From positions 248,001 through 312,000 of the forward strand of contig NZ_CP018192.1 of assembly GCF_001889525.1 (NCBI RefSeq): a stretch of DNA of 64,000 bases, given 5' to 3'. The stretch is from Granulibacter bethesdensis (lineage in GTDB: Bacteria > Pseudomonadota > Alphaproteobacteria > Acetobacterales > Acetobacteraceae). The notes under the pieces are model-generated. The model was not told the origin of the DNA. It worked only from the letters and a program-made list of their open reading frames with translations, and ran no database searches. Made by a program: the position numbers and the translations under genes. Positions 1 through 64,000 of this stretch are shown here, piece by piece (within the stretch, counting starts at the first letter, position 1; every line of letters begins with the position of its first letter).

Positions 1-158
1 CGGCCCTTCTGGCACTGGCGGGTCTGAACGCACGGGATGGAGCACTGGAACTGCGGCTGCATCGCGGTGGGGGTGTTTTTGCCGGTGAAAGCGTGGTGCG
101 CAGGCTGGAGCAACTGGCCCAGATCATGGGCCTGCGACCCATGATTACAGAGGGGTAA
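1..158 (+). CDS. C-terminal end of a Ppx/GppA-like exopolyphosphatase (partial)
   Basis: An open frame runs from the window edge to a TAA and encodes about 51 residues, including ARDGALELRLHRGGG and RRLEQLAQIMGLRP. This resembles from memory the C-terminal tail of alphaproteobacterial Ppx/GppA phosphatases, which hydrolyse polyphosphate or pppGpp. The neighbouring rnd gene fits, because ppk-ppx-rnd clusters occur in Alphaproteobacteria. The catalytic ASKHA part lies outside the window, so the assignment rests on a short tail plus context. The gene converges with rnd across a gap of 16 bases. Confidence 0.5.
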   Translation, partial: ALLALAGLNARDGALELRLHRGGGVFAGESVVRRLEQLAQIMGLRPMITEG

Positions 159-174
159 GCGATTAGGCCGCTGG

Positions 175-1362
175 TCAGGCTGTGGTGATCAGTTTGATTT
201 GCTTGCCGTCCACGCCAAGACAGATCTCACCGTTTTTCAGGGCGAGAGCATCCTGACCGAATACGTCCCGCCTCCATCCGGTCAGAGCCGGGACGTCCGG
301 TTCCGCCTCGGTTGCCAGCCGGTCCAGATCTTCCGAGGACGCCAGCAATTTCGGAGCGACATTATGCTGTTCGCTTTTGGCTGCCAGCAGCACTTTCAGC
401 AATGAGACGAGAGCGGGAGAAGGGCGCGACCCACTCTCCCGGCTGCGCGGAATCGCGGGAAGATCAGAGTCCGGCAGGCCCCTTGCCTCGGCAATGGCCG
501 CCAGCAGGGTGGCGCCTGACCGGCCTTCCGCAAAGCCGCGCCCGACTCCACGGGCCTGTGCCAGAGACTCTGCATCGGCAGGGGAAGTGGCGGCGATTTC
601 CAGCAGACTTTCATCCTTGATCAGACGCTGCCGCGGAATGTTCAGGCGCTGTGCCTCAACCTCACGCCAGGCGCATATGGCGCGCAGCAACCCCAGATAG
701 CGCCGGTTATTGGTGCGAGGCCGCAGTCTTTCCCACATCGTGACCGGATCGGTGCGATAGGTTGCGGGATCGTTTAGCACCGCCATTTCCTCCGACACCC
801 AGCCCAGGCGGCCTTCTTTTTCCAGTCGATCGCGAAGCGTCTCATATACACCACGCAGATGGGTGACGTCGGCGGCGGCATAGTCGATCTGGGCCTGAGA
901 CAGGGGACGGCGGGACCAGTCGCTGAACCGGTGCGCCTTGTCGATATGACCGCCGGTCAGCGAGGAAACGAGCGTGTCATAGCCGACCTGATCGCCAAAC
1001 CCCGCCACCATGGCGGCAACCTGTGTGTCGAACATCGGTTGCGGGATGGCGCCGAAGCGCAGCAGGAAAATTTCAATATCCTGCCGGCAGGCATGAAACA
1101 CTTTGATCACCGCCGGATCAGCCAGCAATTCTCCCAGCGGGGCGAGATCCAGTTCCGGCGCCAGCGTATCGATCACGGCGACGCAATCCGCCCCGCCAAG
1201 CTGCACGACGCAAAGTTCCGGCCAGTATGTGCGTTCTCGCATGAACTCGGTATCAATGGTGACGTATGGCTCCCTGCGCAGCGTCGTGCATAACGCTGCG
1301 AGGTCTTCGCTTCTTGTCATCAAGGTGGGGCTGGGAAATCTGGAGCGGGACTGGCGGGACAT
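175..1362 (-). CDS. rnd: Ribonuclease D
   Basis: Three-prime to five-prime exoribonuclease that trims tRNA precursors and other structured RNAs in the cytoplasm. The DEDD exonuclease fold is clear: DTEFMRERTYWPELC gives the Exo I Asp and Glu, FHACRQDIEIF the Exo II Asp, and the segment around IDYAAADVTHLRGVY the Exo III Tyr and Asp. An HRDC-like helical region follows. The chosen ATG gives 395 residues, close to the usual length of about 385. A longer frame reaches an ATG at 1464, but that would overlap the divergent corA start and adds an unconserved leader. An ATG at 1320 is also possible; none of the three has a strong Shine-Dalgarno sequence. Confidence 0.92.
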   Translation of the reverse strand: MSRQSRSRFPSPTLMTRSEDLAALCTTLRREPYVTIDTEFMRERTYWPELCVVQLGGADCVAVIDTLAPELDLAPLGELLADPAVIKVFHACRQDIEIFLLRFGAIPQPMFDTQVAAMVAGFGDQVGYDTLVSSLTGGHIDKAHRFSDWSRRPLSQAQIDYAAADVTHLRGVYETLRDRLEKEGRLGWVSEEMAVLNDPATYRTDPVTMWERLRPRTNNRRYLGLLRAICAWREVEAQRLNIPRQRLIKDESLLEIAATSPADAESLAQARGVGRGFAEGRSGATLLAAIAEARGLPDSDLPAIPRSRESGSRPSPALVSLLKVLLAAKSEQHNVAPKLLASSEDLDRLATEAEPDVPALTGWRRDVFGQDALALKNGEICLGVDGKQIKLITTA

Positions 1363-1462
1363 AGGGCTGCTTTTATACCCGTGTGTGCGGGGGCGGAAGG
1401 ACCAATGGCGTGATTGATGAGCCGGAATACGATGGAACAGAGAGGCTGGAAGGCATGCTGCC

Positions 1463-2443
1463 ATGTTGAGGGTATTCCCGGCGGCCCATGGGGCAGAAGA
1501 CCAGACGGGACATATTGCCCCTGACTGTTTGGCGCAGGCTGGCTGGATTGATCTGCATAATCCGACGGAAGAGGAAATCCGTCTGGTGTCTCAGGAAACC
1601 GGGCAGTCTATTCCTTCACGTCAGGCGCTGGAGGAGATTGAAAATTCCAGCCGTCTGCGCCTGCATGAGGAAACCCTGTATCTCAGCATGCCGCTGGTCA
1701 GCCGGTCGAGTGAGGAACCGGTCGTAGGACCGTTGGGTATGGTGGTGAACAGGGAGCGCCTGATCACGATCCGGTTTCAGGAAGCGCAGGTGTTTGATCG
1801 ACTGCATGAAGTGCTCGCGGCCAGACAGGCGGGCGGCAGTTCCGGTTTCCGGTTGATGGTTGCCCTGATCGAGGCGCTGGTTGATCGACTGGCCGATGTG
1901 CTGGAAATGACGGCGACCGATATTGATCGTGTCTCCGGCACAATTTTCAGGGAAAGCCGTCAGACGTCCCGCAGGCCGGCCCGTGCGGATCGTATGTTGC
2001 AGGCATCCCTGCGCCGGATCGGCCAACTGGGCGACAGGCTGGGCAAGATTCGCGACACTCTGCTTGGGGTAGGGCGGATCGTGCCCTATGTGATCACGAA
2101 CGCGCAGGACTGGTTGTCGGATGCGCTCACGGCACGGTTGGAGTCGCTGAAGGCCGATATCGCGTCTCTGAACGACTATGAGAATCATCTGAACATGAAG
2201 CTCAATTTCCTGCTCGACGCGACACTCGGGTTTATTAGTATCGAGCAGAGCGTGATCGTGAAGGTGCTTACCATTGTGTCGGTCGCTGGTATCCCTCCGG
2301 TGCTGATTGCCGGTATTTATGGGATGAATTTCAAGCTGATGCCGGAGCTGGACTGGCATTACGGCTATCCGATGAGTCTCGGGCTGATGGTGCTGAGTAT
2401 CCTGCTGACGATAGGGTGGTTCCGGATACGGGGATGGTTCTGA
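1463..2443 (+). CDS. corA: CorA-family divalent metal (magnesium) transporter
   Basis: Inner-membrane channel for Mg2+ and related divalent ions, acting as a homopentamer. The 326 residues fit the family: an alpha/beta cytoplasmic domain (about 1-140), a long helix rich in Asp and Arg (about 140-255), then two C-terminal transmembrane helices. The signature YGMN lies between them (IAGIYGMNFKLMPELDW). The C-terminus ends in short basic residues, as is usual. GGAAGG sits nine bases before the ATG. The gene is divergent from rnd and is followed by aspS after about 140 bases. It could be a close relative such as ZntB, but the GMN motif and size favour CorA. Confidence 0.92.
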   Translation: MLRVFPAAHGAEDQTGHIAPDCLAQAGWIDLHNPTEEEIRLVSQETGQSIPSRQALEEIENSSRLRLHEETLYLSMPLVSRSSEEPVVGPLGMVVNRERLITIRFQEAQVFDRLHEVLAARQAGGSSGFRLMVALIEALVDRLADVLEMTATDIDRVSGTIFRESRQTSRRPARADRMLQASLRRIGQLGDRLGKIRDTLLGVGRIVPYVITNAQDWLSDALTARLESLKADIASLNDYENHLNMKLNFLLDATLGFISIEQSVIVKVLTIVSVAGIPPVLIAGIYGMNFKLMPELDWHYGYPMSLGLMVLSILLTIGWFRIRGWF

Positions 2444-2585
2444 AGCGGTTTTTCGCGGCATTATGGGCTTTGCCTGATGGCGACCATCGGCTACTCAGTC
2501 GCGCCCCGTCTTTTTCGGGGATTGCCTGAAAAGATGTGCCGCTTCCGCCTGGCCGGTGGAGGTGGACGCCGCGAGGATTGATCCG

Positions 2586-4373
2586 ATGCACGCCTATCGC
2601 AGCCATGATTGTGGCGCCCTGCGCGCCGCCGATACCGGAACGGAAGCCCGTCTGTCCGGCTGGATTCACAGCAAGCGCGATCATGGTGGCCTGTTGTTCA
2701 TTGATCTGCGTGATCATTACGGCTTGACGCAGTGCGTGTTCGCCTCCGGCACTGATGTATTCGCGACGGTTGAAAAGTTGCGTCCCGAAAGCGTCATCAC
2801 CGTGACCGGGCAGGTTGTTGCACGTGAAACAGGGACGGTGAACCCGAAACTGCCGACCGGTGAAATCGAACTCCGGGTAACTGCGCTGGATGTTCAGTCC
2901 TCGGCCGAGGTGCTGCCTCTGCAGGTGGCGGGCACTGAATCCTATCCCGATGAACTGCGGCTGAAATACCGCTATATCGACCTGCGGCGGGAGCGCGTGC
3001 ATCGGAACATGATGCTGCGTGCCCAGGTCATCGCCAGCCTGCGTCGTCGTATGATTGAGCAGGGCTTTACCGAATTTCAGACCCCGATCCTGACGGCATC
3101 CTCCCCTGAAGGTGCGCGCGACTTTCTGGTGCCGGCCCGTCTGCATCCGGGCAAGTTCTACGCGTTGCCGCAGGCGCCGCAACAATTCAAGCAGCTGGCG
3201 ATGGTAGCGGGCTTTGATCGCTATTTTCAGATCGCCCCCTGTTTCCGTGATGAGGCCAGCCGCGCTGACCGCTCCCCCGGTGAATTCTATCAGCTCGATT
3301 TCGAGATGAGCTTCGCCACGCAGGAAGACGTGTTTGCTGCACTGGAACCGGTGATGGCGCAGGTGTTCGAGGAGTTCTCCAACGGTCGTACGGTGACCAG
3401 GCCGCCTTTCCCGCGGATTCCCTATGAAACCGCGATGCTGGAATATGGCTCCGACAAGCCCGATCTGCGCAATCCGCTGCGGATCACCGATGTGACGGCT
3501 CAGTTTGACGGTTCTGGGTTCGGGCTGTTTGCCAAGATCGCGGCTTCGGGCGGGATCGTCCGTGCCATTCCGGCACCGGGCGCCGCTGGAAACCCACGCA
3601 GCTTCTTCGACAAGCTGAATGATTGGGCGCGTGCGGAAGGGGCCGGTGGCCTCGGCTACATCATTTTCGATGCGGAGGGTCCGAAAGGCCCCATCGCCCG
3701 CAATCTGGAGCCGGAGCGTGCGGAAGCCATCCGTCAGGCTTGCGGATTGCAGGCGGGAGATGCGGTGTTCTTTGCCGCAGGACAAAAGCTGGAAGCTGCC
3801 AAATTCGCAGGTGCCGTCCGGACTCGGTTGGGGCAGGAGTTGAACCTGATCGCACAGAACGAGTTCCGCTTCTGCTGGATCATCGATTTCCCGATGTATG
3901 AGTTGAACGAGGAAACCGGTCAGATCGATTTCAGCCATAACCCGTTCAGCATGCCGCAGGGTGGGCTGGATGCGCTCAACAATCAGGATCCGCTGACGAT
4001 CAAGGCGTATCAGTACGACATCGTGTGCAACGGGATTGAGCTTTCATCGGGGGCTATTCGTAACCATCGTCCTGATTTGATGATCCGTGCGTTTGAGATC
4101 GCGGGTTATCCGGCCAGCGAGGTGGAGGCACGGTTCGGCGGCATGCTGAATGCATTCCGCTACGGCGCCCCCCCGCACGGTGGTGCCGCACCGGGCATTG
4201 ACCGCATGGTGATGCTGCTGGCGGATGAGCCGAATATCCGCGAGGTGATCCTGTTCCCCCTCAATCAGCAGGGCGAGGATCTGATGATGGGTGCCCCGGC
4301 CGAGGTAGAGCATGCCCGGTTGAAAGAATTGTCCCTGCGGATCGAAAAACCACCTGTGGTTAAAAAGGGGTAA
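2586..4373 (+). CDS. aspS: Aspartyl-tRNA synthetase
   Basis: Class IIb synthetase that charges tRNA-Asp, and in many alphaproteobacteria also tRNA-Asn. The N-terminal OB fold binds the anticodon ([20 protein letters not shown]). The class II core has motif 2 ([19 protein letters not shown]) and motif 3 ([13 protein letters not shown]), with the bacterial GAD insert between them. The start [10 protein letters not shown] matches the family N-terminus and has GAGG nine bases upstream; the frame is open ten codons further but without conservation. The length of 595 residues is normal. Whether it is the non-discriminating form cannot be decided here. Confidence 0.96.
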
Positions 4374-4421
4374 TATCGGCCTTCGCCCCTGCCTGAGCAG
4401 CATTTTCCGCGCTGGCGGGGG

Positions 4422-5462
4422 TTGGCGAGCATGGTGGGAGGCTCTTATCCTTCCCGCATGGCACGTATCCGCGATTTTCTCGTTCCGTCTCGTATCCATG
4501 TAGGTCAAGGGACCGGGTCTATCCGGGAAGCGCCCTCAATCACGCGCTTTTCTCTGGCGCTGGCAGGGTTGATGCTGGGTGGGGTCAGCAGCGCCTCACT
4601 CTCCGTCCTCCCTGCCTTGGCAGCCGGCGGAGAGCACGCAGCAGAAAAACCTGCTTCTCATGATATCGTGCCGGCGGCCCAGTCCGCCTCCTCCATGACG
4701 CCAACAGCCCACCCGGATCAGGCACAGATTCTTAAGATTGCCTCCGGCATGGCGGCGCATCGCATCCATTACGATCTGACACTGGATGGCACCCCGACCG
4801 GGGATGTCATTGGTGCTCGCGGCGGTATGGATTACGAGGTCATTGATGCCTGTGATGGCTGGGCTACACGGCAGCGTCTGGAGATGACGATTTCCAATCG
4901 GGATGGTCAGGATATCCAGATGGTTTCGGATTACACTACTTGGGAATCCAAAGACGGCACCCGCATGCGTTTTCACATGAGGCAGACGACGGATACCGCC
5001 GTGTCACAGGAAACGGCGGGTGAAGCCTCTATGGATGGTTTCGGCCAGAGTGGGACGATCCGTTATGATCTGCCGCGTCCGATGACCAAGCCGATTCAGG
5101 CCGGTACGTTCTTCCCGATGATGCATACGGCGGCACTGTTGGCTGCGGCGGAGAACGGGATCAAATTTTCGGCCCTCCCCCTGTTTGATGGAACATCGCC
5201 AGATGGAGTGCAGGATACATTTGTCGTAGCGCTCGACTGGAAAAAATCGGTTCCAGTCAAGATTGACCTGCTCAAGGACATGCCGAGCGCCAAAGTGCTG
5301 GTGTCGTTCTTCGACACCGACAAGGCGAGGATAGAGCCTGCTTATCAGGCCGGCATGCGATACTGGCTGAATGGCGTGGCGGATGACCTCACCATGAATT
5401 TCGGTGATTTCAAGCTGAAAGGCGGCATTGCATCCTTCAAGTCACTCCCGCATAAATGCTGA
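4422..5462 (+). CDS. eipB: EipB-like periplasmic envelope-integrity protein (DUF1849)
   Basis: Secreted beta-spiral protein of the alphaproteobacterial EipB/DUF1849 family, linked in Brucella to envelope integrity. After a long N-region there is a hydrophobic signal segment ending near PALAAGG (about residues 42-68). The family core follows, with YEVIDACDGWATRQRLEMTI and the C-terminal SLPHKC. The Cys in DACDGW and the last residue correspond to the conserved disulfide pair. The start is uncertain: an ATG at 4458 gives a shorter leader, and neither start has an ideal ribosome site. The gene stands alone and converges with the next, minus-strand gene. Confidence 0.85.
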   Translation: MASMVGGSYPSRMARIRDFLVPSRIHVGQGTGSIREAPSITRFSLALAGLMLGGVSSASLSVLPALAAGGEHAAEKPASHDIVPAAQSASSMTPTAHPDQAQILKIASGMAAHRIHYDLTLDGTPTGDVIGARGGMDYEVIDACDGWATRQRLEMTISNRDGQDIQMVSDYTTWESKDGTRMRFHMRQTTDTAVSQETAGEASMDGFGQSGTIRYDLPRPMTKPIQAGTFFPMMHTAALLAAAENGIKFSALPLFDGTSPDGVQDTFVVALDWKKSVPVKIDLLKDMPSAKVLVSFFDTDKARIEPAYQAGMRYWLNGVADDLTMNFGDFKLKGGIASFKSLPHKC

Positions 5463-5473
5463 TTGTCCATCGC

Positions 5474-6889
5474 TTATGGCAGGGATGAGGTAGTGACGAT
5501 CAGCTTCTGCTTGTGAAAGAACTGCATGATCCCGACCGGAATCCAGTTCCGGGTTTGCCCCATGACGTAATTGCCTGCTGGCAGATAGCCATTATGGACG
5601 ATCATGCCATCCGGCTGCTGATAAAAAATCATTGCGTCAGCGTGGGCTGTGCCGGACGCCCATGTTGCTGCTTTCGCCGCAGTGACCTGATCAGTGAGTG
5701 CATGATCATGCTGGAGCGCTGGCAAGCGAACAGGCAGCGCAATCAGAAGTGCCACGGCGAATGGCAATGCTGACACGACCCGTAAATATCGTGTGTCGAT
5801 CAAGGGCCAGCGGGCTGAGGCAAATCCGAGGGCCATAACCGCCAGCAGAATATAGCTCTCGCGGATCGTAACATGCCGGGCGCAGCAGACATAATCAAAT
5901 TGATAATAGGCTGCGAGGATGGAGATATAAGCCGCTGAAAGAAGAGCAATAGCAAACCCTGTCAGAAGTCCCGCTCGAATCCGGACTCCATTGCGGCGCA
6001 TGCTGCTCCAGCACCAGCGTGCTCCCAGAAAAAACAGCAGATGAATCCAGCCAAGCGGCATTTGGTTCTGTGTTGAAAAGCCAAGCTCATCCATCAGCAC
6101 GCCTGTAGCCGCCTGTGCGCTGGGAAGAGCATGGTGAATATAGTGCCCTGTCTGGATAGGAAGTTCGGGGGTTCCAACCCTCCCCAGCAACAGCAGAAAC
6201 AAAATCAGTCCCGATCCCAGCAGAGGCAGACTCCAGCGAAAAAATGCAGGCAACAGCGGCTGCTCGGAAAAGGCGAACGGAGCGTTCATGATGGTAAAGA
6301 GGAAGACGAAAAACGCGCCGGTTTCACTACTCCATGCGGCAATGATCAGCAGAACGATGGATCGGGTGGAGGTAATGGGTGTGTTGCTGGCGATCTCCCA
6401 GAACAGCAAGGTGATGGCTGCCAGGGTCGTGACATAAGCAACGGCTGATTGAGGCCAGAAAAAAACCTCGGTCGGATCGGTATCGAGCAGATAGAAGGCG
6501 GGCAGCGCCAGACACAGACAAAGTTGGAGCAGCTTTTTGTTGCTGCGGTGTCTCAGGATGGACAGCCCGCTGATGATCAGAACCGCCCATAAACTTCCGA
6601 TGATCGCGGTGATCAGGGGGCGATGCAAAGCAGTTGATGCAAGATAATACAGCCAGAGAATGAACTCGGAGACCGGCCTTGGACTCCAGTGGAAAAAACG
6701 GGTCAGAATAAACGGCAGACCTGTATCGCGATTATGAGCAAATGTAATGAACTCATCAGCCTGCCATCGGCTGAGTGGGATCAGACGGGCATAAGTGGCA
6801 ATGGAGGCAGTCAAAAAAAGCGATATCACCGCTGCAATTGACAGTTCCAGAAAATCAGTAAGAGATTTCTTGGTGATGTGTGCCTTCAT
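5474..6889 (-). CDS. Polytopic membrane protein, GT-C glycosyltransferase-like
   Basis: The 471 residues form about ten or eleven hydrophobic helices with short loops. After the first helix comes an acidic pair in the motif WQADEF, the place where GT-C glycosyltransferases (GtrII, PMT and DUF6056 types) carry their catalytic Asp/Glu. A Trp/Pro-rich loop (HWSPRPVSEF) follows, and later DPTEVFFWPQSA. Such proteins usually move a sugar from a polyprenyl-phosphate carrier outside the inner membrane. Substrate and acceptor cannot be read from the sequence. It lies downstream of the DUF6311-like gene on the same strand, separated by an inverted repeat. The family assignment is from motif memory only. 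Confidence 0.6.
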   Translation of the reverse strand: MKAHITKKSLTDFLELSIAAVISLFLTASIATYARLIPLSRWQADEFITFAHNRDTGLPFILTRFFHWSPRPVSEFILWLYYLASTALHRPLITAIIGSLWAVLIISGLSILRHRSNKKLLQLCLCLALPAFYLLDTDPTEVFFWPQSAVAYVTTLAAITLLFWEIASNTPITSTRSIVLLIIAAWSSETGAFFVFLFTIMNAPFAFSEQPLLPAFFRWSLPLLGSGLILFLLLLGRVGTPELPIQTGHYIHHALPSAQAATGVLMDELGFSTQNQMPLGWIHLLFFLGARWCWSSMRRNGVRIRAGLLTGFAIALLSAAYISILAAYYQFDYVCCARHVTIRESYILLAVMALGFASARWPLIDTRYLRVVSALPFAVALLIALPVRLPALQHDHALTDQVTAAKAATWASGTAHADAMIFYQQPDGMIVHNGYLPAGNYVMGQTRNWIPVGIMQFFHKQKLIVTTSSLP

Positions 6890-6950
6890 CGCTCTATTAT
6901 AAGGTGAATTTTTTTCTTAATTCCAGCTCTTCATTCAAGATCAAGGAAAA

Positions 6951-6984
6951 TATCCTTATAAAATGTCATAATCTTATAAGGATA
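6951..6984. repeat. Inverted repeat, 11-base arms
   Basis: TATCCTTATAA (6951-6961) and TTATAAGGATA (6974-6984) are perfect inverted copies around a 12-base spacer, in an AT-rich gap between two minus-strand membrane-protein genes. Read on the minus strand, the hairpin is followed by TTTTCC, so it could be a weak terminator for the upstream gene or an operator for the downstream one. Confidence 0.7.
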
Positions 6985-7016
6985 CCGCTGATATTCTATG
7001 GAGAGAAAATTTTTTA

Positions 7017-9104
7017 TTATCTTTCTGAAACTGTTACAGCTTCCAGCCCAAACCCGATCTGACTGTCAAAAAGCCAGGATTTGCGTTCAGTGGGTGAGAT
7101 CGGGCGTGCAATCCGGAAGGTCAGGCGGCGCAGGCCAGTGATGGGTGGCAAGTTTGCCTGATAGGTTTTGATCTGCATATCGGTCAGATCCCATTCCGCG
7201 ACAGACGCACCGTTTTGTAAAACGGTGACATGCTGGGTGCCTCCACTGACGGGGGCAAAGCCCTGAGCCTGAACAACCAGATGCAGGGCGCCATCACCGA
7301 TGGCGGGAAGAAGAAGATCGGCTTGCGGGCCGACGCTCCATGTTCCCCATCCGGCCGGTTCAAGCCAGCCCTGGACCAGCAGAGTGGATAGCGTATGCCC
7401 GGCGCTGGCAGGCAGGCGCTCTCCACTTGTGGCATGAGGCAACTGGATGGCAGGCAGCCCCTCCATCCGTGCTGTATCGGCAGTGCAGATGCCGAGTGCA
7501 CCCAGGGCCCTGCATTGTTCCGCAGCATGATCGACCAGAAAAGCCGCAGCCTGATGATGGGGCAGGAACAGCTTGACCTCGCCCGGTGCCAGCGTACTTC
7601 CCCCGGCAGCGTCCAATGAACATCCGGCGGCAGTGTTAGTGCGGGCCGTATACATCGTGTTCACGGCAATGGGGGTTTGCGCGGCAATCCACAGAACCTG
7701 CATCAGATCATGGATGTCGTTGTTCCAGCAGCGGGCAGGCATATAGATATTGAGCCTGCTCTGCCCGGCCAGAATGCTGCGCAGCTTCGTACTGTCAAAC
7801 GGTGAGGCCACTTGCTGATGCATCTCAGCACGCACACCTGCTCGCAACTGGGTGGTATCCAGAAACTGAAGTCCAGCCGCTAGTACGATCAGAGCCATGC
7901 CGAACATATGCCGATAGGTGCCTTTCCATGCTGCAATGGCTGCGATGCTGACTGGCAGCAAGGTGTAGCTCACCGGCCAGAACAGGCGTCCGCTGGCCCT
8001 GATCTGTTGAAGGGCCGCGGGTGGATGGGGCAGCAATATGGCGATCCGATGATGCCCGACATACCATTCATGGGATAGGGCGAGGATAGTCAGGGCAAGG
8101 CAAGCCGCGATCAGGCCACCATGCCGGCGCCACCCACCCCGTACAAGGTGCCGCAGGCAGGATGGAGCGAGCCGGGTAAGGACTGTGAAAAACAGCAGGA
8201 GCAACAGACCTGCGCCCAGATACTGAAAGCCTTCATATTGACCGCCTGTTCCATCAATTGTGGCCATCTCATGGTTGGGAAACAGGGCAGAGCCTGCGGG
8301 GTAGAAAGGTGCCAGCCAGTTCATGGAGTATAATCCGTATCCTCCATCTGATTTCGCACCCCAGAGACTGGCCCCATAGCCTGTCACAACCACGAGCCCA
8401 CTTGTCAGCAGGACAACTGCGGCGCATTGGCGCCAGCCTTTGTCTCCACGCAGCTTGAGTGTGACGGGAACCGCCAGAAACAGGCTTGCCACCATGACCA
8501 TCAGATAAGGATGGATCAGCAGGCTCAGCACGGTCAGCACACTGCCTGCCACCAGGAGCGACAGGCGCGGTCCGGTACAGAGTCTGAAATACAGTCCGAC
8601 CATCAGCAGGATCAGAAAGTGCCCGCACAGGGCGGCATGTCCGATGCGGAAGATGAAGGTCGGCATGGAAACAGCCATCACCGCGATGGCAAGCGCAGGC
8701 AGCAGCCGTTTCTCCCCCAGACCGCGCAGGGCATATATGGCGGCAACCGGTTGCAGCATCCAGCACAGCGTCAGCCAGATGGTGACTGTCTCAAATCCTT
8801 TCGGCAGCCATGGTTGAAACAATTTGGCCAGTAAAATGGTCAGAGGAATACTGTCGGTCAGGCTGACAGCCGTATCAGCCATTCTGTGAGAGACCAGAGG
8901 AGGCCAGTTCCAGGATTCAGCCAGAAAATACCACTGGCCGACAATATGCTGGGCTACATCGGCCGATGTCGGTGCGGCAGACTGATAGTGTCCCAGAAAA
9001 GCGGAGAGCGGGAACAGGGTGCTGGTCAGCAGGATGCCGATCAGAAGCCCCCATAGATAACTGAGACGACCTCTGGCAGCCGGCTCGGATGAAAAAGGTA
9101 TCAG
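7017..9104 (-). CDS. DUF6311-like polytopic membrane protein, probable CTG start
   Basis: The N-terminal half has about ten membrane helices and the C-terminal third (about residues 500-690) is soluble and beta-rich. The segment PTSADVAQHIVGQWYFLAES followed by a conserved TDSIPL stretch matches what I recall of DUF6311 proteins, thought to act in surface glycan assembly. The first ATG (8882) lies inside this conserved region, so translation must begin upstream. The frame is open back into dinB with no ATG, GTG or TTG in the conserved leader. A CTG at 9104-9102 overlaps the dinB stop as CTGA and follows GGGAG by six bases, giving 695 residues. The function is unknown; the start is inferred. 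Confidence 0.7.
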   Translation of the reverse strand: MIPFSSEPAARGRLSYLWGLLIGILLTSTLFPLSAFLGHYQSAAPTSADVAQHIVGQWYFLAESWNWPPLVSHRMADTAVSLTDSIPLTILLAKLFQPWLPKGFETVTIWLTLCWMLQPVAAIYALRGLGEKRLLPALAIAVMAVSMPTFIFRIGHAALCGHFLILLMVGLYFRLCTGPRLSLLVAGSVLTVLSLLIHPYLMVMVASLFLAVPVTLKLRGDKGWRQCAAVVLLTSGLVVVTGYGASLWGAKSDGGYGLYSMNWLAPFYPAGSALFPNHEMATIDGTGGQYEGFQYLGAGLLLLLFFTVLTRLAPSCLRHLVRGGWRRHGGLIAACLALTILALSHEWYVGHHRIAILLPHPPAALQQIRASGRLFWPVSYTLLPVSIAAIAAWKGTYRHMFGMALIVLAAGLQFLDTTQLRAGVRAEMHQQVASPFDSTKLRSILAGQSRLNIYMPARCWNNDIHDLMQVLWIAAQTPIAVNTMYTARTNTAAGCSLDAAGGSTLAPGEVKLFLPHHQAAAFLVDHAAEQCRALGALGICTADTARMEGLPAIQLPHATSGERLPASAGHTLSTLLVQGWLEPAGWGTWSVGPQADLLLPAIGDGALHLVVQAQGFAPVSGGTQHVTVLQNGASVAEWDLTDMQIKTYQANLPPITGLRRLTFRIARPISPTERKSWLFDSQIGFGLEAVTVSER

Positions 9105-10384
9105 GATCGTCTCCCTGGAACTGGCGGGGGTAATATCATTCCGCGTCCGTGCTGAATAACACGCTCTCCGAATTTATCACGCAGCTGATCCAGCGCTTTC
9201 CGGGCGGCGGCTCGTCTGGTGCTGGTCTGGTCCATTAAATCACCGGGATCGGCCAGGGAAGCACTGACCAGCGGTGCAGCCCCCAGCCCGATCAGGCGAA
9301 AACGGGTGCCATCGGTTTCTTTTTCCAGCAGGTTGCGTCCTGATTCGAACAGTGTTTCCGGCAGGCAGGTCGGCCTATGCAGGCGACGACTGCGGGTGCG
9401 CTGGGTGAAACCGGCGGTTTTCAGCTTCAGCACGATGCCGGACGCAGCCAGATCCTGCGCCCGCAGGCGGCGTGCCAGTTTTTCAGCCATGCGCCAGAGA
9501 TGCCGTTCCAATGTCTCCCGGTCGCTGATATCGGCTTCAAAGGTGGTTTCGGCACTGATGGATTTTGTATCGTGCTCAGGGGAGATACGACGGGAATCTT
9601 CTCCGCGTGCCCTCCGTACCAAGGCTGGCCCGTCATCGCCGAGGCGTCGTCGTGCTTCCCGGTCATCCAGTGCCTGCAACTGCCCCAGCAGCACGATGCC
9701 CTGCGCCGCCAGACGACTGGCCTGCGCGGCTCCGATGCCGGGTAACAGGCGTACCGGCTCCGATGCCAGAACCTGCGCGGCTTCTGCCCCAATGACGCTG
9801 AAGCCGCGTGGCTTGTCCCGACCGGCAGCGATCTTGGCCATCAACCGGTTGTCGGCCAGTCCGATGGAGACTGTCACGCCCAGAGCTGCTTCCACCTGTT
9901 GGGCGAGCCGTGCGAGCACACGGGCCGGAGACATGCCGTGAAGCGCCTCTGTGCCTGACAGGTCGAGTGCAGCTTCATCAATGGACAAAGGCTGCACCAG
10001 CGGGGTCAGGGCCAGCATCATTTCCCGGATACGATACGCGGCGGCACGATATTTCGGAAAGTCAGGTGGCAGAACAACGGCGTCCGGGCAGGCTTTCAGG
10101 GCCTGAAACATCGGCATGGCGCTGCGCACCCCCTGCATCCGGGCGATATAGCAGGCGGCTGCAACGACACCTCGTTTGCCTCCGCCGACCAGAACGGGCT
10201 TCGCTGCCAGTTCCGGGCGGTCATGTTTCTCGACACTGGCATAAAAAGCATCGCAATCGACATGCGCGACTGTCAGTTGATGAAGTTGCGGATGACGGAC
10301 AATCCGGCGGGAGCCGCAGGCGCAGCGCGGCCCTTCCGGCGCAGCCAGACAGTCCCGGCACAACGAGCTCTCTGTTGCCGTCAT
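9101..10384 (-). CDS. dinB: DNA polymerase IV with N-terminal zinc finger
   Basis: Y-family error-prone polymerase for translesion synthesis. The first 40 residues form a short Cys-rich element (LCRDCLAAPEGPRCACGS), typical of an alphaproteobacterial DinB subgroup. The palm motifs follow: AHVDCDAFYASVEK with the first catalytic Asp, and PLSIDEAALDLSG with the Asp-Glu pair. Then come the helix-hairpin-helix region (LLPGIGAAQASRLAAQGI) and the little finger with LKLKTAGFTQRTR. The ATG overlaps the stop of the upstream ROK kinase gene as ATGA, which fixes the start and gives 427 residues. A longer frame runs into that gene. No LexA box is evident at the operon start. Confidence 0.93.
   Translation of the reverse strand: MTATESSLCRDCLAAPEGPRCACGSRRIVRHPQLHQLTVAHVDCDAFYASVEKHDRPELAAKPVLVGGGKRGVVAAACYIARMQGVRSAMPMFQALKACPDAVVLPPDFPKYRAAAYRIREMMLALTPLVQPLSIDEAALDLSGTEALHGMSPARVLARLAQQVEAALGVTVSIGLADNRLMAKIAAGRDKPRGFSVIGAEAAQVLASEPVRLLPGIGAAQASRLAAQGIVLLGQLQALDDREARRRLGDDGPALVRRARGEDSRRISPEHDTKSISAETTFEADISDRETLERHLWRMAEKLARRLRAQDLAASGIVLKLKTAGFTQRTRSRRLHRPTCLPETLFESGRNLLEKETDGTRFRLIGLGAAPLVSASLADPGDLMDQTSTRRAAARKALDQLRDKFGERVIQHGRGMILPPPVPGRRS
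9102..9115 (-). promoter_or_regulatory. Shine-Dalgarno and CTG start within a CTGA overlap
   Basis: On the minus strand GGGAG (9115-9111) stands six bases before CTG (9104-9102), and CTGA at 9104-9101 contains the dinB stop. The arrangement equals the common ATGA overlap, with C in place of A. Confidence 0.6.
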
Positions 10385-11331
10385 CCCGGCCGAGGCTCTG
10401 GCGCAGGCCATAACCATGCCGCACCGCGTACGCCGGAACTGTCGCCGTGGCGGTTTTTCAGCACTGGCGTATCGCAACCGTCATTGAACACGTGGCGGGT
10501 CATCAGGCCGGGGAGAGCGCTGTAGAGGTGGTCCATGGCCGATAATCCCCCGCCCAGCACGATAGCATCGGGGTCCAGCACATTGACAATCGCCGCCAGC
10601 CCACGTGCCAGCCGATCCGCATGTTTGTCCAGTGCCTGTTGCGCAGCGAAATCGCCCGCCCGCGCACGTTCGGGCAGGGCGTGAGCATCATGGGAGCCGG
10701 GACCATCGCAGGAAGCGGCCAGAGCCGGTCCGCTGAGATAGGTTTCCAGACAACCATGTTGCCCGCACCAGCAGGCGGGCATGGGCAGATCCTCTGCATC
10801 GGGCCATGGCAGCGGATTATGCCCCCATTCTCCGGCAATACGATGGCGCCCGGTCAGGGCACGGCCATTGACCACGATGCCACCACCGCAACCCGTGCCC
10901 AGAATCACGCCGAACACGACGCTCATTCCCGCTGCCGCCCCATCTGAGGCCTCGCTGAGTGCAAAACAGTTGGCATCATTTTCCACCCTGATCGGACGAT
11001 GCAGAAGCTCTGCCAGATCACGATCCAGAGCATGACCGATCAGATAGGTAGAGTTGGCGTTCTTCACCAGTCCGGTCCGGGCGTCGATCGTGCCGGGAAT
11101 GCCCATGCCGACACTGCCATGCCCACCCAGCGCCTGTTCCGCCGCCTCGACCATGGAGGCAATCTGGCGCAGTGAAGGGTCATAAAATGAGGGGGTCACA
11201 GCGCGACGGCGGTATAGAATATCGCCATCCCGTCCCAGAGCGACGATCTCCGTCTTGGTGCCGCCGAGATCAATCCCGATGCGGAAATCGGGGCTGATGC
11301 GGAAATCAGGAATGCCATGCGCCATGATCAC
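10381..11331 (-). CDS. ROK-family sugar kinase (fructokinase or N-acetylhexosamine kinase type)
   Basis: ATP-dependent kinase of the ROK family. IGIDLGGTKTEIVALG is the phosphate-binding loop, RVENDANCFALSE contains the catalytic Asp, and GTGCGGGIVVNG is the second glycine loop. EWGHNPLPWP and CWCGQHGCLETYLSG supply the zinc site and ROK signature. The closest types I know are Mak/fructokinase and N-acetylglucosamine kinase; the sugar cannot be fixed by eye. Length is 316 residues, or 314 from the ATG at 11325. It is first in an overlapping operon with dinB and the DUF6311-like gene, and divergent from the tusA-like gene. Confidence 0.88.
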   Translation of the reverse strand: MIMAHGIPDFRISPDFRIGIDLGGTKTEIVALGRDGDILYRRRAVTPSFYDPSLRQIASMVEAAEQALGGHGSVGMGIPGTIDARTGLVKNANSTYLIGHALDRDLAELLHRPIRVENDANCFALSEASDGAAAGMSVVFGVILGTGCGGGIVVNGRALTGRHRIAGEWGHNPLPWPDAEDLPMPACWCGQHGCLETYLSGPALAASCDGPGSHDAHALPERARAGDFAAQQALDKHADRLARGLAAIVNVLDPDAIVLGGGLSAMDHLYSALPGLMTRHVFNDGCDTPVLKNRHGDSSGVRGAAWLWPAPEPRPG

Positions 11332-11439
11332 GTGATGCCGCAGCTATCGGCCATGCTCAAGCGGCAATCCTGTTTGTTCTCACGGCCTCTATAGCCGAGC
11401 GGGCTTGTCCTGTTTCGCAGAAGAGCGGAGAATTGCTCC

Positions 11440-11727
11440 ATGGCCGAAACTGTTCTGGATGTCAGGGGCCTCAGTTGCCCTCTGCCCGTGCTCCGTGCCA
11501 ACCGTGCCCTGCGCGGCATGGCGGCGGGCGAACGTCTGCGCGTGCAGGCGACCGACCGCGCCTCCGTGGCGGATTTCCATGCTTTCTGTCGAGAGACCGG
11601 CCATGCTCTGGTAGCCTGGAGCGAGGAAGGCGGTGTGTTCAGTTTTGTGATCAGACGCCGTGGCGATCCTTCTCCTCCCGGATCGTCCACGGATCAGGCC
11701 GAAGGTCAGAACATCGTTTCTGGCTGA
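11440..11727 (+). CDS. TusA/SirA-like sulfurtransferase
   Basis: Small cytoplasmic sulfur carrier. The family signature appears near the start, LDVRGLSCPLPVLRANRALR, with the sulfur-carrying Cys at about residue 13 and the CPxP pattern. The body is one TusA domain of about 75 residues, followed by a disordered tail of about 20. Members pass persulfide sulfur to tRNA thiolation or other acceptors; the partner here is unknown. A GGAG lies nine bases before the ATG. It precedes xseB by about 100 bases. Confidence 0.9.
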   Translation: MAETVLDVRGLSCPLPVLRANRALRGMAAGERLRVQATDRASVADFHAFCRETGHALVAWSEEGGVFSFVIRRRGDPSPPGSSTDQAEGQNIVSG

Positions 11728-11832
11728 TCAGAGACGCATGCGGCGGGGGCTGAAGGCCCTATCCAAAACCCCGTACAGCCGCTACGAGACTGGCCCTTCG
11801 GCGTAAGCGGCAGGATAGAGGCAGGAATTGGC

Positions 11833-12099
11833 ATGAGCGACGCGAAAAGCGGACCGTCATCTGTGTCTTCCGCTCCCATCGAGTCCTTGTCTTTCGAGGA
11901 TGCGCTGGCCGAGCTGGAGCAGATTGTGCGTGCTCTTGAAGGGGGCCAGCAGAAACTGGAACACGCTATTGCCGCGTATGAGCGGGGCAATGCACTGCGT
12001 CGCCACTGCGAGACGAAGCTTGCTGATGTCGAAGCGCGGGTGGCGGCGATTGTGGAATCAGCGGATGGCGTCACCGGCACCCGTCCGCTGAACGATTGA
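11833..12099 (+). CDS. xseB: Exodeoxyribonuclease VII small subunit
   Basis: Small subunit of the single-strand-specific exonuclease VII. The 88 residues form the usual helical hairpin: LSFEDALAELEQIVRALE, then GGQQKLEHAIAAYERGNALR and a C-terminal acidic turn. In many alphaproteobacteria xseB precedes ispA and dxs, as here, although the large subunit xseA is elsewhere. The first 15 residues are Ser/Pro-rich and probably disordered. Confidence 0.93.
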   Translation: MSDAKSGPSSVSSAPIESLSFEDALAELEQIVRALEGGQQKLEHAIAAYERGNALRRHCETKLADVEARVAAIVESADGVTGTRPLND

Positions 12100-12165
12100 G
12101 AGTTCGACTGGAAACGGCCGGAAACGGATTATGATGACCATCATCCATACGGGAATGAAGCGGAT

Positions 12166-13095
12166 ATGACCGTGGCGACGCATGAGCTTGTCCATACGCT
12201 GCCGGCCTCGGCTTTAAAGGAGGCTCTGACCCGTCGCGCCCATGAGGTCGAGGCGGCGCTGGATCGCCTGCTGCCTGTTCCCCCCGGCCCGGAGTCGCGG
12301 GTGGTGGAGGCGATGCGCTACGCGGTTCTGAATGGTGGCAAGCGTCTGCGCGCGTTTCTGGTGCTGGAAAGTGCTGCCCTGTTCGATGGTGTAGCCGCTG
12401 ACTCCGGTGTGCGTGCCGCGGCCTCGGTCGAAATGCTGCATGCGTATTCTCTGGTGCATGACGATCTTCCGGCGATGGATGATGACGATCTGCGCCGAGG
12501 CAAACCTTCCGCCCATCGTGCCTTTGATGAGGCAACCGCTATTCTGGCCGGTGATGCCCTTCAGACCAGCGCGTTCGAATTGCTGGCGGATGCGGCCACG
12601 CATCCTGATCCGGCTGCACGCTGTGCGCTGGTGTTGGCTCTGGCCCGGGCTGTGGGTGCGGATGGTATGGTCGGTGGCCAGATGATCGATATGGCATCGG
12701 AAGGACGGGCACTGACGACGGAGCAGGTGGGGCGTCTGCACGCCCTGAAAACGGGGCGGCTGATTCAGTACAGTGCCGAGGCAGGGGGTATTCTCGGCGC
12801 GGCTACGCCGGCCCAGCAGGAAGCTTTGGCCTCTTACGGGCGTGATCTTGGGGCTGCTTTCCAGATTGTAGACGATATTCTGGATACCGAAGGCACGGCG
12901 GAAGAACTCGGTAAGACCGCCGGTAAGGATGAAGCCGCCGGCAAGGCGACGTTTGTTGCCGTGCTTGGCATCGATGGTGCAAAGCACGAGGCGCAGGCTC
13001 TGGCCGACCGTGCGAAGGCGGCTTTGTCCGTGTTCGGTGGACGGGCGGCGATGCTGACCGCTCTGGTCGATTATGTTCTGGCGCGCCGTAGCTGA
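12166..13095 (+). CDS. ispA: Farnesyl diphosphate synthase (polyprenyl synthetase)
   Basis: Condenses isopentenyl diphosphate with dimethylallyl and geranyl diphosphate to give farnesyl diphosphate. Both Asp-rich motifs are present: HDDLPAMDDDDLRRGKPS (about residues 103-120) and FQIVDDILDTEGT (about 236-248). GGKRLRAFLVLES is the diphosphate-binding segment and the GQMIDMASEG motif is intact. The 309 residues match IspA. It sits between xseB and dxs, so precursor and prenyl chain formation are encoded together; the product feeds quinones, undecaprenyl phosphate and, in this group, hopanoids. Confidence 0.95.
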   Translation: MTVATHELVHTLPASALKEALTRRAHEVEAALDRLLPVPPGPESRVVEAMRYAVLNGGKRLRAFLVLESAALFDGVAADSGVRAAASVEMLHAYSLVHDDLPAMDDDDLRRGKPSAHRAFDEATAILAGDALQTSAFELLADAATHPDPAARCALVLALARAVGADGMVGGQMIDMASEGRALTTEQVGRLHALKTGRLIQYSAEAGGILGAATPAQQEALASYGRDLGAAFQIVDDILDTEGTAEELGKTAGKDEAAGKATFVAVLGIDGAKHEAQALADRAKAALSVFGGRAAMLTALVDYVLARRS

Positions 13096-13164
13096 AGCGC
13101 TTTTTGATGAGGCGCCGTTCCGGCCTGCCGGAATGGACGCGTCGGTGTGAGTGAGACTGACTTT

Positions 13165-15171
13165 ATGACTGAAACAACCCCTGTCCGTTGCCATGAGACT
13201 CCGACGCTGGACCGAGTTCGTTACCCGTCTGATTTACGGAACATGTCATCGGATCAGCTGCGCGCGGTTGCGGATGAGCTTCGTGCGGAGACGGTAGACG
13301 CTGTCTCGGTGACGGGCGGGCATCTTGGCGCGGCGCTTGGTGTGATTGAGCTGACGGTTGCGATCCATGCGGTGTTTGATACTCCGTCTGACCGTCTGAT
13401 CTGGGATGTTGGTCATCAGGCTTATCCTCACAAGATCCTGACGGGCCGTCGCGATCGCATCCGGACCTTGCGGATGGGAGGCGGCCTGTCCGGCTTCACG
13501 AAGCGTTCGGAGAGCGAATACGATCCGTTTGGCGCGGGCCACAGCTCGACCTCGATCTCGGCTGGTCTTGGCATGGCGGTGGCGCGGGATCTGCGTCGCG
13601 CGGCGGGCGAGGTTGGGGCGGGACCTGAGCATGTGATCGCGGTGATCGGCGACGGGGCGATGAGCGCCGGGATGGTGTATGAGGCGATGAACAACGCCGG
13701 CAGCCTGAAGTCGCGCCTGGTGGTGATCCTGAACGACAATGACATGTCGATCGCGCCTCCTGTGGGGGCGATGTCGGCGTATCTGTCTCGTCTGTTGTCC
13801 TCGCGGAGCTTCCTGAACCTGCGCGATCTGGCGGGGAAGATGGCGCGCCATTTCCCGCGTGGGATCGAGCGGACGGCGCGCCGTGCGGAGGAATATGCGC
13901 GCGGCATCCTGACGGGCGGCACGCTGTTCGAGGAGCTGGGCTTCTATTACGTGGGCCCGATTGACGGTCATAATCTGGACCATCTTCTGCCGGTTCTGCG
14001 CAATGTGCGGGATGCGGAGGAGACGGGTCCGATCCTGGTGCATGCGATCACGCGGAAGGGTCATGGCTATGCGCCGGCGGAGGCGTCTGCGGACAAATAT
14101 CATGCGGTGAGCCGGTTCAACGTTGTGACGGGCGAGCAGATCAAGCCCGCGCCTGTTCCTGGGGCAAAGCCCGCGGCGCCGACCTACACGAAAGTCTTTG
14201 CGGAGGCGCTGATTGCGGCGGCGGAGGATAATCCCCGCGTTGTTGCGATCAATGCGGCGATGCCGTCCGGCACGGGTCTGGACGCGTTTGAGAAGCGGTT
14301 CCCGGATCGTTGCTTTGATGTGGGGATCGCGGAGCAGCATGCGGTGACATTTGCGGCTGGTCTGGCGGTGGAGGGGATGGTTCCGTTCTGCGCACTGTAT
14401 TCGACCTTTCTTCAGCGCGGTTATGACCAGCTGGTGCATGACGTTGCGATCCAGCACCTTCCGGTGCGCTTTGCGATTGACCGTGCTGGGCTGGTGGGGG
14501 CCGATGGGGCGACGCATGCCGGCAGTTTCGACATGGCGTATCTGGGCTGTCTGCCCGGGATGATGATTATGTCTCCGTCTGATGAGGCGGAGCTTGTGCA
14601 TGCTGTGGCGACGGTTGCGGCCTATGATGCGGGGCCGAGTGCGGTGCGTTATCCGCGTGGCGAAGGCGTAGGCGTTGCGCTGCCGCGTGATGAGAAAGGT
14701 CGCCTGCGCGGGGATATCCTGCCGATCGGTCGAGGCCGCCTCGTGCGGGAGGGTCGGAGCGGGATCGCGATCCTGAGCATTGGCACCCGGTTGCAGGATG
14801 CTCTGCTGGCTGCGGATGATCTTGGCGCGCATGGGCTGACGGTGACGGTGGCGGATGGCCGCTTCGTGAAGCCGCTGGACACGGCGCTGGTGGAGCGTCT
14901 GGCGCGGGAGAACGATGTTCTGGTGATTGTTGAGGAAGGCTCGATCGGCGGCTATGCCAGCCACGTTATGCAGCATCTGGCGCAGGCTGGCCTGCTGGAT
15001 GCGCGCGATGGCCATGCGCTGAAACTCCGTTCCATGATCCTGCCCGATCGCTATATCGACCATGATACCCAGCCAAACCAGATCAGACAGGCTGGACTTG
15101 ACCATCATGCAATTCGAGATACCGTCCTGAAACTGGTTGATGTCGGTGTCACGGCGGCGCAGCCCGCCTGA
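13165..15171 (+). CDS. dxs: 1-deoxy-D-xylulose-5-phosphate synthase
   Basis: Thiamine diphosphate enzyme joining pyruvate and glyceraldehyde 3-phosphate, the first step of the MEP isoprenoid pathway. Visible parts are [17 protein letters not shown], the cofactor motif [16 protein letters not shown], the catalytic-Glu segment [18 protein letters not shown], and the transketolase C-domain. The chosen ATG gives 668 residues; a GTG six codons upstream (13147) is the alternative. Codon use is strongly biased to GCG, CTG and GTG, which leaves long open antisense frames. The gene ends in a TGATG overlap with tlyA. Confidence 0.95.
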
Positions 15172-15911
15172 TGGCGAAGAAGCGTGCCGACCAGCTTCTG
15201 GTAGAGCGCGGTCTGACGGAAAGCCGGTCCAGGGCGCAGGCCGTGATCATGGCCGGGCTGGTTTTCTCTCAGGAGCGTCGGATCGCCAAGGCTGGCGATA
15301 TGCTGCCGGAAGAGGCGCCGCTGGAACTGCGTGGGCAGGATCATCCCTGGGTCTCACGCGGGGGGCTGAAACTGGCACATGGTCTTGAGCATTTCGGCCT
15401 GTCACCGCAGGGACGTATTTGTCTTGATGTCGGGGCTTCTACAGGTGGTTTTACCGATGTGTTGCTGACCCATGGCGCGCTCAAAGTCCATGCTGTGGAT
15501 GTGGGCCATGGTCAGTTGGCCTGGAAATTGCGGTCTGATGACCGTGTTGTCGTGCTCGAAAAAACCAACGCCCGTCATCTGACCCCTGAGACTCTCGGCG
15601 GCGACCGGATCGAAGTGGTTGTGTGCGATGCCAGCTTCATCGGTCTGCGGACGGTTCTGCCAGCTGCGCTGGAGATGGTCGTTTCAGGTGGATGGGCTGT
15701 TGCTCTGATAAAGCCCCAGTTTGAAGCTGGAAGAGAGGCGATCGGTGCCAAGGGAGTGGTGCGCGATCCTGCCGTGCATGAGGCCGTCTGCGGCATGATC
15801 CAGGAGTGGTGGCAGGCTTTGCCCGGTTGGCGCGTGCTTGGGATCGAGCCAAGTCCGATCACCGGCCCGGAAGGCAATCGTGAATTTCTGATTGCGGCAG
15901 TCAAGGAATAA
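15171..15911 (+). CDS. tlyA: TlyA-family rRNA 2'-O-methyltransferase
   Basis: An S4 RNA-binding domain (about residues 3-65, KKRADQLLVERGLTESRSRA) is followed by an FtsJ/RrmJ-type methyltransferase fold. The SAM motif is CLDVGASTGGFTDVLL and the catalytic-type segments include VVCDASFIGL and ALIKPQFEAGRE. Family members methylate ribosomal RNA; the older name is hemolysin A. The length of 246 is typical. The ATG overlaps the dxs stop, so the two genes are translationally coupled, and a strong terminator follows at once. Confidence 0.93.
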   Translation: MAKKRADQLLVERGLTESRSRAQAVIMAGLVFSQERRIAKAGDMLPEEAPLELRGQDHPWVSRGGLKLAHGLEHFGLSPQGRICLDVGASTGGFTDVLLTHGALKVHAVDVGHGQLAWKLRSDDRVVVLEKTNARHLTPETLGGDRIEVVVCDASFIGLRTVLPAALEMVVSGGWAVALIKPQFEAGREAIGAKGVVRDPAVHEAVCGMIQEWWQALPGWRVLGIEPSPITGPEGNREFLIAAVKE

Positions 15912-15946
15912 AAAAGCCGGGATGCTGCTGCACCCCGGCTTTTTTT
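15911..15946. terminator. Bidirectional rho-independent terminator
   Basis: AAAAAGCCGGG (15911-15921) pairs with CCCGGCTTTTTT (15934-15945) around a 12-base loop. It has T runs on both strands, so it can end tlyA on the plus strand and the large synthetase gene on the minus strand. Confidence 0.9.
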
Positions 15947-15964
15947 GGTGATCCAGCCCCGATT

Positions 15965-18900
15965 TCAGCTTTGCCGCCGTGCTGGAGAACCGGACCAAAC
16001 CGTTCCGGCCGGGATGGATTCTCCCTTCATGACCAGAGAAAGCGGCCCGATCCGGGCATCCTCATTCACCGTGCTGCCATACAGCGCGATGGACATGGTA
16101 CCGAGCGAGGTGCGCGCACCCAGCCGGACCAGACCGATTTTCATGACCCGGTCCTCGAACAGATGGGTCTGCGGCCCGCAATTCGTATCCAGTGCGGCAT
16201 CATCACCGATTTCCACCATATCGAATTCGGTCAGGTCTGTGGTGTCGGCGCAGATACGGCGTCCGACCTTCGCGCCCAGTAGTTTCCACGACCATGGCAG
16301 GAAAGGCGTGCCGCGGAATGGATCGAGTAGGAATGGTACGGCCAGCCCTTCATAGGTGGCGGTAATCGCCTCGCTGAGCCACACGAACGGCGTCCACATC
16401 GGCACTTCCGCCGATTTATAGCGCCCGATCAGCACCCATTTCATCAGGGCAACACTCACCAGGGATGGGATACCCATCACGGTGAAGTAGATAAACGGCA
16501 CCGCCGCGTAGGAGGCCAGCAATCCGTAATGGTCATAGGTCCAGTCGAAACAGCTTATCGCATGACCCAGCATGGCGATGAACAGCGTAGGCGGCAGCAG
16601 CACCCGAATACCTTCGATTAACAGGCGCATGCCGATGCGGATCGGGCCGGGACGGAAGGTCAGGGTCTCGGCATGGCAGGTGAAGCTCTGCCGTGTAGGA
16701 AGAATAAAGGAGGGACTACCGAGGCAGGTCTGACCGTCCTTGAGGGGTGCCTTGTCGGTTGCGGGGGGCACGGACAGACACCCTACCAGACATTCATCGG
16801 GGATGGAGGTGCCATCCGGCAGCAGGGCGGAGTTACCGACAAAGCTACGACGGCCGATGACGGTCTTGCGCAGGTATAGCCTGCCATGGCGGATATCGGC
16901 GTCCCCCAGCATCACGCCGTCGGCGATGAAAGCTTCCGGCCCGATTTCCAGCAAATCATGCGTGACGGAGGTCGCGGTGGAAATCTCGGTATATTCGCCG
17001 ATTTTGGCACCCAGTGCCCGCATCCAAGGTACGACATACAGTGTGGCGTAAATAGCGTGAACAGCCCCCAGTGCCAGCTCCATCAGATGATCGACGAACC
17101 ATTTGCGCAGGAAGAAAGCCGAGCGCACATCATACACGCCTTCCTTGACCCGCCCGAGCAGCAGCCAGCGGAGGATCACGATCTCGGCCAGCATGAAGCT
17201 GATATACATGACCGACAGCAGCGGGATCAGGGCATAGAGCGGCACCGCGCCGATGCTCCAGCGGCCATCATGGAGCTGATCATAGATCACCATGCCGGGC
17301 AGCAATGGCACGAAGGCGATGACAGGGAATATGGCCATCACCAGTGACAGGGCGGTATCGAACACCACGCGGCGCAAGGGTGTAACGCGTTCCGGCTGTG
17401 TTTCCGGTGCGGCTTTCGCAGTGAAGCTGGCGGGGGAGCCGTTCCAGATCTCGCCGGCCGGGATCGTGTGGTCTGCGGACAGGGCAGACAGATTGCCCAA
17501 TTCGGCCCGGTCTTCCATCACCGCATCGCGTTCGACCACGGCGCGGGAGCCGACATAGCAATCCGCGCCGATCCGGATGTGGCCGATATGAAGCATACCG
17601 CCTTCGATCGACACATTGTTGAGGAACACCTCGTTGCCGATGCTGGTATCGGCGCCGATTTCTATCAGATCGGCGGCCCCGAATCCGACCGAGCCGAGAT
17701 GCGCATCCTTGCCGACTTTCATCCCGAGCAGACGGCAATAAATACTGTAGGCAGGCGTGTCGGCCATGAAAGCCGCCGGCACGACCTGAAGCATCCGCGA
17801 TACGAACCACCAGCGGAAATAATAACTTCCCCATAGCGGATAGCTGCCGGGTTTATAGCGCCCGATCACCAGCCATTTCGCGGCAATGGCGATGGCGGTG
17901 ATGACCAGCGGAGTCAGCACGAAGGTCAATAATGTGCCTAAAATCGCCTGACGGACAGTCCAGTCGAATTCCATCAGGGCTGAGAAGACCAGGTACGGCA
18001 CGATGTCCCGAATGGCCTGAAGTCCGAAAATCGGGATCAGGGCTACGGACTGGGCTGCCCCGCACAGGCGATGACGCCATGGCGGCACGGTCTGGAAAGG
18101 AGGCAGTGCGGCTTCTGTATCCCCGGTTGCCGTGTCGGCAAATTTGGCTGCCAGCCGGTCCAGTGTGCGGCACTCGTACAGATCCTGAATGGAAACAGAG
18201 CGGAACCGCTCATCCTGTCGCAGCCGTGAGACCAGCCCGGCTGCCGAAAGTGAATGGCCACCGAGATCCTGAAAGAAATCGTCGATGGCGCTGACCTGAA
18301 TATGTGGAAACACGGCTTGCGCCGCCTCCACCAGTGCTGCCTCAGCCGGGTTGCGCGGTGCTACGATATCACGTTTTTCAGGTGCAATGGTCTCAATGAC
18401 GGCGGGGAGCGCCTTGCGATTGATCTTGCCGCTGGGCAGACGGGGAATCTCGTCCAGCGCCAGAAATACGGTCGGCAGCATGTAGGCGGGCAATCTGGCC
18501 GCGAGTGCCGCGCGGATCGTACCGGCATCGGGTGTTGCGCCCTCGGCATAGGAAATGAACGCGACCAGATGCTGTGTGCCGGCGCTGTCCTCACGCAGCA
18601 CGACCGCCGCTGCCCGCACCGCGTCCAGCTTGCCGAGTTCGGCCTCTATTTCCCCGGTTTCGATGCGGTAGCCACGGAATTTGATCTGATCGTCAATACG
18701 GCCATGAAAAACGATGCGGCCTTCGGTATCAAAGCTTGCCTTGTCGCCGGTGCGATACAGGACAGGGTCGGGAATATTGGAGGCATCCGCAGCGGCGAGA
18801 GGATTGCGGATAAATTTTTCGGCGGTCAGCTCCGGGCGACCAATATAGCCGAGGGACACACCCGGGCCACCGATCAGCAACTCTCCGCCCTCACCGGCCG

Positions 18901-19921
18901 GAACAGGAGCCAGCGTCGTTTCGTCCAGAATATAAGTGGTATAGCCCGGCAGCGGATAGCCGATGGTGATCGGATCGCCCGGCTCCAGCTCTGCCGCGGT
19001 AGCGGTGACAGTGGTTTCAGTAGGGCCATAGGTGTTGAGCAGACGACGCCCCGGCTTCCACCAGCGATCCACCAGTGCGGCAGGACAGGCCTCACCACCC
19101 ATATTGATCAGACGCAGGGAGGGAACATCGCGGTCCAGCATGGCCAGCAGGGTCGGCACACAGTGCAGGACCGTTACGTTCTCCTCGGTCAGCACATCCG
19201 GCAGTGCGTCGGAGGCGCGGACCAGCTCCGGCGGGGCGACGATCAGTGTCGCGCCGGCGAGATAGGAGATGAACACTTCCTCCAGCGACATGTCGAAAGC
19301 GGGGGAGAAACCCTGATAGACGATATCATCCTCGCGGATGTTCAGAACCGCGTTTTCGGACTGCAAGAGATGGCGAATATTGCTCTGGCAGACGGCAATG
19401 CCTTTCGGTTTGCCGGTCGAGCCGGATGTGTAGATGGCGTAAGCCGGATCGTTTGAAGAAGGCGGTTGAAACGCATCGGCACCCGGCGCGACGGCGGGTG
19501 CGGTTTCATCCAGCGTATCGGTCGTTATCGCAGGAACGCTCAGCCCATCGGCCAGTGCCAGATGGGCGGCATCGACCAGCACTGCGGCGGCCTGGCAGTC
19601 CTCGACGCTGATATCGACGCGTTCACGCGGAGCTTCGGGGTCAAAAGGCAGATAGGCCGCACCGGTTTTCAGAACCGCGAGAATAGCGGCATGCAGGGCA
19701 ATGGAGCGTGTGATCCAGATGCCGACAAAACGACCCGGCCCGATGCCGCGTGCCGCCAGAACGGCCGCCCAGCGGCTGCTGAGTGCGTCAAGCTCTGCAT
19801 AGCTGATGGTTTGCCCGCGAAAGCGGATGGCGATTTTTTCAGGCAAACGAGCGGCGGTAACACGGAAAACATCTGCCAGAGAGCCATGGTCTGGTGTGAC
19901 CGGAGCAGGGATATCACGCAT
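15965..19921 (-). CDS. Pls/PosA-type non-ribosomal peptide synthetase with C-terminal membrane and hexapeptide domains
   Basis: A single-module synthetase of 1318 residues. The adenylation domain (about 1-530) has IYTSGSTGKPKGIAV, NTYGPTETTVTA, YRTGDKA, DDQIKFRGYRIETGEIEAEL and PSGKINRKALP. A carrier domain follows with its pantetheine Ser in DLGGHSLSAAG (about 585). The remaining 700 residues hold about six hydrophobic helices and three left-handed beta-helix blocks, each with IG/AD-type hexapeptides ending in WNGSPA or WSGSPA. There is no condensation or thioesterase domain. This layout matches poly-lysine synthetase Pls and relatives, which polymerise one amino acid at the membrane. The ATG chosen matches where the family starts; the frame is open to 19999. 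The substrate is not known. Confidence 0.85.
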   Translation of the reverse strand: MRDIPAPVTPDHGSLADVFRVTAARLPEKIAIRFRGQTISYAELDALSSRWAAVLAARGIGPGRFVGIWITRSIALHAAILAVLKTGAAYLPFDPEAPRERVDISVEDCQAAAVLVDAAHLALADGLSVPAITTDTLDETAPAVAPGADAFQPPSSNDPAYAIYTSGSTGKPKGIAVCQSNIRHLLQSENAVLNIREDDIVYQGFSPAFDMSLEEVFISYLAGATLIVAPPELVRASDALPDVLTEENVTVLHCVPTLLAMLDRDVPSLRLINMGGEACPAALVDRWWKPGRRLLNTYGPTETTVTATAAELEPGDPITIGYPLPGYTTYILDETTLAPVPAGEGGELLIGGPGVSLGYIGRPELTAEKFIRNPLAAADASNIPDPVLYRTGDKASFDTEGRIVFHGRIDDQIKFRGYRIETGEIEAELGKLDAVRAAAVVLREDSAGTQHLVAFISYAEGATPDAGTIRAALAARLPAYMLPTVFLALDEIPRLPSGKINRKALPAVIETIAPEKRDIVAPRNPAEAALVEAAQAVFPHIQVSAIDDFFQDLGGHSLSAAGLVSRLRQDERFRSVSIQDLYECRTLDRLAAKFADTATGDTEAALPPFQTVPPWRHRLCGAAQSVALIPIFGLQAIRDIVPYLVFSALMEFDWTVRQAILGTLLTFVLTPLVITAIAIAAKWLVIGRYKPGSYPLWGSYYFRWWFVSRMLQVVPAAFMADTPAYSIYCRLLGMKVGKDAHLGSVGFGAADLIEIGADTSIGNEVFLNNVSIEGGMLHIGHIRIGADCYVGSRAVVERDAVMEDRAELGNLSALSADHTIPAGEIWNGSPASFTAKAAPETQPERVTPLRRVVFDTALSLVMAIFPVIAFVPLLPGMVIYDQLHDGRWSIGAVPLYALIPLLSVMYISFMLAEIVILRWLLLGRVKEGVYDVRSAFFLRKWFVDHLMELALGAVHAIYATLYVVPWMRALGAKIGEYTEISTATSVTHDLLEIGPEAFIADGVMLGDADIRHGRLYLRKTVIGRRSFVGNSALLPDGTSIPDECLVGCLSVPPATDKAPLKDGQTCLGSPSFILPTRQSFTCHAETLTFRPGPIRIGMRLLIEGIRVLLPPTLFIAMLGHAISCFDWTYDHYGLLASYAAVPFIYFTVMGIPSLVSVALMKWVLIGRYKSAEVPMWTPFVWLSEAITATYEGLAVPFLLDPFRGTPFLPWSWKLLGAKVGRRICADTTDLTEFDMVEIGDDAALDTNCGPQTHLFEDRVMKIGLVRLGARTSLGTMSIALYGSTVNEDARIGPLSLVMKGESIPAGTVWSGSPARRQS

Positions 19922-20041
19922 CTCGTTCAAACGGACTCTCCATCGCACGGGACAGGCAGCAGACTTTGTCATTCCACCGCGCAAATTCCGCGTGTTCAAT
20001 AATAAGCCTGCCTGGCGTCATGGCCGGTGGCGGGCTGGGTT

Positions 20042-20070
20042 ATAGTAAATGGTAAGCGATAACCTGTCAC
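20042..20070 (-). promoter_or_regulatory. Candidate promoter of the Pls-type synthetase
   Basis: On the minus strand GTGACA (20070-20065) and TACTAT (20047-20042) are separated by exactly 17 bases, about 120 bases before the synthetase ATG. The -35 element lies in one arm of a spaced inverted repeat, CCTGTCAC (20063-20070) and GTGACAGG (20099-20106), that could bind a regulator. Confidence 0.45.
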
Positions 20071-20210
20071 ACCAAGCAAGGTCATTTCACGGTATCTAGT
20101 GACAGGAAGCAATGTTGTTCTGAAGCAATAATATTGAATCTGTATTAAGATTGCGGTCGCTTATCAGGATATTGCTTGTCCCTGCTGTGCCAGTTCAAAG
20201 TGGGGTCAGA

Positions 20211-21299
20211 TCACCGCAGGCCGTTCTGTGCCCGATCACGCAGCAGATGATCAGCCAGCACACAGGCGACCATTGCTTCGCCAACCGGCACTGCGCGGAT
20301 GCCGACGCAGGGATCGTGGCGGCCTTTGGTGATGACCTCGACCGGCTGTCCATCCCTCCCGACCGACCGGCGGGGGATCAGAATGGAGCTGGTCGGTTTA
20401 ACCGCGAACCGCGCGACGACCGGCTGTCCGCTGGAAATGCCGCCCAGAATGCCGCCTGCATGGTTGGAGCCGAAAATGTGGGTTCCTCCGGCTTCATTGG
20501 GGGCAGCAAAGATTTCATCGGCGTTTTCTTCCCCTGTCAGGGTGGCTGCGTCGAACCCATCTCCAATCTCCACGCCTTTGACGGCATTGATACTCATCAG
20601 GGCTGCGGCCAGATCGCTGTCCAGCTTCCCGTAAAGCGGCGCGCCGAGGCCGGCCGGCACCCCTTCGGCAATGACTTCCACCACCGCTCCGACCGAAGAG
20701 CCGCGTTTGCGGATCTCATCCAGATAGACTGCCCATTGCTCAGCGGCGACCGGATCGGGACAAAAAAACGGATTGGCCTCAATCTGGGACCAGTCCCAGC
20801 GTGAGCGGTCGATCCCGTGGGGCCCTATTCTGACCAGAGCCGCCCGAATAGTGATTCCTGCACCAAGGATTTTACGGGCTACTTCGCCGGCGGCGACCCG
20901 GCAGGCGGTTTCACGGGCCGAACTGCGACCACCACCGCGATAGTCCCGGATGCCGTATTTCAGATCATAGGTCAGGTCGGCATGGCCGGGGCGGTATCGC
21001 TGGGCGATGTCTCCGTAATCTTTCGATCGTTGATCAGTGTTCTGGATTTCCAGTGCGATCGGGGTGCCGGTTGTAACGCCCTCGAATGTGCCGGAAAGAA
21101 TGCGTACCTGATCGGCTTCCCGGCGCTGGGTCGTGAAGCGTGACTGGCCGGGCCGGCGGCGGTCCAGTGCGGGCTGGATATCGGCTTCAGTCAGTGGAAT
21201 GCCGGGGGGGCAGCCATCTACGACACAGCCAATGGCGGGGCCGTGGCTTTCCCCCCAGGTGGTGACGCGGAACAGATGGCCGAAACTGTTATGGGACAT
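20211..21299 (-). CDS. aroC: Chorismate synthase
   Basis: FMN-dependent last enzyme of the shikimate pathway, turning 5-enolpyruvylshikimate 3-phosphate into chorismate. The N-terminus [20 protein letters not shown] is diagnostic, followed by CPPGIPL, the RRPGQS loop, [13 protein letters not shown] and, near the end, FAVKPTSSI. Length is 362 residues. The frame is open 13 codons further upstream, into fabI, but the conserved start is the ATG used here. It lies 19 bases after fabI on the same strand and is probably cotranscribed with it. Confidence 0.96.
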
Positions 21300-21318
21300 G
21301 AGGCTGACCGTGAGGCTT

Positions 21319-22152
21319 TCAGTCTGAAACCACCGCAATGTCGGGGGCGAGAGGATTTTTCATGCCGACAATGTGATAACCGCAATCGACATGGTGGTTT
21401 TCGCCGGTCACGCCGCTGCTGAGATCAGACACCAGATACAGACCGGCATTGCCGACTTCAGCCAGAGTAACATTACGGGCCATCGGCGCGTTCAGTTCGT
21501 TCCAGCGCAGGATATAGCGGAAATCGCCGATTCCACTGGCGGCCAGCGTTTTGATCGGCCCGGCGGACAGGCTGTTCACCCGGATGCCATTCCCACCCAG
21601 ATCGGCGGCCATGTACCGCACGCTGGCTTCCAGTGCTGCCTTGGCCACGCCCATCACGTTATAATGCGGCATCCAGCGTTCCGCTCCCAGATAGCTCAGC
21701 GTCAGCATGGAGCCCCCATCGCTCATCAACTCTGCTGCACGACGACAGACAGCGGTGAAGCTGTAGCATGAGATGTCCAGCGCCTGCAGAAACGCATCGC
21801 GCGGAATGTCCAGGTACCGGCCGCGCAGAAAATTCTTGTCCGCCCAGCCAATAGCATGGACCAGGAAATCCAGTTTGCCGCCGAAATGATCGGAAACCTG
21901 GGCAAAAGCCTGATCCATCGAGGCATCATCACCGACATCGCAGGGAACAATCAGGGAGCTGCCAACACTTTCCGCCAGTGGAATGACCCGCTTGGCCAAA
22001 GCATCCCCCTGATAGGTGAAGGCGAGTTGCGCCCCCTGTGCGGCACAGGCTTGCGCGATGGCCCAGGCAATGGAACGGTCATTGGCGACACCCATGATAA
22101 GACCGCGTTTCCCCTGCATCAAAGTTCCAGTCCGGGGTCCGCTCTGTGTCAT
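21319..22152 (-). CDS. fabI: Enoyl-ACP reductase (NADH), FabI type
   Basis: Short-chain dehydrogenase fold that reduces the enoyl-ACP intermediate in each round of fatty acid synthesis. [20 protein letters not shown] is the FabI-type nucleotide site. The Tyr-x6-Lys active site is [13 protein letters not shown] (about residues 159-167), after [11 protein letters not shown]. The substrate-binding loop [10 protein letters not shown] is present, and the end [16 protein letters not shown] is typical. The 277 residues are slightly long at the C-terminus. GAGGA lies ten bases before the ATG. Divergent from pdxH. Confidence 0.95.
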
Positions 22153-22374
22153 GGTGTCAGGTTCCTCATCATGGGGCGGTCAGTTCTGGCAAAAGATGCC
22201 ATGGTTAGTAAAAAAACAGGCGGATCTTGATACCGTCTGGCATAGGGGCAGGGCGGTTGGACTTGACGAAACTGCGGGGCAGGGCGGAAGGACAGTGTGG
22301 TACGACCCTGCGCCGGATGGTGGTGGCACAGGGCCGCTGCTTTCGGCAAGGCATGGGCGGGGAGGAAAGATCTC

Positions 22375-23016
22375 ATGAGCATGGATAGTGACGCAAAATC
22401 CCCATTTCAGGCACCTGAGTTGGCTTTTGACGATCCTTTTGCTGCTTTTTCCCTGTGGATGGAGGATGCCAGAGGGGCCGAGCCGAATGATCCCAATGCC
22501 ATGACCCTGGCGACGGCGTCGTCATCTGGTGTTCCTTCCGCCCGTATCGTACTTCTACGGAGTGTTGATGCGGCGGAGCATCCAGAGCGCGGCTTCGTGT
22601 TTTTTACCAATACGGAAAGCCGGAAAGGAGTGGAGATTGCCGCCAATCCGCAGGTCGCCCTGCTGTTTCACTGGAAATCTCTGGGGCGGCAGATCCGTAT
22701 CGAGGGCAAGGCCATGCCGGTTGCAGTGGAGGAAGCAGAGTCCTATTTCCATACGCGCCCCCGCATCTCACGTCTGGGTGCACGCGCATCGGATCAGTCC
22801 CGCCCCCTTCCTGACCGTAAGACACTGCAAAAGCGCGTGGAGGAGGAAGAGGCGCGCTATCGGGGAGACGATATTCCCCGTCCGGCCTATTGGTCCGGCT
22901 ATCGTGTCACTCCGGCAGTGATAGAGTTCTGGCAACAGATGCCGTTCCGGTTGCATGACCGGCTGGTGTTCAAGCGTCAGGGGAAAAGCTGGGAGCAGGA
23001 GAGGCTTTATCCCTGA
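22375..23016 (+). CDS. pdxH: Pyridoxamine 5'-phosphate oxidase
   Basis: FMN flavoprotein that makes pyridoxal 5'-phosphate from PNP or PMP. Landmarks are DPNAMTLATASSSGVPSARI, VLLRSVD, FFTNTESRKG, VALLFHWKSLGRQIRIEGKA and the C-terminal WQQMPFRLHDRLVF. The ATG is fixed by GGAGG nine bases upstream and gives 213 residues; the open frame before it lacks conservation. PLP supply is relevant to the serine palmitoyltransferase of this window, but the genes are not linked in an operon. Confidence 0.95.
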   Translation: MSMDSDAKSPFQAPELAFDDPFAAFSLWMEDARGAEPNDPNAMTLATASSSGVPSARIVLLRSVDAAEHPERGFVFFTNTESRKGVEIAANPQVALLFHWKSLGRQIRIEGKAMPVAVEEAESYFHTRPRISRLGARASDQSRPLPDRKTLQKRVEEEEARYRGDDIPRPAYWSGYRVTPAVIEFWQQMPFRLHDRLVFKRQGKSWEQERLYP

Positions 23017-23161
23017 GCGTTTCTTGAACCGTCAGAGTTAATATAAATGCTTTAATGATACTCTTGGGCATGATAATCTCAAGACATCTGCGCATTTTTC
23101 AAAGAATGTGTTTTTAATACGAGTAATATTAATTAAATTTACGTTTGAAGGGATTTTTTGG

Positions 23162-23494
23162 ATGATTACTGGCACCTTATACGATGGAGAAGGTATCCGG
23201 CTTGAAGGGGATGGTCCGGATCTGTCACCCACTTGGGTTGATGATATGCCGTTCAAGATACTGCTGCAGAATTCTGATGAGCAGAACCCGGAAATGCTTA
23301 AGGAAGACCGCTACTGGTATTTGGCAAAAGAGGGGGATGCCCCTGTCGTGGTTCCAAAACACTATGTGGAAATGTTGGCCGGTCATCTGAAATCCGGAAA
23401 AAAGCTTGCCGTGATCTCTGACGATCCAGAATCAGTATCCGGTATCTGCAATATGATTCTGCTGATTTGCCGCAGCCCGGGGGGGACTGCCTGA
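23162..23494 (+). CDS. Hypothetical protein, 110 residues
   Basis: Unrecognised. The product is acidic and looks soluble, with VDDMPFKILLQNSDEQNPEM and a C-terminal part that may be a small alpha/beta unit (LKSGKKLAVISDD). No signal peptide or membrane helix is seen. The ATG follows AAGGGA by about nine bases; earlier in-frame starts are in AT-rich DNA without a ribosome site. The gene precedes a glycosyltransferase by 28 bases on the same strand, so a shared transcript is likely. The DNA here is clearly AT-richer than its surroundings. Confidence 0.6.
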   Translation: MITGTLYDGEGIRLEGDGPDLSPTWVDDMPFKILLQNSDEQNPEMLKEDRYWYLAKEGDAPVVVPKHYVEMLAGHLKSGKKLAVISDDPESVSGICNMILLICRSPGGTA

Positions 23495-23522
23495 GCCTGG
23501 GGCAGGTCGGAAGGATAGTAAG

Positions 23523-25127
23523 ATGATCGGCCATGTCGATTCTGTGACCCGAAGAAAGGTCAAAGGCTGGGCGTTTAATCCGGATGATCCCCATGTGCCG
23601 CCAAAATTACGGTGTCTCTGCAATGGAGAGTTCATTTCCATTATTGTTGCCAACAGTTATCGCCCTGATCTTGAGCAGGCCGGTATCGGGACTGGCTATC
23701 ATGGGTTTGAGCTGGAATGGGACATCGCCCTTGATCCGGTCAAAAGACATGTCATCAGCCTGATTGATGAAGCCAGCGGGCAGGAGCTTAAAAACTCGCC
23801 CCATATGCTGGAGGCTGAAAACTGTTTCGACGAGGAATTCAAAAACGGTCTGTCCAGTCTTCTCCGCAGTATTGAAAGTAGGGAGGGACAGGAACAGGCC
23901 GCCGGTTTTCTGCTGGATCAGGCAGAGCAGCTTGCCCAGCGTATGGTTGAAACAGATTCTCTTTGCCGGGAAGATGATTTTCTGGATCGCTTACCTGCGG
24001 AGAAAATTCATCCTTTCACCGGATGCCGTGTGCTTGTTCTCGATGAAGTAGTTCCGGCAAAAAATCGTGATGCCGGCTCCAACGCGATCGTATCGCATAT
24101 TGAATCTCTCCAGCGTCTTGGGATGGAAGTCAGTTTTGCAGCAGTACAGTATGATGCTGCACCTGATTTCCTGACGGGTATAGGGGTTCACTTCTATGCA
24201 CCGCCGCTTTTTCGCAGTATTGAGGATGTGCTGCGCAGAAATGTCGGGCAGTTCGATGCGGTTTATATCCATCGCACTTCAATGGCGATACGATATATTC
24301 CGCTGATACGGTACTGGAATCCGCATGCCGTTATTGCCTATCTGGTCGCTGATCTTCACGCTGTGCGCATGATGCGCCAGGCCGAGATGACACAGGATGC
24401 GCCGCTGTGGCAGGATGCTTTTCGTACACAGAAAGCCGAGTTAGCGGCAGCCTGGCAGGTTGACACCGTTATCACGCATTCTTCTTACGAACGCGATCTT
24501 CTTCGCACTCAAATGCCTGCAGCCAATGTGCATGTCATTCCGTGGGCGGTTGATGCAGAACCGGTATCCGCCACATTTTACCAGCGCCAGGGCATTGCTT
24601 TCATTGGCAACTACAAGCATGCGCCCAATCGTGATGCTGCAGAGTATCTTATCAATGAGGTGATGCCACAAATATGGGCGATCGATCCAACCATTGATTG
24701 TCGGATATACGGTACGGGCCTTCCCAAACATCTGGTTGGTGTACGCCATGGGCGGGTTCATTTTATCGGACCGGTCCCTGATCTTCGGGATGTTTTTATG
24801 ACTGCGCGGCTGACAGTCGCGCCTCTACGCTATGGGGCTGGCCTTAAAGGAAAGGTTCTCGACAGTTTTGCCGCTGGCATTCCCTGCGTCTGCACTCCGA
24901 TTGCTGCGGAAGGTATGGACCTGCCATTGTCCATGAATGCCCTGTTAGGTGGGGATACGCAAAGCCTCGTCAAGGCGATACTCAATCTGCATAATGATCT
25001 GGAACTATACAATAAAATTTCAGAGCGCTGCCTTTCTTATATTCAGAAAAACTGTTCGCGTGAGCGAATCGACGCTTTGATAAAAGCTGCTTTTGTGTCT
25101 GCTGGTTTGCAAGGGAATGATCTGTAA
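23523..25127 (+). CDS. Glycosyltransferase with N-terminal accessory domain
   Basis: Residues 1-90 form a small beta-rich module (GHVDSVTRRKVKGWAFNP, later GTGYHGFELEW) of the kind seen in front of glycosyltransferases and surface-glycan enzymes in acetic acid bacteria. A linker follows, then a GT-B type transferase (about 165-530). The C-terminal half has FIGNYKHAPNRDAAEYLI, VHFIGPVPDLRDVFM and the donor-binding APLRYGAGLKGKVLDSFAAG, as in GT4 enzymes. Donor and acceptor are unknown. Base composition is lower in GC than neighbouring genes, and no other glycan genes adjoin, so acquisition by transfer is possible. Confidence 0.82.
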   Translation: MIGHVDSVTRRKVKGWAFNPDDPHVPPKLRCLCNGEFISIIVANSYRPDLEQAGIGTGYHGFELEWDIALDPVKRHVISLIDEASGQELKNSPHMLEAENCFDEEFKNGLSSLLRSIESREGQEQAAGFLLDQAEQLAQRMVETDSLCREDDFLDRLPAEKIHPFTGCRVLVLDEVVPAKNRDAGSNAIVSHIESLQRLGMEVSFAAVQYDAAPDFLTGIGVHFYAPPLFRSIEDVLRRNVGQFDAVYIHRTSMAIRYIPLIRYWNPHAVIAYLVADLHAVRMMRQAEMTQDAPLWQDAFRTQKAELAAAWQVDTVITHSSYERDLLRTQMPAANVHVIPWAVDAEPVSATFYQRQGIAFIGNYKHAPNRDAAEYLINEVMPQIWAIDPTIDCRIYGTGLPKHLVGVRHGRVHFIGPVPDLRDVFMTARLTVAPLRYGAGLKGKVLDSFAAGIPCVCTPIAAEGMDLPLSMNALLGGDTQSLVKAILNLHNDLELYNKISERCLSYIQKNCSRERIDALIKAAFVSAGLQGNDL

Positions 25128-25168
25128 GCGGAGTGCTGGCAGAATAAAAATTCTGTTCATGTCCATCA

Positions 25169-25202
25169 ATCCGCCCGACTTTATGGCCGGGCGGATTTTT
25201 TA
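25169..25202 (+). terminator. Rho-independent terminator
   Basis: ATCCGCCCG (25169-25177) pairs with CGGGCGGAT (25188-25196), followed by a run of T. It ends the glycosyltransferase transcript. The minus strand has no T run, so it does not serve the efflux operon on the other side. Confidence 0.88.
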
Positions 25203-25206
25203 TTGT

Positions 25207-26805
25207 TCAGTGTGTACTTGCTGAAGGCATATAGGGCGCCGTCAGGTTTTCAAATTTCTCAGGATTGGCTTCCACCGGAATGCCGCCAATATCCTTGGGA
25301 TGACGCAGCCCGTCATATTGGAAGACATCGAAGGACTGAAGCTGGTCTTTCGGCGGAATCTGGGTCGTGCTCCAGCCACCACCGACAGATCTGATCAATT
25401 CCACCACCGATTTTTCATATTTCACATGCACCTGTATTTTGGACATCAGCGCATCGAGCTTTGCTTCCTGCGCGATAATCGCATCCAGGTAGTTGGATAG
25501 ACCACCGGTATACAGCGTCATGGTGATCGCCTGCATCTGTGAAGCTGTCTTGACGGCTTCTTCCAGCTTGACGACTTCCTGTTGGTAGAGGGTCGTTTTG
25601 GAAAGTCCGTCCTCCACTTCTTTGAACGCAGACAGCACCCTGGAGCGATAATCATCCCGTGTTTCGCGATAGACGGACCATGAGTTTTGCAGCTCGGCCC
25701 GCCGCAGGCCACCTTCGAAAATCGGGATGTTCACGGCTGCACCATAGGACCACAGGCTGTTTTGCAGCGTCCCAAGATTGAAACCGCTGGCATCAAAGCC
25801 GCCATTGGCTGCCAGCGATACATCCGGATAGAATGCAGCCCTTGCCACACCGATCATACGATTGGCTTCAGCCATTTTGCGTTCCGAGGAAGCAATATCC
25901 GGCCGACGCTGCAAAAGCAGAGACGGTACGCTGACCGGCACATTTACATTCGGAAAGTCAAAATGATCTTTTGCGGGAATGTGGAACGTGCTGGGTGAGG
26001 CGTTGGTCAGAATTGCGATCGCATGTTCAACCACTTGCCGCTCTGCGCGAATATCAAGTTCCTGAGCCTGTGTGACATACAGACGATTTTTGGCACGGAT
26101 CAGATCCAGCGGCGGCGCCGCCTGATTGCTGACCTGCGCGCCTGTAATTTCAATCGCTTTGTTATAATAGGCGATTGCCTGATTCAGAATTTCTTCCTGT
26201 GCGTCCAGTCCGCGCAGCATGATGTATTCGGATGCCAGTTCGGCCTCCATGCTCAGTCTTGCACCGGCATAGTCGGCGGCACGCTGTTGCACGAAGTCTT
26301 CTGTGGCACGAAGACGGTTGCGGATTCTGGACCAGAAGTCAGGTTCCCAGGATGCCACCGCTCCATAGAACGTGTCGCTCTGGTTGAGTGCGCTGCCCGG
26401 TGCATAGAACAGGCTGTCAGCCGACTGCCTGTTATTCGAGGCACCGGCCTGAATCCCGACATGCGGCAGAAGCTCTGACCGCACTTTCATGATCATCGAG
26501 CGTGCCTGCAGGAATCGTTCGGCTGCCGCCTGAAGATCAGCATTGTTGACGACGGCGCGTTCCTCCAGATCATTCAGGGTTGGATCCTGGAACAGAACCC
26601 ACCATTTCTGTGGAATTTGCGTATCGGCTGGTGTGGCTTCCCTGAACGGCCCTTGCCCATGCCAGGAAGCCGGAACAATGAAATTCGGCACTTTATAGTC
26701 CGGTGCGAGATTGCAGCCCGCGACGATACCGGAACAAATAAGGGCACTACTTGCCTTCAGAAGGGACTGAAGTCCCTTCTGCAATGTCTGGAGAGAGGGC
26801 ATCAT
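25207..26805 (-). CDS. RND efflux outer-membrane factor (NodT/OprM-type lipoprotein)
   Basis: Outer-membrane channel of a tripartite pump, 532 residues. The N-terminus is a lipoprotein signal with the lipobox region LICSGIVAGCNLAPDYKVPN, so the mature protein starts at Cys about 30. Two TolC-type repeats follow, with FREATPADTQIPQKWW and LLLQRRPDIASSERKMAEAN, the latter a strong OMF marker. The C-terminal 50 residues are Pro-rich. It is third in the operon, and its ATG overlaps the adaptor gene stop by four bases. Confidence 0.92.
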   Translation of the reverse strand: MMPSLQTLQKGLQSLLKASSALICSGIVAGCNLAPDYKVPNFIVPASWHGQGPFREATPADTQIPQKWWVLFQDPTLNDLEERAVVNNADLQAAAERFLQARSMIMKVRSELLPHVGIQAGASNNRQSADSLFYAPGSALNQSDTFYGAVASWEPDFWSRIRNRLRATEDFVQQRAADYAGARLSMEAELASEYIMLRGLDAQEEILNQAIAYYNKAIEITGAQVSNQAAPPLDLIRAKNRLYVTQAQELDIRAERQVVEHAIAILTNASPSTFHIPAKDHFDFPNVNVPVSVPSLLLQRRPDIASSERKMAEANRMIGVARAAFYPDVSLAANGGFDASGFNLGTLQNSLWSYGAAVNIPIFEGGLRRAELQNSWSVYRETRDDYRSRVLSAFKEVEDGLSKTTLYQQEVVKLEEAVKTASQMQAITMTLYTGGLSNYLDAIIAQEAKLDALMSKIQVHVKYEKSVVELIRSVGGGWSTTQIPPKDQLQSFDVFQYDGLRHPKDIGGIPVEANPEKFENLTAPYMPSASTH

Positions 26806-27998
26806 TCTTCGGAAACCTCTTCATCCGCCGGGGAGTTATTGCCCTCATATCCGTTCATCGGCTTGGTGATCCGAACTGTCTGTCCTTCCAGCAGATCGGC
26901 TGGAGGATTTTTGATCAGCACATCGTCTTCTTTCACCCCTTCGGTCACGGTTGTCGATGTATCCGCCATCGTGCCAACCTTGATGTTCTTGAAATGGACG
27001 TGATTGTTTTTGTCGATCACCGCAACCTGTAGGCCGGGTTCCTCGAAGACCAGAGTTGCCGTGGGAATCTCGAAGCTTTTGTAAGGCACGGGAGCCGTAA
27101 AATTCACGGAGGCGAAAGTGCCCGGCCACAGGGCGTGATCAGGATTATCCAGTACGAATTCTGTAATCGCCGTTCTGGTGTCGGAGTTGAAGCTGCGGGC
27201 AATTGTCAGGAAGTCAGCCTTGTATACCTTGCCCGGATCCTGAGGCAGGGTGATGTTCGCTGTCATGCCGGGCTGAAGAATGGCGGCAAAGTTCTGCGGC
27301 ACGGACACGAACAGACGCATCTTGTGCATGTCTGAGACTGTGAACATCTGCGTTGCTTCGTCTTCCTCGCCATGTTCACCAGTGCCGGAACGGACGTAGT
27401 CTCCGACATTGATGTTACGAGCGGTCACAACGCCATCAAACGGTGCCACGATGGTCTTGAACCGTTCCAGTGCTTCATACTTGGCGACAGTATGGGCGGC
27501 TGCCTGCATTTCCGCGTAACCGGACTGGAGATTGGCATCCGCAACCGAGACGGACTGACCGGAGACGGCATTGGCCTTTTGCATATTGTGCCAGCGTTCT
27601 GCGCTGATCTTGGCCAGATTGTATTTGGCTACCTTGGCTTCGTAATCAGCCTTTGCCTGATTATATTCGGCATCAAGCATGGGGGTATTGATCTCGGCCA
27701 GCACATCGCCCGCTTTGACGACGGCGCCATAATCCTTGTACCACATTTTCACATAGCCGGTGGCCTGCGGATAGATCTTGGCCTGATACCATGCGTCCAG
27801 AGTGCCGGGCAGCGTCAGTTTTTTCTGGTTTGATGCCAGTTTCGGCTTGACCACTGTGACATCGGGAATTGCGTTATAATCGGTCTCATCCTTCAGGGAT
27901 GAGACCTTGGTCACTTGTTCCCTGAACAGGGTGAACGCATAGACACCAAGCGCACAGCCGCCAAGCAGGACAATGACGTAGGGGAGTCTGATTTTCAT
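26802..27998 (-). CDS. RND efflux periplasmic adaptor (HlyD/MFP family)
   Basis: Membrane-fusion protein linking permease and outer-membrane channel. One N-terminal helix (about 7-25, YVIVLLGGCALGVYAFTLF) anchors it without a lipobox. The lipoyl halves (YPQATGYVKMWYKDYGAVVKAGDVLAEI and FDGVVTARNINVGDYV) surround a helical hairpin; a beta barrel and a membrane-proximal domain follow. Length is 398 residues. The C-terminus is unusually acidic (ADEEVSEE). The start overlaps the last base of the permease gene, so the operon order is permease, adaptor, channel. Confidence 0.92.
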   Translation of the reverse strand: MKIRLPYVIVLLGGCALGVYAFTLFREQVTKVSSLKDETDYNAIPDVTVVKPKLASNQKKLTLPGTLDAWYQAKIYPQATGYVKMWYKDYGAVVKAGDVLAEINTPMLDAEYNQAKADYEAKVAKYNLAKISAERWHNMQKANAVSGQSVSVADANLQSGYAEMQAAAHTVAKYEALERFKTIVAPFDGVVTARNINVGDYVRSGTGEHGEEDEATQMFTVSDMHKMRLFVSVPQNFAAILQPGMTANITLPQDPGKVYKADFLTIARSFNSDTRTAITEFVLDNPDHALWPGTFASVNFTAPVPYKSFEIPTATLVFEEPGLQVAVIDKNNHVHFKNIKVGTMADTSTTVTEGVKEDDVLIKNPPADLLEGQTVRITKPMNGYEGNNSPADEEVSEE

Positions 27999-30900
27999 TA
28001 TGCCGCTCCTTTGGAAGCAGAACGCCGGCCATAAACAATCGCGTAAATGCAGGGGACAAACACAAGGGTGGAGATCGTGGCCATAATCAGGCCGCCGATC
28101 ACGGCCTTACCCAAAGGAGCATTTTCGGAGTTGCTGGTTGCCATCGGGATCATACCCACGATCATGGCGCTTGCCGTCATGATCACCGGACGGATACGCC
28201 CGTACCCTGCTTCCAGCGCTGCCGTCAGGGCCTTGCCATGTATTTCCATCCGTTCACGGGCATAGGACACCACCAGAATGGAGTTGGCGGTGGCTGTGCC
28301 CATGCACATGATCGCGCCTGTCAGAGCAGGCACCGAGATATTGGTTTTGGTCAGGAAAAGGCTCCATGCAATTCCGGCCAGTGCCCCCGGCAAAGCGGTG
28401 ATGATGATGAACGGGTCCATCCAGGACTGGAAATTCACCACGATCAGCAGATAGATCACGGCGACCGAGACGAACAGGCCGCCGATCAACTGGACATAGG
28501 CTTCCCGCATTGTGGGGGCCTGCCCCTGTATCTCTACGATTGCACCACGGGGCAGTGTGCTGGCGTTTTCCTCAACGATTTTTTCAACATTTTTCAGAAC
28601 AGTGCCCAGATCGATGCCTTCGGTGGACACATAGATGTCGAAGCTCGGCATCGAGTTGTAGCGGGTCACTTCTCCAGGCGTGCCGACGGGCCCGACATGG
28701 CTGACGCCACCCAGTAGCTGGATCTGGGAATGTGCGTCTTTTGCCGATCCGCCAACCGGGACGGTCAGCAAGTCGTTGAAGTGAGTGAGCTGAGGCTGCG
28801 GAATATAGGTATTGAGGGTAAAGGTCACACCCCAATGCGGGTCAAACCAGTATTGAGGGTCGACCGTCGAACTGCCGGACAATGTCATCAATTCACTGTC
28901 GGCCAGGTCGCCTGCCGTGATGTCTGTCTCACTGCCGAAGGTTCGGTCATTCTGGATAAAGAGAGTCGGATTCCGCATGATTTGCTGCAGAACCACGTCA
29001 GAAGAGCCGGGGATGCGTCGGATTTTATTCACCAGCATCCGTGAATATTGATACAGCTTTTCCAGTTCCGGCCCCTGGATCTTGATATCGATCGGGGATG
29101 GGGAGCCGAAGTTCAGGATTTTTGCCGTCAGCTCGGCCGGCTGGAAGGTAAAGACCGTGCCGGGGAAACTGGCTGACAATTCCTTGCGCAGGAGTCTGCG
29201 ATAATCCCAGACCTCAGATTCAGGATTGTTGAGCATGATTGTGAAGTCACAATCCTGAGTGCCGATGGTCGGGGTCGGAATAAAGGCCTGGTTGTGAGGT
29301 GCTTCCGCCATGCCGCAATTGGCGACGGCATCGGCAACCTGACCGGGCAGCAGCTCATGCATCCGGTTGATCACCAGTGCGGAGATACGTCCGGCGACTT
29401 CGATACGTGAGCCGAGCGGTGCACGCATATGCATTTGCAACTGGCCGGATTTTACTTCGGGGAAGAAGTCCCGCCCCATGATCCCGAACAGCCCGAGAGA
29501 GGCAATGGAAAAGGCCAGCATGCTCAAAACGACGGTTCTTCTCTGCCGGATGGCGCCCTCCAGAAAGCGCCCATATCCCTCCCGGAAAGAGGAGAAGCCC
29601 CTCTCGAATCCCTTCTGGAAGCGGGTGAAGAAACCCGGACGTTTGGGAGGATGGGGATGATGGCCTTCCCCATGTTCGGCGCCATGGCCCTGATGCCCAT
29701 GCCCGACCAGAAGATACTTGGCCATGGTCGGCACCAGAGTGCGGGACAGAATGAAAGAGGCCGCCATGGCCAGAATGATAGCTTCCGCCATTGGCATGAA
29801 CAGCCAGCCCGATACGCCACTGAGGGCAAACAGAGGCAGCCAGACGATACAAATGCAGGTGGTGGAGACGAAGGTCGGGATCACGATCTGGTTGGCGGCA
29901 TCGACAATGGCCGTTTCCAGATCTTTTCCCATTTCAAGATGGGTATCGATGTTCTCGATCATCACGGTGGCGTCGTCCACCAGGATGCCGACCGCCAGCG
30001 CCAGCCCGCCCAGCGTCATCACGTTGATGGTCTGACCAAGCCAGCCAAGTCCGATCAGGGAGCAGAGAATGGCCAGCGGAATAGAGGTCGCGATGATGAC
30101 CGTAGGACGCCATGAACCAAGGAACATGATGACCACGAAGCCGGTCAGTGCCGCTGCGGTGGTCATTTCCCGCAACACGTCCGTGATGGCGCCTTTCACG
30201 AAACCGGCGGCGTCACTGAACACGCTGATATGGCTGCTGGCGGGGATGACTTTTTCCAGACGCGGAAGGAGATCACGCACGCCGTTGATCACGTTCAGGG
30301 TTGAGGCTTCACCGCTTTTCATGACGACCAGCAGAACGGCCTGTTTTCCATGCACCAGGACGAGGTTGGTCTGTGGATGGCCGCCCCGGTACACTTCGCC
30401 GAGATCGTGAATGTAAACGACCGCGTTGCCGACACGTTTAACCGGGATATTGGCGATTTCCTCGACGGTTCTGGGCGTTGCGTTGGTCTGCACCATCCAG
30501 TCTGTCGGGCCTATTTTCTGGTCACCTGCCGGGCGCACAACGTTCTGGGTATCCAGAACCTTCTGCACGTCCATGGCCGAGATATGGTGCGCCTGCAGCT
30601 GTTCCTGATTCAGGCTGATCATGACGAAGCTGTCCATACCACCGTAAGGGTGGGGGACGATTGCGCCCGGAACGGTCACCAGCATGGGTCGGATACGGAT
30701 CTGCGCCAGTTTGAACAGATCCGAGGGCGTCATGTTGTCGGATGTCAGCTTCAGCGTAATGACTGGAACCGAGGATGCTTCCAGCTTCATGATCATCGGT
30801 GCCGGAGTATGCTCCGGCATCGTGATCAGCACGGTCTGAGAGATCGCGACGACGTCTGCTTCGGCCGAGCCGATTTCGGTGCCCGGCTGGAAGAAAATAT

Positions 30901-31180
30901 TAACGACTGCACGACCGTAATAGGAATCGGACTGCATATGTTCGATTCCCTCGACGGTCGAGGTAACGCCTTGCTCGAAATTATAGATGATTCGGCCTGC
31001 GAATTCATCAGGGAGCAGGCCCCCATATGTCCATACGACGGCGATAACCGGGATGCGGATGGTCGGAAATACGTCTGTTGGTGTTTTGAGGATGGACAGA
31101 ATACCAAAGAAAACAATGGCAATCGATAAAACAACGAAAGTATATGGTCGTCTAAGAGCAACAAGAACGAGTGCGTTCAT
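27998..31180 (-). CDS. RND efflux permease (HAE-1-like) with histidine-rich loop
   Basis: Inner-membrane proton-driven exporter, 1060 residues, with the usual 12 helices and two large periplasmic domains. Helix 4 has the proton-relay pair in VGILVDDATVMIEN, as in drug-type (HAE-1) pumps; heavy-metal types normally have one Asp there. In the cytoplasmic loop between helices 6 and 7 (about residues 493-513) is a His/Gly stretch with about nine His (GHGHQGHGAEHGEGHH), followed by PHPPKRP. This is not a general feature of the family and could bind metal ions. First gene of the operon; no regulator gene adjoins. Drug, lipid or metal substrates are all possible. Confidence 0.92.
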   Translation of the reverse strand: MNALVLVALRRPYTFVVLSIAIVFFGILSILKTPTDVFPTIRIPVIAVVWTYGGLLPDEFAGRIIYNFEQGVTSTVEGIEHMQSDSYYGRAVVNIFFQPGTEIGSAEADVVAISQTVLITMPEHTPAPMIMKLEASSVPVITLKLTSDNMTPSDLFKLAQIRIRPMLVTVPGAIVPHPYGGMDSFVMISLNQEQLQAHHISAMDVQKVLDTQNVVRPAGDQKIGPTDWMVQTNATPRTVEEIANIPVKRVGNAVVYIHDLGEVYRGGHPQTNLVLVHGKQAVLLVVMKSGEASTLNVINGVRDLLPRLEKVIPASSHISVFSDAAGFVKGAITDVLREMTTAAALTGFVVIMFLGSWRPTVIIATSIPLAILCSLIGLGWLGQTINVMTLGGLALAVGILVDDATVMIENIDTHLEMGKDLETAIVDAANQIVIPTFVSTTCICIVWLPLFALSGVSGWLFMPMAEAIILAMAASFILSRTLVPTMAKYLLVGHGHQGHGAEHGEGHHPHPPKRPGFFTRFQKGFERGFSSFREGYGRFLEGAIRQRRTVVLSMLAFSIASLGLFGIMGRDFFPEVKSGQLQMHMRAPLGSRIEVAGRISALVINRMHELLPGQVADAVANCGMAEAPHNQAFIPTPTIGTQDCDFTIMLNNPESEVWDYRRLLRKELSASFPGTVFTFQPAELTAKILNFGSPSPIDIKIQGPELEKLYQYSRMLVNKIRRIPGSSDVVLQQIMRNPTLFIQNDRTFGSETDITAGDLADSELMTLSGSSTVDPQYWFDPHWGVTFTLNTYIPQPQLTHFNDLLTVPVGGSAKDAHSQIQLLGGVSHVGPVGTPGEVTRYNSMPSFDIYVSTEGIDLGTVLKNVEKIVEENASTLPRGAIVEIQGQAPTMREAYVQLIGGLFVSVAVIYLLIVVNFQSWMDPFIIITALPGALAGIAWSLFLTKTNISVPALTGAIMCMGTATANSILVVSYARERMEIHGKALTAALEAGYGRIRPVIMTASAMIVGMIPMATSNSENAPLGKAVIGGLIMATISTLVFVPCIYAIVYGRRSASKGAA

Positions 31181-31625
31181 TCGTCTAATCCCGGCGGTCG
31201 TTCATAGTGGGAAGCTTTCCTCACGTAGAGTCGGTCGGTTGCCTTTATGCCGAAATACGTCCGGCTGCATCTGTTTTGCTCTCGTGAAATTTTCTATCCT
31301 GAGAGCCAAAGGGCCGATGATTCCGCAGAGAAGTCAAGGCAGGCAGATGACAAGGCATTAATAGTTGCAGGCGATGCATGTTATTTTTCCTTAGCTCGCA
31401 TGGAGTTCTGCATAAAAGTAATCAAATGAGTAACTAAAATCGTGTTTAAGATTGCCTTCGCAAGCAATGAACGAAAGTTATTTTTACTGTCATTATAATT
31501 GAGGATTATTTGTTTTTTGATAAGAATAAATACCTAAGAAAGGATAAATTGTTTACTTGAATGTACGATATGCTATTGGCGGGCTTCTATAGAATCATCG
31601 AAGCGATATCAGAACGATTATCGTC
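31181..31625. other. Long AT-rich gap upstream of the efflux operon
   Basis: About 445 bases without a convincing gene. The part from 31370 to 31620 is strongly AT-rich and contains an imperfect inverted repeat ATTGCCTTCGCAAGCAAT (31451-31468). It must hold the promoter of the minus-strand efflux operon, but I could not find a good -35/-10 pair. A 60-codon plus-strand frame in it has no ribosome site and no recognisable content. Confidence 0.5.
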
Positions 31626-32648
31626 TTAATGCAAGTCTTTTGCAGATCGAATGGTTGGAGGGGCGCCTTGATCGGGGGGAAGGCGGTTACGCTGCAACAG
31701 GGCGCGTCGGCCTTCAGCCCATTGCCATAGCAGCAGGGCGGGAATACCGATGGCCAGATCACGCCCGCGTTTGATCAGCGATACGGCAAGGGCGGCTTCT
31801 CCGCTGAGGCCAAAGAGGCCGCCCAAAAAGATCAGGCCACCTTCCTGCACGCCAATTGCGTTCGGGATCATGAAGGCAAGGCTGCGTATGCCATAGAGCA
31901 GGCTGTCGATGGCAATGGCGCTGGTAACGGGCAGATTGATGCCGAGCAGGCGGATGGTCATCCATGTTTCAAGCCCGCTGATGATCCAGCACAGGAGATG
32001 CAGTGCTCCGGCCAGAAACAGGCGGGAAGGGGTTGCATAAATTTGGCGGATATCATCCTGCACCATGGCGGAGCGGGCCAGTGTCTGCCCCAGCAGATGG
32101 CGGGAGAGGGATGCGCCGATCCGATCGGTGCCCTTTAATCCTCTGGCTTGCAGAATAATGAACAGCGACACCAGTACGCCCATGCCCGATACGGCATAGA
32201 GCAGGGGCGTGACCAGCCCGCTATCGGGGCGGGTCCATGACAGCAGGGTGAGGCCGATCAGGGTGTAGACCAGCTGTGCGACCAGTTCTGTCGTGACATC
32301 GACGACGGTGGATGCCGCGGCAAAAGCCCCGGGAATACCGGCCAGTGCTGCTGCGCGTCCGCCCAGCACGTAGCCGCCCAGCTGTGACAGGGGCAGGGTT
32401 TCGGCGGCTGAATCGCGGATCAGGCGCCCCCATGTGAACCACCATGGCCGTCCTTTGTTCCGCCCCAGCATCCACCATGCAAGGCCCATCAGACCGATCA
32501 GGATCAGATGATAAAGGACGATGATGCTGAAGCCTTCCCAGCCGATGGCAGTCAGGCTGTGCCAGACCGCACCTGCATTCTGCTCCAGTACCAGCAGGGT
32601 AACGATGGCAAGCCCTGCCAGCAGGCCCAGAAGGACGGGGGTGTTCAT
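31626..32648 (-). CDS. HpnL-like / LPG-synthase-type transmembrane protein
   Basis: Integral membrane protein of 340 residues with about eight helices, matching the membrane domain of lysylphosphatidylglycerol synthases without the catalytic part. Motifs such as LPLSQLGGYVLGGRAAALAG, VDVTTELVAQ and NAIGVQEGGLIFLGGLFGLS agree with the HpnL-like branch of this superfamily. Members are suspected lipid or glycolipid translocators. It follows the ferritin-like gene by ten bases on the same strand, next to the ceramide genes. A role in moving a sphingolipid or hopanoid is inference. Confidence 0.75.
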   Translation of the reverse strand: MNTPVLLGLLAGLAIVTLLVLEQNAGAVWHSLTAIGWEGFSIIVLYHLILIGLMGLAWWMLGRNKGRPWWFTWGRLIRDSAAETLPLSQLGGYVLGGRAAALAGIPGAFAAASTVVDVTTELVAQLVYTLIGLTLLSWTRPDSGLVTPLLYAVSGMGVLVSLFIILQARGLKGTDRIGASLSRHLLGQTLARSAMVQDDIRQIYATPSRLFLAGALHLLCWIISGLETWMTIRLLGINLPVTSAIAIDSLLYGIRSLAFMIPNAIGVQEGGLIFLGGLFGLSGEAALAVSLIKRGRDLAIGIPALLLWQWAEGRRALLQRNRLPPDQGAPPTIRSAKDLH

Positions 32649-32658
32649 GGCGGCCCGG

Positions 32659-33645
32659 CTAAGCCGCTGCTTTCTGCTTTGGTTTGCGTATGAAGCGGCA
32701 GGCCAGCCGGGTCAGGGTTGGCATGGTGGTGGGGCGGCGCAGGCGCTGGTCATAACCGGCAAAGCGGCGGTCATTTTCGGACAGGCACAGTTCCATGAGC
32801 TCCCGTACGCTCACATCGACGTCACTGACGGCTTTGGTGCCGGTGACGGTGAAATTATTATCCTGTGCTTTGGCAGCTTTCCCGTCGCCATCCATGCCGC
32901 GCGCCAGTCCGATCCGCTCCCAGCCCAGGAACACCCACACGGCAGCCACCTGCATTTCAAACCATATCCGGCGCCAGATGGGCAGGTTACGGCGATGTGC
33001 CGCCAGCCAGTTGGCGAACAGCAGGATATGTCTGCATTCCTCCTGCATGACCGGCTCGAACGTATCGACCAACTCGGGCGGGAAGAAGCCGGATCGCTGG
33101 GCGACCGCGAACAGACCGAACGCGAAGAAGCTGTCGATGCATTCACTGAAACCGGTGACCAGATAGGCCCATTCCGTATGTTTCGGCGGGGGGTAGGGCG
33201 GCTCCGGCTCCAGCACGATACCGTATGCCTGCACCAGGTTGGACAGCACCACCTTGTGCCGGCCTTCCTCCCACCCGTTCAGGGCGATGGCTTCCCGCCA
33301 GGCCGGATCATGGAGGCTCTCGGCATAGGATATCATGCGGATGCGCGCCTTGCCCTCCGTCTGAACGGCGATGTCCCAGATCGGCAGGCTGGTCAGCCTG
33401 TCCCGTTCCTCATCGCTCAGCTTCGGCCAATCGATGATGGTTGGTTTGTAGGGGTTGAAGGTCTCCAGAAACATGCGCAGCGTTGCCTGTTTATGGGCTT
33501 CAGAGCCGGGGGTGAGCTTTCCCTGGAAGGGGCTGATCCAATGTCGGGCCGCCTGATCGGCAGCAGCGATGATCCCGGTATCGTCTATGCCCCCTTTGGC
33601 AAGCTTGAGACCGCTGGGCGGAGGAGAAAGATCGGAAAGAGACAT
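32659..33645 (-). CDS. Ferritin-like diiron protein of the ceramide locus
   Basis: A helical protein of 328 residues. The metal-ligand pattern of ferritin-like diiron enzymes is visible: an Asp/Glu helix around ISYAESLHDP, then NGWEEGRHKVVL and QEECRHILLFAN, two Glu-x-x-His elements about 90 residues apart. The middle has a hydrophobic Tyr/Phe-rich stretch (YLVTGFSECIDSFFAFGLF). Such proteins often hydroxylate or desaturate lipids, so a ceramide modification is plausible but unproven. The ATG used replaces a TTG 19 codons upstream; AGGAG lies 13 bases before it. Confidence 0.7.
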   Translation of the reverse strand: MSLSDLSPPPSGLKLAKGGIDDTGIIAAADQAARHWISPFQGKLTPGSEAHKQATLRMFLETFNPYKPTIIDWPKLSDEERDRLTSLPIWDIAVQTEGKARIRMISYAESLHDPAWREAIALNGWEEGRHKVVLSNLVQAYGIVLEPEPPYPPPKHTEWAYLVTGFSECIDSFFAFGLFAVAQRSGFFPPELVDTFEPVMQEECRHILLFANWLAAHRRNLPIWRRIWFEMQVAAVWVFLGWERIGLARGMDGDGKAAKAQDNNFTVTGTKAVSDVDVSVRELMELCLSENDRRFAGYDQRLRRPTTMPTLTRLACRFIRKPKQKAAA

Positions 33646-34022
33646 GCGGGCGAGAGACTCCTGACGCCGGACGTTATCCGCGGATGGGGGCGGGAAAGGC
33701 AAGCACCCAAGTTACGGGCGCATCATGCACATGATACCCTGACTATTAACAGGAGTGCGGCCGGGAGGCCAAATCCATAGCACCGATTCTGAATAATCGC
33801 CCCGCTACCGAAGCAAATGGTATGGAGGGTGAAAATTCCCGGGTCTGCAGGGCAATCTGCTCCTCCACCTTCAGCATTCAGATACTTGGTGGCTGGTGCA
33901 CGTCAAATCTGTTTTGGTGCATGTGACAGGCTTATGTCATATGCGCAGAATGCATTGACCCGAGACTGTCATCTGAAAGGGACACAGCTTATTACCTGTC
34001 TGCTGACCGCTCGGTCAGAGCA
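33646..34022. other. Divergent regulatory gap in front of the ceramide genes
   Basis: About 380 bases without a credible gene. It holds direct repeats TGGTGCACGTCA (33894-33905) and TGGTGCATGTGA (33915-33926), 21 bases apart, and the palindrome at 34003-34018. It should contain promoters for both the ferritin-like and hydroxylase operons. TTGACC at 33955 resembles a -35 box but lacks a good partner. Confidence 0.5.
34003..34018. promoter_or_regulatory. Perfect palindrome CTGACCG-CT-CGGTCAG, TetR-type operator candidate
   Basis: Seven-base arms match perfectly around a two-base centre, five bases before the first possible ATG of the hydroxylase gene. Sites of the form TGACCG-N2-CGGTCA are common for TetR-family repressors. 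No regulator gene is next to it. Confidence 0.5.
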
Positions 34023-34889
34023 ATGGAGGCCAACGCATTGCTCGGGGGACAGGGCGTGTCGCGCGGATGGCCATTCTGTCCGCCTGATATGGGCAGGCAG
34101 GGATTGAAGGGGGACGGATCGGTGGGATGGGGCAGGCTCTGGGGCGGCCGAAGCTATGATCTGGGCAAAATGACCTTACCCGAATTATGGGTCGCCTATT
34201 TAACCTATCCGGCGATACAGCTTTACTTCGCCCTGATGGCAGGCTGTGCGCTGCTGGCGGCCATCTTTTATCAAGGCGCAGGCGGTGTATTGCTGGGCGT
34301 GATGGCGGCGATCCTGATCTATCCCTTTGTCTGGTACGGCATTCATCGTTTTATCCTGCATGGCCGCTGGCTCTATCGCATGCGCTGGACAGCCCGGCTC
34401 TGGAAGCGGGTGCATTTCGATCATCATCAGGATCCACATCGGCTTGAGGTGCTGTTCGGTGATCCCCTGAATACCATTCCGACCATGGCCGTGATCACGG
34501 TACCGGTCGGCGCATGGTTGGGTGGTATGGCAGGCGCCGTCTCGGCCTTGGGTGGGGCGCTGATGATGACATGCGTCTACGAGTTCTTTCACTGCATCCA
34601 GCATCTGAACTACAAGCCGAAATCGCGTATTCTTCAGTATATGAAGCGTGTACATCTACTGCATCATTTCCATGATGAAAGCGGTAATTACGGCATCATC
34701 AACTTTCTGCCGGATATGCTGGCAGGCACTTATTACCGGGATACCCGGGCTCGGCCACGTAGCCCGCATGTGTTCAATCTGGGCTATGATGTAGAGGAGG
34801 CACGCCGCTATCCATGGGTAATGCAGGCCACGGGGACTCCCCCGCGTGACCGGCCTCTGCCTGCATCGGCGCTGGCGAAGCGGGTATGA
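34023..34889 (+). CDS. Fatty acid hydroxylase / sterol desaturase family membrane protein
   Basis: Diiron membrane oxygenase of the PF04116 type, 288 residues with about four helices. All histidine clusters are present: HRFILH, HFDHHQDPH, FHCIQH and HLLHHFHD. This family includes the fatty acid 2-hydroxylases that act on ceramide acyl chains. Here it precedes bCerS with an ATGA overlap, which makes ceramide or its acyl chain the likely substrate. The start is uncertain: the first 49 residues are unconserved Gly-rich sequence, and an ATG at 34170 (MTLPELW) just before the first helix is an alternative that leaves the palindrome in the leader. Confidence 0.85.
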   Translation: MEANALLGGQGVSRGWPFCPPDMGRQGLKGDGSVGWGRLWGGRSYDLGKMTLPELWVAYLTYPAIQLYFALMAGCALLAAIFYQGAGGVLLGVMAAILIYPFVWYGIHRFILHGRWLYRMRWTARLWKRVHFDHHQDPHRLEVLFGDPLNTIPTMAVITVPVGAWLGGMAGAVSALGGALMMTCVYEFFHCIQHLNYKPKSRILQYMKRVHLLHHFHDESGNYGIINFLPDMLAGTYYRDTRARPRSPHVFNLGYDVEEARRYPWVMQATGTPPRDRPLPASALAKRV

Positions 34890-36040
34890 TCTCCCCCTTC
34901 ATCCATCCGGCTTCAGGCATTGAGATCATCCCTATGCGCAGCAAAGCGGACAGGGAGCGTTTCATAGCGTTTCCAGACCGGCTGGCAGCTGAGGATCCCT
35001 ATTATATTGCCCCCCTCCGGATTGATCAGAGAATGCTGCTGTCGCAATCCAGGAATCCTTATTTTCGCCATGCGAAGGCTGCGTTCTGGCTGGCCAGACG
35101 CCATGGGCGTGATGTTGGGCGTATCAGTGCGCAACATGACTTGTTGGAGCCAAACGGGATCGGGCATTTCGGAATGCTGGCGGCCGAAGATGATGCAGCC
35201 GTTTTTGCGGCCCTGCTCAGGACGGTGGAAGCATGGCACCGGGAACGGGGTATTGGGGAGATACAGGGGCCGTTCAATCTATCGATCAATGAAACCGCGG
35301 GTGTTCTGGTCGATGGTTTTGAGACGCCGCCCATGCTGATGATGGGCCATGACCAGCCTTATGTGGGATCAAGGCTGGAAGAACAGGGCTATGAAAAGGC
35401 CCGGGATCTGCTGGCTTATCTCTATGACACGGAAGCGCCTTTGCCGCCTTTTGTCGGCAGGATGCTGAACAGGCCTTTGCCACAGGGGCTGTCGATCCGG
35501 CACCTCAACTGGTCGCGTTACAGAGAGGAGGTGGCCTCGATCACGGCGATCTTCAATGATGCATGGTCGGATAACTGGGGGTTCGTGCCCCTGACCGAGG
35601 ATGAGACCGATGCCATGGCGCAGCAACTTAAACTGCTGTTGCATGACAAAATGATCTGGTTTGCAGACTATGAAGGCAAACCAATTGCTTTTATCGTGGC
35701 TCTACCGAATCTGAACGAGGCAATCCGCGATCTTCGCGGAAAATTATGGCCTTTTGGCCTTGTCAGATTGCTGTGGCGTCTGAAAATACGCGGTGTCAAA
35801 ACTGCCCGTGTGCCCTTGATGGGGATCAAGCGCAGCTTCAGTCATGGGTTGCTGGGCAGTCTGATCCCTTTTCTGCTGGTTGATGCGGTGCGTCGGGAAA
35901 GCGCGAAATTAGGAATGTGTTCTGTTGAGCTGTCATGGGTTCTGGAAAATAATGATCCCATGCGGCGTATGAACGAAGCACTGGGCGGCAGTATCTACAA
36001 GACCTACCGTGTCTATCGAAAATCGCTTATGGAGGAGTAA
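34886..36040 (+). CDS. bcerS: Bacterial ceramide synthase-like N-acyltransferase
   Basis: A 384-residue protein with GNAT-like folds. It matches, from memory, the family of the Caulobacter ceramide synthase bCerS (CC_1154), often annotated only as a hypothetical or N-acetyltransferase. The central motif GPFNLSINETAGVLVDGFET followed by PPMLMMGHDQPYV is characteristic, as is ELSWVLENNDPMRRMNEALG near the C-terminus. It would acylate the sphingoid base or its 3-keto form. Its start overlaps the hydroxylase stop, and spt, acp and cerR are encoded 3-6 kb away on the other strand. Confidence 0.85.
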   Translation: MISPFIHPASGIEIIPMRSKADRERFIAFPDRLAAEDPYYIAPLRIDQRMLLSQSRNPYFRHAKAAFWLARRHGRDVGRISAQHDLLEPNGIGHFGMLAAEDDAAVFAALLRTVEAWHRERGIGEIQGPFNLSINETAGVLVDGFETPPMLMMGHDQPYVGSRLEEQGYEKARDLLAYLYDTEAPLPPFVGRMLNRPLPQGLSIRHLNWSRYREEVASITAIFNDAWSDNWGFVPLTEDETDAMAQQLKLLLHDKMIWFADYEGKPIAFIVALPNLNEAIRDLRGKLWPFGLVRLLWRLKIRGVKTARVPLMGIKRSFSHGLLGSLIPFLLVDAVRRESAKLGMCSVELSWVLENNDPMRRMNEALGGSIYKTYRVYRKSLMEE

Positions 36041-36250
36041 GCGGATAATGTCGCATGTCAGCAGGTGGGTTCTGAAAATTCTGCGGCGGACCACTTAAAA
36101 AATATTTTTAGGCCGCGATGCTTTCCACCATGATAAATCCGGTCATAGGATGGAAGTATTGTTGCCGTCTTGGTTGCCTAAAATTCTGCAAGCCGGGTGG
36201 ACATATCAATTTCTCCTACACTTGCAGCTGTGAACAGGGAATTTATGATT

Positions 36251-37393
36251 ATGTCTGAAAAATCCATCCGCATTGCGGTCGCAGGGATAGGCAATTGTGC
36301 CAGTGCGCTGATTCAGGGGCTGCATTATTACACGCCGGAGCGTTGTGAGCAGGGTGTTGCCGGGTTGATGCATACCGAGATCGGCGGGTTTCGTCCCTGT
36401 GATATCCACGTCGTTGCGGCGTTCGACGTTGATGCGCGCAAGGTTGGACAGGATGTCAGCCGGGCGATTTTTGCCAAGCCGAACTGTACCACCATTTTCC
36501 AGGCAGACATTCCGGATAGCGGTGTGATCGTGCAGATGGGACAGGTGCTGGATGGAATCTCCGACCACATGGCCCATTATGCGGATGACAGGACGTTCCT
36601 GCGCGCTGATGTCCCTGAACTGAACAAGGCTGAGATTGTCGCGGAGCTGCGTCGCAGCGGGGCGGAGGTGCTGCTCAACTACATGCCGGTGGGGTCGGAG
36701 CAGGCGGCACGGTTTTATGCCGAATGCGCATTGGAGGCCGGGATCGGCTTCATCAACAACATGCCGGTTTTTATCGCCTCTGACCCGGTTTTCGCGGCGC
36801 GTTTCAAGGCTGCAAACCTCCCTATCATCGGCGATGACATCAAATCCCAGCTGGGAGCCACGATTTCCCATCGTGTGTTGACCGATCTGTTTGCAAAGCG
36901 TGGGGTCAAGCTGCTGAGGACGTATCAGCTCAATACCGGCGGCAATACCGACTTTTTGAATATGAAAAATCAGGATCGTCTGGTCTCGAAGAAGAAATCG
37001 AAAACCGAAGCCGTGCAGGCCGTGGCCAAGAAGCGTATGGATGATACCGACATCCATGTTGGCCCGAGCGATTATGTGCCCTGGCAGAATGACAACAAGG
37101 TCTGCTTCATCCGCATGGAAGGGCATCTGTTCGGCGATGTGCCGATGAATCTGGAAATGCGCTTGTCGGTCGAGGATTCTCCCAATTCGGCCGGTGTGGT
37201 GATCGATATGATCCGCTGCTGCAAGCTGGCGCTGGACGCCGGAGTGGGCGGCGTTCTGGAAGGGCCCAGCGCCTATTTCTGCAAACATCCGCCCGTGCAG
37301 TTGACCGATGACGAAGCCTTTCAGGCGACCGAGCAGTTCATTCTGGATTATGCAGGGGGCAAGGCAAAGGTGAAGGTCTCTGTCGTCGCATGA
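36251..37393 (+). CDS. Inositol-3-phosphate synthase
   Basis: NAD-dependent enzyme converting glucose 6-phosphate to inositol phosphate. The N-terminus IRIAVAGIGNCASALIQGL is the Rossmann loop. The body has the family segments GDDIKSQLGATISHRVL, NTGGNTDFLNM and VGPSDYVPWQND, and EDSPNSAGVVIDMIRCCKLA. The 380 residues match the shorter bacterial/archaeal type. AGGGA lies before the chosen ATG; another ATG (36245) and a GTG (36197) are in frame. It is the first gene of an overlapping trio with a nucleotidyltransferase and a CDP-alcohol phosphotransferase, so its product is probably used for CDP-inositol. Confidence 0.93.
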   Translation: MSEKSIRIAVAGIGNCASALIQGLHYYTPERCEQGVAGLMHTEIGGFRPCDIHVVAAFDVDARKVGQDVSRAIFAKPNCTTIFQADIPDSGVIVQMGQVLDGISDHMAHYADDRTFLRADVPELNKAEIVAELRRSGAEVLLNYMPVGSEQAARFYAECALEAGIGFINNMPVFIASDPVFAARFKAANLPIIGDDIKSQLGATISHRVLTDLFAKRGVKLLRTYQLNTGGNTDFLNMKNQDRLVSKKKSKTEAVQAVAKKRMDDTDIHVGPSDYVPWQNDNKVCFIRMEGHLFGDVPMNLEMRLSVEDSPNSAGVVIDMIRCCKLALDAGVGGVLEGPSAYFCKHPPVQLTDDEAFQATEQFILDYAGGKAKVKVSVVA

Positions 37394-38106
37394 AATGCCT
37401 GATTGTCGCGGCCGGTCAGGGCGTCAGGCTGCGTACGAAAGGGGCGCTGAAACCGCTCATACCCCTTCGTGGAGTACCGCTGATTGAATCTGTGATGACC
37501 CGCACCATGCAGGCTGGCGTCGATGAATTTTTCGTTGTCAGTGGCTATCGTGGGGATGAGTTGAGGGCATTCCTCAACAGCTATGCGGCACGGGAAACCG
37601 TTCGCATCACGCATGTGATCAATCGTCAGTGGGATCGGGCCAATGGTTATTCCGTAACCATGGCCCGGCAGTTTCTGGATGAGCCGTTTCTGTTGGTGAT
37701 GTGCGATCATCTGGTAGATCCGGCTCTGATCCGTGCCCTGATCGCGTATGGCACGCCGGAGAATACGGTGACGCTGGCGGTCGATTACAATCTGGACAGC
37801 CCGCTGAACGATCCCGACGATGTGACGAGGGTTCAGGTCGAGGATGGCCGCATCATCCATATCGGCAAGGTGATCCGCATGTATAATGCCTACGATACAG
37901 GCGTTTTCTTGTGTACGCCAATCATTTTTGCTGCGCTGGAAGAAAGTCAGGCCGCGGGGGATGACAGTATTTCAGGGGCGATGAACGTTCTGGCCGGCTG
38001 GGGCCGGGCGCATGTCTTTGATATAGGCGACCGGGTCTGGGTTGATGTCGATGACCCGCTGGCTTTCGGAAAGGCAGAACAGTTACTGGCGGAGGGGCGG
38101 CTCTGA
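37390..38106 (+). CDS. Nucleotidyltransferase resembling inositol-1-phosphate cytidylyltransferase
   Basis: A single NTP-transferase domain of 238 residues. The signature CLIVAAGQGVRL opens it, followed by KPLIPLRGVPLIE. The segments RANGYSVTMARQFL, VMCDHLVDPALI, VQVEDGRIIHIGKVIR, YDTGVF and WVDVDDP match, from memory, the cytidylyltransferase half of the archaeal IPCT-DIPPS enzymes that make CDP-inositol. The start overlaps the inositol-phosphate synthase stop (ATGA). The expected reaction is CTP plus inositol phosphate to CDP-inositol. Another sugar nucleotide cannot be excluded, but the synthase upstream argues for inositol. Confidence 0.8.
   Translation: MKCLIVAAGQGVRLRTKGALKPLIPLRGVPLIESVMTRTMQAGVDEFFVVSGYRGDELRAFLNSYAARETVRITHVINRQWDRANGYSVTMARQFLDEPFLLVMCDHLVDPALIRALIAYGTPENTVTLAVDYNLDSPLNDPDDVTRVQVEDGRIIHIGKVIRMYNAYDTGVFLCTPIIFAALEESQAAGDDSISGAMNVLAGWGRAHVFDIGDRVWVDVDDPLAFGKAEQLLAEGRL
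38091..38105 (+). promoter_or_regulatory. Shine-Dalgarno and CTG start within a CTGA overlap
   Basis: GGAGG (38091-38095) stands seven bases before CTG (38103-38105). The last base of CTGA completes the stop of the upstream gene. No ATG or TTG occurs in frame before conserved coding sequence begins. Confidence 0.65.
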
Positions 38107-39002
38107 ACGCCATACCATCTCCCTCGACCTATGCGCGCCCACGGGCTGAGCCAGTTCGCCGGACGGCCGAGATCGAGGAAGCCACCAATCGTTGGATCGT
38201 GCATCCTCTTTCCGCAAGGTTGGTGCCGGTCTGTGCGCGTCTTGGCATCCATCCGAATGTTGTTTCGCTCAGTGGCATGATCTGCGGTGTGGCTGCCGGT
38301 TTTGCGTATGCGCAGTATCCACGCCTGCCTTTCATCATCTGTGGTTTTTTGCTGATGGCGGCATGGCATACTCTGGATGGAGTAGACGGGCAGCTTGCTC
38401 GCCTGACCTCGAAACAGTCCGCACTTGGAAAATTACTTGATGGAATCTGCGATTATATCACGTTTATCGCAGTTTATGTCGGGATCGGCTACGTTCTGAC
38501 ACCGCTTTATGGCGGCTGGATATGGGGGCTGATTGCGCTGGCTGGCATTGCCCATGCCGTGCAGGCGGCATCGTATGAGGCACAGCGGCAGGATTATGAT
38601 GCGTGGGGCAAAGGTTTGCTCCATAAACGCTTCACGATGTCTTCGTCAGACGCAGGTTGGCTATATGCAACCTATCTGCGTCTGCAACTGATGGTGGCAG
38701 GGGATATCATGGCACTGGATCGGGTTATGGCAGATGCCATAAGATGTGATCCTGCGCAGGCTTCATTTTTGCAGTCCCGCTATCAAGAGATTTTTGCAGC
38801 GCCTGTACGCCGCTGGGGGGTGATGTCGGCCAACTGGCGGACAATCAGCCTGTTTATATTCTGTCTGATTGGCCTACCAGCAGGTTATTTTCTGATGGAG
38901 ATCATCGGCTTCAGCATGGTCTGTGCGATTCTACTGCGTGCCCAGCGTCGTCGCCGTGCTGCGTTTGTGGAGATGATCCGTTCTGAAAGCCTGCCAGCCT
39001 GA
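38103..39002 (+). CDS. CDP-alcohol phosphotransferase, probable CTG start
   Basis: Integral membrane enzyme with about six helices. The family signature is complete: LDGVDGQLARLTSKQSALGK then LLDGICD, giving D-G-x2-A-R-x8-G-x3-D-x3-D at about residues 95-117. The closest pattern I recall is the DIPPS domain that uses CDP-inositol. The first GTG (38199) would lose the segment IEEATNRWIVHPLSARLVP, which belongs to the family N-terminus, so I place the start at the upstream CTG (299 residues). Likely reaction: transfer of phosphoinositol from CDP-inositol to a lipid alcohol, with ceramide as the best candidate given the neighbours. It converges with spt. Confidence 0.82.
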   Translation: MNAIPSPSTYARPRAEPVRRTAEIEEATNRWIVHPLSARLVPVCARLGIHPNVVSLSGMICGVAAGFAYAQYPRLPFIICGFLLMAAWHTLDGVDGQLARLTSKQSALGKLLDGICDYITFIAVYVGIGYVLTPLYGGWIWGLIALAGIAHAVQAASYEAQRQDYDAWGKGLLHKRFTMSSSDAGWLYATYLRLQLMVAGDIMALDRVMADAIRCDPAQASFLQSRYQEIFAAPVRRWGVMSANWRTISLFIFCLIGLPAGYFLMEIIGFSMVCAILLRAQRRRRAAFVEMIRSESLPA

Positions 39003-39021
39003 CAGGCTGCCCCGCCAACTG

Positions 39022-40221
39022 TCAGAGTGGAAAACCGATTTCTGAAGCCGCCACTTTGAAACGCGCGATGGCATTGCTGATCATCCCTTCTGTATGGCTG
39101 GCTGTCACGCTGGAACGCAGCAGAGGATGATCATCCGGCGTTGCGGGCGGCAGGGACAGATTAACATAAACCCCATGCGCCAGCAGCGCATTCCAGAAAG
39201 CGATGGCGGTGGGAATATCCGGCATCTTTACCGCCACGATAGGGCTGACCTGAGGTCCCACTGTGAAGCCAGCCTGTTTCAGGCCGCCATGAAGTGTTTC
39301 GGCATTGCGCCAGAGCGTTGCCTGCAAGTCCGGCCTTTGCTGCATTTGCCGTAGCGCGGACTGCACGGAGGCAATCACCGAGGCCGGCAGTGAAGCGGTA
39401 AACATATAAGGGCGGCAGGCAACGCGCAGAATGTCGAAGCCGTCTATGTCGGTCACACAAAAACCGCCGACACTGCCGAGACTTTTCGAAAATGTACCGA
39501 CGATAAAATCGGTATCGGCTTCTACGTTTTGAGCTTCCGACAGCCCACGCCCACGGGCCCCGAGCACACCCAGCGAATGGGCTTCATCCACCAGCAGCCA
39601 TGCACCCGCTTCGCGTTTGACAGCGGCAATCTCGGCAAGGGGACAGCTGTCGCCGAGCATGGAGTAAATACCTTCGACCACCACCAGCTTTGCGCCGGAT
39701 GTGCCATCCAGACGACGCAGGCGGCGGGCCAGATCTTCCGGATCGTTGTGACGGAAACGGATCACCTGCGCCTGACCAAGGCGGCTGCCATCATAGATGC
39801 TGGCATGGCTATCAGCATCCAGCAGCAGATAGTCATCCTTGCCGGCCAGCGTAGAGAGAATGCCGAGATTGGCCTGATAGCCGGTGCTGAACACCATGGC
39901 ATGTTTGCGACCATAGAACGCAGCCAGCTCGTGTTCCAGTGCGGTGTGCAGTGCTGTGGTGCCATTGGCGATACGGGAGCCGGTGGTGCCGGTTCCATGC
40001 TCGCGCACGGCCTCGGCGGAAGCGCTTATCCCGGCCGGGTCCAGATTGAGGCCAAGATAGTTGTTGGTCCCGAACAGCAGGGTTGGCTGTCCATTGATCA
40101 TGCCTTCACCGGCCGAGGGGCCTGGCTCGATCACCACGCTGAACGGATCATGCCCGGCGGCGGCCAGTGCGCGGCGTGCTTCGGCGAGGGGAGCAAATTT
40201 GGCAAGAATGGAAGAGCTCAT
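39022..40221 (-). CDS. spt: Serine palmitoyltransferase
   Basis: PLP enzyme of the alpha-oxoamine synthase family that condenses serine with an acyl thioester to 3-ketosphinganine. The Schiff-base Lys is K246 in GTFSKSLGSVGG, with DEAHSLGVLG (D212, H215) and His 139 in DADSHASIYDG. The family also contains KBL, BioF and HemA. The context (acyl carrier protein, acyl ligase, epimerase-like reductase and bCerS) selects SPT. The 399 residues suit the soluble homodimeric bacterial enzyme. It is last in a four-gene minus-strand operon. Confidence 0.93.
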   Translation of the reverse strand: MSSSILAKFAPLAEARRALAAAGHDPFSVVIEPGPSAGEGMINGQPTLLFGTNNYLGLNLDPAGISASAEAVREHGTGTTGSRIANGTTALHTALEHELAAFYGRKHAMVFSTGYQANLGILSTLAGKDDYLLLDADSHASIYDGSRLGQAQVIRFRHNDPEDLARRLRRLDGTSGAKLVVVEGIYSMLGDSCPLAEIAAVKREAGAWLLVDEAHSLGVLGARGRGLSEAQNVEADTDFIVGTFSKSLGSVGGFCVTDIDGFDILRVACRPYMFTASLPASVIASVQSALRQMQQRPDLQATLWRNAETLHGGLKQAGFTVGPQVSPIVAVKMPDIPTAIAFWNALLAHGVYVNLSLPPATPDDHPLLRSSVTASHTEGMISNAIARFKVAASEIGFPL

Positions 40222-40264
40222 AAGAAATCCGGGAACGCTGGGGCTAAGGAAGAGGGCGGTGTCT

Positions 40265-40516
40265 TCAAGGCGCGGCAGTTAATTCGGCCAGACAGGCGGC
40301 CAGATCGTTGATGGTGCGGATCCCTGCCAGTCGGTCTAGCGGCACAGAGACATCGAGGCGATCTTCGATGTCCATGACGAAATTCATGACAGCGAGCGAG
40401 TCCAGCCCGAGATCATCGACGATCACCGTCTCTCCGTTCACCGGCTTTGCCGTTTTGGAGCGTGCAGTCAGCGTATCAATGATCAGAGCTTTAATGGAGG
40501 GCAGATCGGTGCTCAT
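40265..40516 (-). CDS. Acyl carrier protein dedicated to sphingolipid synthesis
   Basis: An 83-residue carrier protein with the phosphopantetheine Ser at position 40 in DDLGLDSLAVMNFV. It is more divergent than AcpP and lies between spt and cerR, as in the Caulobacter ceramide cluster where a special ACP supplies the acyl chain for SPT. GGAG six bases before the ATG is a good ribosome site. The loading enzyme is probably the acyl-AMP ligase encoded two genes upstream. Confidence 0.92.
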   Translation of the reverse strand: MSTDLPSIKALIIDTLTARSKTAKPVNGETVIVDDLGLDSLAVMNFVMDIEDRLDVSVPLDRLAGIRTINDLAACLAELTAAP

Positions 40517-40569
40517 GAGAGGCTCCGTGGGCGATCGGTGGGGTGGATTGATATCTCTGGATCATGTCT

Positions 40570-41541
40570 CTAGCGGGGGGCGTGCGCCGGGGCCAGCCAA
40601 CCCGCGGCACGGTACCATGCGACGGCGCTGGAAAATCCATGATCAAGGGAGATACGGGGCCGGGCAATAGCATCGGGCAGTAATTCAGCCGGGGAGACCG
40701 ACCAGTCGGGATGCAGCATCTCCCGCGCCTTGCCTGTATTGAAAATGGTGGGTCGCCGGGAAAGCAGACCGTAAAGGCTGCCCGCCAGCCCGGCCCCCCA
40801 TATGGAGGCTGCAGGCAGCCGGACATAGTGGGGATGGTGGCCGAGCGCCTGCGCGGCGGTCTGCATGATCTCCTGCGGCGTATAACCCTGCGGATTGCCA
40901 TCGGCGAGCGTGCAGAGAGAGGGCGGCGTTTCGTGCGTGGCCAGAGCCGCGATCGCATCGGCGGCATCGGTGACATGGATCATGGCGATTCTGGAGTGGG
41001 GATGACCGGCGACAGGTACGATCCGGAAAGCGGCGCTCCTGAAAATGGACAGGGTGGCGGTATCCCATGGACCATAGATGGCCGGGGGCCGCACAATGCA
41101 CAGCTTGCCCCCGAACCCGTCTCTCAAAGCCTGTTCTCCGGCGAATTTACTGGCGGCATAGGCGGATAGATGCGGCGCCCGTGCGGCAAGGGAGGAGATG
41201 CCGATCAGCCGTGCCGCCGGTGTGCAGCGTTGCAGCATGGAGGCGAGCCTGAAAGCGCCATCCCGGTTGACAGCCAGAAATGCCTGGGGTGAGCGCGCCC
41301 GTACCAGTCCGGCCAGATGCAGGACCACATCAGCACCCGTCAGCAGCCGTTGCAGCGCGGTTTCATCCGCCAGACCGCCTGAAACAGTTTCGATCCCTCT
41401 GTCCTGCCACAGCGGATGCGGTTCAGGTCTGCGGATCATGGCGCGGACGTGAAATCCGCGCTCTGCCAGGGCAGCCACGGTATGGCAGCCCAAAAACCCG
41501 GTGGCCCCTGTTACCGCCGCGATGGGTTTTCGGGCCATCAT
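40570..41541 (-). CDS. cerR: NAD(P)-dependent epimerase-like reductase, CerR type
   Basis: Extended short-chain dehydrogenase of 323 residues. The Rossmann motif is AAVTGATGFLGCHTVAALAE, with HLAGLVRARS and the active-site SAYAASKFAGE (Tyr-x3-Lys). In Caulobacter the equivalent gene encodes CerR, which reduces the 3-keto group of the sphingoid base or ceramide. The assignment rests on family and position between the acyl ligase and the ACP. Two ATGs (41541 and 41538) are adjacent. Confidence 0.85.
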   Translation of the reverse strand: MMARKPIAAVTGATGFLGCHTVAALAERGFHVRAMIRRPEPHPLWQDRGIETVSGGLADETALQRLLTGADVVLHLAGLVRARSPQAFLAVNRDGAFRLASMLQRCTPAARLIGISSLAARAPHLSAYAASKFAGEQALRDGFGGKLCIVRPPAIYGPWDTATLSIFRSAAFRIVPVAGHPHSRIAMIHVTDAADAIAALATHETPPSLCTLADGNPQGYTPQEIMQTAAQALGHHPHYVRLPAASIWGAGLAGSLYGLLSRRPTIFNTGKAREMLHPDWSVSPAELLPDAIARPRISLDHGFSSAVAWYRAAGWLAPAHAPR

Positions 41542-41550
41542 TCAGCCCGT

Positions 41551-43299
41551 TCAGGCGACGGAGGAGACAGGATCGCTCTCGAAAGCGCCAGTCAGCAGCA
41601 TCTGCCTTGCCCGTGCGCGGCTGAGCTTGCCGGATGAAGTCTGCGGCAGGCTGCGCGGTGGCACCAGAATGACGGAGACCTCTACGCCATGCTGGCGCAG
41701 GAACAGGGAAGCCGCTTCCTGCTGAAGGGCCTCACGGGCAGCCGGATCGCTGAGCCTGCATTGCAGCAGCGCCACAACTTTCTCCTGCGCGTCATTGTCG
41801 ATCGAGAAAACGACCACATCACGGCTGCGCAGGGCAGGAATATGGCTCTCGGCGGACCATTCGAGATCCTGCGGCCAGATATTGCGACCGTTGACGATGA
41901 TCAGATCCTTGGCGCGTCCGGTGACGACAATCTGCCCGTTCAGCAGATAGCCGAGATCACCGGTATTGAGCCATCCATCAGCGGAGAGCACCGCGGAGGT
42001 TGCTTCCGGCTGGGCGAAGTAGCCAGTCATGATGCTCGGCCCCCGTGCATAGATCACGCCCACGCGGCGTTCCGGCAGCACGGTTCCATCCTCGCCACGT
42101 ATCTCGATGGTGTAGCCGGGCAAAGCGGGTCCACACAGGACAAAGTCGCGGCCCTGACCGGTCTGCTCCTCCGGCACGCTGGCAAGGGCGAGACCCTGAT
42201 GTTCCAGCGGTCCGCGCGCCACGACATCGGTATGCAACCCTCCACCATGGGGGGAGAAGCTGAGGGCCAGTGTGACTTCGGCCATGCCATAGCTGGGGAC
42301 AAAAGCCCGATCACTGAAACCGCGTGTTGCGAAGCGCGCGGCAAAATCGCGCAGAACCTGCGGTCGAATCATGTCCCCGCCAATCCCGGCAATGCGCCAG
42401 CTGGAGAGGTCAAGCGTTTCCAGAGCGCTCTCGGCCCGGCGGGCGCACAGCTCATAGCCGAAGGAAGGGCTGTAGGAGAGCGTGCCGCGATTGCGGCTGA
42501 TCAGATCCAGCCAGACCAGCGGGCGGCGTGCGAATTCCCGCGTTGGCAGAAAATCGACTGAAATCTGGCAGGTCAGCGGGGTCAGCAAAAAGCCGACCAG
42601 CCCCATATCGTGATACAGCGGCAGCCAGGAAACACCCCGATCCCCATCCCTGAACGCCAGCCCGTGCTGGCTGATGGCTGCGGCATTGGCCATGGCGGCG
42701 CGCTGCGTCACGGCCACGCCGAGCGGGAACCGGGTGCTGCCTGAGGAAAACTGTAGATAGGACAGCGCATCCGGATCAATCGCGGGCAGGTCCATCCCTG
42801 GGACCGGCATGGTATGCAGCATGGTGGCGGTGCCGGTGAAGACGAGGTTCAGACCCTCAGTCGCTTCCTGCAACCATTCGTTCAGCAGATCGGGTGCAAA
42901 GGCCGCGCTGGCCTGTGCGCTTTCGATCATGCGGCGGATATTGGCGATATAGCCTTCCCGTCCGGCAAACGCAGCCGGCAGCGGCAGGGGGGCTGGCACC
43001 AGCCCGGCATACTGGCAGGCCCAGAAGAGGCGGACGAAATTGCCGTCATTCTCGGCAATCAGCGCGATGCGATCACCCGGATTGAGACCCAGCGCCAGCA
43101 GGCGACGGGCGTCATCCTGTGCCTGACGACGCAGTTCCCGATAGGGCAGGGCTTCCTGCAACACACCGCGCCCGGAGTAGAAATTCAGCCCCGCCTGACC
43201 GGTGGCGGCATAATCCAGCGCATCCGGCAGAGTGGGAAAATCAGCAAGCCGACGGGGAGTGCCAGCGTCTGACGGTGTGGGGATGACGGAATGATGCAC
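41551..43299 (-). CDS. Fatty acyl-AMP/acyl-ACP ligase
   Basis: Adenylate-forming enzyme of 582 residues, FAAL-like in sequence. LQFSSGSTRFPLGVAVTQ is the phosphate loop, WLPLYHDMGLVGFLLTPL and YGMAEVTLALSF are typical of the FAAL branch, and TGDLGYLLNGQIVVTGRAKD is the hinge. The end LPQTSSGKLSRARAR carries the C-terminal Lys. In the Caulobacter ceramide locus an acyl-ACP synthetase loads the special ACP, and the same task is expected here. The start is a GTG without a strong ribosome site, but a stop lies in frame not far upstream. Confidence 0.88.
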   Translation of the reverse strand: MHHSVIPTPSDAGTPRRLADFPTLPDALDYAATGQAGLNFYSGRGVLQEALPYRELRRQAQDDARRLLALGLNPGDRIALIAENDGNFVRLFWACQYAGLVPAPLPLPAAFAGREGYIANIRRMIESAQASAAFAPDLLNEWLQEATEGLNLVFTGTATMLHTMPVPGMDLPAIDPDALSYLQFSSGSTRFPLGVAVTQRAAMANAAAISQHGLAFRDGDRGVSWLPLYHDMGLVGFLLTPLTCQISVDFLPTREFARRPLVWLDLISRNRGTLSYSPSFGYELCARRAESALETLDLSSWRIAGIGGDMIRPQVLRDFAARFATRGFSDRAFVPSYGMAEVTLALSFSPHGGGLHTDVVARGPLEHQGLALASVPEEQTGQGRDFVLCGPALPGYTIEIRGEDGTVLPERRVGVIYARGPSIMTGYFAQPEATSAVLSADGWLNTGDLGYLLNGQIVVTGRAKDLIIVNGRNIWPQDLEWSAESHIPALRSRDVVVFSIDNDAQEKVVALLQCRLSDPAAREALQQEAASLFLRQHGVEVSVILVPPRSLPQTSSGKLSRARARQMLLTGAFESDPVSSVA

Positions 43300-43446
43300 G
43301 GGTGGTCCACATCCTTGAGTGCTGACGCGCCACTCCCGGTGGCGGTAGGTGCAGGTTGGTCGGGCGGCGGGGTGACAGGATCAGCCCCCACGAAAGGCAG
43401 GACTATCAGGGGGTTTGAAGGCAATCCGTCAAGTCCGAAGCGCGGT

Positions 43447-43941
43447 TTAGTAGTATTTCATTCTGATATCGACCACGTTATCGCCGGGGTGGGTTGCAAA
43501 TCTGACAGCTGACAGGTCTGGTGGCCCCAGCAGAAGAACGGGGTTGCGGGAGAAACCAAACCCTTCGGCAGGCAGGCCCAGCATGGTCGTGTCGAAATGA
43601 CCGTTCCGGTTGGCGTCATGAAACAGGGCGACGGCATAAAATCCGGGTGCGGGCAATGCGATGCAGGCATGCGTCACAGGAAGGGAAACCGGCAGGCTGA
43701 CACGGGCAAGTTTGTATTTCCCATCCAGAAAATGCTTGGCCTCATCCGGATAGACGGTGATGGTGATCACGCCTGCTGCTGAATTCATGCCATGGACAGA
43801 GATCAACAGGCGTGTCTGGTGCGGATCATCCGGCTGACACGGATCGATCCCTGCGCGACCGTGGCGAGGCCAGACTGCCAGAGCCAGCAGGACTATAATA
43901 CTAAAAAGCCGTTTCAGTATGGCTGGTCTGTTCCGATCCAT
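43447..43941 (-). CDS. Secreted DUF2141 protein
   Basis: A 164-residue exported protein. The signal peptide is about residues 8-30 (LKRLFSIIVLLALAVWPRHGRAG). The mature part has the DUF2141 core, GFYAVALFHDANRNGHFDT, then LPAEGFGFSRNP. The Asp/Asn-rich loop looks like a calcium-type turn. The function of the family is unknown. It lies about 150 bases upstream of the acyl ligase on the same strand; whether it belongs to the ceramide operon is open. Two Cys (in GIDPCQPDD and THACIALP) could pair in the periplasm. Confidence 0.82.
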   Translation of the reverse strand: MDRNRPAILKRLFSIIVLLALAVWPRHGRAGIDPCQPDDPHQTRLLISVHGMNSAAGVITITVYPDEAKHFLDGKYKLARVSLPVSLPVTHACIALPAPGFYAVALFHDANRNGHFDTTMLGLPAEGFGFSRNPVLLLGPPDLSAVRFATHPGDNVVDIRMKYY

Positions 43942-44119
43942 GACGGCTGTTTCCTGTCAGTCTTGTGATGAAGTGCGACTTCCGGTTAGGTCCGCCGGAT
44001 CGCCATCCCCCCTCATGCCGGGTATTCCTGCATGAGCAGGCTGTATGGGCATGGAGCGGTCAAGTCCAGCCGAGCGTAGGAGAGAGTCGAGGAAGAAGAG
44101 AAACGTCCTCCGGCATGAA

Positions 44120-45256
44120 ATGCGTCAGATCCTGATTTTCCGCCATAACCTGTTCCGTGTTTCGGAGCCGTTCGTCACCGAACCGGCTGAAGCGTTGACG
44201 CGCTATCGCCCGCTTTACATGGGGTGGCTGCGCTATGGGGAGGCCCCGTCGGGGGCGGAGTCCATTGTGCTGGGGCGTTGTGCCGGTACGCGTCCTTCTG
44301 CTGCGGTAGGCTGGCAGATGCTGTCCCGCGATCCCGGCCCCTATCTGCGCCGGTTGGGTGAGTACAGGCCGTCGCTGATCCATGCCCATTTCGGAGTTGA
44401 TGGCAGCTATGCCCTGCCGCTGGCCAGGCGGCTCGGTGTGAAGCTGGTCACGACATTTCATGGGTTTGATGCGACCCTGTCTCTGGCAGGGCTGATGACC
44501 TCTCCCCCCTGGGCCTGGTATGCGTTGATGCGGCACAGGTTGGCGCGGGAGGGCGCGTTGTTCCTCTGTGCCTCCGCGTTTATTCGCCGGAAAGTGCTGG
44601 CGCTGGGTTTCCCTGCTGAGCGCACGCGGGTTCACTATATCGGCGTGGATTGTGCCGGAATCACGCCTCGTGCGCCGGAGGAGGAGACCAGAACCATCCT
44701 GCATGTCGCCCGGCTGGTGGAAGTGAAGGGCACCGCTTCTCTGCTCCGCGCTTTTGCCCGCCTGAATGGCCGGCATGAGGATGTCAGGCTGGATATTATC
44801 GGGCAGGGTCCGTTGCTGCCCGGGTTGCGTGATCTGGCGCGTGTGCTGGGCGTTGAAGCGCGGGTGCGGTTTCTCGGTGCATGGCCGCATGAGGCTGTTC
44901 TGCACCATATGCGACAGGCGGCGATGCTGGTGCAGCCGAGCGTGCGCACCCGCAACGGCAGGGAGGAAGGGTTAGGCATGGTCCTGCTGGAAGCCGCGGC
45001 AAGCGGTGTTCCCGCGATCGGATCGCTCAGTGGCGGTATACCGGAAGCCGTCCGGGATGGGGGAACCGGTTTTCTGACACCGGAGCGGGATGTGGAGGCG
45101 CTGGCCCGCCGGATGAATGATCTGCTGGATGACGACACGCTTCGCCGGCGTATGGGCCATGCTGCCCGGCGCATGGCTGAGCAGGAATTCGACCGCCAGC
45201 GTCAGACGGCCCGTCTGGAAACCCTGTATGATTCGGTGCTCGACCATGCAGGCTGA
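44120..45256 (+). CDS. GT4-type glycosyltransferase
   Basis: GT-B glycosyltransferase of 378 residues. The N-terminal half has HAHFGVDGSYALPLARRLG and VTTFHGFDATLS. The C-terminal half has TILHVARLVEVKGTASLLRA, LDIIGQGPLLPGLRDL and the donor-site VQPSVRTRNGREEGLGMVLL with the E-x7-E pattern. The ATG used begins MRQILIFRHN, where conservation starts; the frame is open 25 codons further. Its last bases overlap a PIG-L deacetylase gene, suggesting that the sugar it adds is then de-N-acetylated, as with GlcNAc. Confidence 0.88.
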   Translation: MRQILIFRHNLFRVSEPFVTEPAEALTRYRPLYMGWLRYGEAPSGAESIVLGRCAGTRPSAAVGWQMLSRDPGPYLRRLGEYRPSLIHAHFGVDGSYALPLARRLGVKLVTTFHGFDATLSLAGLMTSPPWAWYALMRHRLAREGALFLCASAFIRRKVLALGFPAERTRVHYIGVDCAGITPRAPEEETRTILHVARLVEVKGTASLLRAFARLNGRHEDVRLDIIGQGPLLPGLRDLARVLGVEARVRFLGAWPHEAVLHHMRQAAMLVQPSVRTRNGREEGLGMVLLEAAASGVPAIGSLSGGIPEAVRDGGTGFLTPERDVEALARRMNDLLDDDTLRRRMGHAARRMAEQEFDRQRQTARLETLYDSVLDHAG

Positions 45257-46091
45257 AGCAGGTGGGGTTCCAGAGGGAGCGACCATCGTCGTTGCGCACC
45301 CGGATGATGAATGTCTCTGGCTGAGTTCCGTGCTGCCGACGGCCCGCCATGTGGTGTTCATATTCGGCGATTCCTTTACACGTCCCCGGCGTGCGGCAGC
45401 CCGGCGGCGGGCCGTGGCAGCCTTGCATCTGCCGGGGCATCTGCCGGGGCTGGTCAATCTGGCGATCCCGGAAAGCGGGGCAGGGTTCAAGGTTGACTGG
45501 GCGGATGAGCGTCTCGACACCGCACTGACCCGATTCGGCATTGCGATCAACGAGCCAGCGGCGCGGGCGCGCTACGAGGCCAATTTTGACCGTGTGCTCA
45601 CCGCGTTGAGGCCGCATCTGACCGGAGTGCCGCATGTCTGCACCCATAATCCATGGGGCGAATACGGCCATGCCGAGCATTTTCAGGTTCATCGTGCCGT
45701 GATGCAGTTGCAGGCGGAGCTGGGCTTTACGGTCTGGTACAGCAATTACGTGGATTCACGCAGTCTGACCCTCGCGGCCCGGATCGGGGCGTCTCCCTGT
45801 TATGCACAGCAAAGAACTGTCCCTACGGCACCGGGGGTTGCGCGGGGGCTGATGCGGGTTTATCGCCGCCACGGAGCCTGGACCTGGACACGCTGGCATG
45901 TCTGGCCAGAGCGGGAGACTCTGTTTTCGGTTCCGCCGGAAGGATGTCTCTCGACGCTGGCGGGCGAGGCATTGCTGGATGTTGCGGGATTACGCCTGTG
46001 GCCGCCACCCTGGCGTCGTGCTCTTCGTGTTCTGCCGGTTCAGCCGCCTTTATCGTCCCTGTTTCGCCCTCCGGTGGCGGGGCAGGCATAA
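45246..46091 (+). CDS. PIG-L family (LmbE-like) deacetylase
   Basis: Zinc-dependent de-N-acetylase fold, 281 residues. The metal motif IVVAHPDDECLWLSSVL is near the N-terminus and a second His cluster appears in THNPWGEYGHAEHFQVHRAV. Relatives deacetylate GlcNAc-inositol compounds (PIG-L in GPI anchors, MshB in mycothiol) and other N-acetyl sugars. The start overlaps the glycosyltransferase gene by eleven bases. The last 80 residues differ from simple LmbE proteins and may be for substrate binding. The real substrate is not known. Confidence 0.88.
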   Translation: MQAEAGGVPEGATIVVAHPDDECLWLSSVLPTARHVVFIFGDSFTRPRRAAARRRAVAALHLPGHLPGLVNLAIPESGAGFKVDWADERLDTALTRFGIAINEPAARARYEANFDRVLTALRPHLTGVPHVCTHNPWGEYGHAEHFQVHRAVMQLQAELGFTVWYSNYVDSRSLTLAARIGASPCYAQQRTVPTAPGVARGLMRVYRRHGAWTWTRWHVWPERETLFSVPPEGCLSTLAGEALLDVAGLRLWPPPWRRALRVLPVQPPLSSLFRPPVAGQA

Positions 46092-46107
46092 CAAGTCCGG
46101 GAATTCC

Positions 46108-47103
46108 ATGGCAAAGCTTCCTCTGTCGAAGAAACTCAAGGGTCTCCGTTCGGGCCTGCGCTTTCTCGGTCTTGTTGCCAGCTCCCGTTATAATCCTTTG
46201 CTGGCGCAGGTGGTGGTAACACGGCGCTGCAACCTGGCCTGCGGATACTGTAACGAATACGATACGTTTTCTCCGCCCGTGCCGTTGCCGGAACTGCTGG
46301 CGCGGATTGATCATCTGGCGAAACTCCGCACAGCCTCCATCACGTTTACCGGAGGCGAGCCGCTGCTTCATCCGCAGTTGGATGAGGCCATCCGGGCGGC
46401 GCGGCGTCATGGCATGATCGTGACGATGATTACCAACGGGTTCCGTCTGACCAAAGCCTGGATCGACCGTCTGAATGCGGCTGGATTACAGGGTATGCAG
46501 ATCAGCATCGACAATCTGGAACCGGATGAGGTGTCGATGAAAAGCCTGCATTCGGTGGAAAAGAAACTCGGATTGCTGGCGGAGCATGCGCAGTTCAAGG
46601 TCAACGTCAATTCGGTGCTGGGGATCAGTGATGAACGCACACCGGATGTGATCGAGGTTGCGCGCACCGCCGCCAAATATGGGCTGCAGCATTCTGTCGG
46701 TGTGCTGCACGATCATACCGGAACGCTGAAGCCGCTCAGTGCGCTCCAGATGGCGGCCTATGCGACGGTCACGAAAATCTCGCCGTCTCTGGTGCATGGC
46801 CTCAATTATCGGCTGTTTCAGCGGAACCTGATGCAGGGGCAGCCCAATCAATGGAAATGCCGCGCCGGCGCGCGTTACCTGTATGTGACTGAGGACGGGC
46901 GGGTACACTGGTGTTCACAGCAGCGGGGCTATCCGGCCATTCCGTTGCTGGAATACACGCGGGAGGATCTGCGGCGCGAATATCATACGCCCAAATCCTG
47001 CGCGCCGACCTGCACTTTATCCTGCGTTCATCAGATGAGCATGTTTGATGGCTTCCGTGGGGCGCAGACCTTGCCAGAGCCTGTTCCTGCGGCGGCTGAA
47101 TAG
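46108..47103 (+). CDS. Radical SAM protein with Cys-rich C-terminus
   Basis: Residues 28-220 form the radical SAM barrel with TRRCNLACGYCNEYD (Cx3Cx2C) and the SAM-binding TFTGGEPLLHP. The C-terminal 90 residues contain WKCRAGARYLYVTEDGRVHW then CSQQ, and later CAPTCTLSCVHQ, a SPASM/twitch-like set of Cys that may bind an extra cluster. I do not recognise the precise subfamily. The gene is 16 bases after the deacetylase gene and probably acts on the same glycan or lipid; an epimerisation, deoxygenation or C-C bond step are all possible. Confidence 0.85.
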   Translation: MAKLPLSKKLKGLRSGLRFLGLVASSRYNPLLAQVVVTRRCNLACGYCNEYDTFSPPVPLPELLARIDHLAKLRTASITFTGGEPLLHPQLDEAIRAARRHGMIVTMITNGFRLTKAWIDRLNAAGLQGMQISIDNLEPDEVSMKSLHSVEKKLGLLAEHAQFKVNVNSVLGISDERTPDVIEVARTAAKYGLQHSVGVLHDHTGTLKPLSALQMAAYATVTKISPSLVHGLNYRLFQRNLMQGQPNQWKCRAGARYLYVTEDGRVHWCSQQRGYPAIPLLEYTREDLRREYHTPKSCAPTCTLSCVHQMSMFDGFRGAQTLPEPVPAAAE

Positions 47104-47108
47104 GTTTA

Positions 47109-48545
47109 TCAGGTGGAAGAAGGCTCTTTTTTTCGCTGAGAGAGCGGCAGAACGGAGCCAATCGTGATGATGGCGGCAATCATTACCAGCCGAAGCATGG
47201 GAGGGGCCGTTCCCGTGAGTGTTTCCAGACCGATCACGATCAGCACCAGAATGGCCGCCCGCTCCACAGACCCCCGCATGGTGTGCAGCCATATCCACGG
47301 TGACCAGCCCCAGCGCCGGTGCACATACCGGGATGCCCAGAGCAGGGCACAGGGATAGATCGCAAGCCATGATGCGGCGGCGGCGATCACGCCCTGTTCC
47401 GGTGGCAGGACCAGCCCGGCCCACAGAATACCGAGGCTGAGCAGCGTCAGGGTTGTTGCCGAGAGTTTTGCCGCCATACCGGGCTGCCCGGTGGCCAGCA
47501 TCAGCGGAAACATCAGTTCAAGCATCACGCGCAGCAGGGCGGCACCGGTCAGAAGCTGAAGGGGCAGAGCGGCGTCGGCATAGCTTCCGCCATGACCGTC
47601 TTTCAGCAGCGCCAGCAGCGGATGGGCTGCAAGGATCAGTCCGATCGTGATCGGCGTGACCAGCATCAGCACGCGGCGCAGGGCCCAGGTAACCCCTTCC
47701 TGAAGCGCTTGTGGCGTATGCGCCATGCGGGAAAAAACCGGCAGGGTCGCACGCTTGATCAACTGGCTGACGGCCATGGCCGGTTCCATCGCTACATCGA
47801 AGGCAACCCGGTAAAGGGCCAGCGATACCGGGCCATATAATCCGCCCACCAGCAGGAAATCGATATTGCGGAACACCTGATCGAGCAGGCTGGCCGAGGC
47901 CGAGCGGATACCGAAACGCAGCAGAAAACGGATGGTGATGAACCGGAAGCGCAGACGCGGCCGGAAGGGGTGCGCAATGAGGGATGCTGTCAGAATGCAT
48001 GCGCCGCTGATCGTATAGGCCGCCACAAGCGCCCAGCTTCCGGCCCCGCAGACCGCCAGCCCGGCGCGGGTGAGGGCGCCGCCGAATGTGCCTGCCAGTC
48101 CGACGACGGCAATGCGTTCATACTGCAAGCCCCGGTTCATCTGTGCCAATGGAATGACCGCTCCGGCCACCAGAGGCTGTTTCAGCGCGACCGCCGCGAA
48201 ATATCCCACAATGCCGTCAATCCCGTACAGCGCGCCGCCAGTCATGGCCAGCAGCCATGTCAGAAGGGCGATTACCGCGGCGGCGGTCATGACGAACCAG
48301 AACAGGCTGTCATACTGGGTGCGGCTGATACGGGGGGCCTGTACCAGCGCCTCGGCAGCGCCGATCCCGTCCAGCGCTTCGATCACCATGCCGGCGGCGA
48401 TCACCATGGCGGCGATGCCGACCTGCTCCTTGGTCAGAAACATCAGGGCGATCAGCGTGCTGGCAATGTCCATGATTCTGGTGGCGATGGCGGCTCCGCC
48501 CAGCCAGGTGAAGCCACGGGCCAGATGCTGCCGGTGGTTATCCAT
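47109..48545 (-). CDS. Wzx-type polysaccharide/lipid-linked oligosaccharide flippase
   Basis: Integral membrane protein of the MOP superfamily, 478 residues with about 12 to 14 helices. The start RGFTWLGGAAIATRIMDIAS and the segment EALDGIGAAEALVQAPRISR fit O-antigen type flippases (Wzx/WzxC). It would move an undecaprenyl-linked or other lipid-linked glycan across the inner membrane. It overlaps the end of the next glycosyltransferase gene by eight bases and converges with the radical SAM gene. Confidence 0.87.
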   Translation of the reverse strand: MDNHRQHLARGFTWLGGAAIATRIMDIASTLIALMFLTKEQVGIAAMVIAAGMVIEALDGIGAAEALVQAPRISRTQYDSLFWFVMTAAAVIALLTWLLAMTGGALYGIDGIVGYFAAVALKQPLVAGAVIPLAQMNRGLQYERIAVVGLAGTFGGALTRAGLAVCGAGSWALVAAYTISGACILTASLIAHPFRPRLRFRFITIRFLLRFGIRSASASLLDQVFRNIDFLLVGGLYGPVSLALYRVAFDVAMEPAMAVSQLIKRATLPVFSRMAHTPQALQEGVTWALRRVLMLVTPITIGLILAAHPLLALLKDGHGGSYADAALPLQLLTGAALLRVMLELMFPLMLATGQPGMAAKLSATTLTLLSLGILWAGLVLPPEQGVIAAAASWLAIYPCALLWASRYVHRRWGWSPWIWLHTMRGSVERAAILVLIVIGLETLTGTAPPMLRLVMIAAIITIGSVLPLSQRKKEPSST

Positions 48546-49809
48546 GCGGTGGCGTTTCCGGCGAAGGAAAGGGTGCGGATGGGCGTGGTGGCAGCACCCA
48601 TGAACGGGTCTTGAGCAGGTGCGTAAACCATTGTCGGGACTGACCGAGCCATTGACGCCAGTGTCGCGCTGTCCAGCGGGATGAGCATGGAGGAGGAGCC
48701 TGCATCTTTGTTTGCAGGATGGTGGCGATGCGGCTGGCGCGCGCCTCCCAGGTCAGGCTCTGACTATCGGCCTGAGCGGTTTGTGCCAGCCTGTGCGCCC
48801 GCGCCGGATCGGTGGTCAGGGTCGTAAGGCCCTCTGCCAGCGCCTCGATATCGTCCGCCCGGCAGAGCCATGCATTACGATCATGCTCCAGCAATTCCCG
48901 GACATCCGGGGTATCGCCCGCCAGAATGGGCCGTCCGGAGGCCAGATACAGAAACAGCTTCAGCGGCAGTACCGTGGAGCCGAACTGCATCAGCGGGCTG
49001 GAGGAGGGAGGAATCACCAGCACATCCGCAGCAAACAGATAGCGGGAGAGGGTCGCTTCCGTCTGCCACGGAATGAATGTCACATTGGCAAGACCGGCCG
49101 CCATGGTCTCGATCGGGCCATGGCCCGTAGAGCCGACCAGCAGAAAGCGGATCTGCGGCAGCCGGCGTGCGGCCTCGATCAGCAGCGGCAATCCTTTCTT
49201 GTGATTGATGCGGCCGGTATAGATTGCGGTGATCTGCGTCGGATCGAGGCCGAGCGCGCGTTTTGCATCTTTGACCGGCACGGGGTGGCGCAGCCGGTCC
49301 GGCTCGAACCCGTTATGCACGCAGAGCAGTTTGTCCGGGTGTATCCCCAGCGCCAGATATTTTTGCCGTGTATAGTCGGAATGACAGATATGGATCAGGA
49401 CATGGCGTTGGGAGAACAGCCGAAACAACCATCGCTGCAAAGGAGGGATCTGGTCTGGCCAAGGGCGGTAATGATCGAAGGCAACGCGCTTTCCGCACAG
49501 CACGGCCATCCAGGTGACGAACAGATTGCGCGAATAGACCAGATCCGCTTCCCGGAAAGCCCGGCGCAGCACGATCGTCAGGCCACAGGCCAGATGCCGG
49601 ACCAGTCCCGGTCCACGTGGTGCCCATGCACGGATAACGTCCATGCCTGCGAGGGTTTCGCTGGCCTTTAAACCCTCCGGCGCGGAGATGGGAACATGCA
49701 GCCAGCATTGGTCGAGGTGCCGGGACAGATAACGAGCGGTGGTGGTAAAGACTTCGGCGTCGGCTTCCCGGCTGGGCAGTGGATTTTCGAACGCAAAAAG
49801 GATTTTCAT
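48538..49809 (-). CDS. GT4-type glycosyltransferase
   Basis: GT-B transferase of 423 residues. The N-terminus MKILFAFENPLPSREADAEV starts the first Rossmann half. The second half has TAIYTGRINHKKGLPLLIEA, FLLVGSTGHGPIETM and the donor-site region STVLPLKLFLYLASGRPILA. The C-terminal 50 residues are Trp/Arg-rich, as in peripheral membrane enzymes. A Shine-Dalgarno GGAG stands very near the chosen ATG; earlier ATGs exist at 49827 and 49875. Overlap with the flippase gene suggests a common pathway. Confidence 0.86.
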   Translation of the reverse strand: MKILFAFENPLPSREADAEVFTTTARYLSRHLDQCWLHVPISAPEGLKASETLAGMDVIRAWAPRGPGLVRHLACGLTIVLRRAFREADLVYSRNLFVTWMAVLCGKRVAFDHYRPWPDQIPPLQRWLFRLFSQRHVLIHICHSDYTRQKYLALGIHPDKLLCVHNGFEPDRLRHPVPVKDAKRALGLDPTQITAIYTGRINHKKGLPLLIEAARRLPQIRFLLVGSTGHGPIETMAAGLANVTFIPWQTEATLSRYLFAADVLVIPPSSSPLMQFGSTVLPLKLFLYLASGRPILAGDTPDVRELLEHDRNAWLCRADDIEALAEGLTTLTTDPARAHRLAQTAQADSQSLTWEARASRIATILQTKMQAPPPCSSRWTARHWRQWLGQSRQWFTHLLKTRSWVLPPRPSAPFPSPETPPHG

Positions 49810-49946
49810 CGGCTCCGGCGCTTTCATCCTGGCGGCTGGTCGACCGTTGGCCATGTGATGACGATCCAGCGGCATAGCCGCCGGGCGGCGTGCCCTGCAA
49901 TGCGGCGTTTGCGCAGCAGATGTTTCGGATTATAGCTGGCGCGATC

Positions 49947-51134
49947 ATGGCCGGTCGATCAACGATGATCCGCGTGACGCTGGCCCGCTGCTTTCGCCCT
50001 TTTGGCTGCCTTCTGGATCAGGCTTTTGTACCGTTGATTATCCAGACCTACCTGATCCGTGAGATCATGCGCCCTTTCGTGCCGGTGCTGGCGGTGCTGG
50101 CAGGCTTGTTCGGCAGTTTCAGCGCGGCTGGTTTCCTGTCTGATGCGGTGAACGGTCTGTTGCCGACTGGCTCGATCATCCAGATGGTCAGCCTGAAAGT
50201 TTTAATCGCGCTGGAAGTGCTGATCCCTATTTCGCTCTATCTGTCCGTACTTCTGGCGTTCGGGCGGCTGAACAGCGATCAGGAAATAACCGCCATGGCT
50301 GCGCTGCGCGTCCAGCCGGAGCGCATATGGCGTATCGTGCTGAGCCTGTGTCTGGCTATGGCGGTGGTGGTGGGGGCCTTGTCCCTGTTTGCCAGACCAT
50401 GGGCCTATGCGCGGCTGCATGCCCTGTCGGATCAGGCCCATGTGTCGCTCAATACCGATGCGATGGAGGCAGGGACTTTTTATATCGGTCCCAAAGGCAA
50501 TCGGGTGATTTTCTTCACCCATCGAAAAGGGCCTGAAGAACCGGCCAGCGGTGTTTTTGTGCAGCTATGGTCGCCTGATCGGATGGAGATCATCTCCGCA
50601 CGGCAGGCTATGACCCTGCGGCCGGGCTCGCCGGATGCAAAATCGCAAATCCTGTTGAATGACGCTCATATTTATCGTTTCAACCGCTCCGGTGAGGGAA
50701 ACGACGAGGTGCTGGATGCGGCTGAGACCGTTCTCGATATCCAGCCGAACAAGGCTGAGGCCGCGGCTTACAGCGCTGTCGCGACCACGACCTCCACTTT
50801 GCTTGGATCATCCAGTCCGGCGGATATTGCCGAGCTTCAGTGGCGTTTTTCCACGCCAGTTTCCACTTTACTGCTTGGGCTGCTGGGAATCCCGATGAGC
50901 CGTTCAAAGCCGCGCCAAAGCCGCTATGCGCGTTTTGGAGCCGCGATTCTGGCGTATTTCAGCTATTATCTATTGTGCACCTCGGCTCGGACATGGGTGC
51001 AACATGGGGTTGTGCCCGCTATCCCCGGCATTTGGTGGGTACCGGCGCTGCTGGGTGTGGTTCTGTTGGTCCTGCTGTATGGGCCACGCTGGCGACTTGC
51101 GCTTCCCCGCCGCAGTGCTCGGGTTATGAGATGA
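49947..51134 (+). CDS. lptF: LPS export permease LptF
   Basis: Inner-membrane component of the LptB2FGC transporter that extracts lipopolysaccharide. Three N-terminal helices (IMRPFVPVLAVLAGLFGSF and following), a periplasmic beta-jellyroll (about 150-280) and three C-terminal helices (TPVSTLLLGLLGIPMSRSKP) are visible. The coupling-helix segment is RLNSDQEITAMAALRVQPER. The start is uncertain; in-frame ATGs at 49947 and 49965 and a GTG at 49890 exist, and I use the first ATG. The stop overlaps the lptG start as ATGA. Confidence 0.92.
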   Translation: MAGRSTMIRVTLARCFRPFGCLLDQAFVPLIIQTYLIREIMRPFVPVLAVLAGLFGSFSAAGFLSDAVNGLLPTGSIIQMVSLKVLIALEVLIPISLYLSVLLAFGRLNSDQEITAMAALRVQPERIWRIVLSLCLAMAVVVGALSLFARPWAYARLHALSDQAHVSLNTDAMEAGTFYIGPKGNRVIFFTHRKGPEEPASGVFVQLWSPDRMEIISARQAMTLRPGSPDAKSQILLNDAHIYRFNRSGEGNDEVLDAAETVLDIQPNKAEAAAYSAVATTTSTLLGSSSPADIAELQWRFSTPVSTLLLGLLGIPMSRSKPRQSRYARFGAAILAYFSYYLLCTSARTWVQHGVVPAIPGIWWVPALLGVVLLVLLYGPRWRLALPRRSARVMR

Positions 51135-52198
51135 AGAAAGAGCGCTACGCGGCGATGGCGGCTTTAAAAGCGGTCGGTCTTTCCGCTCTCGCACTGACGG
51201 CCTTGTTCAGCCTGCTGGAATTTGTGCAGCAACTGGCCTCTGTCGGACAGGGGCGTTACGGTATGCTCGATGCCGCGATTTACGTTACCCTGACCATACC
51301 TTACCGATTGTTGCAGGTCGTTCCTGTCTCCATGCTGATCGGAACGCTGCTGGGGCTGGGCGGCCTTGCCCGCAATGGAGAGCTGACCGCGCTGGGCGGC
51401 CTCGGCATGTCAGAGCGACGGATTATCCTGTCGGTGATCGCTGTTTCCATACCGCTGATGGTTATTCTGTTTCTGATGGCCCAGTTTGTGATTCCACCAG
51501 CACAGAGAGAAGCGCAGACATGGCGCAGCAATGCGCTGCCGGATACCACGGCCCTTCGCAACCAGGACAGTTTCTGGGCTTACGGGGACAGGCATTTTCT
51601 CAATATTCAGCATTTCGAACATCATGATGAACCTTATAATATCGACATATTCTCCTTTGCACCGAATGGAGAACTGCATCGTTATCTGCATGCGCAAAGC
51701 GCCGATATTCTGCCGAATGATCGCTGGGTTCTGCATGATGTACTGAGGAGAACTCTTGTGGATGGGCAACTCCGCAAAGATCATCTGGATCGTCTGGACT
51801 GGACACCGTTTCTGACTCCGCAGCAGACTCAGTTCTTGCGCTTGAGGCCGGACGCAATGCCGCCGCTTGCATTATGGCGCTATGTACACAGTCTGAAGCA
51901 GCGGGGCTTGCAGGCTATACGCTATGAGCAGGAGTTGTGGGCTAAAATCAGTATTCCGTTGACGATGATGGCGATGGTGATTGCGGCGACGCCTTTTGTT
52001 TTTGGCGGTGGCCGTGTGCAGAATACAGGAGCCTTCATCGCGCTGGGGGCGGCGATCGGTGTCGTGTTCACGCTTGTTCAGCAGATTTCAGGCCATCTGG
52101 ATGTGCTGCTGAATCTCAATCCGGCAGTGACGGCATTAACGCCGCCTGTATTATTGATGTGGCTGGGAATTGACCTGTTTTACCGGCGCCAGAGATAG
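51131..52198 (+). CDS. lptG: LPS export permease LptG
   Basis: Partner of LptF. The 355 residues have the same layout: three helices, a periplasmic domain, three helices. Landmarks are RLLQVVPVSMLIGTLLGLG, the coupling helix NGELTALGGLGMSERRI, and the last segment AKISIPLTMMAMVIAATPFVFGGGR. The ATG overlaps the lptF stop. The frame continues upstream through lptF without conservation. Standing next to glycan genes fits an outer-membrane lipid region, though lptFG are housekeeping genes. Confidence 0.94.
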   Translation: MKKERYAAMAALKAVGLSALALTALFSLLEFVQQLASVGQGRYGMLDAAIYVTLTIPYRLLQVVPVSMLIGTLLGLGGLARNGELTALGGLGMSERRIILSVIAVSIPLMVILFLMAQFVIPPAQREAQTWRSNALPDTTALRNQDSFWAYGDRHFLNIQHFEHHDEPYNIDIFSFAPNGELHRYLHAQSADILPNDRWVLHDVLRRTLVDGQLRKDHLDRLDWTPFLTPQQTQFLRLRPDAMPPLALWRYVHSLKQRGLQAIRYEQELWAKISIPLTMMAMVIAATPFVFGGGRVQNTGAFIALGAAIGVVFTLVQQISGHLDVLLNLNPAVTALTPPVLLMWLGIDLFYRRQR

Positions 52199-52235
52199 GA
52201 ACCTGAGCGAGCGGTTCATGTCGTAAGGCTCATAA

Positions 52236-52265
52236 AACAAAACGGCGACCACGCTGGTCACCGTT
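52236..52265 (-). terminator. Rho-independent terminator of the tRNA-Gly gene
   Basis: On the minus strand AACGGTGACC pairs with GGTCGCCGTT (one G-U pair) around AGCGT and is followed by TTGTTTT. It lies 30 bases after the tRNA. Confidence 0.85.
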
Positions 52266-52294
52266 CAAACAGCAAGATAATATTTTTAAAAAAC

Positions 52295-52369
52295 TGGAGC
52301 GGGCGAAGGGATTCGAACCCTCGACCCCAACCTTGGCAAGGTTGTGCTCTACCCCTGAGCTACGCCCGC
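52295..52369 (-). tRNA. tRNA-Gly (anticodon GCC)
   Basis: The minus strand folds as a cloverleaf: acceptor GCGGGCG/CGCCCGC, a D-arm with GTAGCTCAGGGGTAGAGCA, anticodon stem AACCT/AGGTT around TGCCA, and TTCGAATC in the T-loop. The discriminator is T and CCA is encoded. There is no long variable arm. It reads GGC/GGT glycine codons. Confidence 0.97.
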
Positions 52370-52404
52370 ATCCGTGACCGTGCCGAAGCAGCGGTGGGCG
52401 GGCT

Positions 52405-52431
52405 TCTATAGGGGGATGAAAAGATTGGCAA
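52405..52431 (-). promoter_or_regulatory. Candidate tRNA promoter
   Basis: On the minus strand TTGCCA (52431-52426) and TATAGA (52410-52405) are 15 bases apart, about 36 bases before the tRNA. The spacing is short, so this is only a candidate. Confidence 0.4.
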
Positions 52432-52548
52432 GCCCCTTTTTTGTCATGATTTCGACAATCGCGAAAAACACCCCGCGCCGGGTTGTTTCCTAACCGGTCG
52501 CAAACATCTATCAATCCGGTCTTGTTGTGCTGCTGAGGGATGTGAATC

Positions 52549-53580
52549 ATGAGCCTGATCATTGGCGCTGGAGGAAATTCTGCCGGAGGGGCAGGCGCAT
52601 CCCGACGAGGCCCTGTCGCTCAAGGAAGTGGTCTGGTCGGCGCATCCGGTCAGGACGTGTCCAGTCAGAATCCCGCGACCCTCTCGGCGCATGAGATGAT
52701 CATCGATGGCTCTCAGGACACGTTCATGGAAGACGTGATTGAGGCATCGCGCACCACCCCTGTGCTGGTGGATTTCTGGGCCACCTGGTGCGGCCCCTGC
52801 AAACAATTGACCCCGGTTCTGGAAAAAGCCGTTCGTGCGGCACAGGGGCGTATCAAGCTGGTGAAGATCGATATCGATCAGAATCGTTCTCTTGTTCAGC
52901 AGCTGGCCCAGCTCGGTCTGCCGGTGCAGTCGGTGCCGACCGTGGCGGCATTCTGGCAGGGACAGATTGCTGATCTGTTTCAGGGGGCCGTTCCAGAATC
53001 GGAAATTAAACGCTTCGTTGAAGCGCTGCTCAAGATGACGGGTGGAGAGCTGCCCGGCGCGGATCTTCTGGCCGAAGCCAAACGTGCGACCGAGGCAGGC
53101 GAGCATGAGATGGCGGCCCAGTTCTACTCCGCCTTGATCCAGCAGGATGTGGAAAAGCCGGAAGGCTGGGCCGGACTGGCCCGTAGCCTGCTGGCGCTGG
53201 ATCAGCCGGAGGAGGCCGCCGCTGTGCTGGATCAGGTTCCCCCCGCGATTGCGGCGCATGCAGACATCGAAGGTGCGCGCTCCGCTGTTGCGGTGGCTGA
53301 AGAAGGCCGTCAGGCCCGTGCCAGACTGGCTGAGTTGCAGGCCGCTCATGAGGCCAACCCCGATGATCGGCAGGCCGCCTATGATCTCTCTGCGGCGTTG
53401 TCCGCGGCCGGAGAACGGGAGCAGGCGGCCTCCCTGCTGCTGGACATCATCCGGCATGATCGCGCCTGGAACGATGATGCAGCGCGTCTGCAATTGTTGC
53501 GCTTTTTCGATGCATGGGGACAGGGCGATCCGGCTACCCTCGCAGCGAGGCGGAAACTCTCCGCATTGCTGTTCAGCTGA
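52549..53580 (+). CDS. cnoX: Thioredoxin-TPR chaperedoxin CnoX/YbbN-like
   Basis: The thioredoxin domain (about residues 60-165) carries [18 protein letters not shown] and the cis-Pro segment QSVPTVAAF. The C-terminal half (about 180-343) is made of TPR-like helices ([20 protein letters not shown] and LAALQ-type repeats). This is the YbbN/CnoX layout, a holdase that protects proteins from oxidative damage with GroEL. The CGPC centre suggests redox activity; E. coli CnoX has SQHC instead. The first 45 residues are Gly/Ser-rich and likely disordered. GAGGG precedes the ATG. Confidence 0.88.
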
Positions 53581-53609
53581 TCTGGCTGTCCCTGACTGGA
53601 GCGATTGCC

Positions 53610-53849
53610 ATGACTGAAAAAACTCTTCCTGCGCTGTCTGATCCCGCGGCGACTACGGAGCGCGGGTCTGTCACCGAGACTGTTGATCCGCGGCTGCTGG
53701 AAATTCTGGTCTGTCCGGTGACGAGGGACACGCTGGTTTATGATGCCGACGCCGGAGAACTGATCAGCCGGAAGGCCGGTCTGGCCTATCCGATCAGGGA
53801 TGGTATCCCGATCATGCTGCCGGAAGAGGCAAGGCGGTTGCCGGAATGA
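53610..53849 (+). CDS. Trm112 / UPF0434 family small protein
   Basis: A 79-residue protein with a disordered N-terminus (about 25 residues) and the family core [20 protein letters not shown], then [20 protein letters not shown] and LPEEAR. Bacterial members often have one Cys, as here. Eukaryotic Trm112 activates methyltransferases; the bacterial role is not settled. It lies between cnoX and a DUF971 gene, with an ATGA overlap to the latter. Confidence 0.9.
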
Positions 53850-54235
53850 CCGGCATACCGTCTTTTGGGCAGGTATCGGATGGGGCGGCAGTGACGCCGA
53901 CCGAAATCAGGCTGGATCGTGGTGAGGCACTGCTGCACGTCACATTCGAGGATGGTACCGCCTACAGCCTGCCTGCCGAATATCTCCGTGTCGAAAGTCC
54001 CAGTGCCGAGGTGCAAGGCCATACGCCGGCAGAGCGCCGTACTGTCTCCGGCAAGCGTCATGTCGGAATGCGGGGGCTGGAGCCGGTTGGGCATTACGCC
54101 GTCCGGATCATCTTCGATGACGGGCATGATACCGGTATTTATACATGGGACTATCTGCGCCGACTCGGTCGGGAACAGACGGAGCGCTGGGCGGCGTATC
54201 TGCATCGGCTGGCGGACAAGAAGCTGACGCGCTGA
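53846..54235 (+). CDS. DUF971 domain protein
   Basis: A single DUF971 domain (also called gamma-butyrobetaine hydroxylase-like N-terminal domain) of 129 residues: [20 protein letters not shown], then [20 protein letters not shown] and DYLRRLG. The Cys/His zinc residues of the full hydroxylase are not evident. Proteins of this type are often near Fe-S or redox genes. The start overlaps the previous gene. The function is unknown. Confidence 0.87.
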
Positions 54236-54321
54236 TTGTCGGTTGCAACGCATACAGGGCCGCCCATATGGGGCAAGGCGGCTTTTGCCCGCCATACCTA
54301 TGTTGCTGAGGGAAGCAAGCC

Positions 54322-55203
54322 ATGAGCCAGCCCAGTGCTGCCGGATCCGGGATTTTCAGGATTGGCGGGGATCTGCCAGTTCATCGACTGGGTTTCGGCG
54401 CGATGCGTATCACCGGAAAGGGAATCTGGGGTGAGCCTGTCAATCCCGATGCTGCGCGTGCAACGCTGAGCCGCCTGCGTGATGTTGGTGTCGACCTGAT
54501 CGACACCGCTGATAGTTACGGGCCGTTTGTCAGCGAAGACCTGATTGCCGAGGTTTTGCATCCCTATACCGGCCTGGTGATTGCGACCAAGGGCGGGCTG
54601 ACGCGCCATGGACCGGATATATGGCGCCCGGTGGGACGGCCCGAATATCTGCGTCAATGCGTGCTGATGAGTTTACGCCGCTTGCGGGTCGAACAGATTG
54701 ATCTGTGGCAGCTGCACAGGATTGATCCCAAAGTTGATCGGGCCGAGCAATTTGAAGCCATTGCCGGCTTCGTCAGGGAGGGTCTGATCCGGCATGTGGG
54801 CCTTAGTGAGGTCTCAGTGGCGGATATTCAGACGGCACAGAACTACTTCCCCGTGGCGACGGTGCAGAATCGTTACAATCTGGTGGACCGCACCAGTGAG
54901 GATGTGCTGCGCCATTGCGAGGCTCATGGCATCGGTTTCATCCCCTGGGCGCCGCTCTCTGCAGGAAGCCTGGCGCAGAGCGGTTCTTTGCTGGAACGGT
55001 TGGCACATGGAATGGGTAAGACGTCCGGGCAGATTGCGCTGGCATGGCTGTTGCAGCGGTCGCCCGTCATGCTGCCCATTCCAGGAACCGGCAGCCCCTC
55101 CCATCTGGACGATAATGTCATGGCCGCCGACATTCACCTGGATGAAGGCGATTTCAGAGCATTGGATGAGCAAGGGAAGGCTGCTTGGGCGGCTACCCGA
55201 TAA
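54322..55203 (+). CDS. Aldo/keto reductase
   Basis: A TIM-barrel NAD(P)H oxidoreductase of 293 residues. The catalytic tetrad is visible: Asp in LIDTADSYG, Tyr just after, Lys in [10 protein letters not shown], and His in WQLHRIDP. The nucleotide site near the end is [20 protein letters not shown]. The closest group seems to be the YdjG/Tas-like class; the substrate is unknown. Preceded by about 85 bases after the DUF971 gene and convergent with the sensor kinase. Confidence 0.9.
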
Positions 55204-55208
55204 GCATA

Positions 55209-57644
55209 TCAGTCTTGATCAAGCAGGCGGGGAAGGTAGATGGAAACCGTTGTGCCTGACCCGGGCCTGCTGTCGATGCTGATATGGCCGCCTGTCTGCT
55301 TGACGAAGCCATAGACCATAGACAGACCCAGTCCTGTACCAACCAGCCGTTTGGTGGTAAAAAACGGTTCAAAAGCGCGGCCCATGACATCAGGACTCAT
55401 GCCGGTGCCACTATCCTTGACGGTCACGCAGATATAATCGCCGGTTGGGAGGATTGACATATAATTGTCGGGCTGATCAGGATCGTTTCGGAAATTGCAG
55501 GTTGTGATCTGTAAAGATCCTCCGTCTGGCATGGCATCCCGTGCATTGATCGCCAGATTCAGTACGGCATTGTCCAGCTGATGGGGGTCGCATAATGTCA
55601 GCCATAAATCAGACTGCAATTCGGTAATCACGTGAATGGAGGCACCGAGTGTGCGGCTGAGAAGATCATCCAGACCCACGATCAGGCTGTTGATATTGAC
55701 GGAAGAAGAATTGAGAGGTTGACGGCGGGAAAAAGAAAGCAAACGATCAATCAGGGAAGATGCTTTGTCGGCAGCGTTCAGTGCAGACTGGATATATTTC
55801 TCCGTTTCTGAAGTGTCGTTTTTCTGTGTCTTAATCTGCAACAGCTCAAGATTGCCGATAATGCAGGCCAGAATATTATTGAAATCGTGAGCAATCCCAC
55901 CTGTCAGCTGGCCCACAGCTTCCATTTTCTGGGCCTGCCGCAGCTGTTCCTGTGTCTCGGTATTTTCACGCAGTGCTTTCTGTAAAGCCAATGTCCGCTG
56001 CTGCACCAGAGTTTCAAGGGCTGATGCATCACGCTTTAAAATTTCTCTTGCCTGAACGGAGTGTTCGATGTCCGTACAGCTTCCATACCAGCGCGTAACA
56101 GCACCGGTCTCTTCATTGCTGATGGCATGAGCCTGCGTTAAAATCCATCGCCATTGCCCATCGACACGTTTCATGCGGTGTTCAATTTCATAGGATTGAC
56201 CGCTTGCAATGCTATTATTCATATGGGCAAGCGTATCATCGCGGTCATCTGGATGCAGCAATGTTGTCCAGCCATGCCCGATCAGTTGATTAGTCGGTAG
56301 ACCAGAAAACTGAATCCATCTTTGATTAAAAAAATCATGGTAACCGTCAGCCTGGGCCGACCAGATCATCTGGGGCATTGTGTTCATGATCGTGCGCAGC
56401 TCATGATCGGCTTTTATACGGTCATGAATGTCTGTTCCAATGCCGACCCATAGTTTTGGTGTCCGATCACAATGCAGGGAAATGCTGCGAATCAAAAACC
56501 AGCGATATTCCCCGTCCACCCGCCGCATCGGCACTTCAATGTCATAATGCATGCCATCGTTGAAAGCAGTCTCCCGGTGATGCACGATTTTCGCCAGGTA
56601 TTCGGGATGAAAAGCCATTTCCCATAATGGCCGGAGATCAATATCTTTCTCATCATGATTCGAAGTGACAGAGATACCGGTAAAATCCTGCCAGAATCTG
56701 TTCAGATATATGATGCGCCCGTTGCCATCACTGATCCATACTGGCTGGGTTGTAATTTCCATCATATGCTGTTGCAGAAGAGATTTATAATAATCTTGCT
56801 GTGGAAAAATCTCCGGTGCGAATTCTTTTTCGACAATCAGCAGGACAAGGCTGGGGATATGATTTTCATCATGCAGGACTTTGATCAGCACAAAGAAAGC
56901 AATTGAATTTCCAGAATGTGATTGATGCTCTACCCACTGTCGTGTGCATCCGACGCCGTGTAAAATGGCTCTCTGAACAAGGCTGCTGAATACGGTTGGT
57001 GCATCTGGCAGGAAATGTCTGTTACCCAATTCGAAGAGCTTATCAGCTGCCTGGTTGGCTCTCAGCAGCCGGCCTGATCCTTTTTCCAGAATCACAAGTC
57101 CTGATGGATTATTGGCAAAAGCAAGCTGTATATCAGACGGGATATGATGCGCTATATTCTGGTTGACCGTGGCTTGTTCTGGTGGCGGCTGGGATTGTAC
57201 AGCCAAGGTATGGCGCAGTAGCCGGACGGTCAGGTGCAGAACATTCTGCTCTGTAACGGAGAGCGTGTCGGGCCGAAGGGTGCTGTTGAACCCGATGATC
57301 GCACCTGTGGGCGAGCCTTCTGAACCGTCCAGTGCCATGACACAGCACATGCTGAAACGGGCCATGAAAGGACGACCAGCATGGCTTCGAAAAATATTTT
57401 CCTGATCAAGCCGGCGCCATGAAGGCTCTGATCCCGCCAGTGAAATCAGCCGCGCCAAAATTGGGTGGTTGGCGGGTGGCCGGGATGGAAAAAAGACCAT
57501 TTTTTCATCCGCAGCGCATGCGTGACCAAGTAAAGAAAAATGATCATTTCCCTGCAGAACGATAAAAACAGCAGACAATCCACATGTTTCAGCGACAAGC
57601 TGAGCGTAATCATCATAAAGCGTGCTGTTTTTATGAATATCCAT
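55209..57644 (-). CDS. Soluble GAF/PAS sensor histidine kinase
   Basis: An 811-residue kinase with no clear membrane helix. A GAF-like domain (about 15-150) and three PAS domains (about 175-270, 285-405 and 410-535) come first; the PAS-C regions show DGEYRWFLIRSISLH and DGQWRWILTQAHAIS. A coiled coil (about 540-575) leads to the HisKA motif GGIAHDFNNILACIIGNLEL with the phosphorylated His. The ATPase domain has NLAINARDAMPDGGSL, KDSGTGMSPDVMGRAFEPFF and TGLGLSMVYGFVKQTGG. No receiver domain and no response-regulator gene are nearby. The signal is unknown. Confidence 0.9.
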   Translation of the reverse strand: MDIHKNSTLYDDYAQLVAETCGLSAVFIVLQGNDHFSLLGHACAADEKMVFFPSRPPANHPILARLISLAGSEPSWRRLDQENIFRSHAGRPFMARFSMCCVMALDGSEGSPTGAIIGFNSTLRPDTLSVTEQNVLHLTVRLLRHTLAVQSQPPPEQATVNQNIAHHIPSDIQLAFANNPSGLVILEKGSGRLLRANQAADKLFELGNRHFLPDAPTVFSSLVQRAILHGVGCTRQWVEHQSHSGNSIAFFVLIKVLHDENHIPSLVLLIVEKEFAPEIFPQQDYYKSLLQQHMMEITTQPVWISDGNGRIIYLNRFWQDFTGISVTSNHDEKDIDLRPLWEMAFHPEYLAKIVHHRETAFNDGMHYDIEVPMRRVDGEYRWFLIRSISLHCDRTPKLWVGIGTDIHDRIKADHELRTIMNTMPQMIWSAQADGYHDFFNQRWIQFSGLPTNQLIGHGWTTLLHPDDRDDTLAHMNNSIASGQSYEIEHRMKRVDGQWRWILTQAHAISNEETGAVTRWYGSCTDIEHSVQAREILKRDASALETLVQQRTLALQKALRENTETQEQLRQAQKMEAVGQLTGGIAHDFNNILACIIGNLELLQIKTQKNDTSETEKYIQSALNAADKASSLIDRLLSFSRRQPLNSSSVNINSLIVGLDDLLSRTLGASIHVITELQSDLWLTLCDPHQLDNAVLNLAINARDAMPDGGSLQITTCNFRNDPDQPDNYMSILPTGDYICVTVKDSGTGMSPDVMGRAFEPFFTTKRLVGTGLGLSMVYGFVKQTGGHISIDSRPGSGTTVSIYLPRLLDQD

Positions 57645-57710
57645 CCCGCTATTTTGCTGGGATGGCTTTTAAAGACAAGTTTCTATTTTATAGTATCGCT
57701 GCATATCACC

Positions 57711-57749
57711 AAAAAAGGGAAAAGCCAGTTTGGCTTTTCCCTTTTTAAG
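57711..57749 (-). terminator. Rho-independent terminator after ssuD
   Basis: A near-perfect hairpin (arms about 15 bases, AAAAAGGGAAAAGCCA against TGGCTTTTCCCTTTTT) has a T run on either strand. On the minus strand it follows ssuD. Confidence 0.9.
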
Positions 57750-57771
57750 GTATGGGCCGTTAAAAATCGTT

Positions 57772-58956
57772 TCAGCTGGCGGAGACACGATGGGTGGGGG
57801 CTGTGACATTGGCAATGACCTCGCCGAAGGGGCCGGCATTGCGGGCTGTACCGAGAGTACGATTACCTGTTGTTTCCCGCAGCGGTAGCAGAGGAAAAAC
57901 CAGTTCGGCAAAGCGATAGCACTCTTCCAGATGCGGGTAGCCGGAGAGGATAAAGCGGTCGATGCCCAGCGCCATATATTCTTTCATCCGCTCCGCCACC
58001 TGTTGTGGACTGCCGACCAGCGCCGTGCCTGCGCCGCCGCGAACCAGTCCTACACCGGCCCAGAGATTGGGGCTGATTTCCAGTTTCTCCCGGCGGCCGC
58101 TATGAAGTCGGGCCATACGCTGCTGCCCGACACTGTCGAAATGCGCGAAGGCTTTTTGGGCCGTCTCGATGGCTTCGTCGGTGACATACTGGATCAGATT
58201 ATCGGCTGCGGCCCAGGCTTCCTCAGAGGTTTCACGCACGATGACATGCAGGCGGATACCGAAGCTCAGCTTTCGACCGCGTTTTGCCGCCCGTGCCCGC
58301 ATGTCGGCGATTTTTTCAGCGACATCCTCGGGTGGCTCACCCCAGGTCAGATAGACATCGCACTGCTCGGCCGCGACCTCCTGACCGGCTTCAGAAGATC
58401 CACCGAAATAAAGCGGCGGATAAGGCGTCTGGACCGGCGGATACAGCAGCTTTCCCTGTTTTGAACGTACATGTTTCCCTTCGAAATCCACCGTCTCCCC
58501 TTCTAGCAGGGCGCGCCAGACCTGAAGATATTCTGCAGTTGCCTCGTAGCGTTCGCTGTGATCAAGGAAGACCCCGTCACCCTGCAATTCCTTCGGATCT
58601 CCACCAGCAACGACGTTGATCAGCAGACGGCCGCCAGACAGACGGTCCAGTGTTGCCGCCATGCGTGCTGTCATGGAAGGTTCGGACAATCCGGGCCTCA
58701 CCGCCACCAGAAACCGTGTCCGCTGTGTCAGGGGAACCATGGCAGAGGCAATGATCCACGAATCCTCACAGGATTTCCCGGTTGGCAGCAGCAATCCATA
58801 ATAGCCGAGTTCATCAGCGGCACGGGCAATCTGGCTGAGATAATTCAGGGTGACATGACGCGCACCGACCTGGGAAGCCAGATACCGCCCATCACCATGG
58901 GTAGGCAGGAACCACAGAACATCCGCGGCTTCGGCAGCGTGGCTGGAGTGAGACAT
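57772..58956 (-). CDS. ssuD: FMNH2-dependent alkanesulfonate monooxygenase
   Basis: Bacterial luciferase-like TIM barrel of 394 residues that releases sulfite from alkanesulfonates. Typical segments are [76 protein letters not shown] and the active-site region with [14 protein letters not shown]. The flavin reductase SsuE is not nearby. It is divergent from ssuA across 135 bases, which should hold a shared control region for sulfur starvation. Confidence 0.93.
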
Positions 58957-59091
58957 CGGTCAGGAAAACTCCATTCAGAAAACGTATTTCTGATCAACGA
59001 AAACGCCATAAACGTGTTGATGGTTTATATTCACATATATAACGTGCAATCAAGTGGTTGCGTTGAAAATTACAATATTGAGAGATCATAT

Positions 59092-60090
59092 ATGCCAGAT
59101 AAGCGGATTATTTCACCAAAAATAACGTCAGGAAGACGTGGTTTTATCGCTTCCGCTCTGGCGGCCTCCGCGATGGGTAGTCTGACGGGGGTCAGGTCTG
59201 CCTCTGCGGCGGATGGCCCCACTACCATCAGGATTGGTTTTCAGAAATACGGCACGTTGGTTCTGTTGCGTCAAAAAGGATGGCTGGAGAAAGCTCTCGA
59301 AAGCTCCGGCCATCAGGTGGTGTGGAGCGAATTTCCGGCAGGCCCACAGCTGCTGGAAGCCATGGCCGGGGGGGCGATCGACTTCGGCAGCACGGGTGAG
59401 ACACCGCCCATTTTTGCGCAGGCTGCCAATGACAGCATTCTGTATGTCGGGGTGGAGCCTCCCGCGCCGCATGGCGAGGCCATACTTGTTCCCGGTAACA
59501 GTCCGATCAAGACAGTTGCGGATTTACGAGGCCGTACAGTGGGGCTGAACAAAGGCGCGAATGTCCATTGGCTGCTGCTCAAGGCATTGCAGAAGGCGGG
59601 GCTGATGATGAAGGACATCCATGTCTCCTATCTTGCCCCAGCGGATGGTGCGGCGGCGTTTGACAGCGGTCGACTGGATGCATGGGCGATCTGGGATCCG
59701 TATCTCTCCTCTGCGCAGGAGCGTACGGATGCACGTGTTCTGGTCGATGGCGCCGGGCTGGTGGAAAATCGGGAGTTTTTGCTGGCTGGTCGCTCTTTCG
59801 CACGGAAAGCGCCCGGGCTGGTGCGTGCTGTACTTGACCAACTCGCCCTCCTGGATCGCTGGGCAGAGACGCATAAGGAAGAGGTTGCCCTGACGCTTTC
59901 AGCAGGCACCCGTCTGCCGTTGCCTGTGGTGCAACGTGCGGTCAAGCTCCTGCCTTTCGGGTTGTCCCCGATCACTCCGGACGTCATCGCCTCACAGCAG
60001 GCCATTGCCGATGCTTTTGCGGATCAGCATCTTCTGCCGGGCCGTATCCGGATTGCCGACGCGGTCTGGCATGAAGGCCAGTCCGGCTAA
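59092..60090 (+). CDS. ssuA: Aliphatic sulfonate ABC transporter substrate-binding protein
   Basis: Periplasmic binding protein of 332 residues. The N-terminus is a twin-arginine-type signal, SGRRGFIASALAASAMGSL, cut near SASAADG. The mature part has the SsuA/NMT1 fold: IRIGFQKYGTLVLLRQKGWL, PAGPQLLEAMAGGAIDFGST, GETPPIFAQAA and YLAPADGAAAFDSGRLDAWA. The frame is open far upstream into non-coding DNA; the ATG chosen is where conservation starts. The permease (ssuC) and ATPase (ssuB) are absent from the window. Confidence 0.92.
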   Translation: MPDKRIISPKITSGRRGFIASALAASAMGSLTGVRSASAADGPTTIRIGFQKYGTLVLLRQKGWLEKALESSGHQVVWSEFPAGPQLLEAMAGGAIDFGSTGETPPIFAQAANDSILYVGVEPPAPHGEAILVPGNSPIKTVADLRGRTVGLNKGANVHWLLLKALQKAGLMMKDIHVSYLAPADGAAAFDSGRLDAWAIWDPYLSSAQERTDARVLVDGAGLVENREFLLAGRSFARKAPGLVRAVLDQLALLDRWAETHKEEVALTLSAGTRLPLPVVQRAVKLLPFGLSPITPDVIASQQAIADAFADQHLLPGRIRIADAVWHEGQSG

Positions 60091-60096
60091 GCCTTG

Positions 60097-60441
60097 TCAG
60101 TCCTGTTCGTCCGGCAGAACGCACGGAACGGGCAGCAGCTCCATCCGGCCCAGAATGGCGACGGTTTCGGTTTTGGCGGGGATCACCAGGATCGTCTCCG
60201 CCATACCGGTCCGTAGCGCACAGATCGCTTTTTTCGGGCAGACGCCGAAACAGCCTGTTTCGGCTACGCGGATCGTCCGCCGCAGGCCCAGTTGTCGTAA
60301 ACCATTTTTCAGTGCTGTGCTGAGGCTGTCCCTCGCATTTTTTCCAAAGCCGCGTTTCTTGAGCTTTTTATTGCACTTGGCACAGATCAGCAGAACATCA
60401 TGCCATGGTGTCGATACGGATTTGATCGGCGTGTCAGCCAT
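60097..60441 (-). CDS. Thioredoxin-like 2Fe-2S ferredoxin
   Basis: A 114-residue protein with LLICAKCNKKLKKRGFGKNA and RVAETGCFGVCPKKAICAL. The Cys spacing and the CFGVCP segment match the thioredoxin-like [2Fe-2S] ferredoxins, which have Cys near residues 20-25 and a later Cx3C pair. A role in electron transfer or Fe-S sensing is likely, but the partner is unknown. It lies between ssuA (convergent) and recR. Confidence 0.82.
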   Translation of the reverse strand: MADTPIKSVSTPWHDVLLICAKCNKKLKKRGFGKNARDSLSTALKNGLRQLGLRRTIRVAETGCFGVCPKKAICALRTGMAETILVIPAKTETVAILGRMELLPVPCVLPDEQD

Positions 60442-60480
60442 GGCGCATGAGCCTTCCTGATCGTAGATAAAAAGCAGGGA

Positions 60481-61089
60481 TCATGCAGACCGCCTTGCCC
60501 GCATGGCGGCAGCAAGGGTGCCGTCATCCAGAACATCCAGCGCGCCGCCAATGGGAATCCCCTGTGCCAGCCGGGTGACGGAAACCCCCATTGGCCGCAG
60601 CTGCTCGGCCAGCCAATGTGCGGTTGTGGCCCCATCAACGGTGGCACCCAGGGCAAGAATGACTTCGGTGACCGGGGTTGAGGATGTGCGGGAAGACTCG
60701 ATACGCCGCATGAGCGCGGGCCAGTTGAGGGCATCTGGACCGGTCCCGGCCAGAGCGGACAGTACCCCGCCCAGCACATGGTACAGCCCTCGATAGATAC
60801 CTGCCCTATCCATGGCCCATAGATCCCCGACGCTTTCGACGACGCAGATGAGTCCACTTTCCCGGGTTGGGTCAGTACAGACAGAGCATGGATCAGCACT
60901 GTCCAGATTGCCGCAGATCCGGCAGGTTTTGACGGCGCGGGCAGCGTTCTGCATGGCGGTTGCAAGGGGCAGCAGCCGGGTCTCCGGCTGCTGCAAGAGG
61001 CGCAGGGCGGCCCGCCGGGCGCTGCGCGGACCCAGTCCGGGCAGTCGGGCCAGTAAGGCGATCAGTTGCTCCAGTTCCGGTCCGCCCAT
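60481..61089 (-). CDS. recR: Recombination mediator RecR
   Basis: Works with RecF and RecO to load RecA at gaps. The 202 residues show the helix-hairpin-helix start (LLARLPGLGPRSARRAALRL), the zinc finger CRICGNLDSADPCSVCTDPT, and the Toprim domain with CVVESVGDLWAMDRAGIYRG and LGATVDGATTAHWLAEQL. It follows ybaB and dnaX, the usual order. Confidence 0.96.
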   Translation of the reverse strand: MGGPELEQLIALLARLPGLGPRSARRAALRLLQQPETRLLPLATAMQNAARAVKTCRICGNLDSADPCSVCTDPTRESGLICVVESVGDLWAMDRAGIYRGLYHVLGGVLSALAGTGPDALNWPALMRRIESSRTSSTPVTEVILALGATVDGATTAHWLAEQLRPMGVSVTRLAQGIPIGGALDVLDDGTLAAAMRARRSA

Positions 61090-61160
61090 GCAACTCCCTT
61101 ACCGGTGCTGCCGGATGACAATCTCATGCGGATGATAACGGTTCAGCACGAAGGACCGTT

Positions 61161-61484
61161 TCAGAACGGCAGCTTCAAACCGGCGGGAAGATTCAGCCCG
61201 CCTGTGACTTTCTGCATTTCTTCGGCAGCCATCGTCTCAATTTTTTTCTTGGCATCGTTATGCGCAGCGACGATCAGGTCTTCCAGCATCTCGGTTTCCG
61301 CCGGATCGGCCAGTTTCGGATCGATATGCAGGCGGCGCATTTCGCCCTTTCCGTTCAGGGTCACGGTGACCATGCCTGCACCGGCTGAACCTTCCGCCTC
61401 GACGGTTTCCAGCTTGGCCTGCATTTCCCCCATTTTCGCCTGCATCTGTGATGCCTGTTTCATCAGGCCTGCCAGATTTTTCAT
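61161..61484 (-). CDS. ybaB: YbaB/EbfC nucleoid-associated protein
   Basis: A 107-residue DNA-binding dimer. The helix [20 protein letters not shown] leads to a beta sheet ([18 protein letters not shown]) and a C-terminal helix with [24 protein letters not shown] stands eight bases before the ATG. It lies between dnaX and recR in the common dnaX-ybaB-recR order. Confidence 0.95.
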
Positions 61485-61504
61485 TCTCAGTGCTCCAGAA
61501 GTGG

Positions 61505-63562
61505 TTAAGACTGTTCTGAGTGTGTCGGCCGATTGAGCCCCGGAAAGGCATCCCCGGAAGGATCATCGGCCAGTTCCGCATCCAGCGGGGCAAAGCCGGG
61601 TCCGTCATCGGGATCGCCTGGTATTTCATCCAGAGAATCGAACCGGTCGCCATGTCCGCCACCCAGCATGGGGGAGGCGGTCATCATACCCGGATCGGCA
61701 TGGATTTCCCGTGTCAGCCCGTAGACATCAACAGTGCTATCGATCACCGTTCCCAACCTCGCGCCGGGAAAAGCGTTCAGAATGGCACGGACGACAGGAT
61801 GGTTGCTGGCCTGTGCCAGTCGGGATTCGCCTGCGGCCCGGCCTTGTTCTGCCAGAGTCGGTTCTCCGGGGGCAGAGGACAGGGCAATGGTCCAGCGCTG
61901 ACCATTTGCTTCACCCAGCAGTGCTGCAAGCTGGGCAGGGAGGGTGTGCGGTACATTGCTCTCAAGCCGCAATTCGATCACCGGTGGTGCAAAACGGACC
62001 AGATGAACATTATGCAGCAGATGGGCATGCAGCATTGCCTCGCGGCGTGACTCTACGAACTGCGCGACATCCCGGAAACTGTGAAAGACCGGGACGGGAA
62101 CATCGGGTACGGAGTCGGCCATAGCGTGCGGCTGGCGTGCTGTGGCGGCGCCGCCCCCCCCGGACATGATGCCTCCGGTAATGGAACGCAAGCCTGCTTG
62201 TGAGGTGGGCGAAGCTGATGACGGCATGGGCGGCGCGACGCCTCCCCCTCGATGACCCGGCTGTTGGCTGGCCGGCGCGCCGGTCAGGCGCCGTACCAAT
62301 TCTGCGGGTGGCGGCAGGTCGGCAACATAACACAGGCGGATCAGCACCATTTCCGCGGCAGCCCGCCGGTCCGGAGCAGCCTCGACCTCGGCAATGCCTT
62401 TCAGCAGCATCTGCCAGGCACGGCCGAGCACCGGCATGGTAAGACGATCTGCCAGCGCACTGCCACGCAGCCTTTCTGCTTCTGCCATGCCAGGTGCGGT
62501 GCGCAGATGGGGAATGGTTTTCAGGCGGGTCAGCGTATGGATCAGCTCCAGCAGATCCTGAAGCACCATGCCCAGATCGGCCCCCCGTACATGAGCTGTG
62601 TCGGTGATTGCCAGAGCACTGGCTGTGTCGCCTGCCATCAGTGCTTCCAGCAGGTCGAGCACCATGCCGCGATCCGCCAGACCCAGCATGTCTGCGACCT
62701 GTGCCTCGCTGAGGGGAATGCCGGGATCGTTCTGGGCGATGGCCTGATCGAGCAGGGACAGGCCATCACGCACCGATCCATCGGCAGCACGGGCGATCAA
62801 GGCGAGCGCCTGCGGGCTGGCGCTGACGCCTTCCTGTTCCAAAATCCGGCTGAAATGCGCGCTAAGGACCTCCGCATCAATACGCCGCAGGTCGAAACGC
62901 TGGCAGCGGGACAGTACCGTGACCGGAACTTTCCTCAGCTCCGTTGTGGCGAAGATGAAGGTGACGTGCGGCGGTGGTTCTTCAAGCGTTTTGAGCAGCG
63001 CGTTGAAGGCATTGCGTGACAGCATATGCACTTCGTCGATGATGAAAACCTTGGTGCGGGCCTGTAATGGCCGGAACCGGGTGGCCTCGATGATCTCGCG
63101 CACGTCATCCACGCCGGTGCGGCTGGCGGCGTCCATTTCCACGACATCGGGATGGCGGTCGGCCAGAATGGCGGTGCAGTTAGGGCAGACGCCGCAAGGA
63201 TCGGCGGTGGGGCCACCCTGACCATCGGCTCCGGTACAGTTCAGGGCGCGGGCGATGATGCGGGCGGTGGTGGTTTTGCCGACTCCGCGTACACCGGTCA
63301 GCATGAAGGCATGGGCAACGCGGTTCAGGGCAAAAGCATTGCGCAGGGTCCGGACCAGCGCATCCTGACCGATCAAATCGTCGAAATGGCGGGGACGGTA
63401 CTGACGTGCCAGCACGCGATAAGGCTGGGTTCCCCTCGCTGCCCTTGTTGGCGGTGTGACCGGGGCATCGCCCAACAGGCCCGGGCCGGAGGGCTGTTCC
63501 GGTTCAGGCAGGGTATCCCGGTAGGGATCGGTATCGGGTGATGATGGATCGACAGGGGTCAC
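61505..63562 (-). CDS. dnaX: DNA polymerase III subunit tau/gamma
   Basis: Clamp-loader ATPase of 685 residues. The N-terminal 45 residues are a Pro-rich leader. Then come [19 protein letters not shown], the Walker [16 protein letters not shown], the zinc module [27 protein letters not shown] (Walker B) and the sensor region [20 protein letters not shown]. The C-terminal third is tau-like and ends in an acidic Pro/Gly-rich tail. The start is GTG; no in-frame ATG is near. I see no obvious slippery A-run for making gamma. Confidence 0.94.
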
Positions 63563-63610
63563 ACGGAGATCCAGGGAAGCGGGCCGCCATCCTCTGGCGT
63601 AACGTTATCC

Positions 63611-63718
63611 GGGGTGGGAGACCGGACAAACGACCCGGGCGGAAACTCGTTGCGGCTGCTGCCTTCCGGCCCTGACCGGGTTGGCGAGGCGCCCGTCCGC
63701 CGCCGATCTCCCGCCCCC
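63611..63718 (-). ncRNA. ffs: Small signal recognition particle RNA (4.5S type)
   Basis: The minus strand contains the SRP domain IV core GGTCAGGGCCGGAAGGCAGC followed by AGCC, with a GGAA tetraloop. The ends pair: GGGG-C-GGGAGATCGG at the 5' side with CCGGTCTCCC-A-CCCC at the 3' side. The gene lies just upstream of dnaX, a common site. The loop-closing pair is G-C instead of the usual U-A, with both sides changed, so pairing is kept. Exact ends are from folding by eye. Confidence 0.9.
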
Positions 63719-63883
63719 TTCTTACCCTGATCCGTCCTGAATGACCAGAGATGACGATGCCGGTGCCGGGAATGGTCTTGACGATACGGTTCCGAACCAT
63801 TGTTTTTCGGGTCTGCATCCATGCTATGCCGTTTTTACAAAGGCAGGCAGAGGCTGCAACGCTGACGGAAGGGGGCGGAGTTC

Positions 63884-64000
63884 ATGTCGCAATTGCAGGC
63901 CATGGCCGATGTTGTGCTGCATTTGCTGCGGCAAGTGATCGGTTTTGCCATGCAGGTGACGGGGGCGTTGGTTGGTTGGTTGGAAAACGGCATGCGGGCG
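63884..64000 (+). CDS. Unknown protein, N-terminal part only
   Basis: An ATG with GGAG four bases upstream opens a frame that runs off the window, 39 residues so far. The start is amphipathic, MSQLQAMADVVLHLLRQVIG, followed by a hydrophobic stretch, so a membrane helix or a helical bundle is possible. Divergent from the SRP RNA and dnaX. Too little is visible to name it. Confidence 0.5.
   Translation, partial: MSQLQAMADVVLHLLRQVIGFAMQVTGALVGWLENGMRA

Follow-up and report, generated by a model that had tools for sequence, protein, structure and literature searches.

A predicted CDP-inositol-dependent route to glycosylated inositol-phosphoceramide in a sphingolipid locus of Granulibacter bethesdensis

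The window, a 64,000-nucleotide stretch of Granulibacter bethesdensis DNA (contig NZ_CP018192.1, positions 248,001 to 312,000), carries three genes on the + strand that overlap as one unit (36251-39002) within a ceramide locus. The first, MIPS (36251..37393), encodes a myo-inositol-phosphate synthase that matched PF01658 above the cut-off (121 bits) and TIGR03450 with 432 bits, under the model cut-off of 638; its in-frame ATG lies at 36251, and a GTG at 36197 is also in the open frame. The second gene, NT (37390..38106), shares its first 4 bp with the 3' end of MIPS; its product is CTP:inositol-1-phosphate cytidylyltransferase-like by its top model (NF041135) and its PDB relatives. The third gene, AP (38103..39002), encodes a CDP-alcohol phosphotransferase (PF01066), and its frame from 38103 overlaps the NT stop by 4 bp. 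A first-pass annotation of this DNA had placed the unit between bCerS and spt, which is where we find it, and its positions for the three genes hold apart from the start of AP: the codon at 38103 is CTG, and the first in-frame ATG, GTG or TTG is at 38199. Because the conserved N-terminus of AP (consensus AEPVRRTxEIEE, with R20, E23, I24 and E25 invariant in 20/20 aligned orthologues, kept from the 22 AP relatives whose loci were fetched) sits upstream of 38199, and because the NT-AP junction is common to two same-genus genomes, translation likely begins at a non-standard codon near 38103, with CTG the likely start.

The unit is flanked by ceramide genes on both sides. Upstream lie a fatty acid hydroxylase superfamily gene (34023..34889, +; PF04116, 69.9 bits, above the cut-off), which is perhaps a ceramide hydroxylase and is present in 15/80 AP loci, and a gene for a bCerS-like acyltransferase, or bacterial ceramide synthase (34886..36040, +), with a homologue in 25/80 AP loci. 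The latter protein had zero matches in our Pfam and NCBIfam scans, and we take its name from the first-pass annotation and from Caulobacter bCerS. Downstream, all on the - strand, are spt, encoding serine palmitoyltransferase (39022..40221; NF047599, 636 bits against a cut-off of 500), a putative acyl carrier protein-like gene of 83 aa recognized by reading its translation, which contains DLGLDSLAVMNF (40265..40516), an NAD-dependent epimerase/dehydratase gene (40570..41541; PF01370, 85.9 bits) that we presume from synteny with Caulobacter to be CerR-like (ceramide reductase), and a fatty acyl-AMP ligase gene (41551..43299; NF006624, 908 bits, above the cut-off), presumably serving as acyl-ACP synthetase in the ceramide pathway.

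Beyond these genes lie GT4a, a GT4 glycosyltransferase gene (44120..45256, +; PF00534) whose product matches MshA among other models, and a gene for a PIG-L/MshB-like de-N-acetylase with AHPDDE and HNPWGEYGH motifs (45246..46091, +). The PIG-L protein scored 25.7 bits against PF02585, below the cut-off of 28.2, which its Acidocella orthologue passes with 30.9 bits. A PIG-L profile matched MshB chains in the PDB (E 1e-4), and the window sequence alone had no PDB match at E <= 1. Residues H17-E21, H133, H141 and H144, which make up AHPDDE and the second His motif, are invariant in 21/21 aligned sequences (21 of the 23 that passed filters, which dropped two of 24 loci with a match). There follow a radical SAM enzyme gene (46108..47103, +; PF04055), a MOP/Wzx-type flippase gene (47109..48545, -; PF13440, 158.7 bits) and GT4b, encoding a second GT4-type glycosyltransferase (48538..49809, -; WcaI/MshA-like models, below cut-offs). 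The export permease genes LptF2 (49965..51134, +, start tentative; TIGR04407, 274 bits, cut-off 230) and LptG2 (51131..52198, +; TIGR04408, 289 bits, cut-off 240, scanned from 51221 on; PF03739 match at 51143-52186) close the locus. Both pass NCBIfam equivalog cut-offs, and the same genome has another LptF/LptG pair at a different place. The two glycosyltransferases, PIG-L, the radical SAM enzyme and this second LptF/LptG pair had been missed in the first pass.

All five IPCT-like motifs that had been reported for NT are present: ANGYS at 84, CDH at 105, VEDGRIIHIGK at 150, DTGVF at 169 and WVDVD at 217. NF041135 (6.6e-33) gave 114 bits against a cut-off of 580, which a one-domain protein can hardly reach since this is a two-domain Thermococcales model, and it matched 16/16 aligned NT orthologues (16 of 18 NT sequences from a motif scan). 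The best PDB relatives, 2xme, 4mnd and 4jd0, are all IPCTs, with a gap of 12 orders of magnitude between the third match and the weaker fourth. R13, K21 and D106 are invariant in the 16 sequences and pair by motif with active-site R16, K26 and D112 of 4JD0, residues named in the available part of PMC12275187. Taken together, these sequence comparisons support a predicted inositol-1-phosphate cytidylyltransferase type for NT. According to the same partial source, the top structural hit of CpgD is also an IPCT, yet its product is CDP-glycerate; CpgD also keeps the IPCT R, K and D, so neither the overall likeness nor the active-site residues fix the substrate of NT.

AP carries the full CDP-alcohol phosphotransferase signature (DGVDGQLAR at 92, GKLLDGICD at 109), and the DxxDGxxAR...GxxxDxxxD pattern with a six-helix fold places it in class I. 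When its predicted structure was searched with Foldseek, and Foldseek's own matches were compared, the nearest folds were AF2299 and then IPCT-DIPPS, both ahead of PIP synthases; the structural likeness to IPCT-DIPPS appears, in the model, as the second-best match.

The distribution of these genes was examined in 299 Acetobacteraceae genomes, 25 with AP and 274 without. We found spt in 24/25 AP genomes and in 76/274 of the others, counts that come from genomes of one family, which are not independent, with relatedness handled coarsely by genus counts. They support the conclusion that the trio and spt occur together much more often than the background would give; no spt match was found in 1/25 AP genomes and 6/49 locus genomes. 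One genome with a divergent AP (38% identity) was kept in the AP count, and a 67% complete genome that has GT4a, GT4b and PIG-L and no AP match was counted as lacking AP. Across the class, a sample of 385 genomes gave close AP relatives (E <= 1e-70) in G000, G246 and G355 only, the last of which was left out of the spt search, and all other matches were 3e-14 or weaker. Public genomes with AP relatives include Acidocella, Gluconacetobacter, Nitrospirillum, Acetobacter peroxydans and others. Of 80 fetched AP relatives, 63 had NT in the same locus (within 10 kb on one side or the other) and 53 had both MIPS and NT near AP; this linkage is not chance. A ceramide gene was found in 38 loci, among them a Bacteroidota contig (L125) on a weak acyl-ligase match only. 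On this contig and a Rubricoccaceae contig (L127), AP is followed by a MIPS-like gene and then NT, the MIPS-like gene being, by reading, of another type than that of the window.

At E <= 1e-60, GT4a was present in 25/25 AP genomes and in two of the 274 others, one of these a paralogue; at E <= 1e-90 it was in 1/274 genomes without AP (queries ran from 44132 on for GT4a, from 45249 on for PIG-L and up to 49806 for GT4b). The paralogues (E 8e-65 to 8e-62, 38-42% identity) form a group that was left out of the GT4a count because six AP genomes hold both the paralogue and a closer match; one spt-positive genome without AP, G406, has the paralogue only. GT4b was found in 25/25 AP genomes and the partial genome, and in 0/49 spt-positive genomes without AP (49 of the 76 were searched for GT4b and the radical SAM enzyme). 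The radical SAM enzyme, 70-81% identical outside the genus, was in 17/25 and 0/49, respectively. PIG-L was found in 12/25 AP genomes and 2/274 without AP; one genome without AP, G534, has a weaker match (4e-38).

The absence of a eukaryote-type inositol-phosphoceramide (IPC) synthase, predicted in the first pass, is supported: PAP2_3 (PF14378), the Pfam family of AUR1-type IPC synthases, reached only 21.3 bits in the window genome against a cut-off of 27. We also rejected a hidden AUR1-type synthase as a candidate; PAP2_3 matched in 11/25 AP genomes, five above the cut-off, and the window genome is below it.

Judging from sequence, the gene set inside this sphingolipid locus of an acetic-acid-bacteria relative probably serves to make CDP-inositol, place phosphoinositol on ceramide and then add sugars. 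We give a probability of about 0.58 to the reading that the locus makes a CDP-inositol-dependent inositol-phosphoceramide that is then glycosylated (GIPC-like) and exported. What we observe is the gene families, by profile, with their order, overlap and co-occurrence; from these we infer the substrates of all the enzymes, the acceptor, which sugars are added and in what sequence, and the part played in transport. NT would convert inositol phosphate from MIPS and CTP to CDP-inositol, and AP would use CDP-inositol to place phosphoinositol on ceramide, or on a 3-keto-ceramide still awaiting reduction, releasing CMP. GT4a would then add a first sugar to the inositol, probably GlcNAc trimmed to GlcN where PIG-L is present, GT4b would add a further sugar, and the flippase with LptF2/LptG2 would export the lipid to the outer membrane. 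The trio and its ceramide context partly support the original inositol-phosphoceramide reading of the locus; the pathway probably goes further than plain IPC, given the glycosyltransferases, PIG-L, radical SAM enzyme and LptF2/LptG2 that accompany the trio or share its locus.

Several observations weigh against this explanation. PIG-L is missing in 13/25 AP genomes, and spt is unmatched in one. The nearest NCBIfam models of AP, all below their cut-offs, are archaetidylinositol-phosphate (AIP) and PIP synthases, enzymes whose donor is a CDP-lipid. Lipid-acceptor CDP-alcohol phosphotransferases such as eukaryotic CEPT1/CPT1 typically carry another 3-4 TM helices at the C-terminus (PMC4634129, available part); the AP model contains none and ends in one long predicted helix, 259-296. 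CerR is periplasmic in Caulobacter, according to the accessible portion of PMC11087976, which may keep completed ceramide out of reach of CDP-inositol in the cytosol.

AP might instead transfer phosphoinositol from CDP-inositol to diacylglycerol, giving phosphatidylinositol, from which a separate enzyme may pass the head group on to ceramide at a later stage, in line with the proposal for Bacteroides vulgatus. We regard this as unlikely. It agrees with a published prediction for a Bacteroidetes cluster of NT, CDP-alcohol phosphotransferase and HAD protein (PMC9246714, as far as available) and with the L125 and L127 contigs. However, plain phosphatidylinositol synthesis would not need spt, to whose genomes AP is nearly confined (24/25), PAP2_3 was not above the cut-off in 20/25 AP genomes, and no HAD was among the Pfam and NCBIfam matches of the scanned locus proteins.

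It is improbable that AP acts like a PIP synthase, joining CDP-DAG and inositol phosphate to phosphatidylinositol phosphate while NT serves something else. AIP and PIP synthase are the best NCBIfam matches of AP and each model matches 20/20 orthologues, but AP scored far below the cut-offs (52 bits against 180, and 39.9 bits against 170). PIP and AIP synthases have two conserved Arg for inositol phosphate (R153 and R191 in RsPIPS), and AP R246 (20/20) and R282, just past TM6 (16/20), might be the needed pair; by alignment position, TM5 lacks a conserved RxxR and residues 259-278 include no conserved basic one. The higher structural scores of AF2299 and IPCT-DIPPS and the presence of NT near AP in 63/80 loci also argue against this role.

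We see little likelihood that NT activates another phosphoalcohol and that the sphingolipid carries a head group other than inositol. The precedent is CpgD, IPCT-like in structure and using phosphoglycerate (PMC12275187, in part). Against it, MIPS, the maker of inositol phosphate, overlaps NT and both accompany AP in 53/80 loci, a MIPS-like gene of another type lies between AP and NT in L125 and L127, and PIG-L resembles MshB. Synthesis of soluble di-inositol phosphate, as in hyperthermophiles with what we take to be the same MIPS-IPCT-DIPPS gene set, is very improbable: the fold match of AP to IPCT-DIPPS favours it, but this product is known from hyperthermophiles, and such a role would not account for the association with spt, with the two glycosyltransferases and with LptF2G2. 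A mycothiol-like thiol pathway in which GT4a and PIG-L share MIPS was rejected as scarcely credible despite the resemblances of MIPS to TIGR03450, GT4a to MshA among others and, weakly, PIG-L to MshB, since MshC was below the cut-off in the genome (297.6 vs 485.1 bits; the model matches all 14 control genomes, above the cut-off in one) and NT and AP are not known to have a role in mycothiol.

Returning to a glycosylated inositol-phosphoceramide, a wider claim, to which we give slightly less than even odds, is that some Acetobacteraceae and other Gram-negatives would make ceramide-P-inositol from CDP-inositol, add GlcN (or another sugar) and at least one second sugar, and export it by a dedicated LptF2G2 machine, some members of the group also adding a radical SAM modification, in chemical convergence with plant and fungal GIPCs and GPI anchors through unrelated enzymes. 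Glycosylated inositol phosphoceramides are best known from plants and fungi, and a literature search covering few subscription papers found no bacterial example. If the reading is right, it would provide a second, CDP-inositol-based way to inositol sphingolipids with the sugar-adding genes named, a bacterial case to set beside the logic of eukaryotic GIPC and GPI, and a role for the second LptF/LptG copies of sphingolipid loci. Since phosphate was not detected in G. bethesdensis lipid A in the available part of PMC8036547, an anionic sphingolipid there would be of interest. With CDP-inositol lipids predicted in B. vulgatus and CDP-glycerate made for Caulobacter CPG2, the locus would be a variant on known chemistry.

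In archaeal and Thermotoga IPCT-DIPPS systems (4mnd, 2xme, 4jd0), MIPS presumably lies upstream as in the window; NT resembles the IPCT part by sequence and AP the membrane part by predicted fold. Their acceptor is soluble inositol phosphate, whereas here the genes are separate and a lipid acceptor is proposed. In eukaryotes, inositol phosphoceramide is formed and sugar is then added to the inositol, GPI synthesis adds GlcNAc before de-N-acetylation, and IPC synthase uses a phosphatidylinositol donor and belongs to a transferase family unrelated to AP. The product logic proposed here is similar, with CDP-inositol as donor instead of phosphatidylinositol. This would keep the route distinct from eukaryotic IPC synthase, as the first-pass annotation held, although a bacterial version with a nucleotidyltransferase and a CDP-alcohol phosphotransferase had already been proposed (PMC9246714, available part). 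The same source describes bacterial inositol phosphoceramide, as proposed here, for Bacteroides thetaiotaomicron BT_1522-1526; phosphatidylinositol arises there by way of PIP, and BT_1522, which is homologous to AUR1, then transfers the head group to ceramide. The alternative B. vulgatus/Prevotella cluster, whose functions in CDP-inositol lipid synthesis are predictions in that text, shares MIPS, a nucleotidyltransferase, a CDP-alcohol phosphotransferase, the proposed CDP-inositol and an inositol sphingolipid as the result. A HAD protein is proposed there to convert PI-DAG to PI-dihydroceramide, and none was seen among our scanned locus proteins; unlike that cluster, as described, the window trio lies among ceramide genes, with glycosyltransferases, PIG-L and LptF2G2 added. 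The Caulobacter CPG2 system (CpgB, CpgC, CpgD and CpgA, the last being, by its numbering, presumably CC_1159) likewise combines an IPCT-type cytidylyltransferase with a CDP-alcohol transferase domain for a sphingolipid head group and has second LptF/LptG copies in its cluster. As described in the available parts of PMC12275187 and PMC11324152, its CDP-glycerate donor acts after a ceramide kinase step, onto ceramide phosphoglycerate, whereas the window locus has MIPS and would use CDP-inositol in a direct transfer to ceramide.

Genes for a myo-inositol-phosphate synthase (MIPS; 36251-37393), an IPCT-like cytidylyltransferase (NT; 37390-38106) and a CDP-alcohol phosphotransferase (AP; 38103-39002) form the overlapping unit that the first-pass annotation had claimed, with 4 bp shared at each junction and ceramide genes around. 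The genome is a single contig of 2.69 Mb, with relatives that, judging from the named hits, belong to the Acetobacteraceae, and in the window the trio is flanked by genes for a hydroxylase, a bCerS-like ceramide synthase, serine palmitoyltransferase (spt), an ACP-like protein, a CerR-like ceramide reductase and an acyl-AMP ligase. Past 44 kb lie two GT4 glycosyltransferase genes (GT4a and GT4b), a PIG-L (MshB-like) de-N-acetylase gene, and genes for a radical SAM protein, a flippase and the second-copy export permeases LptF2 and LptG2. An HpnL-type, flippase-like putative membrane protein (31626-32648; TIGR03476 above cut-off) adjoins the ceramide locus, and a 1344-aa protein (15965-19999) reads as an AMP-binding, NRPS-like start with hexapeptide-repeat-like stretches. 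The AP codon at 38103 is CTG. Because the conserved AP N-terminus lies upstream of 38199 and no in-frame ATG, GTG or TTG occurs between 38103 and 38199, AP likely begins at a non-standard start, apparently this CTG overlapping the NT stop; the same junction is common to two related genomes.

The IPCT-like character ascribed to NT was also borne out. Its top NCBIfam match was the IPCT-DIPPS model NF041135, below the two-domain cut-off, and this model matched 16/16 NT orthologues. The best PDB relatives were three IPCTs, the weakest at 6e-23 versus 9e-11 for the next match (12 orders of magnitude), and NT keeps the counterparts, as matched by motif, of R16, K26 and D112 in the T. maritima enzyme. 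IPCT likeness also fits a CDP-glycerate maker: in the available text on Caulobacter CpgD, that protein is IPCT-like and keeps the same residues, yet its product is CDP-glycerate (PMC12275187). It is the adjoining MIPS gene that argues for inositol in this locus.

We examined 299 Acetobacteraceae genomes for AP (E ≤ 1e-20) and spt (E ≤ 1e-80) orthologues. AP occurred in 25 genomes, spt in 100 and both in 24 (Fisher 9e-12; by genus 12/12 versus 26/90, 2e-6); G512 was the sole AP genome lacking an spt match. AP was not near spt in 15 AP genomes, and in 11 of these it lay ≤20 kb from GT4a or GT4b. In an overlapping sample of 80 AP loci from named genomes, 30 contained spt and 38 had one or more of the genes spt, bCerS, CerR and acyl-AMP ligase (one locus by a weak match). 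For the 50 loci without spt, 42 of 48 genomes searched carried it elsewhere. Among the remaining six, an assembly gap is possible in Nitrospirillum BR 12005, because its AP contig (L063) stops about where spt starts in a relative (L068). In L125:9968-12933 (contig titled Bacteroidota) and L127:9980-13004 (Rubricoccaceae), AP precedes a different-type MIPS-like gene and NT, and in L127 a gene reading like an LPG_synthase_TM-type membrane protein precedes AP. A 455-aa protein before AP in another locus (L106:8660-10027) resembles a degenerate nucleotidyltransferase fused to a CDP-alcohol phosphotransferase domain with a broken signature (AGVDGKLAQ); it is perhaps a pseudoenzyme partner.

GT4a was found in 25/25 AP genomes and, at E ≤ 1e-60, in 2/274 others, G578 (67% complete) and G406 (a 40% paralogue); at E ≤ 1e-90 only G578 remained. 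Within spt-bearing genomes, GT4a accompanied AP in 24/24, and occurred without AP in 0/76 at E ≤ 1e-90 and 1/76 at 1e-60. GT4b was present in 25/25 AP genomes and G578, and the radical SAM gene in 17/25 and not in G578; both were absent from the 49 of 76 spt-positive, AP-negative genomes searched. PIG-L occurred in 12/25 AP genomes and G578, with a weaker match in G534. Since spt alone does not bring them, the GT4a, GT4b, radical SAM and PIG-L genes go with the inositol branch. PDB relatives of GT4a include what we take to be BshA, PimB, MshA and PimA types. The radical SAM enzyme (46108-47103) has matches outside the genus at 70-81% identity, and in the 75 genomes searched it never occurred without AP; it perhaps modifies the inositol or a sugar. 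In Acidocella aromatica a Gly_transf_sug gene (L051:6705-7706; DXD, GT32-like) lies upstream of MIPS; yeast IPC mannosyltransferases belong to GT32.

PIG-L orthologues keep AHPDDE and HNPWGEYGH. A search of the PDB with the window PIG-L alone gave no match; the PIG-L profile aligned over 58 positions with three MshB chains (E 1e-4), and 19/21 members weakly matched the MshB model. The PIG-L match in a same-genus genome (G537:C1:288724-289596) is split in two, which may reflect a shifted reading frame or local divergence. The simplest reading of the product in the PIG-L group is GlcN-inositol-P-ceramide. GT4a may also act ahead of AP.

The gene families and associations are solid; the substrates we infer. 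We give a probability of roughly 0.58 that the locus makes inositol-phosphoceramide via CDP-inositol, followed by glycosylation; the full GIPC-like reading is tentative, at slightly under even odds. One pair of the four LptF/LptG genes in the genome is at the ceramide locus. The Caulobacter sphingolipid cluster, as described in the portions available, holds LptC2, LptF2 and LptG2, with a proposed role in export (PMC11324152). Because CerR is described as periplasmic in Caulobacter (PMC11087976, in part), AP may by analogy take 3-keto-ceramide as acceptor, prior to reduction.

The general idea is already known, because CDP-inositol and CDP-glycerate routes were predicted earlier. In the accessible parts of PMC9246714 and PMC10191378, phosphatidylinositol synthesis via CDP-inositol is a predicted, unconfirmed property of B. 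vulgatus-like clusters, and a lipid consistent with inositol-dihydroceramide is reported from Novosphingobium acidiphilum, which has neither cluster. For Caulobacter CpgA the hypothesised donor is CDP-glycerate (PMC12275187, in part). Within the literature searched, two features are apparently new. One is the placement of the trio among ceramide genes, in a unit where no enzyme for a head-group swap was seen; the other is the addition of glycosyltransferases, PIG-L and LptF2G2 to the trio.
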